Origin: Fusobacterium sp. JB019
GTDB lineage: Bacteria > Fusobacteriota > Fusobacteriia > Fusobacteriales > Fusobacteriaceae
NCBI GenBank assembly: GCA_030673965.1
Contig: JAUTCN010000005.1
Coordinates: 1-53,343 of the forward strand
Direction: 5' to 3'
Length of the DNA: 53,343 nucleotides
The stretch's first letter is position 1; every line of letters begins with the position of its first letter. The notes below the pieces were generated by a model. The model was not told where the DNA came from. It saw only the letters and a list, made by a program, of their open reading frames with translations, and did no database searches. Below, one piece after another: positions 1-53,343 of this stretch. The position numbers and the translations under genes are program-made.

Positions 1-137
1 CAGCAAGAGTAGTACAAAAAGTTGGTCAAGAAGAGAACCCAGCAAACTTTTTATTAATGCATGCAATGGGACCAAATGTTGCAGGAGTAATAGGTTCAGC
101 AGTTGCAGCAGGAGTATTATTAAATATATTTGGATAA
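1..137 (+). CDS. Na+-translocating decarboxylase beta subunit, 3' end only (oadB-like)
   Basis: Only the last 44 codons are inside the window (reading frame begins at base 3, stop TAA at 135-137). The tail reads [20 protein letters not shown] and then [10 protein letters not shown]. This matches, from knowledge of the family, the conserved end of the OadB/GcdB/MmdB membrane subunit that couples decarboxylation of carboxybiotin to Na+ export. The citrate lyase genes start 34 bases later on the same strand, so the likely substrate is oxaloacetate released by citrate lyase. The sequence alone cannot exclude a methylmalonyl-CoA or glutaconyl-CoA decarboxylase. Confidence 0.8.
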
Positions 138-171
138 AATATAATTATTTAAATTAAAGGAGATATAAATT

Positions 172-441
172 ATGATAGGTATTTGTGGAAATGAAAAAAG
201 TTCTGATGTTTTAGTTACTGTGGATTTAGACTGTAAGGGAATTCAAGTTGAGATAGAATCTAAATTAAAAAAAATGTTTGGAAAATTAATGGATAAATCT
301 GTAAGAGAGGTTTTAGAAGAAGAAAATATAAAGAATGCGAAGATAAAAGTTCAAGATTTTGGAGCTCTAGATTTTGTAATAAAAGCTAGAACTAGAACTG
401 CTTTGCATAGAGCACAAGAATTAAAAGGAGATGATAAGTAA
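172..441 (+). CDS. citD: citrate lyase acyl carrier protein (gamma subunit)
   Basis: An 89-residue acidic/basic carrier protein, close to the usual CitD length. The near-N-terminal motif EKSSDVLV corresponds to the ESSD motif in which the first serine (Ser10 here) carries the phosphoribosyl-dephospho-CoA prosthetic group. It forms the citrate lyase complex with CitE and CitF in the cytoplasm and holds the acetyl/citryl thioester. AAAGGAGAT lies 8 bases before the ATG. Its stop overlaps the start of citE by one base, the expected order citD-citE-citF. Confidence 0.93.
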   Translation: MIGICGNEKSSDVLVTVDLDCKGIQVEIESKLKKMFGKLMDKSVREVLEEENIKNAKIKVQDFGALDFVIKARTRTALHRAQELKGDDK

Positions 442-1340
442 TGGGTAAGATTACAAAACAACCAAAGAGATCAAGAAGAACTATGTTATTTTCTCCAGCA
501 AACAATCCTAAAATGTTAACAATGGCTCATCTTTATGGTTCAGATTGTGTAATTTTTGATTTAGAAGATGCAATTAAATATTCAGAAAAAGATGCAGCTA
601 GAGATTTATTCGCAGAGGCTCTAAAAACTATAGATTATGGAGAAACTGAAATATTTGCTAGGATAAACCCACTATATACAGAATTTGGAGAAAAAGATGT
701 ACGAGTTTTAGTTCCTGCAGGTCTTAGAAATATGAGACTTGCTATGACAGATACTCCAGAACAAATAAAAGAATTAGATATTTTGTTAACCGAAGTAGAA
801 AAAGAACATGGAATAAAAGTAGGATCATGTAAAATTCAAGCTTCATTAGAAACCCCAACAGCAATAAAAAACGCTTATGAAATAGCAAAAGCTTCAGATA
901 GAGTGGTTACAATGTCATTTGGAGCAGAAGACTTTACAAGAACATTAGGAGCAGAAAGAACTAAAGAAGGAAAAGAGATATTTGTAGCAAGAAGTATGGT
1001 AGTTATGGCAGCAGCTATGGCAGGAATAGATGCTATAGATACTGTTTGGGCACATCTTGCAGATATAGAAGGATTTAAAGAGGAAGTCAAGAGTTCTATA
1101 AATATGGGGTTTTCGGGTAAATCTTGTATACATCCATCTCAAATAAAAATAATTCATAATATTTTTACACCAACAGAAGAAGAAATAGCCAAATCTTTAG
1201 TAATTGTTAAAGCTGCGGAAGAAGCAGATATAGAAAATGGTGGCGTAATTCAAGTGAATGGGAAAATGATAGATATACCAGTTATTTCAAAAGCTCAGAA
1301 AGTTGTAAGACTTGCAAAAGCATCAGGAGTTATTAAATAA
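441..1340 (+). CDS. citE: citrate lyase beta subunit (citryl-CoA lyase)
   Basis: A 299-residue protein of the HpcH/HpaI aldolase-CitE family. Visible family motifs are RRTMLFSPANNPKM at the N terminus, VIFDLEDAIKYSEKD (acidic metal-binding region), FARINPLYTEFG, IQASLETPTAI and MSFGAEDFTRTLG. It cleaves citryl-ACP into acetyl-ACP and oxaloacetate. The start ATG overlaps the stop of citD (TAATG), indicating translational coupling, and citF begins 5 bases after its stop. Length is normal for the family. Citrate lyase ligase and the prosthetic-group genes (citC, citX, citG) are not downstream, so they must lie upstream or elsewhere. Confidence 0.95.
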   Translation: MGKITKQPKRSRRTMLFSPANNPKMLTMAHLYGSDCVIFDLEDAIKYSEKDAARDLFAEALKTIDYGETEIFARINPLYTEFGEKDVRVLVPAGLRNMRLAMTDTPEQIKELDILLTEVEKEHGIKVGSCKIQASLETPTAIKNAYEIAKASDRVVTMSFGAEDFTRTLGAERTKEGKEIFVARSMVVMAAAMAGIDAIDTVWAHLADIEGFKEEVKSSINMGFSGKSCIHPSQIKIIHNIFTPTEEEIAKSLVIVKAAEEADIENGGVIQVNGKMIDIPVISKAQKVVRLAKASGVIK

Positions 1341-1345
1341 GGGAG

Positions 1346-2908
1346 ATGAATAAAGTGGAAATTATAAAAAATAAAGTAAATAGAGAATTACCTAAATATA
1401 TAGAAGGATATGGGGAAGTTAAACCTTACAAAGGACCTTTTTCAGTGCAACCTCAAGGAAAAAAATATGCTGTAAATAAAGGATTTTATAAGCCAGGAAC
1501 TCAAAAATTAGTTAACAATTTAAAAGAAGCAATAGAAAACTGTAATCTTAAAGATGGAATGACAATTTCTTTTCATCATCATTTAAGAAATGGTGATTAT
1601 GTTTTAAATATGGTTTTGGATGAAATAAATAAATTAGGAATAAAGAATATAAATTTAGTGGCATCATCTTTAACCAAGGCTCATGAACCAATAATAAAGC
1701 ATATAAAATCAGGAGTTATCACAGGAATAAATACTTCTGGTTTAAGAGGAACAATAGCAAAAGAGATCTCAAAAAATAATATTTTAGGAAAACCTGTTAT
1801 ATTTAGGACTCATGGTGGAAGAGCAAGAGCAATTGAAGCTGGAGAAATTAAAATAGATATTGCTTTTGTCGCAGCTCCAACATGTGATAATTTAGGAAAT
1901 ATGAATGGTTATGAAGGAAAATCAGCATTTGGATCTATGGGTTATCCAATGGTAGATGTGAAATTTGCAGATAAAGTTGTAGCAATAACAGATAATTTGG
2001 TACCTTTTCCGTTAAAAAATATATCAATATCAATGACGGATATTGATTATATAGTTGAAGTTGAAGAGATTGGAAATCCAGAACAAATAGCTACAGGAGC
2101 AACTAGAATAACAAAAAATCCACAAGAATTGTTAATAGCAGAAAAAGCATCAGAAGTTTTAATAGCATCAGGAGTTATAAAAAATGGATTTTCTTTTCAG
2201 GCTGGATCGGGAGGTTCATCTCTTGCAGTATGTAGATTTTTAAAAGAGTATATGAAAAAGAATGAGATAAAAGGATCTTTTGCTTCAGGAGGAGCAACAG
2301 GATATTTAGTTGAATTTTTAGAGGAAGGCTATTTTGAAGCATTATTTGATACTCAAAGTTTTGATACATCAGTGATAGAATCTTTAGGAAAAAATTCTAA
2401 TCATATAGAAATGTCAGCTTCAATGTATGCTAATCCTCATAATAAAGCTTGTATAGCTCATCAATTAGATATTATGATATTGTCAGCAACAGAGATAGAT
2501 ATAGACTTTAATATTAACTCATTAACAGGTTCAACAGGAATGATAATGGGTGCTCAAGGTGGTGCTCCAGATACAGCAGCAGGATCAAAATTAACAGTTG
2601 TAGTTGCTCCTTCCATGAGAAAAAGAATACCAATAGTGACAGACAAAGTAACTACAGTAGTTACTCCAGGAGAGACAGTAGATGTTTTAGTAACAGAAAG
2701 AGGAATTTGTGTAAATCCAAGAAGAAAAGATATTCAAGAAATTTTAAATAGTTCTGGAATAAAAACAAAAAAAATAAAAGAGTTGAAAGAAGAAATAGAA
2801 CAATTAACAGGAAAACCTGAAAGTACACAATATTTAGATGAAATAGTTGGTATTGTAGAATATAGAGATGGAACAGTTATAGATATAATAAAACAAGTAA
2901 AGGAATAA
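1346..2908 (+). CDS. citF: citrate lyase alpha subunit (citrate:acetyl-ACP transferase)
   Basis: A 520-residue protein, the normal CitF size. It contains the conserved segments FSVQPQGKKYAVNKG, TISFHHHLRNGDYVLN, IFRTHGGRARAIEAGEI and FQAGSGGSSLAV. CitF swaps acetyl for citrate on the ACP, forming citryl-ACP for CitE. GGGAGATGAA precedes the ATG, only 5 bases after citE. The gene is the last of the operon, being followed after 7 bases by a strong terminator. In this organism citrate would give acetate plus oxaloacetate, and the latter feeds the decarboxylase whose beta subunit ends at the window's left edge. Confidence 0.95.
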   Translation: MNKVEIIKNKVNRELPKYIEGYGEVKPYKGPFSVQPQGKKYAVNKGFYKPGTQKLVNNLKEAIENCNLKDGMTISFHHHLRNGDYVLNMVLDEINKLGIKNINLVASSLTKAHEPIIKHIKSGVITGINTSGLRGTIAKEISKNNILGKPVIFRTHGGRARAIEAGEIKIDIAFVAAPTCDNLGNMNGYEGKSAFGSMGYPMVDVKFADKVVAITDNLVPFPLKNISISMTDIDYIVEVEEIGNPEQIATGATRITKNPQELLIAEKASEVLIASGVIKNGFSFQAGSGGSSLAVCRFLKEYMKKNEIKGSFASGGATGYLVEFLEEGYFEALFDTQSFDTSVIESLGKNSNHIEMSASMYANPHNKACIAHQLDIMILSATEIDIDFNINSLTGSTGMIMGAQGGAPDTAAGSKLTVVVAPSMRKRIPIVTDKVTTVVTPGETVDVLVTERGICVNPRRKDIQEILNSSGIKTKKIKELKEEIEQLTGKPESTQYLDEIVGIVEYRDGTVIDIIKQVKE

Positions 2909-2915
2909 AATGAAT

Positions 2916-2949
2916 AAAAACCTCCATTATAAATTTTGGAGGTTTTTTT
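2916..2949. terminator. bidirectional intrinsic terminator between citF and the ldh-like gene
   Basis: The stem AAAAACCTCCA (2916-2926) pairs with TGGAGGTTTTT (2937-2947), with a 10-base loop. Runs of A on the left and T on the right make it work on both strands, so it can end citF (+) and the dehydrogenase gene (-). Confidence 0.9.
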
Positions 2950-2952
2950 ATT

Positions 2953-3906
2953 TTAATATTTAAGACTTAAAAGCAAATTATCTTTTATTATTTCACAAGA
3001 GTTATTAAATTTTATTAATTCTTCTTCATTTAGAGGTAGTTCAATAATATTCACAACTCCATCTTTTCCAATAATAGTCGGAACACTAGCATAAACATTT
3101 TTTTGTCCATATTCACCATTTAGTAAAGTAGAAACCATACAAACTTTTCTTTCATTGGCAAAGATAGTTTTAGCAATTTCTACACAAGAAGTGCCTATAC
3201 CAAATTCAGTAGAACCTTTTCCTTTTAGAACTATCCATCCTCCAAGTTTAGCTTCGCTAGCGATTTCTTCTAAATTAAGATGTCCATAAATTTTAGGGTG
3301 TTCTTTCATTAAATCATATAAATTTTTTCCAAAAATAGAGGCACAAGACCAAGGAACCATTTGACTTTCTCCATGCTCCCCCATGACATAGGCATATATA
3401 GATTTTTGATCAATATTTAATTTTCTAGCTAGAACTTTTCTTAATCTAGCAGAATCAAGAGTAGTGCTTGTTGAAATTATTTTTTGAGAAGGATAATTTA
3501 ATTTTTTCTGTAAATAATGAGTTATAACATCTGCAGGGTTTGAAATATTAATGATAATTCCATTAAATTTAGAATCGTGAATTCCTTTAATAATGGGTTT
3601 AATACATTCGATAGTATCTTTTAAGGTATCCATTCTAGTCTGATTCATATTTGGCAAAGGGCCAGCGGATATAACAATTATTTCAGCGTCATCTATATCG
3701 GAATAATTTCCTGATTTTATGTTTATATGATGAGGTAAATAAACTATAGCATCTTCAGTATCTTCAGCTTGAGCAATAGCTTTATTTTTGTTAATATCAA
3801 TATAAATTAATTCTTCACATGCTCCTTGTGTTGCAAAAGAGAATCCTACATGAGAACCTACATGACCAGCTCCAATAATTACTACTTTTCTTAATTTTAT
3901 ATTCAT
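2953..3906 (-). CDS. L-lactate/L-2-hydroxyacid dehydrogenase family protein
   Basis: A 317-residue NAD-dependent dehydrogenase of the LDH/MDH superfamily. It has the Rossmann motif GAGHVGSHVG near residue 12, an acidic residue after beta-2 (YIDINKNKA) typical of NAD use, NPADVITHYLQ, the substrate Asp/Arg pair in TTLDSARLRK and the catalytic histidine in GEHGES. The active-site loop reads SAGPLPNMNQTRMD. At the position that is Gln in lactate and Arg in malate dehydrogenases, this protein aligns with Pro, so pyruvate may not be its main substrate. The closest remembered relatives are lactate and L-2-hydroxyisocaproate dehydrogenases. It stands alone between terminators, with AGGAGC before the start. 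Confidence 0.85.
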   Translation of the reverse strand: MNIKLRKVVIIGAGHVGSHVGFSFATQGACEELIYIDINKNKAIAQAEDTEDAIVYLPHHINIKSGNYSDIDDAEIIVISAGPLPNMNQTRMDTLKDTIECIKPIIKGIHDSKFNGIIINISNPADVITHYLQKKLNYPSQKIISTSTTLDSARLRKVLARKLNIDQKSIYAYVMGEHGESQMVPWSCASIFGKNLYDLMKEHPKIYGHLNLEEIASEAKLGGWIVLKGKGSTEFGIGTSCVEIAKTIFANERKVCMVSTLLNGEYGQKNVYASVPTIIGKDGVVNIIELPLNEEELIKFNNSCEIIKDNLLLSLKY

Positions 3907-4069
3907 AAATGCTCCTTTTATTATAAGTTTAGTTAAAATTTAGTTCTCTTATGATACCATTTTTTAATATAATTTAAAAGCTAACAATAAAAAAAATTTA
4001 TTGTTCTATTGAGAGGATTTTAATTAAGAAATTTTGGAGTTTAATAGATGGTGAAAAATTCAAAATATG

Positions 4070-4140
4070 TTCGGTAGAATATTCATTAAGGAAATAAATA
4101 CTTGATTTTTATTCCTTTAAGGAATATACTAATTACCGAA
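4070..4140. promoter_or_regulatory. nested inverted repeats, probable DtxR-family operator cluster
   Basis: TTCGGTA (4070-4076) and TACCGAA (4134-4140) enclose two related boxes. ATTCATTAAGGAAAT (4081-4095) is an imperfect copy of the perfect palindrome ATTCCTTTAAGGAAT (4111-4125). The two outer halves are themselves roughly inverted copies of each other. The layout surrounds and overlaps the promoter. The operon ends with a DtxR-family regulator gene, so autoregulated, metal-dependent repression is the simplest reading. The match to a specific regulator is inferred. Confidence 0.65.
4102..4130 (+). promoter_or_regulatory. promoter of the metal ABC transporter operon
   Basis: A sigma-70 type promoter: TTGATT at 4102-4107, 17 bases, TATACT at 4125-4130. 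The 17-base spacer is largely filled by the palindrome ATTCCTT-T-AAGGAAT (4111-4125), so a repressor bound there would block RNA polymerase. The transcription start should fall near 4137, inside the TACCGAA half of a larger inverted repeat. Confidence 0.75.
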
Positions 4141-4156
4141 ACACACATACGTTAAT

Positions 4157-4184
4157 ATAAGTTTAAGGGTTGCCTTAAACTTAT
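4157..4184. promoter_or_regulatory. 28-base perfect inverted repeat in the 5' UTR of the metal transporter operon
   Basis: Arms ATAAGTTTAAGG (4157-4168) and CCTTAAACTTAT (4173-4184) are perfect 12-base complements with a 4-base GTTG spacer. It ends immediately before the ribosome-binding site GAGGAAGGTGAG. The core TTAAGG is shared with the two boxes upstream, so it is probably a third operator. As RNA it would also form a stable hairpin abutting the ribosome-binding site. Confidence 0.7.
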
Positions 4185-4196
4185 GAGGAAGGTGAG

Positions 4197-5120
4197 ATGA
4201 TGAAAAAAAAATTTAAGAAGATAGGAATAATTATCTTAATGATTTTAATTTTAGGATGTGGGAAAGAAGTAAAAAGTAATGAAAATTCAAGAGAAAAAAT
4301 AAGTATAGTTGTTACTACAACTATGTTAGGAGACTTAGCTAAAGAAATAGGAGGAAATAAAATTAATTTAAAAGTACTTATGAATCCAGGGGTAAGTCCA
4401 CATTCTTACCAACCTAAATTAAGTGATACCAAAAATATAATGGAAGGAGATTTGTTAATTATTAATGGACTTTATTTAGAAGGTAAAATGGAACAATGTC
4501 TTAAAAATTTAGATAGGAATAAGATTCTAGTAGTTGGAGATAAAATAGATAAGAAAGATCTAATATTAATGGAAAGCGGTGAATATGATCCTCATATATT
4601 TTTAAGTATAAAGTTATGGAAAAATGCAGCTAATATTTTAGAAAAAAGATTTATTCAGATAGATAAAACAAATAAAAAATATTATGAGCAATCAAAAGAT
4701 AAATATATAGAGAAGTTAAATGAGTTAGATAAATATGCTAAAGAACAATTAGATAAGGTAGAGAATTCAAAAAAAATATTAGTTACTTCTCATAGAGCTT
4801 TTAACTATTTTGCAAAAGATTATTGTTTTAAAACAAATTATGTAAAAGGAATTTCTTCTGAAAGTGAAGTAGGGGTAAGTAAAATTAATAAATTGATATT
4901 ATATTTAAAAGAAAATAAAATAAGAACTATATTTTTGGAAAACTCTACTTCTCAAAACATATTAGATATAATTATTGAAGGAAGTAAAAAAAATAATTGG
5001 AATGTAGAAATAGGTGGAAAATTATATGTTGGTTCTTTAGGAGATAAAGAAAGTGGAGCAGATACATATATAAAATATTATAAAAAAAATATAGATACTA
5101 TTGTTAAAGGATTAATTTAA
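4197..5120 (+). CDS. metal ABC transporter substrate-binding lipoprotein (TroA/MntA/ZnuA family)
   Basis: A 307-residue lipoprotein with a short basic N terminus, a hydrophobic stretch and the lipobox ILGC (Cys at about residue 22). The four ligand regions of cluster A-I receptors are present: PHSYQP (His about 69), YDPHIFLS (His about 134), TSHRAFNYF (His about 200) and the final SLGDKESGADTY (Asp about 283), as in TroA. It captures Mn, Zn or Fe in the periplasm for the transporter encoded just downstream. Which metal cannot be told from sequence. Two adjacent ATGs (4197, 4200) follow the ribosome-binding site. Confidence 0.92.
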   Translation: MMKKKFKKIGIIILMILILGCGKEVKSNENSREKISIVVTTTMLGDLAKEIGGNKINLKVLMNPGVSPHSYQPKLSDTKNIMEGDLLIINGLYLEGKMEQCLKNLDRNKILVVGDKIDKKDLILMESGEYDPHIFLSIKLWKNAANILEKRFIQIDKTNKKYYEQSKDKYIEKLNELDKYAKEQLDKVENSKKILVTSHRAFNYFAKDYCFKTNYVKGISSESEVGVSKINKLILYLKENKIRTIFLENSTSQNILDIIIEGSKKNNWNVEIGGKLYVGSLGDKESGADTYIKYYKKNIDTIVKGLI

Positions 5121-5129
5121 GGAGGCTTA

Positions 5130-5843
5130 ATGAAATCAGCTATTAGTATAAAAAATTTAACAATTTCATATGATGAAAAAAAAATATTATCCAATATTAA
5201 TATAAATATTCCAAAAGGAAAATTAATAGGAATTATCGGCCCAAATGGAGGTGGAAAATCAACTTTTATAAAAGGTATACTTGATATAGTAAAAAATAGT
5301 TCAGGTGATATAAAATTTCAAGGAGAATATTATAAAGAATATTTAAAAAAGATAGCTTATATTCCTCAAAGGGATACAGTAGATTGGGATTTTCCTACTA
5401 CAGTTTTAGATGTGGTAATAATGGGATCTTATGGAAGGCTAGGTTTATTTAAAAGACCTAAAAAGAAAGAAAAAGAAATGGCTATTTTAATGTTAAAAAA
5501 AGTTGGTATGGAAAAATATTTAAATAGACAGATTTCTCAATTATCAGGGGGAGAGAAACAAAGAGTTTTTATAGCGAGAGCTCTTATGCAAAAAGCTGAA
5601 ATTTATTTTATGGATGAACCTTTTCAGGGGGTTGATATAAAAACAGAAAAAGCTATTATAAAAATTTTAAAGACTTTAAAAGAAAAAAACAAAACTGTTT
5701 TAGTGGTTCATCATAATTTAGAAACAGTTAAAGAATATTTTGATTATTTAGTTATGATTAATAGAAAGATAATAGCTAAAGGAGAAATAGCAGATGTTTT
5801 TAATAAAGAAAATATAAAGAAGACTTTTTATAGAGATTATTAA
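5130..5843 (+). CDS. metal ABC transporter ATP-binding protein (TroB/MntB type)
   Basis: A 237-residue ATPase. It has a Walker A motif GPNGGGKST, the Q-loop segment IPQRDTVDWDFPTTVLDVV (characteristic of the manganese/zinc subfamily), signature LSGGEKQRV, Walker B YFMDEPFQGVD and the switch histidine in VVHHN. It energises metal import from the inner face of the membrane. It starts 9 bases after the binding protein with AAGGAGG, in one operon with two permeases and a regulator. Confidence 0.94.
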   Translation: MKSAISIKNLTISYDEKKILSNININIPKGKLIGIIGPNGGGKSTFIKGILDIVKNSSGDIKFQGEYYKEYLKKIAYIPQRDTVDWDFPTTVLDVVIMGSYGRLGLFKRPKKKEKEMAILMLKKVGMEKYLNRQISQLSGGEKQRVFIARALMQKAEIYFMDEPFQGVDIKTEKAIIKILKTLKEKNKTVLVVHHNLETVKEYFDYLVMINRKIIAKGEIADVFNKENIKKTFYRDY

Positions 5844-5854
5844 TAGGAGAAAAA

Positions 5855-6688
5855 ATGGGAAAATTAATTTTGAATAATTATGTATTAATTGTAATTATGA
5901 TAGGAACTACTTTAATAGGAATTATTTCAGGAATTCTTGGAAGCATAATAACTTTAAGAAAAGAAGCTTTAATAGGAAACGCTTTAGCTCATGCTAGTTT
6001 TCCAGGAGTAATGCTTTCTTTTATGATTATAAAAACTAAAAATATAGAATTATTATTGATTGGAGCAGGTTTTTTTTCAATTATTTCCTTAGTAATAATA
6101 AAAATTATAAAAAAATATTCAAAAATAAAGTATGATTCAGCTTTAGCTCTAGTCTTATCTGGTTTTTTTGGTTTAGGTCAAGTTTTATTATCTATAATTC
6201 AAAATACAGGAAATTCAAATCAAGCAGGTTTGGAAAAATTTATTTTTGGAGAAGTAGCAACTATTTTGTCTTCAGATATACAAATTATTTCAATTATTTC
6301 AATTACTATTATATTAATAGTAGTTTTATTTAGAAAAGAAATTAAATTATTTATATTTGATAAAGAATTTTATAAAAGTTTAGGTTTTTCATGTGAATTT
6401 TTAGATAACTTAATAATACTTTTAACAGTAATAGTGATAATGATGGGGATTAGATTTGTAGGTGTGATATTAATGACATCAATATTAATAGCTCCAGGAA
6501 TAGCTGCCAGGCAATGGAGCAATTCTTTTTATAAAAATTTAGTTTTATCTGGTTTATTTGGAGGGTTAGCAGGATTTGTTGGAACTTTTATAAGTTTTAA
6601 AAATTCAGATTTATCTATAGGACCAATAATTGTTGTTGTAGTAAGTTTGATTGCAATAATTTCTATATTTTTAAAGAAGGTGAAATAA
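5855..6688 (+). CDS. metal ABC transporter permease (TroC-like)
   Basis: A 277-residue, strongly hydrophobic ABC-3 family permease with about eight membrane spans. Recognisable features are the N-terminal GIISGILGSIITLRKEALIG followed by NALAHASFPGVML, and the central RFVGVILMTSILIAPGIAAR motif that contacts the ATPase. It pairs with the next gene to form a heterodimeric channel, as TroC and TroD do. The start has GGAGAAAA upstream, and the next gene begins after a single base. Confidence 0.92.
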   Translation: MGKLILNNYVLIVIMIGTTLIGIISGILGSIITLRKEALIGNALAHASFPGVMLSFMIIKTKNIELLLIGAGFFSIISLVIIKIIKKYSKIKYDSALALVLSGFFGLGQVLLSIIQNTGNSNQAGLEKFIFGEVATILSSDIQIISIISITIILIVVLFRKEIKLFIFDKEFYKSLGFSCEFLDNLIILLTVIVIMMGIRFVGVILMTSILIAPGIAARQWSNSFYKNLVLSGLFGGLAGFVGTFISFKNSDLSIGPIIVVVVSLIAIISIFLKKVK

Positions 6689-6689
6689 A

Positions 6690-7544
6690 ATGAATTTTGA
6701 AATTTTAATGATATTAATAATAACTTCTTTTTCTTGTTCTTTAATAGGTGTATTTATTTCTTTAAGAAAAATGGCGATGCTTATGGATGCGATAAGTCAT
6801 ACAGCTTTAATAGGAGTTGTTTTAGCTTATTTAATTATTAGAGATATAAATTCTCCTTTTCTTATTATAGGAGCTTCAGCTGTTTGTGTATTGACAGTTT
6901 ATTTAATTGAAGTTTTATCTGATAAAAAGATAGAAAAAGGAGCTGCAACGGGATTAATTTTTCCTCTTCTATTTAGTTTAGGGGTACTTATAATAGATAG
7001 AAAATTAAAAAATTCTCAGATAAGTATTAATTCAGCTTTATTTGGGAAACTAGAGTTTATTATTTTTAAAAGATTAACTATAAATAATATAGATTTAGGA
7101 CCTTTGGCGTTATATATAATGTTAGTTATTGCAGTTGTTATAGCAGTATTTATAATAATTTTTTATAAAGAATTAAAAGTAATTTCTTTTGATATTATTT
7201 TTGCTAAAACTTCAGGTGTTTCAGTTTTATTAGTTCATTATTTATTTATAAGTTTAATTTCATTAACTGCAGTGTCTGCATTTAACATTGTTGGGGTTAT
7301 TTTAGTTATTAGTTTAATAATTGGACCAAGTATAACAAGTTTATTATTTACAAAAAATTTAAAAAAGACGATTATCTTTTCAATTTTTATAGGATTAATT
7401 AACAGTTTAGTAGGCTATGGAATAGCTTTTAAGTATGATATAATAATATCAGGCGCAGTGGCTAGTGTGAATATGATAGTGTTTTTATTAGCTTTATTGT
7501 TTATAGGGGGAATTAATGAATATAACAGAAGAAAATTATCTTAG
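6690..7544 (+). CDS. metal ABC transporter permease (TroD-like)
   Basis: A 284-residue second ABC-3 permease. It carries ISLRKMAMLMDAISHTALIG near the N terminus and FNIVGVILVISLIIGPSITS near residue 200, the same two landmarks as its partner. About eight hydrophobic spans are visible. Its 3' end overlaps the downstream regulator gene by 29 bases, an arrangement that suggests tight coupling of transporter and regulator expression. Confidence 0.92.
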   Translation: MNFEILMILIITSFSCSLIGVFISLRKMAMLMDAISHTALIGVVLAYLIIRDINSPFLIIGASAVCVLTVYLIEVLSDKKIEKGAATGLIFPLLFSLGVLIIDRKLKNSQISINSALFGKLEFIIFKRLTINNIDLGPLALYIMLVIAVVIAVFIIIFYKELKVISFDIIFAKTSGVSVLLVHYLFISLISLTAVSAFNIVGVILVISLIIGPSITSLLFTKNLKKTIIFSIFIGLINSLVGYGIAFKYDIIISGAVASVNMIVFLLALLFIGGINEYNRRKLS

Positions 7545-8163
7545 GATAATATATGAATTATCTAATGAAAATAAAAAAGAATATGTTAAAATTAGTGATA
7601 TAGCTTCTAAAATGAAATATACTGTTCAAAGTGTTTTAGAAATGGTGAAAAAATTGGCTGATAATTTTTTTGTGGAGTATGTTCCTTATAAAGGAGTAAA
7701 ATTAACAGAGAATGGAAAAGAAAAATCAATAAGATTAGTTAGAGTACATCATATTTGGGAGGTCTTTTTATCTGAATATTTAAAATTAGATTGGTCACAG
7801 GTTCATATGGAGGCTGAAAAACTTCAACATGTTAGTAGTGATATAGTTACAGATAAATTATATAATTTTTTAGGGAAACCTAAATTTTGTTGCCATGGAA
7901 GTCCAATACCAAATGAAAAAGGTGAAGTAGAAAATTTTTCAAATAATTCTATTTTAAAATTAAAAGAGGGAGATAAATTTAAATTAAAAAGAGTCTTAGA
8001 CAATATAAAATTGTTAAATTATTTAAAAGATAATGGAATTAAGCTATATGATAAATTTGAGATAGTTAAGGTAGATAATTTTAATGAAATAATAATACTT
8101 AAAGATAAAATAGGAAAAGAAATATACATGAATTTTTCAAATGCAAAAATGTTGTTTTATTAA
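7516..8163 (+). CDS. DtxR/MntR-family metal-dependent transcriptional regulator
   Basis: A 215-residue protein with the DtxR layout. There is an N-terminal winged helix (residues 1-65, NYLRIIYELS...KISDIASKMKYTVQSVLEMVKKL), a dimerisation and metal-binding region (VRVHHIWEVFLSEYL and HMEAEKLQHVSS, with His/Glu ligands in the usual places), and a C-terminal FeoA/SH3-like domain (about 140-215). It should repress the transporter operon when its metal is abundant, acting on the palindromes at 4070-4184. AGGGGG sits 5 bases before the ATG, inside the preceding gene. Confidence 0.9.
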   Translation: MNITEENYLRIIYELSNENKKEYVKISDIASKMKYTVQSVLEMVKKLADNFFVEYVPYKGVKLTENGKEKSIRLVRVHHIWEVFLSEYLKLDWSQVHMEAEKLQHVSSDIVTDKLYNFLGKPKFCCHGSPIPNEKGEVENFSNNSILKLKEGDKFKLKRVLDNIKLLNYLKDNGIKLYDKFEIVKVDNFNEIIILKDKIGKEIYMNFSNAKMLFY

Positions 8164-8167
8164 CAAA

Positions 8168-8197
8168 AAAAAGAGCTTAGTCATCTAAGCTCTTTTT
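8168..8197. terminator. bidirectional terminator after the metal regulator
   Basis: AAGAGCTTAG (8171-8180) and CTAAGCTCTT (8185-8194) form a 10-base perfect stem with a TCAT loop, flanked by A-runs and T-runs. It serves the converging genes on both strands. Confidence 0.92.
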
Positions 8198-8203
8198 TAA
8201 TAT

Positions 8204-8746
8204 TTATTTAAGTGTCATTCCATTTTTAACTTCTGAAATTTTATCAGGTGTTAAATATTTTAAAATTTCAAATCCAAGTTCTTGTGAATAACCAGAACCA
8301 CTAGCAGTTAATAAATTTTTATCTAAGACGATAGGTTTATTAATTATATTACAAAATTCTCTAACAAGGTCATAGCAACCAAAGTGCAGAGTAATATTTC
8401 TGTTATCAATCATTCTTCTTCTAGCTAAAGATGAAGGAGCTCCACAAATAGCAGCAACTAGTTTATTATTATCCAAATAATATTTAGTTAATTTCATAGC
8501 ATCATCTGATTTATAAAGATTTTCATATCCAGAATATCCTCCAGGTAAAAAGATTCCATCTGCATCTTTGTAATCTTTAAATAATTCGTCTGCTTTTACC
8601 ATAACTCCTTGTGCTGAATTAACATCAAGAGTCTTATTGATAGATAATGTAACTACTTTTATTCCAGCTCTTCTCATAATATCAATAGGAGCCATAGCTT
8701 CTAAAATTTCAAATCCTTCAGCTAACAAAACATACACTTTTTTCAT
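8204..8746 (-). CDS. DJ-1/PfpI family protein (YajL/ThiJ-like)
   Basis: A 180-residue single-domain protein of the DJ-1 superfamily. The motif VYVLLAEGFEILEAMAPIDIMRRAG gives the conserved acidic residue near the N terminus, DGIFLPGG is the next landmark, and the nucleophile-elbow cysteine is in AAICGAPSSLA. Members act as redox-responsive chaperones or glyoxalase-like/deglycase enzymes, so the exact role cannot be assigned. The chosen start is the ATG at 8746, because GGAGG lies 8 bases before it; an ATG 18 bases upstream has no ribosome-binding site. It follows the ABC-F gene and may be cotranscribed with it. Confidence 0.88.
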   Translation of the reverse strand: MKKVYVLLAEGFEILEAMAPIDIMRRAGIKVVTLSINKTLDVNSAQGVMVKADELFKDYKDADGIFLPGGYSGYENLYKSDDAMKLTKYYLDNNKLVAAICGAPSSLARRRMIDNRNITLHFGCYDLVREFCNIINKPIVLDKNLLTASGSGYSQELGFEILKYLTPDKISEVKNGMTLK

Positions 8747-8778
8747 TTGAATACCTCCATTCATTTGAATATAAATAT

Positions 8779-10389
8779 TTAATTTTGATTTTCTTGATCT
8801 ATTTTCATTTGGATATAATCATCATAATCCATTAATTTATCAATGATAGTTCCGTCTGGTAAAATTTCAATAATTCTATTAGCTACAGTTTGTATAAATT
8901 CATGGTCATGAGCTGAGAAAAGTACAGTTCCGTTAAATTTAGTAAGAGCTTTATTAAGAGATGTAATAGATTCAAGATCTAAATGGTCTGTAGGATTATC
9001 AAATAATAAAGCATTAGCTCCAGACATCATCATTTTTGATAACATACATCTAACTTTTTCTCCTCCCGATAAAACAGCTGCTTTCTTTTGAGTTTCCTCT
9101 CCAGTAAATAACATTCTTCCTAAAAATCCTCTAACAAATGAATCATGTTGATCAGGAGAATAAGGTCTTAACCAATCAACTAAGTTTTCATTAGCTCCTT
9201 CAAAAAATTCAGAATTATCTTTTGGCATATAAGCTGGAGTGACAGTAACTCCCCAAGTAATAGTACCTGAATCAGGTTCAATATCTCCTGCTAAAACAGA
9301 AAGAAGAGTTGTTTTTAGAATATCATTATCACAAATAAAAATAACTTTATCTTTAGTGTTTATTGTAAATGATAAGTTTTCAAATATTTTAACCCCATTT
9401 ATAGATTTAGAAATATTTTCAACTTTTAGCATATTATTTCCAGCTTCTCTGTTAGATTTAAATTCAATAAATGGATATTTTCTATTTGAAACTTGCATAT
9501 CTTCAAGTTGTAGTTTTTCAAGTTGTTTTTTTCTTGAAGTTGCTTGTTTTGATTTGGCAGCATTGGCACTGAATCTAGCTATAAATTCTTGTAATTCTTG
9601 TCTTTTTTGTTCTAATTTTTTGTTTTTATTAGAAATAAGACCAAGCATTAGTTGACTTGATTCATACCAGAAATCATAGTTTCCTACGAACATTTTAATT
9701 TTACCATAATCAATATCAGCTATATGAGTACAAACTTTATTTAAAAAATGTCTGTCATGTGATACGACAATTACAGTAGTATCATTTAAATTCATAAGAA
9801 AATTTTCTAACCATGCAACAGCTTTGATATCAAGTCCATTTGTAGGCTCATCAAGTAATAGAACATCAGGATTTCCAAATAGAGCTTGAGCAAGTAATAT
9901 TTTTACTTTCATTCCTTCGTCTAATTCTTTCATTAGTAAATCATGGTATTTAGCTTTGATACCAAGACCAGTAAGTAGCATGGCAGCTTCAGGTTCAGCA
10001 TCCCATCCATTTAATTCTGCAAATTCTCCTTCAAGATCGGCAGCTCTCATACCGTCTTCATCTGTGAATTCTTCCTTTGCATAAATAGCATTTTTTTCTT
10101 CTATTATATTCCAAAGTTTTTTATGTCCCATAAGAACGACATCTAAAACTTTAGCTTCTTCAAAAGCGAAGTGATTTTGAGAAAGAACAGCCATTCTTTT
10201 ATTTTTATCTAAAATAACGTCTCCCTCAGTTGGTGATATTTCACCAGATAATATTTTAACAAAAGTAGATTTACCAGCACCATTAGCACCAATAAGTCCG
10301 TAACAATTTCCAGGTGTAAATTTGATGTTTACATCTTCAAAAAGTTTTTTATCTGGAAATCTCATAGTAAGATTGCTTGTTGAAATCAT
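8779..10389 (-). CDS. ABC-F family ATPase (YbiT/YkpA-like) with degenerate second ATPase domain
   Basis: A 536-residue soluble tandem ATPase. Domain 1 has Walker A GANGAGKST and Walker B LLLLDEPTNGLD, but a weak signature (LDEGMKVK instead of LSGGE). A charged linker (about 245-300, LEQKRQELQEFIARFSANAA) matches ABC-F proteins that bind ribosomes. Domain 2 keeps the signature LSGGEKVR but its Walker A reads FICDNDILKTT and its Walker B FDNPTDHLD, lacking the catalytic glutamate. From memory, Bacillus YkpA shows a similar but milder change. Likely role: a translation or ribosome-state factor. No membrane segments are seen. Confidence 0.88.
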   Translation of the reverse strand: MISTSNLTMRFPDKKLFEDVNIKFTPGNCYGLIGANGAGKSTFVKILSGEISPTEGDVILDKNKRMAVLSQNHFAFEEAKVLDVVLMGHKKLWNIIEEKNAIYAKEEFTDEDGMRAADLEGEFAELNGWDAEPEAAMLLTGLGIKAKYHDLLMKELDEGMKVKILLAQALFGNPDVLLLDEPTNGLDIKAVAWLENFLMNLNDTTVIVVSHDRHFLNKVCTHIADIDYGKIKMFVGNYDFWYESSQLMLGLISNKNKKLEQKRQELQEFIARFSANAAKSKQATSRKKQLEKLQLEDMQVSNRKYPFIEFKSNREAGNNMLKVENISKSINGVKIFENLSFTINTKDKVIFICDNDILKTTLLSVLAGDIEPDSGTITWGVTVTPAYMPKDNSEFFEGANENLVDWLRPYSPDQHDSFVRGFLGRMLFTGEETQKKAAVLSGGEKVRCMLSKMMMSGANALLFDNPTDHLDLESITSLNKALTKFNGTVLFSAHDHEFIQTVANRIIEILPDGTIIDKLMDYDDYIQMKIDQENQN

Positions 10390-10429
10390 TAATTAATATT
10401 CCTCCTAATAGTTTTATTATATTCAGGGT

Positions 10430-10438
10430 ATTATATCA
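10430..10438 (-). promoter_or_regulatory. probable extended -10 promoter of the ABC-F gene
   Basis: On the minus strand TGATATAAT (10438 down to 10430) is a good extended -10 element, about 40 bases before the ABC-F start. The matching -35 is poor. Confidence 0.5.
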
Positions 10439-10496
10439 CAAATTTTAGTAAATTAAAACTTTGAAAGCTAATAATAAATAATATATTAAAAAAATC

Positions 10497-10525
10497 TTGA
10501 TGTTGTATAAATATAATGTTATTAT
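10497..10525 (+). promoter_or_regulatory. promoter upstream of the flavin oxidoreductase gene
   Basis: TTGATG (10497-10502), 17 bases, TATTAT (10520-10525). The first gene starts 43 bases downstream behind GATAAGGA. The operon earP-efp probably shares it. Confidence 0.55.
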
Positions 10526-10568
10526 ATACCTTGTTAAAAAATAAATTAGATTTGAGATAAGGAAAAAA

Positions 10569-11525
10569 ATGAAAAATATATTGACGCCATTAAAAATAAA
10601 AAATATAGAAGTGAAAAATAGAATTATTCTTCCCCCTTTAGTTAGATTTTCAATGATTGGAACTGATGGAAAAGTTACAGAAAAACTTTTAAATTGGTAT
10701 GAGGATATTGCTAGAGATAAAGTAGGCATGATTATTGTTGAAGCTACTTGTGTGGCAGAAGATGGTAAATTAAGGGATAATCAACTTGGAATATGGAATG
10801 ATAGTTTTATTGAAGGGTTGAAAAAAGTATCGGCTATTGGTAAAAAATATAAAGTTCCAATGTTAATACAAATTCACCATGCTGGCTTTAAGAAAGATTT
10901 TTCTTTAGTTCCAGAAATAATTTTAGATGAAATTTTAGAAAAATTTATAGTTGCTTTTAGAAGAGCAAAGGAAGCAGGGTTTGATGGAATAGAAATTCAT
11001 GGAGCTCATACTTATTTGTTAAGTCAATTAAATTCAAGAATATATAATACAAGAATTGATAAATATGGTGGAAGTTTTGAAAAAAGAATGTATTTTAATA
11101 AGAACTTAATAGAAAGAACTAGAGAATTATTTGATGAAGATTTTATTTTAGGATATAGAATGGGAGGGAATGAACCTTCTCTTGAAGATGGCATACAAAT
11201 AGCAAAATATCTTGAAAATTTAGGAATAGATTTAATTCATGTTTCTACAGGGATTCCTGAAGAAAGATTTAGGCAAAAAGCAAAGATAGATAATTTCCCA
11301 GAAGAGTTTCCATTAGATTGGGTTATTTATATGGGTGTTCAGATAAGAAAAAATATAAATATTCCTGTTATAGGGGTAAGAAATATAAAAAAAGAAGAAC
11401 AAGTTAGTTATTTAATAGAAAATGATTTGCTTGATTTGGTTGCTGTTGGAAGGGCTATGATTTTTACCAAAAGATGGATGCATAAAGCAATGATTTCTTA
11501 TAAAAAAAGAAATGAATTAAAATAA
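10569..11525 (+). CDS. old yellow enzyme family NADH:flavin oxidoreductase
   Basis: A 318-residue TIM-barrel FMN protein. Landmarks are the N-terminal PLKIKNIEVKNRIILPPLVR, WYEDIARDKVGMIIVEAT, the substrate-binding histidine pair in GIEIHGAHTYLLSQL (about residues 143 and 146), NTRIDKYGGSFEKR and the phosphate-binding VAVGRAMI. These fit the short YqjM-like class, which reduces activated double bonds with NAD(P)H. It is slightly shorter than YqjM. The physiological substrate is unknown. It lies 13 bases before earP, so it may be cotranscribed with the EF-P modification genes, although no functional link is evident. Confidence 0.88.
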   Translation: MKNILTPLKIKNIEVKNRIILPPLVRFSMIGTDGKVTEKLLNWYEDIARDKVGMIIVEATCVAEDGKLRDNQLGIWNDSFIEGLKKVSAIGKKYKVPMLIQIHHAGFKKDFSLVPEIILDEILEKFIVAFRRAKEAGFDGIEIHGAHTYLLSQLNSRIYNTRIDKYGGSFEKRMYFNKNLIERTRELFDEDFILGYRMGGNEPSLEDGIQIAKYLENLGIDLIHVSTGIPEERFRQKAKIDNFPEEFPLDWVIYMGVQIRKNINIPVIGVRNIKKEEQVSYLIENDLLDLVAVGRAMIFTKRWMHKAMISYKKRNELK

Positions 11526-11538
11526 AAGAGGTGTAAGT

Positions 11539-12702
11539 ATGATACCTAGAAGTATTGATATATTTTGTGAAATTATTGACAATTATGGAGATATAGGAGT
11601 TGTATATAGATTATCTAAAGAATTAAAAAGAGTTTATCCTCAAGTTAGGATAAGAATAATTTTAAACAAATTAGAGGAGTTGTTAAAAGTTAATCCAAAA
11701 ACAAAAGACAAGGATTATCAAGAGGTAGGTAACCTTATATATATTAAAGAAAATTTTTTAAAAAAAAATTTAAAAAAGTATGGAGTTTCTGATATAATAA
11801 TAGAGGCTTTTGGTTGTAATATCTTAAAAGATTATATAGATATAGCTAAAGAAAAGTCAAAACTTTGGATAAATCTTGAATATCTTTCAGGCGAAAAATG
11901 GATTGAAGGTTTTCATTTGCAAGAATCATTAATAGATTCTAAGAATTTAAAAAAGATTTTTTATATGCCAGGCTTTACTAATAAAAGTGGTGGAATTATA
12001 TTAGATGAAACTTTTATAAAAAGAAAAGAATATGGTGAAATACATAAAGATAAAATATTAGAAAAATATTTGCCAAAAATATTTTTTGATAAAAAGCTAG
12101 TGGGGACTATTTTTTCTTATGAAAAAAATTTTAAAAATTTATTAATAGAGTTAAATAGGATGGAAAAAGATACAGTTTTATTACTTATGGGTGAAAAAAC
12201 ACAAAAAAGTATTCTTAAAGTTTTAGATGAAAATCTTTTAGAAAATTTTGGAAATTTTATGAAATATGGTAAAATAATTCTAAAGAATATGGAATTTTTA
12301 TCTCAAGAGGAATATGAAGAGATTATTTCTGCCTCAGATTTTAATTTTACAAGAGGAGAAGATTCTATAGTTAGAGCTTTGATATTAGGGAAACCTTTTT
12401 TATGGCACATATATTTACAAGAAGATCAAGTCCACATGGATAAATTAAATGCTTTTATAGCAAGATTAGAAGAAAGTATTTTACTATCTCATGAAGAAAA
12501 AAATATTTTTGAAAAATATAAAAAACTCTTAAGAGACTATAATGATAGAAATGAGAATTCTTTAAAGTTAGGAAATGAAAACTATTCAGCTTTATTCCAT
12601 AATTTTTCTACTATAGAAAAAATTTGTAAAAAGTATAGTACTTTTTTAACTAAAGAATGTAATTTAGTAGAAAAATTAAAAACATATATAAAAGGATTTT
12701 AA
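11539..12702 (+). CDS. earP: EF-P arginine 32 rhamnosyltransferase
   Basis: A 387-residue GT-B fold glycosyltransferase of the former DUF2331 family. The N terminus SIDIFCEIIDNYGDIGVVYRLS carries the two conserved aspartates (Asp14, Asp18), and TRGEDSIVRAL near residue 275 carries the C-terminal nucleotide-sugar site glutamate. EarP transfers rhamnose from dTDP-L-rhamnose to Arg32 of EF-P. The next gene, 13 bases downstream, is efp, and it has arginine at position 32, which strongly supports the assignment. The family is known mainly from beta/gamma-proteobacteria, with reports from Fusobacteria. GAGGTG precedes the ATG. Confidence 0.93.
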   Translation: MIPRSIDIFCEIIDNYGDIGVVYRLSKELKRVYPQVRIRIILNKLEELLKVNPKTKDKDYQEVGNLIYIKENFLKKNLKKYGVSDIIIEAFGCNILKDYIDIAKEKSKLWINLEYLSGEKWIEGFHLQESLIDSKNLKKIFYMPGFTNKSGGIILDETFIKRKEYGEIHKDKILEKYLPKIFFDKKLVGTIFSYEKNFKNLLIELNRMEKDTVLLLMGEKTQKSILKVLDENLLENFGNFMKYGKIILKNMEFLSQEEYEEIISASDFNFTRGEDSIVRALILGKPFLWHIYLQEDQVHMDKLNAFIARLEESILLSHEEKNIFEKYKKLLRDYNDRNENSLKLGNENYSALFHNFSTIEKICKKYSTFLTKECNLVEKLKTYIKGF

Positions 12703-12715
12703 AGGGGGACAATTA

Positions 12716-13279
12716 ATGAAAGTAGCACAAGAATTAAGACAAGGGTCTACAATAAGAATAGGTAAAGATCCATTCATCGTATTAAAAGCTGAGTATAATA
12801 AATCAGGAAGAAATGCAGCGGTTATGAAATTAAAAATGAAAAACTTATTAGCTGGAAATATAGTGGATACAGCTATAAAAGCTGATGAAAAAATGGATGA
12901 TATAAGACTAGAAAGAGTTAATGCTGTATATTCTTATTCTGATGGAACTAACTATATTTTCTCTAATCCAGAAACTTGGGATCAAATTGAATTATCTGCA
13001 GAAGATTTAGGAGATGCAATTAATTATTTAGAAGAAGAAATGGAAGTTCAAATTCAATATTATGAAGAAACTCCAGTAAGTGTAGAGTTACCTACATTTG
13101 TTGAAAGACAAATAGAATATACTGAACCAGGATTAAGAGGAGATACTACAGGAAAAGCTCTTAAACCAGCAAAATTAGCAACAGGATTTGAAATTCAAGT
13201 ACCTTTATTTGTTGAACAAGGGGAATGGATAAAAATAGACACAAGAAATCATTCTTATGTTGAAAGAATAAAAAAATAA
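12716..13279 (+). CDS. efp: translation elongation factor P
   Basis: A 187-residue three-domain protein, the normal length. The loop that reaches the peptidyl-transferase centre reads KSGRNAAV, placing Arg at residue 32, the EarP-modified type (other subclasses have lysine there). Later segments GLRGDTTGKALKPAKLATG and VPLFVEQGEWIKIDTR are classic domain II/III signatures. EF-P relieves ribosome stalling at consecutive prolines. GGGGGAC precedes the start, and a terminator follows directly, so efp is the last gene of the unit. Confidence 0.97.
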   Translation: MKVAQELRQGSTIRIGKDPFIVLKAEYNKSGRNAAVMKLKMKNLLAGNIVDTAIKADEKMDDIRLERVNAVYSYSDGTNYIFSNPETWDQIELSAEDLGDAINYLEEEMEVQIQYYEETPVSVELPTFVERQIEYTEPGLRGDTTGKALKPAKLATGFEIQVPLFVEQGEWIKIDTRNHSYVERIKK

Positions 13280-13281
13280 TA

Positions 13282-13312
13282 AAAAAAAAGTGGCTTAAGC
13301 CACTTTTTTTTT
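13282..13312. terminator. terminator after efp
   Basis: The palindrome AAAGTGGCTTAAGCCACTTT is flanked by at least six A and T on the two sides (13282-13312). It separates efp from the pilus-type operon downstream. Confidence 0.88.
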
Positions 13313-13331
13313 ATTATTTTTTACTTGTTTA

Positions 13332-13360
13332 TTGTTTTTTTAATCGAATTAAGGTACAAT
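13332..13360 (+). promoter_or_regulatory. promoter of the chaperone-usher type operon
   Basis: TTGTTT (13332-13337), 17 bases, TACAAT (13355-13360), 34 bases before the first pilin-like gene. It is the only clear promoter found before the seven co-directional genes that end at the 22676 terminator. Confidence 0.65.
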
Positions 13361-13394
13361 AAAACTAAGGGAAAAAGATAGTTAGGAGGAAAAA

Positions 13395-13859
13395 ATGAAA
13401 CAAAAATTTGTTTTTTTTATGACCGTATATATATTATTATTTTCTTTTATACAAGGAAAATCTGTAAAAGAAGGACAAGTTGAAATAGAGGTAGAACTAG
13501 AAATTATAAAAGATTTAAGTGTCGAAGTTACCCCTATGCACTTTGGGGATTGTATGCCTGGAGCAACTAATATAGAAGCAACAAGTAATATCGAAATTGA
13601 AGGGGAAGCAGGAAGATGGGTGTTAGTTAAATTTTTTGATAGAAATAATATTTCTAATGAAGGATATATAGAATTAATAAATCAAGCTGATAATTCTAAA
13701 AAACAAAGAGTTAATTTAAGATTGCAAAGTTCAAATGATGGATATTTATATATAAATAATGGAGAAGTAAGAGATAATATAATAGGAAGTATTGATAGAG
13801 TAGTTGATAATCCAGGATATTATGAAGGTTTTGCTGTGGTAAAAGTAAGGTATAATTAA
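13395..13859 (+). CDS. pilin-like secreted protein (putative major subunit)
   Basis: A 154-residue protein with a signal peptide (about residues 1-21, KQKFVFFMTVYILLFSFIQG). The mature part is predicted beta-rich: EIIKDLSVEVTPMHFGDCMPGA at the start and GYYEGFAVVKVRYN at the end. The N-terminal FGxxxPG turn and the final alternating hydrophobic strand resemble subunits of donor-strand pili (DUF4402/alpha-type pilins). No gene family is recognised with certainty. It is the first gene of an operon that also encodes an usher-like and a PapD-like protein, so the main shaft subunit is the best guess. GGAGG precedes the ATG. Confidence 0.6.
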   Translation: MKQKFVFFMTVYILLFSFIQGKSVKEGQVEIEVELEIIKDLSVEVTPMHFGDCMPGATNIEATSNIEIEGEAGRWVLVKFFDRNNISNEGYIELINQADNSKKQRVNLRLQSSNDGYLYINNGEVRDNIIGSIDRVVDNPGYYEGFAVVKVRYN

Positions 13860-13883
13860 TAATTACATAAAAATGGAGGATAT

Positions 13884-16004
13884 ATGAAGAAAATAATATT
13901 AGGTTTAATGATGTGTTTATTTAGTTTTTCCTTTGGTGAGGATGCAATAAAAGTAAATATACCTTTAAAAACTACTGATATGTATCTTTATAAGAATTTA
14001 GAAATAGGTAAATACGAGGGAGTATATACTTATTTTTTAGATGGAATTTCAGATAAAGTTATTTATAAAGTAGACGATAGTTTTTATAATAATCACAGTA
14101 GAGTTAGTAAAGAAAGTTCAGTTATTGTTAGAACTTTTGAAGATAAAAATGATAATGAACATTATTATATTGAAACTCCAATTAGGTATACAGTTGCAGT
14201 TTTAACGAGAAAGGATTCCTTTGTAAAAACAATGGATGATTTAAATAATTTAAATGTTGGATATATAAAAGGGAGTCAAGGTTTAAAAGAAATTAAAACT
14301 AGATTTAAAAATATAAATTTCATAGAAAATTCAGTTAAAAATAGAGAAAAGGGATTAGAAGCTCTTGATAAAGGAGAGATAGAAGCTTTAATAATTAAAG
14401 ATTGGCTTAATTATTATGATGATAATAAAATTACAAGAATTATTGATAAGATTAACTATAAAGAATGTATAGCTATTGATAAAGATAAAGAAAATGTTTA
14501 TAACAAAATAAAATTAAAAATTGATAATTTAAAAAATGAAGAAATAGAAAAAATAATTAGTACTGAAAGAACAAAATATTATAAGTATATTTTAAAAGAT
14601 ACACCAAATTATTCAATAGTAAAAAATAAATTTAATGAAATAAAAGTAAAATTACCAGAAGATAAATATATGATACCTTTCTATTATTCTTATAAAAAGA
14701 GTTATAAAGGAATAACTATAAAAGTTATTAAAGAGATAGAAAGAGTACTTGAGATACCCCTTGTTTTTAGTGAGAATAATGGAGATATAAAGCCTATTCT
14801 TGTTAGAAATAGCAAAAATTTAAAAAGTTATATATTTACTAAACCTTATTATGAAAGTAAAATTACTATAGCCAATAGAAGTAGAGATGGTTTTATAGAA
14901 AATATAGCTGATTTAGATAACAAAAAAATAATAGTTAGAAAAGATACGAATATTAGAGAATATATAGAAAGTAGAGTTAAAAATCCTGAAATAATAGAAG
15001 TTGCTACATATCAAGAAGGATTAGAAAGACTTCTTGATAAAAAAGGAGAGTGTTTAGTAGGTTACTTTGGTTCTATAAATGGGATTATTTCTAATAATTT
15101 TATAGAAGATAAAGTTAAAATAGCTGGAATTTTAAATGACACTTTAAATGTAAGTGTAGCTATCGACAAAGATCAGCCAGAATTATCTCAATTAGTAAGA
15201 ATGATTGTAGAAAGTTTTGATGTAGATAAAACTATTTATGATGATTCTTTAACAAAAAATATTTTAGTTGCTAGAAATTATAAATTAATGGCTAAAATAG
15301 GTATACCTGTATTAATATTTATAATAATCTTAATAATAGTTTTAATTATTTCAGAAAGAAATAGAAAAAGAGCCGAAGAATTAAGTTATATGCTAGTAAA
15401 GACTTTAGAGATGGCAAATAAACTAAATGATGAAGATACGGGGGAACATACTAAAAGACTAGGCCTTTATTCAGAAGTTTTAGCAAGGGATATAGGAAAA
15501 TTTACAAAAGAAGAAATAGACGAGATAAGAAAATATGCAACGGTGCATGATATTGGGAAAGTTACTATTCCTGCTGATGTCTTAAAAAAACCAGGGAAAT
15601 TAACATCAGAAGAATTTAATATAGTAAAAGGGCATGTTAATTCAGGTTTTGAAATAGTTAAAAATTTAAAACTAGGAAAAATAGCAGAGAATATAGTTAG
15701 ATTTCATCATGAAAAATGGAATGGAAAAGGTTATCCTCTTAAATTAAAAGGAAATGATATTCCTTTAGAAGCAGCTTTGGTAGGTGTTGCTGATATGTAT
15801 GATGCTTTGAGACAGGAAAAAGCATACAAGAAAAGTTTGACTCATAGTGAAGCAGTGGAAATAATAAAATCAGAATCAGGTAAAAGTTTTTCTTCTGAAA
15901 TAGTGGAATGCTTTGTTAAAAACCATAAGTTATTTGAAAAAATTTATGAAGAAAATAAAGAAGCAGTTGATTTGGCTGAGGAATTTTATTCTGCTATAAA
16001 ATAA
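13884..16004 (+). CDS. membrane HD-GYP phosphodiesterase with two periplasmic solute-binding domains
   Basis: A 706-residue receptor. A signal peptide (1-18) is followed by two regions resembling SBP_bac_3 domains (about 20-255 and 260-460; for example YTVAVLTRKDSFVKTMDDLNNLNVGY and FTKPYYESKITIANRSRDG), one membrane span (about 473-492) and a cytoplasmic HD-GYP domain. The latter is intact: DTGEHTKRL, HDIGK (555-559), IPADVLKKPGKLT and HHEKWNGKGYP (608-618). Such domains hydrolyse cyclic di-GMP. Its placement as second gene in a pilus-type operon suggests ligand-controlled turnover of a nucleotide signal that governs the pilus. That link is inferred, and no GGDEF protein is in the window. 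Confidence 0.88.
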   Translation: MKKIILGLMMCLFSFSFGEDAIKVNIPLKTTDMYLYKNLEIGKYEGVYTYFLDGISDKVIYKVDDSFYNNHSRVSKESSVIVRTFEDKNDNEHYYIETPIRYTVAVLTRKDSFVKTMDDLNNLNVGYIKGSQGLKEIKTRFKNINFIENSVKNREKGLEALDKGEIEALIIKDWLNYYDDNKITRIIDKINYKECIAIDKDKENVYNKIKLKIDNLKNEEIEKIISTERTKYYKYILKDTPNYSIVKNKFNEIKVKLPEDKYMIPFYYSYKKSYKGITIKVIKEIERVLEIPLVFSENNGDIKPILVRNSKNLKSYIFTKPYYESKITIANRSRDGFIENIADLDNKKIIVRKDTNIREYIESRVKNPEIIEVATYQEGLERLLDKKGECLVGYFGSINGIISNNFIEDKVKIAGILNDTLNVSVAIDKDQPELSQLVRMIVESFDVDKTIYDDSLTKNILVARNYKLMAKIGIPVLIFIIILIIVLIISERNRKRAEELSYMLVKTLEMANKLNDEDTGEHTKRLGLYSEVLARDIGKFTKEEIDEIRKYATVHDIGKVTIPADVLKKPGKLTSEEFNIVKGHVNSGFEIVKNLKLGKIAENIVRFHHEKWNGKGYPLKLKGNDIPLEAALVGVADMYDALRQEKAYKKSLTHSEAVEIIKSESGKSFSSEIVECFVKNHKLFEKIYEENKEAVDLAEEFYSAIK

Positions 16005-16031
16005 TAATTTATTAAAAGAAGAGGTGAAATT

Positions 16032-17501
16032 TTGAAGAAATATTTATTATTCATAGTATTTCTTATATCAAACATAATATCTTTAGGAGAAGACTCTAAT
16101 ATAGAAAGCATTTTTATGGAGGAAGTTAGAAACGAAAATGAAGTAAAGAATGAACTTAATATTATTCAAAGTATTAAGATTCAAACTTTAGATCCTATAA
16201 AAATGAGAGATCAATATTCAGAAAGAGCAGTAAAGTTAATTTATGATACGTTATTTAATATAGAAGATGGTAAAGTAGTTCCTTATTTAGTTAAAGATTA
16301 TAAATGGAAGGATGAAAGGACTCTATTTATAGAATTAAAGGAGGGGGTATTATTTCACAATGGAGAGGAGCTATCTTCAACTGACGTTAAATTTACTTTT
16401 GAAAGATTTTCTGAAAAAGGAGCTTTAAAAGATACTTTTGAGGAAATAAGAAATATAAAAATCATAGACAGTAAAAAGCTAATAATGAAATTAGAAGAAG
16501 AAGACACTATGTTTTTAGAAAAGTTAACATATGTATCTGGTTCTATAGTAAAGAAAACCAAAAAAGGAATTACAGGAAGTGGGAGATTCTATCCTATTGT
16601 TTTTAATAATGGACAAGTTGTTTTAAAAAGATATTTTAAATATTTTAAAGGGAAATCTATAGTAAAAAAAATAAGATTTACTCATGAAATTAATGATAAG
16701 AAAAAAATGACTTCTTTATTTGATGAAGGAAGTGATGTAGCTTTTGATGTAAGTGAAAATGCATATAACGAGGCAAGGGAAGAAGGTATAATTCCAGATG
16801 ATGTTTTAGTTAGAAAGAATAATTTGATGGAAAGTGCTGTTATTAGGTTTGGAAATAAAAATAAAGATATCTATACAAGAAAAAATAGAAAATTGATTGA
16901 AAAAATTATAAATAGAGAAGAAATTTCAAAATTAGTAACAGGGACAAAAGACAATATGGCAGAAACATATTTTCCAAAAAGTTTATTTAAAGCATCTTTA
17001 TCTAAAACAGAAAATAATTTTAATAAAAAATTAATAAAATCTGAAATAAAGAAAAGTAATATAAAAAATGAAATAAACTTAATGATATTAAATAATATGT
17101 TAGATATGGCAAAAATTATAAAAGAACAATTTAAGTTATATGGAATTAAAGTAAATATATTGCCTCATAATATAGATTCTTATTCTATGAAAATTAAAAA
17201 TGGAGATTATGATGTAGCCCTTTATAATATGGTTTATAAGGATGATTATATTTTATTAAATATCAGAAATATTTTGTTAAATGATATAAAAGATATAGAT
17301 TTATATAATGCTATTGATCCATTTTTAAAAATTGCTATGGAAGAAAAGGATAAATCAAAAAGAGATAAGATTTTTGATAAAATAGTTCAACTTATATATA
17401 AGGAATTATCATATATTCCAATAATTCATGAAAAATTATTAGTGGTAGGTTATAATAGACTGGATAAAATATACGATATTGATAAAAAGGTGGATAGATA
17501 A
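16032..17501 (+). CDS. orphan solute-binding protein, family 5 (oligopeptide/nickel type)
   Basis: A 489-residue secreted protein starting at TTG (GAGGTG lies 5 bases upstream). A signal peptide (1-19) has no lipobox cysteine. The family signature is clear: QSIKIQTLDPIKMRDQYSERAVKLIYDTLFN, then LVKDYKWKDERTLFIELKEGVLFHNGEELSSTDVKFTFER. No permease or ATPase gene is nearby, and the gene lies between the HD-GYP receptor and a second pilin-like gene (2-base gap). It may act as a ligand carrier for the receptor rather than as a transporter part; this is inference. Sequence after about residue 330 is more divergent than usual. Confidence 0.82.
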   Translation: MKKYLLFIVFLISNIISLGEDSNIESIFMEEVRNENEVKNELNIIQSIKIQTLDPIKMRDQYSERAVKLIYDTLFNIEDGKVVPYLVKDYKWKDERTLFIELKEGVLFHNGEELSSTDVKFTFERFSEKGALKDTFEEIRNIKIIDSKKLIMKLEEEDTMFLEKLTYVSGSIVKKTKKGITGSGRFYPIVFNNGQVVLKRYFKYFKGKSIVKKIRFTHEINDKKKMTSLFDEGSDVAFDVSENAYNEAREEGIIPDDVLVRKNNLMESAVIRFGNKNKDIYTRKNRKLIEKIINREEISKLVTGTKDNMAETYFPKSLFKASLSKTENNFNKKLIKSEIKKSNIKNEINLMILNNMLDMAKIIKEQFKLYGIKVNILPHNIDSYSMKIKNGDYDVALYNMVYKDDYILLNIRNILLNDIKDIDLYNAIDPFLKIAMEEKDKSKRDKIFDKIVQLIYKELSYIPIIHEKLLVVGYNRLDKIYDIDKKVDR

Positions 17502-17503
17502 TT

Positions 17504-18358
17504 ATGAAAAAAACTGTAGTTTTAATATTCTCTTTATTAATATATACATTAACTTATTCTCAGAAATTTTGGGGGAATGATTACGATAGGATACTTTCAG
17601 CAACTACAGAAATTGGCGTAATGGAAGATGTCATAACAGGAGCTTCAAGAAGAAAATTAAAGGAAAATGAAGCAATAGAAATAGAACTAAAGCAAAAATG
17701 GAAAAATAAAATAAAAAATATAAGAATAGAATCATTACCTGATAGAGATCATGTAGATTTTTTAAATATACCAGTTGGTAAAATTTATGATTTTAGGTAT
17801 TATGTTAATGGAAGAGAAGTAAATGTAGGTGATGTTATAGAATTTCCAGATAATTCAAATAAACTAAAAATTAAAATTTTAGGAACTTATTCAGGTTATG
17901 AGTGGGCATATCCTCCAGGAAATGGAGGTAATAGAACTTATACAGATTGGATAGGAAGAATGAGATTAAAATATGATGTCCCTTTTTATAATCAAAAAAA
18001 TAAAACAATTGATATTGCATATTTATATTACCAAACTAATGTTATTCCAAAAGTGAATGTTAATGTTAGTGGCAAAATGGATTTTGGCCAAGTTATAGCA
18101 GGGCAGTCTTCTAGAGCAGATGTAGATGTAGATGTTTATTTTTATAATGATAGAAGCACTTACGAAATGCCAGAATTTACATATATTGAAAATTCAAATG
18201 GAAATAGATTACAGGTAAATTTAACAGATGAATTATATAATTATAGTACGTGGGATTCTCATAGTAAAATTAGAGTAATAGGGGAAGTCCAAACTCATAA
18301 AAATACTCCTGTAGGTAAATACAAGGGAAGTTTTTATGTTAAGTTTAGATTTAAATAA
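17504..18358 (+). CDS. two-domain pilin-like protein (putative tip adhesin or minor subunit)
   Basis: A 284-residue protein with a signal peptide (1-19, ending TYSQ). The first part (about 20-185) is unfamiliar and beta-rich, containing a GGNRTYTDWIGRMRLKYDVP stretch. The second part (about 186-284) begins VNVNVSGKMDFGQVIAGQSSRADVDV and ends GKYKGSFYVKFRF, which resembles the fold and FGxxxxG turn of the 13395 protein. A distal domain plus a pilin domain is the usual plan of a pilus tip adhesin, and the gene directly precedes the usher. The assignment rests on pattern and context, not on a recognised family. Confidence 0.55.
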   Translation: MKKTVVLIFSLLIYTLTYSQKFWGNDYDRILSATTEIGVMEDVITGASRRKLKENEAIEIELKQKWKNKIKNIRIESLPDRDHVDFLNIPVGKIYDFRYYVNGREVNVGDVIEFPDNSNKLKIKILGTYSGYEWAYPPGNGGNRTYTDWIGRMRLKYDVPFYNQKNKTIDIAYLYYQTNVIPKVNVNVSGKMDFGQVIAGQSSRADVDVDVYFYNDRSTYEMPEFTYIENSNGNRLQVNLTDELYNYSTWDSHSKIRVIGEVQTHKNTPVGKYKGSFYVKFRFK

Positions 18359-18386
18359 AATAGTCTTATTTTAAATGGGAGAGAAT

Positions 18387-21008
18387 ATGGGAAGATTGAA
18401 TAAAAATTTAAATAGAATAAAAATGATAGTTATTTTTACTATAATTTTTAATGTTTCCTATTCTTTTACAGGAGACTATAAAAATTATGAAGAAGCTTAT
18501 GTGGAAATTAGAGCAAGAAGAAAAATGGATGATTTTTTTATGGTGAAGTATGATTACGAAAATGATAGAGTTTACGTAGGAATAAAATCTTTGTTTTATT
18601 TTTTAGAGCTTTATAATGTGGAAGTGAATACTAAAACAGGTTTAGTTTCAGGTGAAATAGCAGGTAAAAATTTTAAAACAACTTTTTCTAAAAAAGAGTA
18701 TTTTGTAGATAATGAAGATATATTTGTAGGTATAGAAAAACTAAAAAAACTAAATATAAAAGATCCAACATATAATTCTTCAGAACTTAGTATAACATTA
18801 AATCCTTTGTTTGAATTACCAATAGAAGAAAGAGAAAAAAGCAAAATAAATAGAATGAGATTTGATCAATCACAAGAAGAGACAGAAGTAAATATCGATT
18901 ATTTATCTAAGGGAAAACTTTTTACACCAGGTCTTTTAAAATTAAATTATTATAAAAATGATATTGAAAAAAATGAAGACAATTTTGATTTTGAATATGC
19001 TAATCAATTGTTGTATGGAGATTTTTATGTAAAGCAAGATATAACACCAAAAAAAGAATTAGATATATATAGATTGACTTATCATAATGTTTTTAAAAAG
19101 AAAAGTTTAATATTAGGAAATTTTAATATGGAACTTCCAGGGTTTGTAGATGTAAGCGGTGATTTAAGAGGTGTATATTTTGGTGATGATAATACTTATA
19201 TGACTAAATCAGATGAAGATGGTTATATAAAGATTAAAGGTAAGGCTAAAAATGCTGATATTATAGAGCTTTATCAAGGACAGGCTTTAGTTGATTATCT
19301 AAGACCTAATAAAGAAGAATTTGAATTTAAGATAAAAGATAGGGCATCTAGAGGGGAATATAATTTAAAGATATACTATAGAGATGGTAAAATAGAAAAT
19401 AGAAAAGTTTATATAGCAGGAGATAGAAGGCTATTAAATGAGGGGAAAATTGATTACACAGTTCAAATAGGAAGAACAGAAAAACAAAAAGATGATCAAA
19501 AGTATGCAGAAGTTAGATATGGTTTAAATGATTCACTTACTGCTGGAATAGGGGCGTATGATTTAAAATCTTCAGGCAGTAAAAAATATAGGATATTAAA
19601 GAATAATTTAATATTTAAAACAGGTCAAGGAAGAGATAAAACAATAACCAATTTTACAAATTATTATGAAAATAAAACTAAAAGTGATAGTTATGAATTG
19701 ACTATTAATCATAATATTGATGACGTTAATTTAAGATTTGAAAACGAGAAATATGGAAAATCAATAAAAGATCAAGAAAATATATCGGATTATTACCGTA
19801 TATCAGCAAATAAAGATTTTAATAATAATTCTGTAGAAATTGGTTACACATTAAAAAATAATGAAGAATCTAGAAAAGAACATGAATATTTTTTAGATGT
19901 TGAGAATAGAAGATTTTATCAAACGACATTTGGAATAAGATTAAAAAAAGTAGAAAATGATGAAGGTTCCTTTATGGTTTATAGTCCAGAAGTTAGTTAT
20001 CACGGAGTAAAAAATGTAAGTTTTATATTGAAAGCAGAATTTAAGGCTAAAGATTTTACAAAAGATTTAGAGTCAGATTATAGTTTTAGAGCTTATACAA
20101 GAAAATTACAGATACCTAAAACTGAATTATTTTATGATGTTAGTTTATCAGCAAATTATTCTGATGAAGAAAAATTTTATAGTTCTCTTGATTTCACATT
20201 GTATTTTGATGATCATGTTAGTGTGGAAACACCTATTTATATAGATGATAAAGGAAGTAGAAAAGTAGGATTGAAGCTTGATAAAATTATAGATTTGTCA
20301 GATATAAGAAGAGACGTTAAAAATGTAGATATTGATAAATCTTGGGTATTTGGAAAAGTTTATTTAGATTCAAATAGTAATGAAAAATATGATGAAGGAG
20401 AACGTTTGTTAGAGAAAGTTGGTGTATCTTTAGATGGGGATACAATTTTTACAAATGAAAAAGGAAAATATTTTATAGATGGAGTATTACCTAATAAAAT
20501 TCATGAACTTTCTTTAAATAGAAGAACAATTGATCCAATGTTAAAAAGTGTAAGAGATAAAGTAACAATTGTAACAAAAGCTTCTGAAGGTGTTAAGATA
20601 GATATTCCAATAGCTCCGGTTTCTATGGTCAGTGGAAATCTTTGGATGGGAGAAAAAATAAATGATAGAAAATTTATGCGTATTATAAGTATGACCAATA
20701 TTTCTTTATTAAAAGATGGGAAAACATATAAAGAAATAGATCCAGAATATGATGGCTTATTTTTCTTTGAAGATGTAGTTCCAGGAGAATATATAATTAA
20801 ATTTAATTATTTAGGTGATGAAAGAATTAAATTTACTCAAGAAGAAATACCAGTGATAGTTAAATTAGAAAGTGATGAGGAGGGAGGATATTTTGAAGGC
20901 TTAGATACAATAATAGAAGTAGATGATAGTGACGAAGAAAATCAATCAGAAGTAACAGAAGATAAAGAAGAAACAGAAGATATAACAAATATATTAAATA
21001 ACTTTTAA
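18387..21008 (+). CDS. outer-membrane usher-like protein with C-terminal Ca-binding-like repeat domain
   Basis: An 873-residue protein beginning at ATG 18387, because GGGAGAG lies just before it; the ATG 12 bases earlier has no such site. After a signal peptide comes an N-terminal domain. A plug-like domain at about residues 275-350 (IKIKGKAKNADIIELYQGQALVDYL ... GEYNLKIYYRDGKIENRKVYIAG) matches usher sequences. A long alternating beta region (about 360-640) fits a barrel. At about 654 a domain starts VFGKVYLDSNSNEKYDEGERLLEKVGVSLDGDT, an SdrD/CNA-B-like fold with an EF-hand-like loop. The tail is very acidic. It would secrete and assemble pilin subunits. Confidence 0.72.
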   Translation: MGRLNKNLNRIKMIVIFTIIFNVSYSFTGDYKNYEEAYVEIRARRKMDDFFMVKYDYENDRVYVGIKSLFYFLELYNVEVNTKTGLVSGEIAGKNFKTTFSKKEYFVDNEDIFVGIEKLKKLNIKDPTYNSSELSITLNPLFELPIEEREKSKINRMRFDQSQEETEVNIDYLSKGKLFTPGLLKLNYYKNDIEKNEDNFDFEYANQLLYGDFYVKQDITPKKELDIYRLTYHNVFKKKSLILGNFNMELPGFVDVSGDLRGVYFGDDNTYMTKSDEDGYIKIKGKAKNADIIELYQGQALVDYLRPNKEEFEFKIKDRASRGEYNLKIYYRDGKIENRKVYIAGDRRLLNEGKIDYTVQIGRTEKQKDDQKYAEVRYGLNDSLTAGIGAYDLKSSGSKKYRILKNNLIFKTGQGRDKTITNFTNYYENKTKSDSYELTINHNIDDVNLRFENEKYGKSIKDQENISDYYRISANKDFNNNSVEIGYTLKNNEESRKEHEYFLDVENRRFYQTTFGIRLKKVENDEGSFMVYSPEVSYHGVKNVSFILKAEFKAKDFTKDLESDYSFRAYTRKLQIPKTELFYDVSLSANYSDEEKFYSSLDFTLYFDDHVSVETPIYIDDKGSRKVGLKLDKIIDLSDIRRDVKNVDIDKSWVFGKVYLDSNSNEKYDEGERLLEKVGVSLDGDTIFTNEKGKYFIDGVLPNKIHELSLNRRTIDPMLKSVRDKVTIVTKASEGVKIDIPIAPVSMVSGNLWMGEKINDRKFMRIISMTNISLLKDGKTYKEIDPEYDGLFFFEDVVPGEYIIKFNYLGDERIKFTQEEIPVIVKLESDEEGGYFEGLDTIIEVDDSDEENQSEVTEDKEETEDITNILNNF

Positions 21009-21022
21009 AGGAGAGAATTAAA

Positions 21023-21916
21023 TTGAAAAAATTATTTATTTTATTTAGTCTAATGTTAGTTTTTTCTTTTGAAATTTTCTCAAGAGAAAGAATAGAAAAC
21101 ATAGATAAAAAATTATTGAAAAGCGGGATAGTTTATATAAAAAATGAAAAATCTCCTTATACAGGAACATTAAAGGGGAAAAATATAGTAGAAATATATA
21201 AAAGTGGAATAAAAGATGGCTATTTTAAAGGTATAGTTAAAATAGATAAAGAAGCTTTTTTATATGAAGGAAGATATGTTCAGGGAATAAAACATGGAGT
21301 TTGGTATTTGAAATATAAAACAGGGATAACTAAAGCTATTATGAAATATAATTATGATAGACCTCATGGACATTGGTCATATTTTTATCCGAATAAAGCA
21401 ATAGCAGGATATGAAAATTTAAAAGATGGGTTGCTTGCAGGAAAAGTAGTTCAATATAATAAAGATGGAAGTTTGAAGGCTACAGTGAATTATAAAAATG
21501 GACTTCTAGAAAAGGAAGGAACTTTTTTCTATAATAGTGGAAATTTAAAAGCTGAAACTAATTTTAGATTAGGAAAGGTAAATGGACCTATTAGGATATA
21601 TTCAGATGGTGGAACATTATTATTAGATGGAAATTATATAAATAACAGGAGAGAAGGTAAATGGATGATGTTTTATAGAAATGGAGATTTAAAAACAACT
21701 ATAGAATATAAAAAAGGTTTGAAAGATGGAGAATTAGTTATTTATGATAAATCTGGAATGATATTGGATGTAGCTAAATTTGAAAATGGATTAGAGTTAG
21801 GAACAGGTGAAACTAAAGTTCCAAGGCTTAGAGATAATATAGTAGGAATGTTTAAGAAATTTAATAGGGATTTAAAGTATGAACAATATAATAAAATATT
21901 AACAGAAATGGAGTGA
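21023..21916 (+). CDS. secreted MORN-repeat protein
   Basis: A 297-residue protein starting at TTG 21023 behind AAGGAGAG, with a signal peptide (1-20, ending FSRE). From about residue 60 to 245 it is built of MORN-2 repeats, for example GIKHGVWYLKYKTG, RPHGHWSYFYPNK, REGKWMMFYRNGDLK and LKDGELVIYDKSG, each about 22 residues. Fusobacteria have many such proteins, often labelled YwqK-like. Function is unknown. The gene is placed between usher and chaperone, with gaps of 14 and 5 bases, so it may be a periplasmic scaffold or assembly accessory for the surface structure. Confidence 0.8.
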   Translation: MKKLFILFSLMLVFSFEIFSRERIENIDKKLLKSGIVYIKNEKSPYTGTLKGKNIVEIYKSGIKDGYFKGIVKIDKEAFLYEGRYVQGIKHGVWYLKYKTGITKAIMKYNYDRPHGHWSYFYPNKAIAGYENLKDGLLAGKVVQYNKDGSLKATVNYKNGLLEKEGTFFYNSGNLKAETNFRLGKVNGPIRIYSDGGTLLLDGNYINNRREGKWMMFYRNGDLKTTIEYKKGLKDGELVIYDKSGMILDVAKFENGLELGTGETKVPRLRDNIVGMFKKFNRDLKYEQYNKILTEME

Positions 21917-21921
21917 TGTGT

Positions 21922-22677
21922 ATGAAAAAAATGATAATGTTATTTGCAGGAATGTTGATGTCTATTCAACTTTTAGCGTTTAACTTTAGTGTAGCCCCAA
22001 CAAGATTTGAGGTTAGTCTAGACAAAATAGCAACTAATGAAGTAATACTTATGAATAATACTGCAGAACCTATGAGAGTTTCAACTTTTTTAGAGGCTCC
22101 AGAGGGATATGGAAAATATAATTTAAATAAGAATATTAAACTATATCCTAAAATGGTTTCAATCAAACCAGGTGGAAGACAAATTGTTAGATTTAGAGTT
22201 AAGCCTAGTCCTAATATGGAACCAGGTGAATATAAGAGTTATATTGTTTTTAAAGAGAAAGAAGGAGAAATTAAGAAGGTTGAAACTAATATAGAAGAAA
22301 GTACAGGCATCGGTGTTCAGCTTAAAATGTTAGCTGAAATTGGTATTAGTATTTATGGTACTTATGGCGAACAAATAGTAAAAGGGAGTTTAAGTAATTT
22401 TACTGTAAAATTAGCTGATGAAGATAATGTCATTATGGGATGTGATTTAGTTTCAAAAGGAAATGCTAGTTTAAAATTATCTAGGAAATTAGAAATATTA
22501 AATAATGCAGGTAAAGTTGAAAAAGTTTATGATACTGAGTTTGGAAGAAGTGCAAGAAATGGAAAAAACAGAATAGATAATTCAATGACTGTAGATAATA
22601 TTAAGGGAAAAACTATAAGAGTAACAATAACTGATCAACTAAATAGAATTTTATATCAAGGAAAACATACTTTATAA
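21922..22677 (+). CDS. PapD-like periplasmic pilus chaperone
   Basis: A 251-residue protein. I chose ATG 21922 because GGAG lies 8 bases before it; GTG 21913 and ATG 21916 are alternatives in frame. After a signal peptide (1-19), mature sequence starts FNFSVAPTRFEVSLDK, typical of the first chaperone strand. The G1/F region reads NKNIKLYPKMVSIKPGGRQIVRFRVKPSPNMEPGEYKSYIVFKEK, close to the conserved P-x-L-xx-GxxQxVR pattern of chaperones. The C-terminal half is a second Ig-like domain. It would hold pilin subunits for delivery to the usher. It is the last gene before a terminator. Confidence 0.78.
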   Translation: MKKMIMLFAGMLMSIQLLAFNFSVAPTRFEVSLDKIATNEVILMNNTAEPMRVSTFLEAPEGYGKYNLNKNIKLYPKMVSIKPGGRQIVRFRVKPSPNMEPGEYKSYIVFKEKEGEIKKVETNIEESTGIGVQLKMLAEIGISIYGTYGEQIVKGSLSNFTVKLADEDNVIMGCDLVSKGNASLKLSRKLEILNNAGKVEKVYDTEFGRSARNGKNRIDNSMTVDNIKGKTIRVTITDQLNRILYQGKHTL

Positions 22678-22707
22678 AAAAAGAAGAGACTAGTCTCTTC
22701 TTTTTTT
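22676..22707. terminator. bidirectional terminator after the pilus-type operon
   Basis: AGAAGAGACT and AGTCTCTTCT (about 22682-22699) form a perfect palindrome flanked by A-runs and T-runs. It closes the operon that starts at 13332 and also ends the converging nitroreductase gene. Confidence 0.9.
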
Positions 22708-23521
22708 ATAACCATGTAATATTAGATTTTTTCCTAGGTACAGTTCTTAAATATTTTACATCTGGATATCCAATAACCATACAATTTATTATTTTTTCAT
22801 TTTTATTTAAATTTAGAAATTTTCTGATTTGATCATTATTTTTACAAGCTAATATAAAAAATCCACTATATAGAGATCCTAAACCTAAAGAATTACACAT
22901 AAGTTCCATATTGGTTGATGCGAGACCAGCATTTAATTCGTTAGGAGAGGTTATGATTATAATATTTTTAGAGAAAAAGAAAAGATTATCTTGCTTATTG
23001 GGATTTCTCTGGAATATTCTATACATAAGTTTCCAAGTTTTAGCATACTTTATATCTAATTCATTTTTTGGATTTTTTAAAATTTCTTTAGCTAAATCAT
23101 TTAATGATTCTAATACTAATTTTTTTAGTTCATTTATTTTTTCTTGAATAATAATATAAGAAACATCTTGAGAATTACTTGCTGTGGGAGTATATCTTCC
23201 TGCTTCAATTATTTTTATTAATTTTTCATTTTCTACTTTTTTATCTTTAAATTTTCTAATTGTTCTTCTAAATTTTATAAAATTTAATAAATTTTCAGGT
23301 TTAATATTAAAAGAAACTTTATCATAATCAATAACTTCATTCATATCATATTCATCTGTGTAAATAGCATTAGTTGGACAAATAGCTATACAATGTCCAC
23401 ACTTTATACAATCATTATTTTTAATAAAAGCTTTCTCTTCAACAAAAATGATATCTTTTACAAAGCAGTCATCTATACAAAGGGCACATCCAATACATTT
23501 TTTATTATCTATTTTAAACAT
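22706..23521 (-). CDS. ferredoxin-fused nitroreductase family protein
   Basis: A 271-residue protein. Residues 1-60 form a two-cluster ferredoxin (CIGCALCIDDC and CIKCGHCIAICP, giving two 4Fe-4S clusters). Residues about 78-271 are an FMN nitroreductase-like domain starting FRRTIRKFKDKKVENEKLIKIIEAGRYTPTASNSQDVSYIII. Such fusions are common in anaerobes and couple reduced ferredoxin to flavin chemistry; the substrate is unknown. AGGAGG lies upstream of the start. It is a single-gene unit, divergent from pabA. Confidence 0.9.
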   Translation of the reverse strand: MFKIDNKKCIGCALCIDDCFVKDIIFVEEKAFIKNNDCIKCGHCIAICPTNAIYTDEYDMNEVIDYDKVSFNIKPENLLNFIKFRRTIRKFKDKKVENEKLIKIIEAGRYTPTASNSQDVSYIIIQEKINELKKLVLESLNDLAKEILKNPKNELDIKYAKTWKLMYRIFQRNPNKQDNLFFFSKNIIIITSPNELNAGLASTNMELMCNSLGLGSLYSGFFILACKNNDQIRKFLNLNKNEKIINCMVIGYPDVKYLRTVPRKKSNITWL

Positions 23522-23639
23522 TTAATCCTCCTAAACTAATCAAAAAATATAATTACTACATTATATAATTATATAGTATTTAAAAAGAAAAGTCCAAATG
23601 AAAAATAAATAGAATAAAAACTTTTATTGAAATAAATTT

Positions 23640-23675
23640 AGTTTATGATAAACTATTACTAATGTGATTTAGTAA
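23640..23675. promoter_or_regulatory. tandem inverted repeats upstream of pabA
   Basis: Two repeats lie side by side. AGTTTAT-G-ATAAACT (23640-23654) is perfect; TTACTAA (23656-23662) and TTAGTAA (23669-23675) flank six bases. They sit between the divergent nitroreductase and pab genes, just before the ribosome-binding site of pabA. They may be operators or leader hairpins; no regulator is identified. Confidence 0.45.
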
Positions 23676-23686
23676 GGAGAGGATAT

Positions 23687-24253
23687 ATGATATTAATAAT
23701 AGATAATTATGATTCATTTACATATAATTTAGTTCAGTATTTGGAGATATTAAATAAACAGATAATGGTAAAAAGAAATGATGAAATAAGTTTAGAAGAA
23801 ATACAAAATCTAAATCCTGAAGGGATACTGTTATCTCCAGGTCCAGGGAATCCCAAATCAGCAGGAATAACTTTAAAAGTAATTAATAAATTTAAAGGAA
23901 AAATTCCGATTATAGGTATTTGTTTAGGGCATCAGTCAATAGCAGAAGCATTTGGAGGAAAAATAGTAAAAGGAAAAGAGCCAGTTCATGGAAAAATTTC
24001 TAAAGTTAATCATGATGGATTGGGAGTTTTTAAACATTTAAAATCTCCTCTAAATGTAACTAGATACCATTCTTTAGTAGTTGAAGAATCTTCCTTACCA
24101 AAGGATTTTATAATAACAGCGAAAACAGAAGATAATGTCATTATGGGAATAAAGCATAAAAAATATTTAATAGAAGGAATTCAATTTCATCCAGAAGCTT
24201 TGCTAACAGAATATGGATTAGAAATGTTAAATAATTTTTTTGAGGGGGAATAA
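23687..24253 (+). CDS. pabA: aminodeoxychorismate synthase component II (glutamine amidotransferase)
   Basis: A 188-residue class I glutamine amidotransferase. The N terminus LIIDNYDSFTYNLVQYL, the oxyanion segment LSPGPGNPKSAG, the nucleophile Cys in GICLGHQSIAEAFGG and the catalytic His-Glu in GIQFHPEALLTEYG are all present. It supplies ammonia to PabB for 4-amino-4-deoxychorismate. Sequence alone cannot separate PabA from TrpG. The adjacent pabB and pabC genes and the absence of trp genes favour folate biosynthesis, though a dual role is possible. Confidence 0.92.
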   Translation: MILIIDNYDSFTYNLVQYLEILNKQIMVKRNDEISLEEIQNLNPEGILLSPGPGNPKSAGITLKVINKFKGKIPIIGICLGHQSIAEAFGGKIVKGKEPVHGKISKVNHDGLGVFKHLKSPLNVTRYHSLVVEESSLPKDFIITAKTEDNVIMGIKHKKYLIEGIQFHPEALLTEYGLEMLNNFFEGE

Positions 24254-24257
24254 TATT

Positions 24258-25634
24258 TTGAATATAAGAGAATATAAATTAAAAAGTGATGTCAAAGAAA
24301 TTTTTAATAATTTTTTACAAGATGAGCTTCCGGTTCTTTTAGAGAGTCAAAAATTAGATAAAAATTTAGGAAGATATTCAATAATAGCAAGTAATCCATT
24401 TTTTAGAATTAGAAGTAAAGGGACTAAAGTTGAAATATATAAAGATAAAAAATGGCAAATTGAAAAGAAAGGCCCATTAGATACTTTGGTAGAATATATG
24501 GAAAAATATAAGATAGAAGAGGGGAAAAAAATGCCATTTATCGGTGGAGCAATTGGATATTTTGCATATGATTTTTATGGTGAAGTTGAAAAATTAGATA
24601 TTAATCAAGAGGATGATTTAAATATTTATGATATGTATTTTAGTTATTATAATGAAGTTATTTTAATAGATAATAAAGAAGAAAAAATCTATTTAATTTC
24701 TCATGAATTTTTAGAAAATGTTGAGGAAAGAATTAAAAAGATAGAAGATAAAATATTAAATCCTTCTGAAATAAAGGATAGTTTTTATAATACAGATGTA
24801 AAAATACAAAATGAAATATCAAAAGATAAGTATCTAGATGCTATTTCATGTGTGAAAAACAATATAGAAAATGGAAATGTTTATCAAATAAACTTTACTC
24901 AAAGATTTAACTGTAATTTAAATAAGTCTCCATTTACTTTGTATAATAGGCTTTCTAAAACAAATAAATCTCCATTTGCTGCTTATTTAGATTATAAAGA
25001 TTATCAGATAGTATCATCTTCTCCAGAAAGATTTGTCAGAGTTAGGGGAGATAATATAGATACAAGGCCTATAAAAGGAACTATTGCTAGAGGACAAAAT
25101 AAAACAGAAGATATAAAAAATAGAAAAATTCTTGAAAATAGTGAAAAAGATCAAGCTGAATTATTAATGATTATAGATTTAGAAAGAAATGATATAGGAA
25201 AAATTTGTGAAAGTGGAAGTGTAAAAGTTGAAGAACTTTTTCATATAGAAGAATATGCTACAGTTTTTCAGCAAGTTGCGAATGTTTCAGGAAAATTAAG
25301 GTCAGGTTTTTCTATTAAAGAAATTATCAAGGGAACTTTTCCAGGAGGATCTATTACAGGAGCTCCCAAGATAAGTGCTATGAAACTTATAGGTGAACTA
25401 GAAGAAAAAACAAGAAATATATATACTGGGAATATAGGTTATATAAGTTTTAATAAAAATATGGATTTTAATATAGCCATAAGAAGTATATTATGTAAGA
25501 AATCTAAAGCTTATTATCAAGTAGGGGGAGGAATAATTTGGGATTCTGATAGTGAATTAGAATATGAAGAAAGTCTTTTAAAAGGAAAAGCACTTAAAGA
25601 AGCATTAATTTGGAGGGGAAATAATGAAAATTAA
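24258..25634 (+). CDS. pabB: aminodeoxychorismate synthase component I
   Basis: A chorismate-binding enzyme of 458 residues from the TTG at 24258, chosen because GAGGGGG lies 9 bases before it (another TTG at 24240 overlaps that site). The catalytic region has DTRPIKGTIARG (the PIKGT lysine is typical of PabB rather than TrpE), LMIIDLERNDIGKIC, GTFPGGSITGAPKISAMKLI and YTGNIGYISF. It aminates chorismate with ammonia from PabA. It follows pabA after 4 bases and overlaps pabC by 11 bases. Confidence 0.93.
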   Translation: MNIREYKLKSDVKEIFNNFLQDELPVLLESQKLDKNLGRYSIIASNPFFRIRSKGTKVEIYKDKKWQIEKKGPLDTLVEYMEKYKIEEGKKMPFIGGAIGYFAYDFYGEVEKLDINQEDDLNIYDMYFSYYNEVILIDNKEEKIYLISHEFLENVEERIKKIEDKILNPSEIKDSFYNTDVKIQNEISKDKYLDAISCVKNNIENGNVYQINFTQRFNCNLNKSPFTLYNRLSKTNKSPFAAYLDYKDYQIVSSSPERFVRVRGDNIDTRPIKGTIARGQNKTEDIKNRKILENSEKDQAELLMIIDLERNDIGKICESGSVKVEELFHIEEYATVFQQVANVSGKLRSGFSIKEIIKGTFPGGSITGAPKISAMKLIGELEEKTRNIYTGNIGYISFNKNMDFNIAIRSILCKKSKAYYQVGGGIIWDSDSELEYEESLLKGKALKEALIWRGNNEN

Positions 25635-26364
25635 TGAAGGTTTATTATATGGATATGGACTATTTGAAACTATAAAAGTTATAAATAATGAACCTATTTA
25701 TTTGTTGGAACATTTTGATAGGATGAAGAATTCCAGTAAGGAATTAGATATAAATCTGTATATAGATTTTGAAGAATTTCAGGAAAAAATAAGAAAAGAA
25801 ATAAATAAATTTCCTAATGAAAATTTTGCTTTAAGAGTAAGTGTTTTAAAAGATAATAATATGAGCAGTATGATTTTTTCTATACGAGAAATAAACTATA
25901 CCCAAAAGATGTATAAGGATGGATTTAAATTAACTTTTTCTGATATATTGAAAAATGAAACTTCTAAAATAGTATATCATAAAACCTTGAATTATTTAGA
26001 AAATCTTAGAGAGTTAAAGAGAGTTAAAGAAAATGGATATAATGAAGTTATATTTTTAAATACAAAAGGTCAAATAGGAGAATGCTCTACAAGCAATATA
26101 TTTGTAGTGAAAAATAAAAAAATATATACTCCAAAATTAGAAAGTGGGATTTTAAACGGAATTATTAGACAAAAAATAATTGATTCTCTCAAAAAATTAG
26201 GGATAGAAGTTTACGAAGAAAATATGGATAAAGAATTTTTATTAACTGGAGATGAAATATTTATAACTAATTCTCTTATGGGGATAATGCCTATTAGTAA
26301 AATAAACAACTTAAATTATAAGATGCAATTTACAAATGAATTAAAAAAGACCTTAACTTTTTAA
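25624..26364 (+). CDS. pabC: aminodeoxychorismate lyase (class IV PLP enzyme)
   Basis: A 246-residue fold-type IV PLP protein. Family segments include GLLYGYGLFETIKV, the PLP lysine in VYHKTLNYLENL, NEVIFLNTKGQIGECSTSNIFVV and LESGILNGIIRQKII. It would release pyruvate from aminodeoxychorismate to give p-aminobenzoate. A D-amino acid or branched-chain aminotransferase could look similar, but the operon position makes PabC likely. GAGGGG precedes the ATG inside pabB. Together pabA-B-C complete the pABA pathway. Confidence 0.9.
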   Translation: MKINEGLLYGYGLFETIKVINNEPIYLLEHFDRMKNSSKELDINLYIDFEEFQEKIRKEINKFPNENFALRVSVLKDNNMSSMIFSIREINYTQKMYKDGFKLTFSDILKNETSKIVYHKTLNYLENLRELKRVKENGYNEVIFLNTKGQIGECSTSNIFVVKNKKIYTPKLESGILNGIIRQKIIDSLKKLGIEVYEENMDKEFLLTGDEIFITNSLMGIMPISKINNLNYKMQFTNELKKTLTF

Positions 26365-26380
26365 AGTTAAGGTCTTTTAA
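26345..26380. terminator. bidirectional terminator between pabC and metQ
   Basis: AAAGACCTTAACTTT and AAAGTTAAGGTCTTT form a long perfect stem overlapping the pabC stop codon, followed by TTAA-rich sequence. It also ends the methionine operon on the other strand. Confidence 0.85.
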
Positions 26381-26386
26381 TTTGTT

Positions 26387-27166
26387 TTAAAAAGTTGGAA
26401 TTATAGATCCTTGATATTTTTTTAGAATGAAATCTTTTGATTTTTGACTTCTAAGAGCGTTAACTAATTCTAAAACAGTTTCATTTTGTTCATCTCCTTG
26501 TCTAACAGCAACAACATTAACATAAGGAGAATTTTTATCTTCTCTAAGCAGTGCATCTTTAACTGGAGATAAGCCTCCTTGAATAGCATAATTGCTATTT
26601 ATAACAGCAAAGTCAACGTCATCTAAAACACGAGGAAGTTGAGGTGCTTCTAAAGATTTAAATTTTAATTTTTTAGGGTTTTTAATAATATCAAATTCTG
26701 TGGCAAAAAGATTAGTAGGATCAGCTAAAGTAATAATTCCCTTGTTATGTAAAAGGATTAATGCTCTTCCTCCATTAGATGGATCATTAGGTATAGCAAT
26801 AGTGTCTTTTTTATTAAGTTCGTCTAAAGATTTATGTTTCTTGGAATAAAGAGCTATTGGACCGATTAAAACATCTCCAACTTGAGAAAGTTTTAAATTT
26901 CTTTCTCTTTTAAATTTTTCTAAATAAGGTATATGTTGGAAAAAATTAGCATCTAGATCTTTATTAGCAAGAGCAAGATTAGGAGTAACATATTCATTAA
27001 ACTCAACTATTTTAAGATCAATTCCTTTTTCTTTAAGTAAAGGTTTAATATTTTCTAATACCTCAGCATGTGGTACAGGACTAGCTCCTACTTTTAAGAC
27101 AATATTTGCAAATAAAAGCTGAGAACTAAGAATAGTTAATATTAGTAGTGATAATATTTTTTTCAT
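26387..27166 (-). CDS. metQ: methionine-binding protein, second copy (NlpA/MetQ family)
   Basis: A 259-residue periplasmic protein, distal copy of a tandem pair. A signal peptide (1-20, ending LLFAN) has no lipobox cysteine, so it appears to be a soluble rather than a lipid-anchored MetQ. Motifs are VLKVGASPVPHAEVLE, VEFNEYVTPNLALANKDLDANFFQHIPYLE and AIPNDPSNGGRALILLH. It would deliver methionine to MetNI. It lies 17 bases after the first metQ, shares a 136-base identical stretch with it, and differs most near the C terminus, which may tune its ligand. Confidence 0.9.
   Translation of the reverse strand: MKKILSLLILTILSSQLLFANIVLKVGASPVPHAEVLENIKPLLKEKGIDLKIVEFNEYVTPNLALANKDLDANFFQHIPYLEKFKRERNLKLSQVGDVLIGPIALYSKKHKSLDELNKKDTIAIPNDPSNGGRALILLHNKGIITLADPTNLFATEFDIIKNPKKLKFKSLEAPQLPRVLDDVDFAVINSNYAIQGGLSPVKDALLREDKNSPYVNVVAVRQGDEQNETVLELVNALRSQKSKDFILKKYQGSIIPTF
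26707..26842 (-). repeat. 136-base segment identical to 27504-27639 (metQ duplicates)
   Basis: Bases 26707-26842 and 27504-27639 are identical, whereas the flanking parts of the two metQ genes differ at many synonymous and non-synonymous sites. The block encodes the SLDELNKKDTIAIPNDPSNG and following residues. Such a sharp block of identity is typical of gene conversion between tandem paralogues. Confidence 0.85.
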
Positions 27167-27183
27167 AAAAAGTTCCTCCTATC

Positions 27184-27975
27184 TTAGAATGCAGTAACAA
27201 CAGCACCATTATATTTTTTCTCAATAAATTTTTTAACTTTTTCACTTTGTAAAGCAGCCATTAATTTTTTTATTTCAGGTTTGTTTAAATCATCATTTCT
27301 AACAGCAACAATATTAGCATATGGAGAATCTTTTCCTTCAAGTAATAAAGCATCTTTCTCAGGGGATAAACCAGTTTCAATAACAAAATTAGTATTTATA
27401 ACAGCAAAGTCAACATCATCTAAAACACGAGGAAGTTGGGCAGCTTCTAAAGATTTAAATCTTAATTTTTTAGGGTTTTTAGCAATATTAAATTCAGTAG
27501 CGTAAAGATTAGTAGGATCAGCTAAAGTAATAATTCCCTTGTTATGTAAAAGGATTAATGCTCTTCCTCCATTAGATGGATCATTAGGTATAGCAATAGT
27601 GTCTTTTTTATTAAGTTCGTCTAAAGATTTATGTTTCTTAGAATAAAGTCCAAGAGGTTCTACGTGAACATTTCCAGCTGATGTAAGTTTTAAGTTTCTT
27701 TCCTTTTTAAATTTTTCTAAATAAGGAACATGTTGAAAAAAGTTAGCATCTAAATCTTTATCTGCAAGAGCTAAATTAGGAGTAACATAATCAGTGAATT
27801 CAACTATTTTAAGATCGATTCCTTCTTTAGCTAAATCAGGTTTAATTGCTTGTAATATTTCAGCATGTGGTACAGGGGTAGCTCCAACTTTTAATATGGT
27901 ATTTCCAAAAGCTAATTGGCTTAAAAGTAATAAGTTGATACCTGTTAATAATAATGTTTTAAATGTTTTTTTCAT
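27184..27975 (-). CDS. metQ: methionine-binding protein, first copy (NlpA/MetQ family)
   Basis: A 263-residue protein with a signal peptide ending LAFGN and no lipobox cysteine. It has the same NlpA motifs as its neighbour (VLKVGATPVPHAEILQ, FTDYVTPNLALADKDLDANFFQHVPYLEKF, SNGGRALILLHNKGIITLADP). It is the first receptor after metI, preceded by AGGAGAGG. The second copy could bind D-methionine, methionine sulfoxide or peptides; nothing in the sequence decides this. Confidence 0.92.
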   Translation of the reverse strand: MKKTFKTLLLTGINLLLLSQLAFGNTILKVGATPVPHAEILQAIKPDLAKEGIDLKIVEFTDYVTPNLALADKDLDANFFQHVPYLEKFKKERNLKLTSAGNVHVEPLGLYSKKHKSLDELNKKDTIAIPNDPSNGGRALILLHNKGIITLADPTNLYATEFNIAKNPKKLRFKSLEAAQLPRVLDDVDFAVINTNFVIETGLSPEKDALLLEGKDSPYANIVAVRNDDLNKPEIKKLMAALQSEKVKKFIEKKYNGAVVTAF

Positions 27976-28004
27976 AATAAATCCTCTCCTTTATATATAT
28001 TTAA

Positions 28005-28652
28005 TTATCTATTTTTCTTTGTTCTATAAACAAGATAGTTACCTAAACTTTGTATTAATTGAACCAAAATTATTATAACAATAACAGCATAAATCATAAT
28101 GTCAACCTTGAATCTTTGATATCCAAATCTAATAGCTAAGTCTCCAAGACCTCCAGCACCTATAGTTCCAGCCATTGCAGAGTATCCAATAAGACTGATT
28201 ATAGTTACAGTAATTCCGTGTATAAGATGAGGAAGTGTTTCAGGTATCATTACTTTAAAGATTATAGTTAAATTATTAGCTCCCATACTAGAACTAGCTT
28301 CAATTAAACCTTTATCAATTTCATTTAGAGCACCTTCAACTATTCTAGCTACAAAAGGTGCAGCAGATATTGAAAGAGGTACTATAGCAGCATTAACTCC
28401 AATGGTTGTTCCTACAATTATTCTAGATAGTGGAAATAAACAAATCATAAGAATAATAAATGGAAAAGATCTAAGAGTATTAATAATAAATTCTAAAATT
28501 TGATTTAATTTTTGTTTTTCCCAGATATTTCCTTCCTTTGTTATAACAAGTAAGATACCAATAGGAAAACCAATAACTAAAGAAAATAAAGTTGAAAATA
28601 AAACCATATATAAAGTTTCTAATGTAGAATTAAAAATCATATTAAAGACCAT
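28005..28652 (-). CDS. metI: methionine ABC transporter permease
   Basis: A 215-residue permease with five predicted membrane spans. The N terminus [24 protein letters not shown] and the cytoplasmic EAA-type loop [29 protein letters not shown] are typical of MetI. GGAGGTGAT precedes the ATG, and the start overlaps metN by 11 bases. It forms the channel of the MetNIQ importer. Confidence 0.94.
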
Positions 28653-29649
28653 TATATATCACCTCCACAATAACTCCTTCTTCTGTTAACCAAGGAATAA
28701 TTAATTTTTGTTCTTCAAAATCTCCAGAAAGTTCTACATATAAATGACCAACTCTCATTGTAGAAAGACTTTCAATTGATCCGCCTATTATACTAAAATC
28801 CACATTAAATTTTTTAATTGCTCTTGAAATAATAGGATCTTTTGAAATAGATCCAAGAAAATTTAATTTAATTAACATTTTTCCTTTAGTTTTCATTAAA
28901 TCAGCAGTAGACTCTTCATTATTTGGAAGATAAGATATAAGTTCTTTTGTAGTTTCAGTCTTAGGATTTGAAAATATATGATGAACTCCCCCAGTTTCTA
29001 CTATTTCTCCATGAGACATTACAGCAACTTTATTACAGATATCTCTTATAACCTCCATTTGGTGAGTAATCATAACTACAGTAAGACCTAGTTTATTTTG
29101 GATATTTCTTATTAACTGTAGAATTGATTTAGTTGTTTTAGGGTCTAAAGCAGAAGTTGCTTCATCTGATAATAGTATTTCAGGATTGTTAGCAAGAGCC
29201 CTAGCTATAGCTACTCTTTGTTTTTGTCCACCACTAAGTTGACTGGGGTAAGACTTACTTTTGTCAGAAAGTTCAACAAGTTCTAATAGTTCACTAACTC
29301 TTGATTTGATTTTAGATTTTTCCCATTTAGCTATTTCTAAAGAAAAAGCGACATTTTCTTCAACAGTTCTAGAAGATAAAAGATTAAAATGTTGAAAAAT
29401 CATTCCAATTTTTTTTCTTTTTTCAAGAAGTTCTTTTTTATTTAAAGAAGTTATATTAGTTCCATCAATAATTATTTCACCGCTTGTAGGCTCTTCTAAT
29501 CTATTTAAAAGTCTAATTAAAGATGATTTTCCAGCTCCACTTAAACCAATAACACCAAATATGTCTCCTTTTTTAATGTGTAAATTAACATTTTTAACAG
29601 CAGCGAAATTATTGGGATAAGTTTTATTAATGTTTTGTATACGTATCAT
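28642..29649 (-). CDS. metN: methionine ABC transporter ATPase with NIL domain
   Basis: A 335-residue ATPase: Walker [11 protein letters not shown]-loop [13 protein letters not shown], signature [15 protein letters not shown], Walker [13 protein letters not shown] and switch histidine ITHQM. Residues about 255-335 form the C-terminal NIL domain ([35 protein letters not shown]...), the site of feedback inhibition by internal methionine in characterised MetN proteins. It is the first gene after a SAM-I riboswitch, so it is controlled both transcriptionally and allosterically. Confidence 0.95.
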
Positions 29650-29681
29650 GTAGTGCTCCTTTCTTTTGTTGCAAAATATAT

Positions 29682-29723
29682 AAAAAAATCTCTAAAACTA
29701 TATACATCAAGTTTTAGAGATTT
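29682..29723 (-). terminator. riboswitch-controlled terminator upstream of metN
   Basis: On the minus strand AATCTCTAAAACT and AGTTTTAGAGATT (29722-29710 and 29699-29687) form a 13-base stem ending in seven T residues. It lies between the SAM-I aptamer and metN, the expected expression platform. Confidence 0.9.
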
Positions 29724-29744
29724 GGTTCAACGATTTTGGGTCAT

Positions 29745-29830
29745 CGCCATCTGTCTGGAATTAGCACCACACTATACAAGCAGGTTGCTGAAACTTCAAA
29801 GGGCCAGTCCCTCAGTTTCTCTTGATGGAT
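29745..29830 (-). ncRNA. SAM-I riboswitch (S box)
   Basis: The minus strand shows the S-box core: P1 CCATC (29828-29824) pairs with GATGG (29751-29747). Inside are AAGAGAAACTGAGGGACTGG, CCCTTTGAAGTTTCAGCAACC and GGTGCTAATTCCAGACAG, all standard SAM-I landmarks. High SAM should favour the downstream terminator and shut off metN-I-Q-Q. Confidence 0.96.
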
Positions 29831-29844
29831 ATTTATTTGAAATA

Positions 29845-29873
29845 ATAATATACTAATTTTCTTATTTTGTCAA
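29845..29873 (-). promoter_or_regulatory. promoter of the methionine transport operon
   Basis: Minus strand TTGACA (29873-29868), 17 bases, TATTAT (29850-29845). The start site would lie about ten bases before the riboswitch P1. Confidence 0.85.
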
Positions 29874-29881
29874 ATGTTTTT

Positions 29882-30232
29882 TTATTTTTTTCTTTTAAAG
29901 ATATCTTTGAAAGAACGTTTATTTGCATTTTTCATTTCTTTTTGTTCTCTATGATAATTAGACCAGTTTGGATCAGCTTTCATATTTTTTCTAACTTTAT
30001 TCATATATTTATAAGTTGAAACCATAGATTTAAATTTATAAATAATACTAGATTTAATTCCTACGATAGTATCTATAAAACCAATAAAAAATCCTTTAAT
30101 ATTTAATAAAATAATCTTGAACTTATTTAGTTTATATATATGAGAACAACTTGGGCATTTATATTTTGCTACTTGATTTCTAACCCTCATTTTTTTCTTA
30201 CATTTAGGACACTTTATAATTATTTTTTCCAT
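29882..30232 (-). CDS. small zinc-ribbon protein of unknown function
   Basis: A 116-residue basic protein. The N terminus has two CxxC pairs (KCPKCKKKM and KCPSCSHIY), a zinc ribbon. The rest contains a hydrophobic stretch FKIILLNIKGFFIGFIDTIVGI (about 43-64) that could touch the membrane and a Lys/Arg-rich tail. No specific family is recognised. GGAGG stands before the ATG, and a promoter candidate lies about 35 bases upstream. It is a single-gene unit. Confidence 0.75.
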   Translation of the reverse strand: MEKIIIKCPKCKKKMRVRNQVAKYKCPSCSHIYKLNKFKIILLNIKGFFIGFIDTIVGIKSSIIYKFKSMVSTYKYMNKVRKNMKADPNWSNYHREQKEMKNANKRSFKDIFKRKK

Positions 30233-30268
30233 TTTAATCCTCCAATAGTTATTTTAATTCATGTCCAT

Positions 30269-30297
30269 ATTATAGTCTTTATTCTGTATATAGTCCA
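30269..30297 (-). promoter_or_regulatory. promoter of the zinc-ribbon gene
   Basis: Minus strand TGGACT (30297-30292), 17 bases, TATAAT (30274-30269). Confidence 0.55.
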
Positions 30298-30324
30298 GTT
30301 ATAAAATTCAAAAATAAAAAAATA

Positions 30325-30353
30325 TTGACTTTTAGTTGAAAAATATGTACAAT
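30325..30353 (+). promoter_or_regulatory. promoter of the putP leader
   Basis: TTGACT (30325-30330), 17 bases, TACAAT (30348-30353). It lies about 380 bases before the putP start, so the transcript has a long leader. Confidence 0.85.
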
Positions 30354-30390
30354 AAATGTAAATTAAATTTTAGATTAGAAGGAGAGACTC

Positions 30391-30441
30391 GTGAAAAAAT
30401 TAGTGATAGCAGTAGAATTCCAAAACCCCATGGTTCCATAA
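30391..30441 (+). CDS. putative leader peptide ending in proline, upstream of putP
   Basis: A 16-codon ORF with a strong ribosome-binding site (AAGGAGAG, 4 bases before GTG). The peptide is MKKLVIAVEFQNPMVP, ending in a proline codon directly followed by TAA, with another proline (the rare CCC) three codons before. The gene downstream is a Na+/proline symporter. Its stop codon lies inside a possible stem of the leader RNA. The coding call rests on the ribosome-binding site and position only; no homologue is recognised. Confidence 0.55.
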   Translation: MKKLVIAVEFQNPMVP

Positions 30442-30551
30442 TTAGGATTTGTGTGTATGATTTTAAATCATAGGTATAAATCCATTTTAAGCTGAAAATT
30501 TGGATTTGTATCTAATGTGGAATTGAGCTAAACTAAAGAAAGTCTTTCTTT
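30434..30551 (+). ncRNA. structured leader RNA, possible three-way junction
   Basis: Pairings seen by eye: TTCCA (30434-30438) with TGGAA (30518-30522) and TTAG (30442-30445) with CTAA (30512-30515) close the domain. Inside are ATGATTT/AAATCAT (30457-30471, one-base loop) and AAATCCA (30478-30484) with TGGATTT (30501-30507). AAATCC can also pair with GGATTT (30445-30450), giving an alternative fold. AAAGAAAG/CTTTCTTT (30535-30551) follows. No known riboswitch class was recognised. Confidence 0.5.
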
Positions 30552-30562
30552 ATATGATAAAG

Positions 30563-30601
30563 CCATTTAACTGCATTTAGATGCATTAAATGGTTTTTTT
30601 A
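30563..30601 (+). terminator. intrinsic terminator inside the putP leader
   Basis: CCATTTAA (30563-30570) pairs with TTAAATGG (30586-30593), and TGCAT with ATGCA inside, closed by a TTAG loop and followed by eight T. Placed between the promoter and putP, it must be bypassed for putP to be made, the mark of an attenuator. Confidence 0.88.
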
Positions 30602-30639
30602 TTTAAGTTTAAAAAATATTAATATAAAGGAGTTGAATT

Positions 30640-30684
30640 ATGAAATTAATTAAAGTCCCCGGGAGCTTACAAATAAGTAGGTAA
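30640..30684 (+). CDS. second mini-ORF in the putP leader
   Basis: A 14-codon ORF, MKLIKVPGSLQISR, with AAGGAG 7 bases before ATG. It contains a single proline, again the rare codon CCC, followed by GGG. It lies after the terminator and 48 bases before putP. It may couple translation to putP or be chance; there is no further support. Confidence 0.35.
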   Translation: MKLIKVPGSLQISR

Positions 30685-30732
30685 AGAAATTAAAATTTAT
30701 TGTGAGTTTAATAAAAGGACGGAGGAAAAGAA

Positions 30733-32175
30733 ATGATGACAATGGAGACAATGATAACATTTGTAGTGTATTTAATATTTTTAGTAGGAGTAGGAATTTA
30801 TTTTTATAAGAAAACAGAAAGTGCAGAAGATTATTTAATTGGTGGAAGAGGTATGGGGTCTTGGGTAACAGCTCTTTCGGCTCAGGCAAGTGATATGAGT
30901 GGATGGTTATTGATGGGATTACCTGGGGCTGTTTATTCATCTGGAATGTCACAAATATGGGTTGTAGTTGGTCTTGCTGTGGGAACTTATCTCAATTGGA
31001 GATATGTAGCTCCTAAATTGAGAGTACAAACAGAAGAAACAAAGACAATGACATTACCTAATTTTTTAAGTGAAAAATTAGGAGATAAAACAGGAACAAT
31101 AAGAATATTTTCTGCAGCAATAGTATTATTTTTCTTTACTGTTTATTCTGCATCAGGACTTGTTGCTTCTGGAAAATTATTTGAAAGTATTTTAGGAATA
31201 GATTATAAAGTAGCAGTATTGATAGGAGTAGGAACAATAGTTTTTTATACTTTTATGGGAGGATATTTAGCTTGTTGTTGGACAGACTTTTTTCAAGGAA
31301 GCTTAATGTTTTTAGCGATATTAGTAGTACCAGGACTTGCTTATGTAAAAGGTGGAGGAATGGCAGAAATACAAATGGCAGCTCAAGCAAAAGAAATATC
31401 TTTAAGTGTATTTAAATCTGGAAATATAGGAACTTTAGCAATAATTTCTTCTCTTGCTTGGGGGCTTGGATATTTTGGACAGCCACATATATTATCAAGA
31501 TTTATGAGTGTTAAAGGGTTAAAAGAATTAGCTCAAGCTAGAAAAATAGCAATGGTATGGGTAATTATTTCATTAATGGGAGCTATGGCAATAGGAATAA
31601 CAGGTATAGCTGTATTTAAGGATATTGCTGAGATAGGTGGAGATTCTGAAAGAGTGTTTATATATATGATTACAAAACTTTTTAATCCTTGGGTAGGAGG
31701 AATATTACTTGCAGCAATACTTTCAGCAATAATGTCAACTATTGATTCTCAGTTATTAGTATCTTCTTCTACTTTATCTGAAGATTTTTATAAATTTATA
31801 AAGAAAAATGCAACTGAAAAAGAAATAATGTGGACTGGAAGATTTGGAATAATAATAATATCTGCAATAGCTACAGTAATGGCTATGAATCCATCTACAA
31901 AAATACTAGCTATGGTTTCCTATGCTTGGGGAGGATTCGGAGGAGTATTCGGTCCTGCAATTATTGCAACTCTTTATGTAAAAGGTTTAAATTGGAGAAG
32001 TGTATTTTCTGGAATGTTAATAGGAACTATAACTCTTATTTTATGGAAAACTATTGGTTATGGAGCATATTTATATGAAATAGTTCCAGCTTTTGCTATA
32101 AATGCTATTGTGATTACCATAACTGAAAAATATTTATTTGGTGTAAAAAAAGATAGTAAAGTAACTTGTAATTAA
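30733..32175 (+). CDS. putP: Na+/proline symporter
   Basis: A 480-residue membrane protein of the sodium:solute symporter family with about 13 membrane spans. PutP landmarks are AEDYLIGGRGMGSWVTALSAQASDMSGWLLMGLPGAVY, LNWRYVAPKLR, FTVYSASGLVASGKLFE and LAAILSAIMSTIDSQLLVSSS (Na+ site). It imports proline with Na+, fitting a bacterium that makes a Na+ gradient by decarboxylation. GGAGG lies before the ATG. The leader carries a terminator and a proline-ended mini-ORF, so proline-responsive attenuation is suggested. Confidence 0.94.
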   Translation: MMTMETMITFVVYLIFLVGVGIYFYKKTESAEDYLIGGRGMGSWVTALSAQASDMSGWLLMGLPGAVYSSGMSQIWVVVGLAVGTYLNWRYVAPKLRVQTEETKTMTLPNFLSEKLGDKTGTIRIFSAAIVLFFFTVYSASGLVASGKLFESILGIDYKVAVLIGVGTIVFYTFMGGYLACCWTDFFQGSLMFLAILVVPGLAYVKGGGMAEIQMAAQAKEISLSVFKSGNIGTLAIISSLAWGLGYFGQPHILSRFMSVKGLKELAQARKIAMVWVIISLMGAMAIGITGIAVFKDIAEIGGDSERVFIYMITKLFNPWVGGILLAAILSAIMSTIDSQLLVSSSTLSEDFYKFIKKNATEKEIMWTGRFGIIIISAIATVMAMNPSTKILAMVSYAWGGFGGVFGPAIIATLYVKGLNWRSVFSGMLIGTITLILWKTIGYGAYLYEIVPAFAINAIVITITEKYLFGVKKDSKVTCN

Positions 32176-32182
32176 AAAAATA

Positions 32183-32312
32183 TTGACAGAAAAGGTTTAA
32201 TTGTGGTATTCTCTATCTAAGTAAATGAAAATGAAGGAGAGATATTTTTTTAAATATTGATTCGTTAATTAATTAACAGACTAACATTAAAAATGCTAGT
32301 CTGTTCTTTTTA
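32183..32312 (+). ncRNA. possible small RNA (promoter and terminator without an ORF)
   Basis: TTGACA (32183-32188), 18 bases, TATTCT (32207-32212) makes a good promoter. About 60-90 bases on, ACAGACTA (32276-32283) and TAGTCTGT (32297-32304) form a hairpin ending in TCTTTTTA. Between them AAGGAGAG occurs, but no start codon at proper distance opens a useful ORF. A transcript of about 93 bases is implied. The same hairpin may end putP. Confidence 0.5.
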
Positions 32313-32320
32313 TGCTTATA

Positions 32321-33190
32321 TTATTTTTTAATTAATTTTAAATCCACTGGAATAAATTTAGGAGTTGTTTCTCCTTTTATTATTTTATTTGATGTTTCTA
32401 TTCCTTTTGCTCCAATTAATTTAGGTTGTTGAGCTATAGTAGCAGCTAATTTTCCTTCTTCAACTGATTTAACAGCATCAGCAGTTGCATCAAATCCTAC
32501 AACTAATATATTTTTATTTCCAATAGCTTTTAAAGCTCCTAGAGCCATTTCATCGTTGTGAGCAAAAACACCATCTATTTCAGGTTGAGCTTGGATCATA
32601 TTTTCCATTACATTAAGCCCCTTTGTTCTATCAAAATCAGCTGCTTGTCTTGCAACTACATTTAAATTATCATTAGCGATTTCATTAAATCCTTTTCCTC
32701 TATCTCTTGCAGCAGTTGTTCCAGGTATACCTTCTAATTCAATAATTTTAGAATTTTTACCTAATTTGTTTAGAATAAATTCTCCAGCCATTTTTCCTCC
32801 AGCAACATTATCAGATGCGATGTGAGTTACTACTTCGCCTCTATTTGCTCCTCTATCTAAAGTAATAACAGGAACTTTAGATCTGTTAGCATTTTTTACA
32901 GCTCTGTATACTGCATCTGAATCTGTGGGATTAATTAATATTACATCAACTCCTCTTACAATTAAATCTTCTACATTTGATAATTCTTTAGCGGGATCAT
33001 TTTGGGAATCTAAAACTATAAGTTCCATATCTAGTTGTTTTGCTTTATCTTGAGCACCTTCTTTTAAATCTACAAAGAAAGGATTATTTAAAGTTGATAC
33101 TACTAATCCTACCTTTCCTTTAGCAAAAGCCACTGTTGAAATCATTCCAATACAAAATCCTACAATTAATAATTTTAATACTTTTTTCAT
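32321..33190 (-). CDS. rbsB: ribose-binding periplasmic protein
   Basis: A 289-residue secreted protein, signal peptide 1-24 (ending VAFAKGK). It has the RbsB pattern [82 protein letters not shown] and [18 protein letters not shown], which hold the sugar-contact residues. It is the last gene of the rbs operon, 14 bases after rbsC, and delivers ribose to RbsAC. Confidence 0.96.
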
Positions 33191-33204
33191 TATTCTTCTC
33201 CTTT

Positions 33205-34176
33205 TTATTTATTTGTTTTTTTATCAATTAATACTGCAGCTAAGATAACAATTGCTTTTATCATCATTTGGTAATATGATGATACATCTAAAAGGTTTAA
33301 AGCATTTCCAAGAACCCCAATAATTAAAGCTCCAGTTATAGTTCCAGAGATGCTTCCAATTCCTCCAGAAAGTGAAGTTCCACCTAAAACTACAGCAGCA
33401 ATAGCATCTAATTCATATCCTGTTCCTGCTGTAGGTTGTGCAGATCCTAATCTAGATGTGATAATAATTCCAGCTAAGGCGGATAAACCTCCACTTATAG
33501 CATATACTTTAACTTTTAATCTATCAACATTAATTCCAGAAAGTTTAGTAGCTTCTTCGTTTCCACCTACTGCAAAAACATATCTACCAAATCTGGTATT
33601 TTTTAAAATATAATGGCATACAGCAAATACAAAAATCATTATATATATAGGAACAGGGATTCCTAAAATATATCCTCCACCAATAGTATCAAATAAAAGA
33701 GCATTATCTCTAAATCCCATAGAAATTGGTTTTCCATCTGTAAAAACTAAAGTAGCACCTCTTAATAAAGTCATAGCTACTAAAGTTGTTATAAAGGCTT
33801 GAAGTTTTCCATAACTGATAAAACTTCCACTAATTGCTCCAAGAATGGTTCCTAAAATAAGAGTTACTGTCAAAACAATATAACCATTTACTCCATTAGT
33901 AAGCATACTAGCAGATACAGCACCACAAAGAGCTAAAATGGATCCAACTGAAAGGTCTATTCCTCCAGTTAATATAACAAAAGTCATTCCAGTTGCTATT
34001 ATTGCATTTATAGATGTTTGTCTTAATATATTTAAAAAGTTAGCTATTGATAAAAATCTTGGATTTAATATTGAGACAATTATTGAAAATATAACTAAAC
34101 CAACTAAAGGTTTATTTTCTAAAAATTTATTTTCTTTTTTTATTGATAAGTCATTTGATATTGTATTAGTTTTCAT
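33205..34176 (-). CDS. rbsC: ribose ABC transporter permease
   Basis: A 323-residue protein with about eight to ten membrane spans. Characteristic segments are [38 protein letters not shown] and [37 protein letters not shown], followed by [21 protein letters not shown]. It is the membrane channel of the ribose importer and overlaps rbsA by 11 bases. Confidence 0.96.
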
Positions 34177-35671
34177 TATTCTTCTCCTTTATAAAGCCTA
34201 TAGCACATTTCATTATTTTTTCTTGGGTAGCTTCATTTTTATTAAAAATTCCTGTGATAGTTTTATTATACATAACCATTATTCTATCACTAAGCCCTAG
34301 TATTTCTGGCATTTCGGAAGAAATTATAATAATACTCATACCTTGTTTTTTAAACTCATTTATAAGATTATAAATTTCTTTTTTAGCTCCTACGTCAACT
34401 CCTCTTGTAGGTTCATCTAAAATTAATATTTTAGGATTGGTCATAAGAGCTTTTCCTATAGCTACTTTTTGTTGATTTCCTCCACTTAAATTTTTTATCA
34501 ATTGGTCCATTGTAGGAGTTTTTATATTAAATTTTGATATAAAATTTTTCACTGATTTTTTTTCTTTATTTGGTTCAATTTTTTTATAAAAATTTTCAAA
34601 TTTTGATAGTGAAGATAAACTCATATTTTTTTTCACAGAAAGCCCGACAATTAATCCATCTCCCTTTCTATCTTCTGAAACATAAGCAATTTTATTTTCT
34701 AAAGCTTGTTGGGGAGAATTAATTTCTACTTTATTTCCTTCAATATAAATTTGTCCATTTGTTTTTTTAAAACATCCATAAATAGTTTTTGCTAATTCAG
34801 TTCTTCCAGCACCCATAAGTCCAGCTATTCCTAATATTTCACCTTTTCTAACAAAAAAATTAATATCTTTTGTAACTTCTCCATTAAGATTTTCTACTTT
34901 TAAAGAAATATCACCAAACTTAGTATCTATTCTAGGAAATTGATCTTCTAATTTTCGACCTATCATTTTTTCGATAATAATATCTTCTGTTGTATTTTTT
35001 ACAATAAGTTCATCTATAAATTTTCCATCTCTCATAATAGTAGCAAAGTCACATATTTCAAATATTTCTTTTAACCTGTGAGAAATGTAGACGATACTTT
35101 TATTTTCAGCTACCAATTCATTTATTACTTTAAATAAACTTTTTGTTTCAGTATCAGTAAGAGCATCGGTAGGTTCATCCATAACTATTATTTTAGCATT
35201 TTGAGAAAGAGCTTTTGCTATTTCTACCATTTGTTTTTCTCCGATACTTAAATTTCCAACTAATTCTTTAGAGGAATATTTTAAATTTAATTTTTTTAAG
35301 ATTATATCTGCTTCATTGAACATTATATTCCAATCTATTTTAAAATTTTTAGTTAACTCTCTTCCTAAAAAAATATTTTCAGCAATAGACAGATTATCTA
35401 TTAAATTTAATTCTTGATGAATTATAGCTATTCCAGCATTTTGAGACTCTTTTGGTCCATTGAATTCAACTTTTTTTCCGTTATATTTAATTATTCCAGC
35501 ATCTTTTTTATATATTCCAGTCATTATTTTCATTATAGTTGATTTTCCAGCTCCATTTTCACCAAGTAGAGCCATTACCTTTCCTTCATATATACTTAAA
35601 TTAGCATTATCTAATGCTCTTACTCCTGGAAAATTTTTAATTATTCCAGACATTTCTAATATTTTTTTCAT
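34166..35671 (-). CDS. rbsA: ribose ABC transporter ATPase (two domains)
   Basis: A 501-residue tandem ATPase of the sugar CUT2 family. Domain 1: Walker [10 protein letters not shown], signature [15 protein letters not shown], Walker [13 protein letters not shown]. Domain 2 has the expected weak Walker A ([11 protein letters not shown]), signature [15 protein letters not shown] and Walker [17 protein letters not shown]. Length matches E. coli RbsA. It lies between rbsD and rbsC in the operon and powers ribose uptake. Confidence 0.96.
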
Positions 35672-35683
35672 ATTGTTTTCTCC

Positions 35684-36091
35684 TTAGAAAGTTACCCCTG
35701 ATTTTAAAATAATATTAGCATAAGGTGTGCATTCTCCTGTTCTAATTACAGCTTTACTTTCTTTTGTAATTTTTTTTAGTTCTTCATGAGACACTTTTGA
35801 AATAGTTATTTTTCCACATTTTTTTTCTAATAAGTTTAATATTTTAGTGTATAAATCTATACTTATTTCTTCTGTTTCTTTAGCAATAATAACTTCTTCT
35901 ATTTGTAATTCCTCTAAAATCACTTCTAAGGTTTCTAAAAAGCTAGGAATTCCTTTTTCTAAAGCTAAGTCTATTCTATTTACTTTACCTGGAATAGGTA
36001 GCCCAGCATCCCCTATTGTTATGTGATCTGTATGTCCCATTTTAGAGATTACAGAACTAATTTCACTGTTTAATAATCTGCCTTTTTTCAT
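35684..36091 (-). CDS. rbsD: D-ribose pyranase
   Basis: A 135-residue protein with the RbsD landmarks: [17 protein letters not shown] (catalytic histidine and aspartate) and the C-terminal [13 protein letters not shown]. It interconverts pyranose and furanose forms of ribose so that RbsK can phosphorylate it. GGAGAT precedes the ATG. It lies 25 bases after rbsK. Confidence 0.96.
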
Positions 36092-36116
36092 AGTTTATCT
36101 CCTTTAAATATTTATA

Positions 36117-37058
36117 TTATTTTTTAAATTTATAATCAATAACTTCATTCCATGTAGGAAGAGAACTTTGAGCTCCTTTTTTAGTTACTGTGATAGCTCC
36201 TACTTGAGCTCCAAATTCCATGGCCTCTTTTATTTCTTTATCTTCTGATAACATTCTTATAACTCCTCCAATGAAGGAATCGCCAGCTGCAGTTGGATCA
36301 ATAGCATTTACTTTGTGAATCCCAACACTAAAAGTTTTGTCTGTTCCTACAAATATTGATCCTTTTTTACCTAATGTAACTATAAGATTTTTAACACCCT
36401 TGTTTAGAAGTTTTTTACAAGCTATTAAAATTTCTTCTTTAGAAGTAGTAGGCATTTCACTTAAAAGTTCTAATTCAGTTTCATTAGGAATTAAAAAATC
36501 AACATTTTTGATTATATCTTTAGAAAGTTTTTTAGCTGGAGCAGGATTAAGAATAGTAATTTTATTATTTTCTTTTGCTTTTTTTAAGATATATTTAACT
36601 ATTTCTATAGGAATTTCCAATTGAAGAAGAATTATATCTGCTTCTTTTATTAAATTTATATTATTATCAATATCTGTTTTATTTATTTCAAAGTTTGCTC
36701 CAGGAACAACAATTATAGTATTATCAGCATTTTCATCTACTACTATTGTAGCAATACCAGTATTAGTTTCAACTTTTTTTATGTGCTTAGTTTGGATATT
36801 ATTCTTTTCTAATTCATTTATTAATATTTGTCCATGAGAATCCTTACCTACGCAACCAAACATAGTTACATTTCCACCTAATTTTGCAATGGAAACTGCT
36901 TGATTTCCTCCTTTTCCCCCTGGAATTTGAAAGAAACTTTTTCCAATAATTGTTTCTCCTAATTTAGGGTGTCTTTTAGCCATGGTAACTAAATCCATAT
37001 TAAGACTTCCAATTACTAATATTTTTTTCATAATTTTATATGGCAAATAATTTGTCAT
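36117..37058 (-). CDS. rbsK: ribokinase
   Basis: A PfkB-family sugar kinase. Motifs are VIGSLNMDLVTMAKRHPKLGETI, QIPGGKGGNQAVSIAKLGG, GANFEIN, LNPAPAKKL and the C-terminal catalytic DPTAAGDSFIGGVIRML. It makes ribose 5-phosphate. The start is uncertain: AAGGAGG is only 2 bases before ATG 37058, while an internal ATG at residue 10 (MKKILVIGS) lines up better with the family but lacks a ribosome-binding site. A LacI-type operator lies 21 bases upstream. Confidence 0.95.
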   Translation of the reverse strand: MTNYLPYKIMKKILVIGSLNMDLVTMAKRHPKLGETIIGKSFFQIPGGKGGNQAVSIAKLGGNVTMFGCVGKDSHGQILINELEKNNIQTKHIKKVETNTGIATIVVDENADNTIIVVPGANFEINKTDIDNNINLIKEADIILLQLEIPIEIVKYILKKAKENNKITILNPAPAKKLSKDIIKNVDFLIPNETELELLSEMPTTSKEEILIACKKLLNKGVKNLIVTLGKKGSIFVGTDKTFSVGIHKVNAIDPTAAGDSFIGGVIRMLSEDKEIKEAMEFGAQVGAITVTKKGAQSSLPTWNEVIDYKFKK

Positions 37059-37078
37059 ATCCTCCTTTTCATTAATTT

Positions 37079-37092
37079 TGTAACCGTTTACA
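37079..37092. promoter_or_regulatory. LacI-family operator upstream of rbsK
   Basis: TGTAACCGTTTACA is a near-perfect palindrome of the LacI/CcpA class with central CG. A second copy lies before rbsR. RbsR is the obvious ligand; a CcpA-type protein could also bind, as the site fits the cre consensus. Confidence 0.8.
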
Positions 37093-37108
37093 TTTAAAAT
37101 TAAAAAAA

Positions 37109-38080
37109 TTATTTTTTTATTTTTCCAGGTATTTTGATAATTTTTCTAGAATTATCACCATTTAATTTATCTTTTAATATATTTACTGCTTTTTCTCCAA
37201 CAGCTTTTACATTAAATTCAAGATAATCTATTTTAATACCAAAAATTTCAGCCATTTCTACCTCATCAAAACTAAATATTAAAATATGTTCAGGTATTTT
37301 TATGTTATTTTCTATAAGTCCTTTTATTACTCCAAGTGTCATCATATTATTAGCTATAAATAAAGCTTTTGGAAGATTATTTTTTTTTATAATTTCGGTT
37401 ATTATTTTATAACCTGAATCTATTTTATAATCTCCATAATAAACTTTTTTTTCTAAATTTTCTTCATCCATGGCCATATTATAACCTTCTAATCTTTTAG
37501 TTGCAGTGGTTGTTCTAGTAGGGCCTGAAATCATAGCAATATTTTTTGTTTTATTCATTAAATATTTAGTTGCATTGTAGGCTCCTTTTCTATTTTCTAA
37601 ATAAACTTTAGAAAAATTATCTCCTTCAACTTCTCTATCTATAAGAACATAAGGAATGTTAAATTCATCTAATCTATTAAAATGTTCATAACTAGAAAAT
37701 TTATCTTTTGCTATAGGAACTATTATAACTCCTTTAACTCTTTGCTCTATTAAAGTTTCAATTACTCTTTTTTCTTTTTTTAAACTACTATAGCTATTTA
37801 AAAGGATAATATTTAAATTTTCTTTTTCGATTTTTTCATAAATTCCTTTTATAATTTTTCCAAAAAAGGGATTATCTAAATCAGGAATAACTACTCCGAT
37901 AGTGTTGTTTTCTTTTTTAGCTAAATTTTGGGCTGTTATATTAGGCTTGTAATTTTTAGCTTTAATAATTTCTAAAATGTTTTTTCTTGTTTCTTCTTTT
38001 ACTGAAGAAGAATTATTTATTACTCTTGATACAGTAGCCGTGGATACACCAGCTAGTCGTGCGATATCTTTTATTTTCAT
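37109..38080 (-). CDS. rbsR: LacI-family transcriptional regulator of ribose use
   Basis: A 323-residue regulator. The N terminus IKDIARLAGVSTATVSRVINN is the LacI helix-turn-helix, and NYKPNITAQNLAKK is the hinge. The remainder is a periplasmic-binding-like sugar domain (IGVVIPDLDNPFFGKIIKGI). It sits directly upstream of rbsK, with operators flanking it, so it should repress the rbs genes and itself without ribose. The name follows context rather than diagnostic residues. Confidence 0.9.
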   Translation of the reverse strand: MKIKDIARLAGVSTATVSRVINNSSSVKEETRKNILEIIKAKNYKPNITAQNLAKKENNTIGVVIPDLDNPFFGKIIKGIYEKIEKENLNIILLNSYSSLKKEKRVIETLIEQRVKGVIIVPIAKDKFSSYEHFNRLDEFNIPYVLIDREVEGDNFSKVYLENRKGAYNATKYLMNKTKNIAMISGPTRTTTATKRLEGYNMAMDEENLEKKVYYGDYKIDSGYKIITEIIKKNNLPKALFIANNMMTLGVIKGLIENNIKIPEHILIFSFDEVEMAEIFGIKIDYLEFNVKAVGEKAVNILKDKLNGDNSRKIIKIPGKIKK

Positions 38081-38096
38081 ATTACTCTCCTTATCA

Positions 38097-38141
38097 TGTA
38101 ACCGCTTACATCATTATACATTTATAACTTTTGTTTGTCAA
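38097..38141 (-). promoter_or_regulatory. rbsR promoter with overlapping LacI-type operator
   Basis: On the minus strand TTGACA (38141-38136), 17 bases, TATAAT (38118-38113) is a perfect consensus promoter. TGTAACCGCTTACA (plus strand, 38097-38110) follows directly, covering the transcription start, a classic repression site. It matches the rbsK operator at 12 of 14 or more positions. Confidence 0.9.
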
Positions 38142-38265
38142 ATGATTTTTAAGCTTTATTTTCGAACGTTTTTTTAAAAAAATATTATTTTTTTTAAGAT
38201 ATAGTTTAACATTTTTTAATTAATGTAGTAAAATAAGATGACTATATAAATGTGAGGAGTTATTA

Positions 38266-38598
38266 ATGATACAGATATTTGGAGTTAAAAATTGTAATGA
38301 TACAAAAAAAGCTATAAGATTTTTCAAGGATAGAAAAATTGATATTCAATTTATTAATCTCAAAGAAAAAGGAATTTCAAAAGGAGAGTTGAAAAGCATA
38401 GTACGAATTTTTGATATTGGAGATCTCTTAGATAGAGAAGGAAAAGAATTTAAAAAACGTAATTTAGAATATTATGTTTTTGATACTTTGGAATTATTAA
38501 TGGATTCACCTACTCTTTTTAAGACTCCAATTTTAAGAGAAAAAAATAAAGTGACTATAGGGTATAAGCCAGAAATATGGAAGGAATGGATAAAATAG
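38266..38598 (+). CDS. ArsC/Spx-family thioredoxin-fold protein (YffB-like)
   Basis: A 110-residue protein beginning IQIFGVKNCNDTKKAIRFFKDRKIDIQFINL, the ArsC-like fold with a single N-terminal cysteine (Cys10) where Spx has CxxC. The family segment FKTPILREKNKVTIGYKPEIW is present near the end. Such proteins act in thiol chemistry or as transcription factors; the precise role is unknown. It lies before the bioB operator with no evident link. GAGGAG precedes the ATG. Confidence 0.82.
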   Translation: MIQIFGVKNCNDTKKAIRFFKDRKIDIQFINLKEKGISKGELKSIVRIFDIGDLLDREGKEFKKRNLEYYVFDTLELLMDSPTLFKTPILREKNKVTIGYKPEIWKEWIK

Positions 38599-38610
38599 GC
38601 AAAATATGAA

Positions 38611-38664
38611 ATGTTAACCATCGGAATAAAAAATGTTTACAATTTTTTGAATAGATTGTATAAT
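38611..38664 (+). promoter_or_regulatory. BirA-type operator and promoter of bioB
   Basis: ATGTTAACC (38611-38619), 14 bases, TGTTTACAA (38634-38642) matches 15 of 18 half-site positions of the proteobacterial BirA box as I remember it. TTTACA (38636-38641) and TATAAT (38659-38664), 17 bases apart, form the promoter, so the right half-site covers the -35. Biotin-bound BirA would repress bioB. Confidence 0.8.
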
Positions 38665-38728
38665 TTCTTCTGTAACATAACTTTGAATTATATTACAAAA
38701 ATTATAAAGTTAAAAGGGAGAATGGAAA

Positions 38729-39694
38729 ATGAATTTAGAAAAGTATATTGATGGCGAAGTAACAAAAGAAATAGCAATGGAGTTAGTTAATTTAAAAGGA
38801 AGTGAACTTTTAGAATTATTTAAAGTTGCTAATATGACAAGAGAAAAATATTGTGGTGATAAAATAGAAACTTGTACAATAACAAATGCAAAGTCTGGAA
38901 AATGTTCAGAAGATTGTAAATTTTGTGCTCAATCTGAGAAGTATAATACTTGTATAACCACTTATCCTATGAAGGATATTGCAACTTTAGAAGAAGAATG
39001 TAAAGTTGCAATAGAACATAATAGCGATAGATTCTCAATAGTTACAAGTGGAAGAGGAATTAATCAAGGAACAAAAGACTATGAAACAGTAGCTAAATTT
39101 GCAGAAGATATGACAAAGGATGGTAAAATTGAAATTTGTTGCTCAATAGGTCTTTTATCAGAAGAAGAGCTTAGATATTTAAAAGGAAAAGGGATTAATA
39201 GATTTCATTCAAATTTACAGACATCTATAAAATCATATAAAGATATAGTTGCAACTACTCATAATGTGGAAGATAGAATTGAAACTATAAAAAATGCTCA
39301 AAAAGCAGGAATGAAAATTTGTTGTGGCGGAATATTAGGAATGGGTGAAACATGGGAAGATAGAATGGATATGGCTTTTACTTTTAAAGAATTAAATGTA
39401 GATGCAGTTCCAATGAATATTTTGAATCCAATTCCAGGAACTCCTCATGGGAATAGAGAAATATTATCAGTGGATGAAATATTAAAAACAATAGCTATAT
39501 ATAGATTAATATTAAAAGATAAGGGAATAAAAGTAATAGCAGGAAGAGAAAGTATTCTAAAAGATTTTATGGGAAATGCATTTTTAGCAGGAGCTAATGG
39601 AATGATGATTGGTGGATATCTTACAATAAATGGAAGAAGTATTGAAGATGATTTTAAATTTATAGAAAATTTAAAAAAATTATGGGCTAAATAA
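38729..39694 (+). CDS. bioB: biotin synthase (radical SAM)
   Basis: A 321-residue radical-SAM enzyme with CSEDCKFCAQS (CxxxCxxC, 4Fe-4S cluster). Motifs further on are FSIVTSGRG, IEICCSIGLLSEEELRYLKGKGINRFHSNLQTS, ICCGGILGMGETWEDRMDMAF, LNPIPGTP and VIAGRES, covering the 2Fe-2S ligands. It inserts sulfur into dethiobiotin. No other bio genes are nearby, so it could serve salvage of dethiobiotin or a pathway encoded elsewhere. The Na+-pump decarboxylase at the left edge needs biotin. A BirA-like operator lies upstream. Confidence 0.96.
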   Translation: MNLEKYIDGEVTKEIAMELVNLKGSELLELFKVANMTREKYCGDKIETCTITNAKSGKCSEDCKFCAQSEKYNTCITTYPMKDIATLEEECKVAIEHNSDRFSIVTSGRGINQGTKDYETVAKFAEDMTKDGKIEICCSIGLLSEEELRYLKGKGINRFHSNLQTSIKSYKDIVATTHNVEDRIETIKNAQKAGMKICCGGILGMGETWEDRMDMAFTFKELNVDAVPMNILNPIPGTPHGNREILSVDEILKTIAIYRLILKDKGIKVIAGRESILKDFMGNAFLAGANGMMIGGYLTINGRSIEDDFKFIENLKKLWAK

Positions 39695-39711
39695 AAATAA
39701 TTAAATAATAG

Positions 39712-39742
39712 AAAAAAGCGGTGAAATTTCACCGCTTTTTTT
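39712..39742. terminator. bidirectional terminator after bioB
   Basis: AAAAAAGCGGTGAA and TTCACCGCTTTTTT form a 14-base stem (39712-39740) serving bioB and the converging aminotransferase gene. Confidence 0.93.
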
Positions 39743-40877
39743 AATTCCCTTCTATATATATTTTTAATCTGTTAACAACTTCTTCCAAGATAGGGAGATC
39801 GTAGATAGAAGATATTCTAAAATAATTTTCTACACCAAAAGCAATCCCTGGCACAAGGGCAACCTTTGATTTTTTTAGTAAATCAATAGCAAAATCATAA
39901 GAATTTAGCTTTGAAATATTAGAATAGTTAACAAAAATATAGAAAGCTCCTTTAGGTTTAACTGGTTCAAGTCCCAATTTTTTTAGCTCGTCATATAGAT
40001 AAAGAGCTCTTTTTTTATAGATATCTTTAAACTCACTTCTATCATCAAATCTTTCTAGAGCAACTTCTCCTGCAAGAATTGAAACTGCCATAGGTGAACT
40101 TAATGTATAAAGTGTTGTGTTTAAAAAGTTTTTTCGATATTTAACAGGGAAAATAGTATAACCAATTCTCCATCCAGTCATAGAATGAGATTTTGAAAAT
40201 CCATTTATAATAATAAGCTGTTCTTTTATATTTTCAAAAGAACCGAAAGAATAAAATTCTTCAAAAGCAAGTTCACTATAAATTTCATCTGAAATTATAA
40301 ATAAATCTTTTCCTGCTAAAAAATTTGCAAGATTTTTCATTTCTTCATATCCCATAACATTTCCTGTAGGATTACAAGGGTTACAAAATAAGATAGCTTT
40401 TGTTTTATCAGTTATATATTTCTCTAAAATTTCAGGAGTTAATACAAAATCATATTTAGAAATATCAATATAAACAGGTTTTGCATAACAAAGTTCTATC
40501 ATAGGAGGATATCCTGCATAAAATGGAGAAAGAACAATTACTTCATCTTCTGGATTAAGAATAGTTCTAAAACAAGAAGATATAGCCTCAGATGCTCCTA
40601 CATTTACAATAATATTATCAGTTTGATAATTTGTATTATATTTTTTATTATAATGTTTAGCGATAAGAGAACGAATTCTTTCTCCACCTCCAGTTGGTGG
40701 ATAACTAAGTTTTATATCCTTAGCTCTTTCAAATGCTTCTAATACAATTTCCTTAGGTGTCTCTAAATCTGGTTCCCCTACAGTTAAATCAATAACATCT
40801 GAATAGTTTGTTGCTTCTTCTTTTAATGCTCTGATTAAAGAGTATTGTAAATTACTAACTACTTTGTTTACTTCCAT
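39741..40877 (-). CDS. class I/II aminotransferase, probable N-acetyl-LL-diaminopimelate aminotransferase
   Basis: A 378-residue PLP enzyme. Landmarks include DLTVGEPDLETPKEIV, SYPPTGGGERIRSLIAKHYNKK, ILFCNPCNPTGNVMG, SDEIYSELAFEEFYSF and the PLP lysine in NGFSKSHSMTGWRIGY. It is the last gene in the lysine operon, after dapH, so it most likely transaminates N-acetyl-2-amino-6-ketopimelate with glutamate (PatA/DapX role). As an isolated protein it could equally be called an aspartate aminotransferase. AGGAGG lies upstream of the ATG. Confidence 0.88.
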   Translation of the reverse strand: MEVNKVVSNLQYSLIRALKEEATNYSDVIDLTVGEPDLETPKEIVLEAFERAKDIKLSYPPTGGGERIRSLIAKHYNKKYNTNYQTDNIIVNVGASEAISSCFRTILNPEDEVIVLSPFYAGYPPMIELCYAKPVYIDISKYDFVLTPEILEKYITDKTKAILFCNPCNPTGNVMGYEEMKNLANFLAGKDLFIISDEIYSELAFEEFYSFGSFENIKEQLIIINGFSKSHSMTGWRIGYTIFPVKYRKNFLNTTLYTLSSPMAVSILAGEVALERFDDRSEFKDIYKKRALYLYDELKKLGLEPVKPKGAFYIFVNYSNISKLNSYDFAIDLLKKSKVALVPGIAFGVENYFRISSIYDLPILEEVVNRLKIYIEGN

Positions 40878-40899
40878 TTATGCCTCCTTATCTTTAAGA

Positions 40900-41604
40900 C
40901 TATTTTCTTAAGTCATCAACAAGTTGAGTTTTTCCTAAAGTTTTTTCATCAACTGTTTTTATAATTTTTGCTGGATTACCTCCAACAACAGCTCCCGCAG
41001 GAACATCTTGTAAAACTATAGAACCAGCTCCAACAACAGCTCCTTTTCCAATTCTAATTCCTTCTATAACTACAGAATTAGCACCAATTAAGACATTATC
41101 TTCAACTATTACTGGAGTTGCAGAAGAAGGTTCGATAACCCCGGCTAGAACAGTTCCAGCTCCAATGTGACAGTTTTTACCGACTGTAGCTCTTCCACCA
41201 AGGATTGCTCCCATATCTATCATGGTATTTTCTCCGATTATAGATCCAATATTTATAACAGCTCCCATCATTATAACTGCATTATCTCCAATAGTAACTT
41301 TATCTCTAATAACAGCTCCAGGTTCTATTCTTGCATTTATATTTCTAAGGTCAAGAGTAGGAACTCCAGAATTTCTTCTATCATTTTCAATATGAAAATC
41401 AGTTATAGTTTCTTTGTAATTTTCTAATATTTTAGATATTTCATCAGATTCTCCTATTAATATATAAGAACCTTCTCCTTTAAAAACTTTTGCAGTTGTT
41501 TTTAAATTTTCTAAATTACCATTAATATAAGCCTTCACAGGTGTACTTTTTGTTGAGTTTTTTATAAATGCTATTATTTCTTCAGCAGTATTTAATCCGT
41601 TCAT
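40900..41604 (-). CDS. dapH: tetrahydrodipicolinate N-acetyltransferase
   Basis: A 234-residue hexapeptide-repeat acyltransferase. An N-terminal alpha/beta domain (1-80) is followed by the DapH block [72 protein letters not shown], repeated left-handed helix turns and a [10 protein letters not shown] end. The sequence is typical of the acetyl (DapH) rather than the succinyl branch. It adds an acetyl group to open the cyclic intermediate in DAP/lysine synthesis. It sits between dapB and the aminotransferase gene. Confidence 0.93.
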
Positions 41605-41630
41605 TATTGTCCTCCGTTTAAATTTAATTA

Positions 41631-42326
41631 TTAAAATATATCTTTCATAGAATAAAGCCCAGCAGGTTTGTCAGATAAAAATTTAGCAGCTGTTATAGCC
41701 CCTTCTGCAAATATTTTTTTAGACATTGCAGTATGTTTTATTTCAATGATTTCATCATTTCCACAGAATAAAACAGAATGTTCTCCAACAATAGTTCCGC
41801 CTCTAACAACATGTACTCCGATCTCATTTTCTTCTCTTTTTTTAATTCCTTCTCTTCCATATTGTTCTTTCATTTTTTCTTTGCAGCCTTCTTCAATAAC
41901 TTCTAAAATAGTTTTAGCAGTTCCACTTGGAGAATCAACTTTTTTATTATGATGTTTTTCAATAACTTCAATATCGTATTTATCATATAATATTGGAACT
42001 ATTTTTTTAAGAACATCTTGCATAAGATTAACTCCTAATGACATATTCGATGATAGAAGAATAGGTATTTCTTTTGAAAAATCTTTTAATTTATTCAAAG
42101 TGTTATCATCATATCCGGTAGTTGCAACAACTAAAGGAATTTTATTTTCTCTAGCATATTCAAGTAGAGAATTTAATCTAGAAAAATGAGAAAAATCGAT
42201 TATAACATCTCCTTTTTCATTTGTTAATTCATCTGCAAAGCCACTAACATTTAAATTTTCTTCTTCTTTTAATAGGTCAGAAACTACTTTTCCCATAGCT
42301 CCTGTTCCGTGTATAATTATATCCAT
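41631..42326 (-). CDS. dapB: 4-hydroxy-tetrahydrodipicolinate reductase
   Basis: A 231-residue enzyme with [16 protein letters not shown] (nucleotide fold), [30 protein letters not shown] (catalytic His-His and substrate lysine) and the end [14 protein letters not shown]. It is somewhat shorter than E. coli DapB but normal for the short clade. It overlaps dapA by 10 bases, giving coupled translation. It reduces the DapA product with NAD(P)H. Confidence 0.95.
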
Positions 42327-43204
42327 TTGTCAACTCCATGTTTATTTAATATAGTATGTAAAGTTTTTTTGTTTTCTTCAAACATTTCTCCAAGAGGTAA
42401 TCTACAAGGTCCAACATTATAACCTAAAAAATTCATAGCATTTTTTATAGGAATAGGATTTGTTTCTATAAATAAAGCATTTACTAAATCATTATAATCT
42501 AATTGTAATCTCATTGCTTTATTAATGTCAGAATTTAAAAATGAAATAACCATTTTATGTGTTATTTTAGGTATTATATTAGCTGAAACAGAAATAACTC
42601 CTTTAGCTCCAAGTGATAATAAGGGAACAACCATATCATCATTACCAGAATAGATAGTAAGAGAAGGAATAACTCTAGCTATTTCAGCAGCATAAGAAAT
42701 ATTTCCACTAGCTTCTTTAATTGCTATAATATTATCAAATTTAGAAAGTTTTTCTAAAAGAGGTATTGATAAATTAACTCCTGTTCTAGAAGGAACATTA
42801 TAAAGAATGATAGGACAATTAACGGCTTCAGCAATAGCTTTATAGTGATTATATATTCCATTTTCATTACCTTTATTATAATAAGGAGTAACAATTAATA
42901 ATCCATCTACTCCAAGTTTTGTAGCCGCAACGCTAAATTCTATAGCATGTCTTGTGTCGTTTGAACCAGTTCCTGCAATTACAGGAATTCTATTATTAAT
43001 AACTTCAACAGTAAATTTAATTACTTTCAAACTTTCTTCATCTGTCATAGTAGCAGATTCTCCAGTTGTTCCATTGATGATTATAGCATCTGTTTCATTT
43101 TCAATATGAAATTCTAAAAGTTCTTTAAGTTTAGGATAATTTACCTCCATTGAATTTGTAAATGGTGTGATTATTGCAACTCCTGATCCTGTAAATAAGG
43201 TCAT
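42317..43204 (-). CDS. dapA: 4-hydroxy-tetrahydrodipicolinate synthase
   Basis: A 295-residue TIM-barrel lyase. Motifs are FTGSGVAIITPFTNSMEVNYPKLKELLEFHI, INGTTGESATMTDEESLKVI, LLIVTPYYNKGNENGIYNHYKAIAEAVNCPIILYNVPSRTGVNLSI (with the catalytic Tyr) and NIIAIKEASGNIS (Schiff-base lysine). It condenses aspartate semialdehyde with pyruvate. It lies 11 bases after asd. Confidence 0.96.
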   Translation of the reverse strand: MTLFTGSGVAIITPFTNSMEVNYPKLKELLEFHIENETDAIIINGTTGESATMTDEESLKVIKFTVEVINNRIPVIAGTGSNDTRHAIEFSVAATKLGVDGLLIVTPYYNKGNENGIYNHYKAIAEAVNCPIILYNVPSRTGVNLSIPLLEKLSKFDNIIAIKEASGNISYAAEIARVIPSLTIYSGNDDMVVPLLSLGAKGVISVSANIIPKITHKMVISFLNSDINKAMRLQLDYNDLVNALFIETNPIPIKNAMNFLGYNVGPCRLPLGEMFEENKKTLHTILNKHGVDKWI

Positions 43205-43215
43205 ATTTTTTCCTC

Positions 43216-44202
43216 CTATTTATTTATATTTTTAAATAATTCTGCAATTTGAACAGCATTAGTAGCTGCTCCTTTTCTAATGTTATCTCCTACAACCCAA
43301 AAGTTAATGCTTTTAGGAGCACTAAAATCTCTTCTAACTCTTCCTACAAGAATTTCATCATGTCCAGTTGCATTAGTGGCTAATGGATATTCATTATTTT
43401 CAGGATTATCCACTAAAATCATTCCTGGATATTTAGAAAAAATATCTCTTACTTCATCTAAATCAAAATCAGTTTCAAGTTCTGCAGTGATAGAAACAGA
43501 ATGAGAATTAACAACGGGAACTCTAACACATGTTGCAGTTATTGGAAGATTAGGTAATTCTAATATTTTTCTAGTTTCATTTACCATCTTCATCTCTTCT
43601 TTAGTGTAACCGTTATCCAAAAATATGTCAATATGCGGAAGACAGTTATTAACTATAGGATGAGGATAATTTTGAGGCTTTTCTCCTTTTAATCCATTAG
43701 TTAAGTCTAAAACACCTTTTTGTCCTGAACCAGAAACAGCTTGATAAGTATTAAAAATTACTCTCTTTAATCCATATTTATTAGCTAATGCTTTAAGAGG
43801 AAGCATACATTGAATAGTAGAACAATTAGGGTTAGCTATAATTTTATGATTATTAAAAGCAGCATTACTATTAACTTCAGGAACAATCAAAGGAACAGAG
43901 TCATTCATCCTCCAAGCAGAAGAATTGTCTATCACAAGGCATCCTTTTTCAGCAGCTATAGGAGCGAATTTTTTACTAGTATCTCCTCCAGCAGAAAATA
44001 AAGCGATATCTATTCCACGATCAAAACTATGTTCAGTTAATTCTTCAACTATATATTCAGAACCTTTAAAGCTAATTTTTTTACCTGCACTTCTTTTAGA
44101 TGCAAATAAATATAATTCTGTTATTTCTAAATTTCTTTCTTCTAAAACTTTTAAAAAAGTACTCCCTACTAACCCAGTAGCACCAACAATAGCAACTTTC
44201 AT
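43216..44202 (-). CDS. asd: aspartate-semialdehyde dehydrogenase
   Basis: A 328-residue enzyme with VAIVGATGLVGSTFLKVLEER, the nucleophile cysteine in IIANPNCSTIQCMLPLKAL and the end region PLATNATGHDEILVGRVRRDFSAPKSINFWVVGDNIRKGAATNAVQIAELF. This is the Bacillus-like short clade. It turns aspartyl phosphate into the semialdehyde used by DapA. It lies between lysC and dapA in the riboswitch-controlled operon. AGGAGG before the ATG is well placed. Confidence 0.96.
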   Translation of the reverse strand: MKVAIVGATGLVGSTFLKVLEERNLEITELYLFASKRSAGKKISFKGSEYIVEELTEHSFDRGIDIALFSAGGDTSKKFAPIAAEKGCLVIDNSSAWRMNDSVPLIVPEVNSNAAFNNHKIIANPNCSTIQCMLPLKALANKYGLKRVIFNTYQAVSGSGQKGVLDLTNGLKGEKPQNYPHPIVNNCLPHIDIFLDNGYTKEEMKMVNETRKILELPNLPITATCVRVPVVNSHSVSITAELETDFDLDEVRDIFSKYPGMILVDNPENNEYPLATNATGHDEILVGRVRRDFSAPKSINFWVVGDNIRKGAATNAVQIAELFKNINK

Positions 44203-44222
44203 TTTAAATCCTCCTAGTTTAT

Positions 44223-45428
44223 TTATAAATTAAATTCTTCAGCAACGGCTTTAACAGCAGTTTCAACTAACTCTCTATCAATACTACATGAAACACTTAT
44301 TTCAGAAGTAGTTACTTGATAGAAATTTACATTAGCTTTGCTTAAAGATGAAAAGAATCTTCCAGCTATACCAGAGTTATTAATCATTCCAACTCCAACA
44401 ATAGAAATCATTCCTAAATTGTCATTATAATCAACTTCAGCTTCTGGAATAGTTTCTTTTACTTTTTCAATAACTTGTTCTAATAAATATTTTTCATCAG
44501 ATTTACAACTAAATGAAAGATCAACATGACAGTCTTTAGTCATATTTTGTGTAATCATATTTATATTTAATCCTCCAGCATCAACAATTGAAAATATTTT
44601 AGAAATTTTTTCAGGTGAATAACCAATATTTAATATTCTTGTAATAATAATTTCTTTTGTAATACTAATTCCTGTAACTAATTTTTCTTCTAATGCATTA
44701 ATTGTATTCATGATATAAGTTCCTCCAGATTCACTTAAAGATTTCCCGACAAATATAGGCACATTATATTTTTTACCTATTTCCACAGCTCTAGTTTCCA
44801 TAACTCCAGCTCCCAAATTAGACATTTCCATCATTTCTTCATATGATAATTGTTCTATAAACTTAGCTTTTGGGTGTAGTCTAGGATCAACACTGTATAT
44901 TCCATCTACATCAGTATAAATTCTGCATTCGCATTTTAAAGCTGCAGCTAATGCAACAGCACTAGTGTCAGAACCTCCTCTTCCAAGAGTTGTTATATCT
45001 CCATGTTCATTGATTCCTTGAAAACCAGCAACGATTACTACTTTTCCTTCATTAAGATATGCCTTTATTCTATCTGTATTAATACTTTTAATTTTACTTT
45101 TTGTGTGCACTCCACTAGTTAAAATATTTGCTTGAGATCCTGTTAAGGAAATAGCTTTTGTTCCCATGGAATTAATAGCCATTGAAATAAGGGAAACAGT
45201 TTGTTGCTCTCCTGTTGATAGAAGAGAATCTAATTCTCTTTGATTAGGAGTTTCAGAAATATCTTTAGCTAATGAAATTAATTTATTTGTAGTTTTTCCC
45301 ATTGCAGAAGCAACTATAACTATTTCATCATATTTAGTTTTCTTTAATTTTATTATATACTCAGCAATAGCTTTTATTTTGTCAATTGTGGCAACACTAG
45401 AACCTCCGTATTTTAGTACTACTCTCAT
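44223..45428 (-). CDS. lysC: aspartate kinase
   Basis: A 401-residue kinase starting VVLKYGGSSVATIDKIKAIAEYI (KYGGSS nucleotide motif), with GFQGINEHGDITTLGRGGSDTSAVALAAAL and CRIYTDVDGIYSVDPRLHPKAKFIEQLSYEEMMEMSNLGAGVM for aspartate binding. The C-terminal about 140 residues form two ACT domains for allosteric control. It is the first gene behind the lysine riboswitch. Its placement suggests it is the lysine-specific isozyme. Confidence 0.96.
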   Translation of the reverse strand: MRVVLKYGGSSVATIDKIKAIAEYIIKLKKTKYDEIVIVASAMGKTTNKLISLAKDISETPNQRELDSLLSTGEQQTVSLISMAINSMGTKAISLTGSQANILTSGVHTKSKIKSINTDRIKAYLNEGKVVIVAGFQGINEHGDITTLGRGGSDTSAVALAAALKCECRIYTDVDGIYSVDPRLHPKAKFIEQLSYEEMMEMSNLGAGVMETRAVEIGKKYNVPIFVGKSLSESGGTYIMNTINALEEKLVTGISITKEIIITRILNIGYSPEKISKIFSIVDAGGLNINMITQNMTKDCHVDLSFSCKSDEKYLLEQVIEKVKETIPEAEVDYNDNLGMISIVGVGMINNSGIAGRFFSSLSKANVNFYQVTTSEISVSCSIDRELVETAVKAVAEEFNL

Positions 45429-45463
45429 TTGTAAATCTCCTTTGTTTTAAAAATTTAATTAAA

Positions 45464-45497
45464 TAAAAAAGACCAACAGATTACAAACTGTTGGTCT
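45464..45497 (-). terminator. terminator of the lysine riboswitch
   Basis: On the minus strand AGACCAACAG and CTGTTGGTCT form a 10-base stem (45497-45470 in both arms) followed by six T. It is the expression platform between the aptamer and lysC. Confidence 0.93.
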
Positions 45498-45499
45498 AG

Positions 45500-45715
45500 T
45501 AATTTATACTAATGACGCATACTAAAGTCTAGTAAGACACAACAGAAAGCACAACATTGAATAATCAATGACAGTAACACAACTTTTAATTATGTCCCCA
45601 ATATAAACTTACCTAAGGTTCATACTTCGGCAATTTTCCCTTTCACTATATTTCAAAATTTTAGGTAAACTCTATATAGCTACTAATGTCAATTGCTCCT
45701 CAATCTGATTCTTAT
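45500..45715 (-). ncRNA. lysine riboswitch (L box)
   Basis: On the minus strand the lysine aptamer landmarks are seen in order: GAGGAGCAATTGACATTAGTAG (45701-45680), GTGAAAGGGAAAATTGCCGAAG (45646-45625, the diagnostic AAAGGG...GCCGAAG), then TTGGGGACA and TGTTACTGTCATTGAT, ending near the terminator stem. Exact boundaries are approximate. Lysine binding should terminate transcription ahead of lysC. Confidence 0.88.
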
Positions 45716-45781
45716 TTAATTAAGGTGTATTATACACTTATAACAGGCAAAATAAAAATATATTTTATAAATGAATAGTAT

Positions 45782-45790
45782 TGATATAAT
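45782..45790 (+). promoter_or_regulatory. extended -10 promoter for the M20 deacetylase gene
   Basis: TGATATAAT with TTTTAT about 16 bases upstream. It lies 73 bases before the start codon. The -35 is weak. Confidence 0.45.
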
Positions 45791-45862
45791 ATATTTTATT
45801 TAATTGCTATTTTTGATTAAACTTGTTTTAATTAGATAAAGAAAAAAATTAGGAGGAGAAAT

Positions 45863-47047
45863 ATGAAAAAAAAAATATTAAATTCAGCAAATAAGATAGG
45901 AAATTTTGTTATTGATGTTAGAAGGGAATTACACAAGTACCCAGAATTAGGTTTTTCTCTTCCCAAAACAACTGAAATAATTTGTAAAATATTAGATAAT
46001 TTAAAAATAGATTATCAAAAAAATATAGGTGAAAGTGGTATTGTTGCAAACATAGAAGGGAAAGATAAAAATATAACTTTAGCTTTTAGAGCAGATATGG
46101 ATGCATTACCAATAATTGAAGAAACTGAATTTGAATTTAAATCAGAACATTATGGGAAAATGCATGCATGTGGGCATGATGCTCATATGAGTATTTTACT
46201 TGGGGTGGCAAAAGTTATTTCAGAAAATAAAGAAGAGCTTCCATGCAATGTTAGATTAATATTTCAACCAGCAGAAGAAACAACAGGAGGAGCAGTTCCA
46301 ATGATAGAAGAAGGGGTTCTTAAAAATGTGAATGGAATATTTGGGTTACATGTTGATCCTTCTATAAATGCAGGAAAGATAGCAATTAAGTATGGAGCTA
46401 TGAATGCAGCTTCAACAGGGATAAAAATAAAAATTAAAGGGAAAAGTTGTCATGGAGCTTATCCAAGTACTGGAATTGATGCAATAGTTATAGCAGCTCA
46501 AGTAATAACTGCTCTTCAAACAATAGTTAGTAGAAATATAGATTCAAGAGAATCGTTGGTTTTAAGTTTTGGGAAAATTATAGGTGGAGAAACTGAAAAT
46601 GTAATAACAGGGGATGTTTTATTAGAAGGAACTATTAGGACTCTTTCTAATAGTTTGAGAGATTCTATAAAACCAAAAATAAAAAATATGGTTGAAATGA
46701 TTTGTGAAGGAATGGGAGCTATAGGAGAAGTAGAATATAGAGACAGTTATATGGCTCTTATAAATAAAGATGAATTTGTAGATTTAATAAAATTAAGTGG
46801 AAATGAAATTTTAGGATTTGAAAATGTTAAAGAAAAGAAAGTTCCAGAAATGGTAGTTGAAGATTTTGCATATTATTTGGATAAAGTTCCAGGTGCTTTT
46901 TTCAATCTTGGAGTAGGGAAAAAAGGAGAGGAAAATAAACCTTTACATAATGGTTTATTTTCGATTGAGGAGTCATCATTAAGCTTAGGAGTTAAAGTTC
47001 AAATTATGAATTTATTAAAAGCTTATGATTATTTAAAAAATATATAA
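45863..47047 (+). CDS. M20-family amidohydrolase, possibly N-acetyldiaminopimelate deacetylase
   Basis: A 394-residue zinc-type peptidase. Motifs are RRELHKYPELGF, FRADMDALPI, MHACGHDAHMSILLG (metal ligands), IFQPAEETTGGAVPMIEEGVL and the dimerisation lid KGKSCHGAYPSTGIDAI. The C-terminal histidine is in HNGLFSIEE. The family includes HipO, amino-acylases and the DapL-type deacetylase of the acetylase DAP pathway. That pathway's dapH and aminotransferase are in the divergent operon next door, but no deacetylase is there, so this gene is a strong candidate. Confidence in the family is high, in the substrate moderate. Confidence 0.85.
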   Translation: MKKKILNSANKIGNFVIDVRRELHKYPELGFSLPKTTEIICKILDNLKIDYQKNIGESGIVANIEGKDKNITLAFRADMDALPIIEETEFEFKSEHYGKMHACGHDAHMSILLGVAKVISENKEELPCNVRLIFQPAEETTGGAVPMIEEGVLKNVNGIFGLHVDPSINAGKIAIKYGAMNAASTGIKIKIKGKSCHGAYPSTGIDAIVIAAQVITALQTIVSRNIDSRESLVLSFGKIIGGETENVITGDVLLEGTIRTLSNSLRDSIKPKIKNMVEMICEGMGAIGEVEYRDSYMALINKDEFVDLIKLSGNEILGFENVKEKKVPEMVVEDFAYYLDKVPGAFFNLGVGKKGEENKPLHNGLFSIEESSLSLGVKVQIMNLLKAYDYLKNI

Positions 47048-47048
47048 A

Positions 47049-47080
47049 TAAAAAGGAAATGTATTACATTTCCTTTTTAT
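47049..47080. terminator. terminator after the M20 deacetylase gene
   Basis: AAAAAGGAAATG and CATTTCCTTTTT (about 47050-47077) with a TATTA loop. It works on both strands, also ending the 47077-47559 gene. Confidence 0.9.
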
Positions 47081-47559
47081 TTTGCTTTTATAATTTTTAA
47101 ATTTTTATCTAATAAATATTTTAATCTTAATTTTCCATTTTTAAGAATAATAACTTCGGCATATTTTGCATTTTGGAAGAGATATCTTTGTCCTTCTTGA
47201 AAGAAAAAAGAATTGGCTCCAATATCTAGAGTGCTATAAGTTTTAATGAAATAGATTAATTTTTCATTGGTAGATAAAGGAGTTAAAGAATTTTGAATAT
47301 CCATGTAGTGTCCTATGTTTTGTTCGTCTATATAAATTTTAATATATCCTTTTTTTAAGTTTTTAAGGTCTTTATAACTATCATTTATTATTTGATAATC
47401 AAGATTCATATAATCTCCTTGAATTAAAGATCTTGGGTCAACAGGACTAAGTTTTAAATAAAAAGAATATTTTTTTAAGTTAGTTTCTTCTTTAGACACA
47501 GAATATCCAAAAGTAATTAATAATAAAAAAATGTTTGAAAGAACAAGTATTTTTTTCAT
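47077..47559 (-). CDS. GDYXXLXY-domain secreted protein
   Basis: A 160-residue protein with a signal peptide (1-20, ending FGYSVS) and the family motif LKLSPVDPRSLIQGDYMNLDY (GDY-xx-L-xx-Y). It is followed by a beta-rich periplasmic body. From family knowledge such proteins are encoded next to DUF4401/DUF2157-type membrane proteins, as here, where the upstream gene ends on the same base. Function is unknown. Confidence 0.85.
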   Translation of the reverse strand: MKKILVLSNIFLLLITFGYSVSKEETNLKKYSFYLKLSPVDPRSLIQGDYMNLDYQIINDSYKDLKNLKKGYIKIYIDEQNIGHYMDIQNSLTPLSTNEKLIYFIKTYSTLDIGANSFFFQEGQRYLFQNAKYAEVIILKNGKLRLKYLLDKNLKIIKAK

Positions 47560-49325
47560 TATTTAACCTCCAATTTTAATTTGTTAAGAAGATAATATCC
47601 TAGAAATAATAAGGCGCTACTTTCCAAAAGCATATATGATTTTTTAATTAATGTTATATCTAAATTATAATAATAACTTATAATTTGACCTCCTAGAAAA
47701 AGAATTGAAATTATTAACATTTTTTTTTCTTCTTTGAAAATATAAAACAATGTAAACATTATTCCTAAATTAATAAATTCTAAATTAGTAAGACTACCAT
47801 TTAAAATAAAAAATTCAATTAAAAGAATAATTAACCCTATTGAAATTAAAAGATTAATATTTTTTTTATGAAAAATTTTATAAAAAATAATTAAAGATAT
47901 TCCCATAATTAAGAGATCAATTATATAAATACCAATATGAATTTTATTATTTAAATAAATTGAAAAAATAGATATCATAGCTGATATTTCAGTACCTCTA
48001 AGTATTCTTTTTAATTTATTATTTAAAAAGTTATTGTAAAGTAAAGATATTAATAAAATAATTAAAGGAATAATAACAAAGATACTTTCAAATTTATAAG
48101 GAATAATATTAGAAAAATAAAGTCCAAAAATTAAAGTAGGAACAGAAAGAAAATCTAAAGCCATAGATTTTCTTACAATCCAAAAAGTTCCATAAATTAT
48201 CCAAATAATTAAAATTCCAATTAATTTATTAGAAGTAATTGTTTCCATAATTCCTAAAAATATTAAAATAAGTCCAGAAATAAAAGTAATTATTTCAATA
48301 GTTTCTTTTTTAAATTTTAAATATTTAGGTGAAAAGCTAGCTATAAAAACAAGAAAAATTCCTCCCAAGTAAAAGCCTAATTCTTTAAGTCCTAATAGAG
48401 AACTTAAGCCTAAGAAAAATAAAATAGTAAGAATTATTAAAAATGTTTTAAAAAATCCTATAAAACTTTGTGTAAAAAAAGAATTTTTATATTTTTTTGA
48501 AATTATTATTAAACTAATAAGAAATAGACAAATAATAAAGAATATTCCCAAAATAGCAGTCTCAAGAGAATAGAAGTTGAAACCTATAACATTATTAATA
48601 ACAAAAGAACTTATGACAAAAGTAATAGAAGTTATTTGAAATATTTTTATTTCTGGTTTATCTAGAGTTTTTTTATTTAAGAAAAAAAATGAAATCATAA
48701 CAATTATAAAAATAATTCCAAGAATGGATTTGTCATAAAATTTAATTCTAGATGAAACTAAAGAAGAACAAAAACCAAGTGTTAAAAAAATAATTGATGA
48801 AAAGGATATTAAATTGTAAAAATATCTTTTAATAGGTGAAGACATTTTTTTTGATAATATTATATATATAAAAAAACAAAAGAAAAGAAATATTCCTCCA
48901 GAAAATAGAACTAGTATAGAATCATCATAGAAAAAGTCAATATATTTCATAATTGAAATTGTAAATATAGTAATATTTAAAATCCAAAGAGGGTAAAATT
49001 TTTCTATTATTGAAAATAAAATAATAAAAAATCCCCAATTACGAAATAAAATATAAGAATCTGCTCCTGTTTGGTAGATTTGTCCAAATACAGCAAAAAG
49101 AGATCCTATAAAAAAAGAAGATGAAAATAAGCAAAGCTGACGATATTTTTTATTTTTTTGAAAAAATAGCCAACCGATAATTCCAAGTAATATTAAAAAT
49201 AAGGGTAACGATAATTTTTCATAATTTCCCATATAATTCCAATTATAAGCAAAGAAAAAACTTGTTCCAGTAAGTAAAAATAATATAGCAAAAGATAAAA
49301 ATAAGTTTTTTAATTTAAGAAACAT
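47559..49325 (-). CDS. large multi-spanning membrane protein (DUF2157/DUF4401-like)
   Basis: A 588-residue protein from ATG 49325, chosen because GGAGG lies 6 bases before it; an upstream TTG at 49337 would overlap that site. It is almost entirely hydrophobic, with about 15-18 predicted spans. It begins with the LFLSFAILFLLTGTSFFFAYNWNYMGNYEKLSLPLFLIL segment typical of DUF2157. It is paired with the GDYXXLXY gene (TAATG overlap). Role unknown; possibly a membrane complex with the secreted partner. Confidence 0.82.
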   Translation of the reverse strand: MFLKLKNLFLSFAILFLLTGTSFFFAYNWNYMGNYEKLSLPLFLILLGIIGWLFFQKNKKYRQLCLFSSSFFIGSLFAVFGQIYQTGADSYILFRNWGFFIILFSIIEKFYPLWILNITIFTISIMKYIDFFYDDSILVLFSGGIFLFFCFFIYIILSKKMSSPIKRYFYNLISFSSIIFLTLGFCSSLVSSRIKFYDKSILGIIFIIVMISFFFLNKKTLDKPEIKIFQITSITFVISSFVINNVIGFNFYSLETAILGIFFIICLFLISLIIISKKYKNSFFTQSFIGFFKTFLIILTILFFLGLSSLLGLKELGFYLGGIFLVFIASFSPKYLKFKKETIEIITFISGLILIFLGIMETITSNKLIGILIIWIIYGTFWIVRKSMALDFLSVPTLIFGLYFSNIIPYKFESIFVIIPLIILLISLLYNNFLNNKLKRILRGTEISAMISIFSIYLNNKIHIGIYIIDLLIMGISLIIFYKIFHKKNINLLISIGLIILLIEFFILNGSLTNLEFINLGIMFTLFYIFKEEKKMLIISILFLGGQIISYYYNLDITLIKKSYMLLESSALLFLGYYLLNKLKLEVK

Positions 49326-49520
49326 AGAGGCCTCCAAATTTTATTAAATATTATAGTATTAAAATTATTTTGATTATATCATAAAAATAAATTTTTAATA
49401 ACTAAAAATTTATTTTAAAACTAGAAATACAATAGTAATTTTAAAGAAAGTTTTGTATAATAAAATAGATAAATTGTATTTTTTGTGAAAATATAAAAAT
49501 TTTAATCAAAGGAGACATGA

Positions 49521-52253
49521 ATGAAAAATATAAAAAAAGTATTATTTTTTATATGGGTATTAGTTTTTCAAATAAGTATAATCTGTAACGCTTTGGCTAA
49601 AGAAAATAATGATCAGTTGATTAAAATTGGGTATATGGAATTTAGTGATTTTAATAAAATTGATAAAGAAGGAAATGCAAGTGGTTATGCCTATGAGTAT
49701 ATAAAAAAACTGGAAAAAAAGGGAAATATAAAAATAAAATTAATTTCAGGATCTTGGGATGGGATAGTAAAAAGTTTAGAAAATGGTAATCTTGATTTAA
49801 TAATGTTAGGTCATATAACAGAGAAAAGAAAAAAGAAGTATGATTTTTCAAGATATAGTATGGGATATTCTAAAGGAATAGTTTATACAGAGCCAAAAAA
49901 TGAAATTTATTATCAAGATTATAAAAATTTTAATAATAAAAAGATCGGATATTCTTGTGATCCTTTAGGGGAAAGATTTTTAGAATATGCAAAAGAAAAT
50001 AATTTTAAATGTGAATTGATTAGATTTTCTTCAAGATTTAAAGCTGAAGAAGCATTGCAGAAACAAAAAATAGATATGATAGCTTCTGAAATAATGGAAT
50101 ATTCATCAACATTGAGAGCGGTAGATTATTTTGATTTATCACCTCTTTATGTTATGGGGTTAAAAGGTAGTGGTAAAATAGAACTATTTAATAAAGCTCA
50201 AAGAAAATTATATGAAGATAATCCTTTATTTAATACAAGTCTTATAAAAAAATATTATTCAAAAATTTATAATGAAAAAACACAACTTACAAGAGAAGAA
50301 AAAGAGTTTTTAAAAATTAAACCAGAGTATACCGTAGCAGTATTACCAAATCGATTTTTTTTATCACATTATGACAATAAAACTAAAAGATATGAAGGTA
50401 TTCAAGCGGATATAATAAGAGCAATATCTAAAAAATCAGGGATAAAGTTAAAGATAAAAGGCACTAAGAATGGAGAAAATTTATTAACAAGTATTGAAAA
50501 TAAGAGTACAGATATGTCTATAGGGCTTCAAAAAACAGAAAAGCTATTGTCTAATGAACAATTAGTTTTTGCTAAAAAATTAATTAAAATGCAATGGTCT
50601 TTTGTATATGAAAAAGATAGAAAAATAAATTTTAATAGAAAACAGATAATAGGTATTCCAAAAAATTTTTTATCAGTACGTGAATTTATAAAAAAAACTA
50701 AGCCAAATTGGATAATAAGAGATTTTAAAACTATAGAAGAGTGTTTTAGAGAAATTCAAAGAGGAGATATTAGTTGTACCGTTGTTAGTAATCTTGACGC
50801 ACAATATTATTTACAAAATCCAAGATTTAAAGATTTAAAAATATATCCTATGCCTGTGATGGATAATTCTATGAATTTAGTTATATCATCTGATGTAAAT
50901 CCTTTAGTGAAAAGGATATTGGACAAAACAATAATAAGCATGGATGAATCTATTTTTAAATCAATTGTAACTAAAAATGTAATGGAAGTTCATTATAAAA
51001 TGGATTTTTCAACATGGCTTTATGCTTATAGATATGATTTGATGTTATCTTTTATTACGATATTAATATTACTTTATGGATTTCTAGTTCATTCTATGAG
51101 AATGCATAAAAAAAATAAAGAATTAGATAAAGCTAATTTAGCAAAAACTAACTTTTTAGCTAGAATGAGTCATGATATGAGAACTCCTTTAAGTGCAGTA
51201 ATAGGTTTGTCTAACTTTGGAATAGATGAAACTAAAGATATAAAAACTAAAAAATATTTTAGACAAATTAAAGAAAGTTCAGAATATTTATTAGAACTTT
51301 TAACAGATGTTTTGGATCTTCAAAGATTAGAATCAGAGAATATATTTTTAAAAAATAAAGTTCAAAAAATAGGTGGAGTTTCTAATAAAGTTCAAACAAT
51401 AATTAGAACTAAAGCTTTAGAAAAAAATATAGATTTTCAAATAGATACAGAAGAAATAGATAGAGAATATTATTCTAAATTTGATTCTAAAAGAGTAGAA
51501 CAGGTATTGATAAATTTATTAAATAATGCGATAAAATATACTCCTTCAGGAGGAAAAGTTATATGGAAAACTAGATTTTTTGTTGAAAATAAAAGACTAA
51601 CAATTATTGATGAAATATCTGATAATGGAATAGGAATATCTAAAGATTTTCAAAAAATAATGTTTAATGCATTTTCTAGAGAAAAAAATAAAGATACTTC
51701 AGAAACTGATGGAGTAGGGTTAGGACTTTCGATTTGTAAGAGGATTGTAGATGCTATGGGAGCGAAAATCTATTGTAAAAGTAAAGTGGGAGAAGGGACA
51801 ACTTTTAAAATTATAGCTACTTTTGATTTGATAGATAAAAAAAGAATTAAAGGAAAAAAAGAGGAAAATTATCATAGAATAGATTTTGATAAATTTAAAG
51901 GTAAAAAAATATTAATATGTGAAGATATTGAAATAAATGCTAAGATTGTAATGAAAATATTAGAAAATCATAATTTTGATTATGCTTGGGTAAAAAATGG
52001 TAGGGAGGCTGTAGAAATAACAAGGGAAAATATATTCCATGCAATTTTAATGGATATAAGAATGCCTATAATGGATGGATTAGAAGCGACAAGTAAAATA
52101 AGAAATTTTAATAAAAAGGTTCCTATTATAGCATTATCTGCTAATGCTTATGATGAAGATATGGAAAAATCTTTCAAAGTAGGGATGAATAGTCATATAG
52201 GTAAACCTATAAATATAAAGGAGCTTATTATAGCTTTACATAAATTAATATAA
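49521..52253 (+). CDS. hybrid histidine kinase with two periplasmic solute-binding domains (BvgS/EvgS-like)
   Basis: A 910-residue receptor. A signal/anchor (1-26) precedes two SBP_bac_3-type domains (about 33-255 and 260-500: IKIGYMEFSDFNKIDKEGNASGYAYEYIKKL and YTVAVLPNRFFLSHYDNKTKRYEGIQADII). A membrane span follows (about 505-525). The cytoplasmic part has HisKA (FLARMSHDMRTPLSAVIG, His551), the ATPase N/G boxes (LLNNAIKYTPSGG, GLGLSICKRIVDAMG) and a receiver domain with LMDIRMPIMDG (Asp845) and Lys in IGKPINIKE. The signal it senses is unknown. No response regulator gene follows, so an unlinked partner is needed. Confidence 0.93.
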   Translation: MKNIKKVLFFIWVLVFQISIICNALAKENNDQLIKIGYMEFSDFNKIDKEGNASGYAYEYIKKLEKKGNIKIKLISGSWDGIVKSLENGNLDLIMLGHITEKRKKKYDFSRYSMGYSKGIVYTEPKNEIYYQDYKNFNNKKIGYSCDPLGERFLEYAKENNFKCELIRFSSRFKAEEALQKQKIDMIASEIMEYSSTLRAVDYFDLSPLYVMGLKGSGKIELFNKAQRKLYEDNPLFNTSLIKKYYSKIYNEKTQLTREEKEFLKIKPEYTVAVLPNRFFLSHYDNKTKRYEGIQADIIRAISKKSGIKLKIKGTKNGENLLTSIENKSTDMSIGLQKTEKLLSNEQLVFAKKLIKMQWSFVYEKDRKINFNRKQIIGIPKNFLSVREFIKKTKPNWIIRDFKTIEECFREIQRGDISCTVVSNLDAQYYLQNPRFKDLKIYPMPVMDNSMNLVISSDVNPLVKRILDKTIISMDESIFKSIVTKNVMEVHYKMDFSTWLYAYRYDLMLSFITILILLYGFLVHSMRMHKKNKELDKANLAKTNFLARMSHDMRTPLSAVIGLSNFGIDETKDIKTKKYFRQIKESSEYLLELLTDVLDLQRLESENIFLKNKVQKIGGVSNKVQTIIRTKALEKNIDFQIDTEEIDREYYSKFDSKRVEQVLINLLNNAIKYTPSGGKVIWKTRFFVENKRLTIIDEISDNGIGISKDFQKIMFNAFSREKNKDTSETDGVGLGLSICKRIVDAMGAKIYCKSKVGEGTTFKIIATFDLIDKKRIKGKKEENYHRIDFDKFKGKKILICEDIEINAKIVMKILENHNFDYAWVKNGREAVEITRENIFHAILMDIRMPIMDGLEATSKIRNFNKKVPIIALSANAYDEDMEKSFKVGMNSHIGKPINIKELIIALHKLI

Positions 52254-52280
52254 GAATTTAATTTCATAAATATTAAGATT

Positions 52281-52318
52281 AAAGAAAGAGAATTAGTTTT
52301 TTCTCTTTCTTTATTTTT
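52281..52318 (+). terminator. terminator after the hybrid kinase gene
   Basis: AAAGAAAGAGAA (52281-52292) and TTCTCTTTCTTT (52301-52312) form a 12-base stem with an eight-base loop and T-rich tail. Confidence 0.88.
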
Positions 52319-52319
52319 A

Positions 52320-52377
52320 TTGACAAATAAAAATAAAGATGGTATACATATAGAAACACCCCCGTGCAGGGGGGGTA
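52320..52377 (+). promoter_or_regulatory. promoter and CsoR-type operator of the copper genes
   Basis: TTGACA (52320-52325), 17 bases, TATACA (52343-52348) form the promoter. Directly downstream ACACCCCCGTGC and AGGGGGGGTA (52356-52377) form a GC-rich inverted repeat that covers the transcription start. It is strikingly GC-rich in this AT-rich DNA and resembles the TACCCC...GGGGTA sites of CsoR proteins. Confidence 0.85.
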
Positions 52378-52395
52378 GAGGAGGATGTTTATAAA

Positions 52396-52662
52396 ATGAA
52401 TGAAGAAAGAAAAAAAGCATTACAAACTTTGAAAATAGCTAGAGGACAGGTTGAAGCTGCAATTAAGATGATAGAGGATAATAGATATTGTATTGATATT
52501 TCTAATCAGATTTTAGCTTCCCAATCTCTTTTAAAAAAAGCAGATATATTAATAATTAAGCAACATATGAAACATTGTGTAAAAGAATCATTTAAGAACA
52601 ATAATGAAGATGAAAAAATAGATGAGGTTATAAAACTTTTAACCAAAATGATGGGAAAATAA
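52396..52662 (+). CDS. csoR: CsoR-family copper-sensing repressor
   Basis: An 88-residue all-helical regulator. The copper ligand pattern is complete: Cys in NRYCIDISNQILASQ (about residue 36), and His and Cys in KQHMKHCVKES (about 61 and 65). It should bind the operator at 52356-52377 when copper-free and release it with Cu(I), permitting copA expression. Its GGAGG ribosome-binding site lies 15 bases upstream. A copper ATPase gene follows after 15 bases. Confidence 0.92.
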   Translation: MNEERKKALQTLKIARGQVEAAIKMIEDNRYCIDISNQILASQSLLKKADILIIKQHMKHCVKESFKNNNEDEKIDEVIKLLTKMMGK

Positions 52663-52677
52663 AAGGAAGGGATTACT

Positions 52678-53343
52678 ATGATGAAAAAAATATTGAAAAT
52701 TCAAGGAATGACATGTGCTGCTTGTGCAAAAACTGTTGAGAGAGTTAGTTTAAAATTAGATGGGGTTACTAAAGCAAGTGTTAATTTAACTACAGAGGAA
52801 CTAAGTATTAGTTATAATGAAGGATTAGTTTCAGAGAAAGAAATAAAAAAAGTTATTGAAAATGCAGGTTACACAGCTTTAAGTAAGGAAGAATTTCCTT
52901 CTTTTGAAGAGAGGAATAAAGAAAAACAAAGTGAAATTAAATTGCTTTGGAAAAGATTTTTAGCAGCAGCTATATTTACAGTACCTCTTTTATATATATC
53001 TATGGGACATATGTTCGGTTTAGCTTTACCCAATTTTTTAAACCCAATGATAAATCCAGTTAATTTTACATTATCTCAATTAATATTGACATTACCTGTT
53101 GTAATATTTGGATATAGATTTTATACAGTAGGAATAAGGACTTTAATTAAAGGAAATCCTAATATGGATTCATTGATAGCAATAGGAACTGGAGCAGCTT
53201 TTCTTTATGGAGTATATGCAGCATATCAAGTTATGATTGGAAATATAATTTATGCAAAAAATTTATACTTTGAATCAGCTGCAGTTATTATAACTTTAAT
53301 ATCTTTAGGAAAATATTTAGAAGCAGTTTCGAAAGGTAAAACT
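52678..53343 (+). CDS. copA: copper-exporting P-type ATPase, 5' part
   Basis: The first 222 codons are in the window and the frame runs off the right edge. The N-terminal metal-binding domain is ILKIQGMTCAACAKTVERVSLKLDGVTKASVNLTTEELSISYN (CxxC). Membrane helices then follow (FLAAAIFTVPLLYISMGHMFG, FTLSQLILTLPVVIFGYRFYTVGI), with GNPNMDSLIAIGTGAAFLYG typical of CopA. The transmembrane CPC motif would lie beyond the end. It exports Cu(I) from the cytoplasm and is under CsoR control. Two ATGs (52678, 52681) follow AAGGAAGG. Confidence 0.93.
   Translation, partial: MMKKILKIQGMTCAACAKTVERVSLKLDGVTKASVNLTTEELSISYNEGLVSEKEIKKVIENAGYTALSKEEFPSFEERNKEKQSEIKLLWKRFLAAAIFTVPLLYISMGHMFGLALPNFLNPMINPVNFTLSQLILTLPVVIFGYRFYTVGIRTLIKGNPNMDSLIAIGTGAAFLYGVYAAYQVMIGNIIYAKNLYFESAAVIITLISLGKYLEAVSKGKT

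Follow-up and report, generated by a model that had tools for sequence, protein, structure and literature searches.

A chaperone-usher pilus operon of Fusobacteriaceae with its own predicted HD-GYP receptor, probably under cyclic di-GMP control

Chaperone-usher pili are generally regarded as belonging chiefly to proteobacteria. The type 3 fimbriae of Klebsiella pneumoniae are encoded by mrkABCDF together with mrkHI and mrkJ, and c-di-GMP turns these fimbriae on (PMC3161979, PMC5344390). In Pseudomonas aeruginosa the cupD genes lie with rcsCB and pvrSR, and the adjacent phosphodiesterase PvrR opposes their expression (PMC2696094). Fimbrial clusters with their own c-di-GMP phosphodiesterase are therefore already known (PMC3161979, PMC5344390, PMC2696094). 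The locus described here probably belongs to a chaperone-usher pilus of Fusobacteriaceae that is likewise under c-di-GMP control, its pilins being turned on by c-di-GMP and down by the system's own receptor-phosphodiesterase.

The window is the whole stretch of DNA that was analysed, the first 53,343 nucleotides of contig JAUTCN010000005.1 of Fusobacterium sp. JB019. As an earlier note on this DNA had claimed, it contains seven co-directional genes with short gaps. The plus-strand ORFs span 13395-22677 and were called as ORF 1, 13395-13859; ORF 2, 13884-16004; ORF 3, 16032-17501; ORF 4, 17504-18358; ORF 5, 18375-21008; ORF 6, 21023-21916; and ORF 7, 21913-22677. The gaps between them are, in order, 24, 27, 2, 16, 14 and -4 nt. 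Ribosome-binding sites read by eye make a start at 18387 more likely than 18375 for ORF 5, the usher gene, and at 21922 more likely than 21913 for ORF 7, the chaperone gene. The terminators claimed on both sides are also present as palindromic sites, a bidirectional intrinsic terminator upstream (13275-13318) and a second terminator downstream (22672-22711); terminator-like sites number 5 against 2.2 expected. Weak Rfam matches near the operon (mir-1255 and CsrC) overlap the terminator hairpins only and were rejected. The single upstream promoter is plausible and its probable position is 13332-13360 on the plus strand (TTGTTT-17-TACAAT): the -10 box TACAAT at 13355-13360 and the surrounding block are conserved in the nearest relative (L032), although matches in a consensus promoter scan are no more frequent than chance. 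Reckoned from this -10 box, the leader is about 30 nt long, and Rfam gives no riboswitch in it, even at E≤1.

The contig has other features of note. At 204,898 bp it appears to be a perfect palindrome: window positions 1-19899 are the reverse complement of G000:C5:185000-204898, and the middle 11.1 kb is identical to its own reverse complement. An artefact of assembly is the probable cause; it would double gene counts and perhaps explains the 4% contamination. A SAM riboswitch (29744-29831, minus strand) lies upstream of a minus-strand cluster (26387-29649) whose genes, read by eye, resemble those of a methionine ABC transporter, and a lysine riboswitch (45539-45711, minus strand) lies upstream of minus-strand genes, the first of which is at 44223-45428.

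Gene 5 (18387-21008, plus strand) encodes a predicted outer-membrane usher of 873-877 aa. Its AlphaFold2 model was built from an 18-sequence alignment (pLDDT 77.4). In a Foldseek comparison with the PDB the top 18 matches of this model are all FimD or PapC, and the best is FimD (E=4.3e-26, about 900 columns). The product had been described as usher-like, and the FimD/PapC fold of the predicted structure confirms gene 5, as modelled, to be an usher by fold, a barrel with plug and terminal domains. The Pfam usher profile PF00577 has no match at E≤1 in the window protein or in any of 17 relatives. As the usher fold is present in the model, this miss is a limit of the profile's reach. No sequence-profile link from the usher to solved ushers was found, and only the fold comparison revealed the relation. 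HMMER searches of the operon, a check that the earlier note had proposed, thus gave nothing for PF00577, and their matches to PapD_N (E=0.0076) and DUF4402 (E=0.059) are both sub-threshold; the Pfam curated cut-offs are passed by HD-GYP, SBP_bac_5 and MORN_2.

The product of gene 4 (17504-18358, plus strand) is predicted to be a two-domain, tip-adhesin-like protein with a C-terminal pilin domain. Its AlphaFold2 model (pLDDT 80.6) resembles the two-domain tip adhesin CsuE, which is the best Foldseek match (6fjy_B, 3.4e-6); the top four include 6k73_D, a CFA/I chaperone-tip adhesin complex, at 1.3e-4. Gene 1 (13395-13859, plus strand) would encode a small secreted pilin-like subunit of 154 aa. 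It has no Pfam match of its own, and phmmer links it to the pilins and tip-adhesin C-domains of relatives (1e-6 to 3e-9). A tip-adhesin homologue from this phmmer set matches DUF4402 at 8e-9, a family that stays below threshold in the window operon itself. Gene 7 (21922-22677, plus strand) encodes a putative periplasmic chaperone of the PapD/CsuC type. Its own PapD_N match is sub-threshold, that of a relative (L049) reaches 2e-4, and the only PDB matches of the chaperone profile (A2) are to CsuC at E 0.035, which is weak but specific; support for a PapD-like two-domain chaperone is moderate. Structures and profiles thus uphold the pilin-like and PapD-like assignments made earlier, with gene 4 now read as tip-adhesin-like, and the models suggested for the genes at 17504 and 18387 have a CsuE-like fold and an usher fold. 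The divergent surface-fibre system that had been proposed also stands, in that an usher fold is found where the Pfam usher profile is silent. Structures and profiles together identify the locus as an operon for chaperone-usher assembly that also encodes a tip adhesin.

Gene 2 (13884-16004, plus strand) encodes a predicted receptor-phosphodiesterase, as judged from HD_5, PmGH and flytrap matches and from its catalytic residues. The protein has a signal peptide, two periplasmic flytrap (SBP_bac_3-like) domains that match BvgS and glutamine-binding proteins, one transmembrane segment (about residues 473-495) and an HD-GYP domain (Pfam HD_5, 1.3e-27). The solved enzyme closest to this domain is PmGH (4mcw, 2e-38), which we take to be a c-di-GMP enzyme. 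The metal-binding and catalytic residues are complete (HD, HHExWxGxGYP and the distal D), and H522, H555-D556, H584, H608-H609-E610, G614, G616, Y617 and D637 are invariant in a 17-sequence alignment (A4). Gene 2 is thus predicted to be a catalytically complete HD-GYP c-di-GMP phosphodiesterase.

Relatives of the usher are present in 40 of 61 Fusobacteriaceae genomes, including those of Cetobacterium and of Fusobacterium species such as F. mortiferum, and none was found in the 37 other Fusobacteriota genomes searched. One further match, in a genome outside Fusobacteriaceae (G039), covers 71 residues of a single domain and is not an usher. The usher of the nearest relative is 74% identical to that of the window, and the gene order receptor, SBP5, tip protein, usher, MORN, chaperone is maintained across several genera. 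A further usher subfamily, remote at about 26% identity, occurs at L064:12910-19500 and L069:13136-19501, where it is followed by genes, open at the locus edge, for proteins of more than 2100 aa; these could be giant usher substrates or unrelated adhesins. Extra usher copies at G018:C1:171236-173799 and G021:C229:13215-15742 look broken, with split frames and stop codons, which suggests decay of paralogues.

Full-length orthologues of the receptor were identified in 20 Fusobacteriaceae genomes. All 17 that can be judged lie in an usher operon; fragmented contigs prevent judgement in the other three (G007, G012 and G048). Synteny in other Fusobacteriota, on which the earlier note had made its reading depend, therefore holds, within Fusobacteriaceae, for the signalling gene, and with 17 of 17 orthologues so placed its position is no accident of the window genome. 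Presence of the receptor is clustered on a quick usher tree, with 6 changes against 13.6 in shuffled data and none of 500 shuffles as low. Parsimony on the same tree suggests that the ancestor of a clade of 29 members already had the receptor and that L047 and one group of five members lost it, the other absences within the clade being contig ends. Operon groups without the HD-GYP gene retain the usher, so the receptor would not be needed for assembly, and tblastn detected no degraded HD-GYP remnants in receptor-less operons. EAL or GGDEF genes flank or join the operons L042, L049, L041, L053, L054 and L062. In the genomes without GGDEF (G018, G022 and G032) the operons are receptor-less and switch-less; the idea that GGDEF loss accompanies loss of receptor and switch was given little weight, as this amounts to about one event on the tree and G020 and G021 carry one GGDEF gene.

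Riboswitches, which like the remote pilin cluster discussed below are absent from the earlier note, supply a second element of control. A c-di-GMP-I riboswitch (Rfam) heads 15 of the 17 receptor-bearing usher operons, the exceptions being those of the window and its nearest relative. These operon-head riboswitches score 55-62 bits with the covariance model, against a gathering score of 35. Several Fusobacterium genomes have more c-di-GMP-I riboswitches before downstream pilin or chaperone units. Of the 126 such riboswitches in genomes with an usher, 46 are no more than 12 kb away from an usher gene, against an expectation of 3.1. The 5' arm of an intrinsic terminator overlaps the 3' end of the aptamer in 19 of 22 riboswitches examined, so that ligand binding should permit read-through; by this architecture most operon-head riboswitches should be ON switches. 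In a sample of 20 riboswitches away from known ushers, five precede pilin genes by profile (L101, L102, L105, L106 and L107), and the other 15 are followed by large surface proteins, receptors and others. Cetobacterium riboswitches in the regions L108:271-3700, L109:356-646 and L112:3115-3405 precede a gene of about 96-98 aa that is MarR-like by eye, and the one at L108 also precedes a very large surface protein.

The receptor might be a co-transcribed neighbour only, serving a global c-di-GMP control unrelated to the pilus. Many GGDEF and HD-GYP genes exist in Fusobacteriaceae, and c-di-GMP-I riboswitches also stand before non-pilin genes (for large surface proteins, receptors and the MarR-like protein), as this reading would predict. 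It is nevertheless improbable given the residence of the receptor in the usher operon in every testable genome, its clustering on the usher tree and the riboswitches at the operon heads.

HD-GYP enzymes can prefer 3',3'-cGAMP, and the enzyme and the switches could work with this or another cyclic dinucleotide. The HD-GYP profile of gene 2 also matches V-cGAP3, and 2 of the 17 riboswitches read have AGCAAA in place of GGCAAA (L043:4409-4485 and L049:14246-14322, minus strand), so that A replaces G where the choice between c-di-GMP and 3',3'-cGAMP is presumably made. A change of ligand is possible at these two operon heads. For the system as a whole such a dinucleotide is highly unlikely, and the least probable of the alternatives: the other 15 riboswitches have G, PmGH is the closest solved relative of the enzyme, and GGDEF genes are plentiful in these genomes.

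In the window genome the only c-di-GMP-I match (74.9 bits) is on another contig, C10, where it precedes four tandem pilin-like genes, three of which exceed the DUF4402 cut-off. In the nearest relative the arrangement recurs, with three pilin-like genes in place of four. Neither leader has a clear terminator, and in both the ribosome-binding site can be paired with the tail of the aptamer, an arrangement suggestive of translational ON switching. The C10 leader (L082:6483-6678, minus strand) has a duplicated 3' aptamer half, with GCCAGTTGC occurring twice about 65 nt apart, perhaps an extended stem or the remains of a tandem arrangement. Besides the palindromic copy, one usher and one chaperone were identified in the genome, so the C10 pilins most likely use those of the window operon. 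A further DUF4402 gene, at C2:235580, has no riboswitch match. The genome has nine GGDEF matches, some perhaps counted twice owing to the palindrome. PilZ was not found in it, and its only match to the second c-di-GMP riboswitch class is a sub-threshold c-di-GMP-II hit (G000:C1:38835-38908; 24.7 against 53.5 bits).

Gene 3 (16032-17501, plus strand) encodes a predicted orphan periplasmic solute-binding protein of family 5 (Nik/Opp-like; SBP_bac_5, 2.5e-27), whose profile matches SaNikA (4ofj) at 2e-30; no ABC transporter lies beside it within the operon. The earlier note had proposed that a periplasmic ligand bound by SBP5 is passed on to the HD-GYP receptor, which would control fibre assembly directly. 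The two genes do adjoin in the window and in most close relatives. SBP5 occurs without HD-GYP in operons L046, L048, L050 and L051, however, and HD-GYP without SBP5 beside the ushers of L053-L056 and L059, so the genes assort independently and this link is not supported. Two binding domains are already part of the receptor itself, and riboswitched pilins make direct action on assembly unnecessary. This proposal is therefore unlikely, if less so than the two alternatives weighed above, and SBP5, which accompanies receptor-less ushers and is absent beside some receptors, is less likely to carry the receptor's ligand than to serve pilus biogenesis or to be a sensor in its own right. Gene 6 (21023-21916, plus strand), for a putative secreted protein with MORN_2 repeats (6.4e-14), is kept between usher and chaperone in relatives.

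The preferred reading is control of pilin synthesis by c-di-GMP. Its computed basis comprises the fold identities, operon conservation, catalytic residues, and the riboswitches with their ON-type architecture. We infer that the phosphodiesterase acts on the pool that the riboswitches read, that the remote pilins use this usher, and in which direction ligand acts. The window operon would make the usher, chaperone, tip adhesin, small subunit and the periplasm-sensing HD-GYP phosphodiesterase, and the cell's diguanylate cyclases would make c-di-GMP. At high c-di-GMP the riboswitch, placed at the operon head in most relatives and before the separate four-pilin cluster in the window genome, would let pilin mRNA be made or translated. 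The receptor would degrade c-di-GMP according to the ligands bound by its two flytraps and thereby lower pilin synthesis, giving dispersal or negative feedback. Where the riboswitch stands before the receptor's own operon, as in most relatives, a negative feedback loop would result; the window operon has no riboswitch, so its loop would be closed in trans through the locus on the other contig. It is somewhat favoured, with less confidence than c-di-GMP control as such, that the circuit runs without a c-di-GMP-binding protein, the flytrap HD-GYP receptor setting c-di-GMP and RNA switches before pilin genes reading it.

A search of the open-access literature found no paper on chaperone-usher systems of Fusobacteriota or on riboswitch control of such systems. 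If the proposed control is correct, the system would be without precedent on two counts, as a chaperone-usher system with demonstrated riboswitch control and as one described from Fusobacteriota. Such pili are widespread in Fusobacteriaceae, where profile-based annotation misses the usher. In them an outside signal could govern fibre production with no regulatory protein in between, RNA taking the role that PilZ-type control has in Klebsiella. The conserved sensor and riboswitches define a path, open to experiment, by which an extracellular signal could reach fibre production; the adhesion of these bacteria is of importance in gut colonisation.

The earlier note had considered structural and signalling genes in one transcript unusual. 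Fimbrial genes accompanied by c-di-GMP genes have precedents in mrkHIJ (PMC3161979) and cupD/pvrR (PMC2696094), and what remains distinctive is the placing of an HD-GYP receptor within the operon for assembly. To judge from the open-access literature, the phylum, this flytrap HD-GYP receptor within the operon and the riboswitches that replace a protein reader are new. The receptor shares its HD-GYP output domain with PmGH and its tandem periplasmic flytraps with sensors of the BvgS/EvgS type, but gene 2 has HD-GYP in place of the histidine kinase and is fixed in a fimbrial operon. The archaic Csu system of Acinetobacter supplies the best solved matches, CsuC for the chaperone profile and CsuE for the tip-adhesin model, a comparison of nearest solved structures only; unlike Csu, the window system is fusobacterial and its usher falls outside the Pfam usher profile. 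The cupD locus of P. aeruginosa is similar in having a chaperone-usher cluster beside the c-di-GMP phosphodiesterase PvrR, and differs in its two-component control and EAL response regulator, with no riboswitch described there (PMC2696094). The mrk locus of Klebsiella likewise combines c-di-GMP-activated chaperone-usher fimbriae with a dedicated phosphodiesterase, MrkJ. MrkJ, however, is of the EAL type and its gene forms a separate transcriptional unit, whereas here a flytrap-HD-GYP receptor is encoded inside the assembly operon, and c-di-GMP, read in Klebsiella by the PilZ-type activator MrkH, would here be read by an RNA switch.
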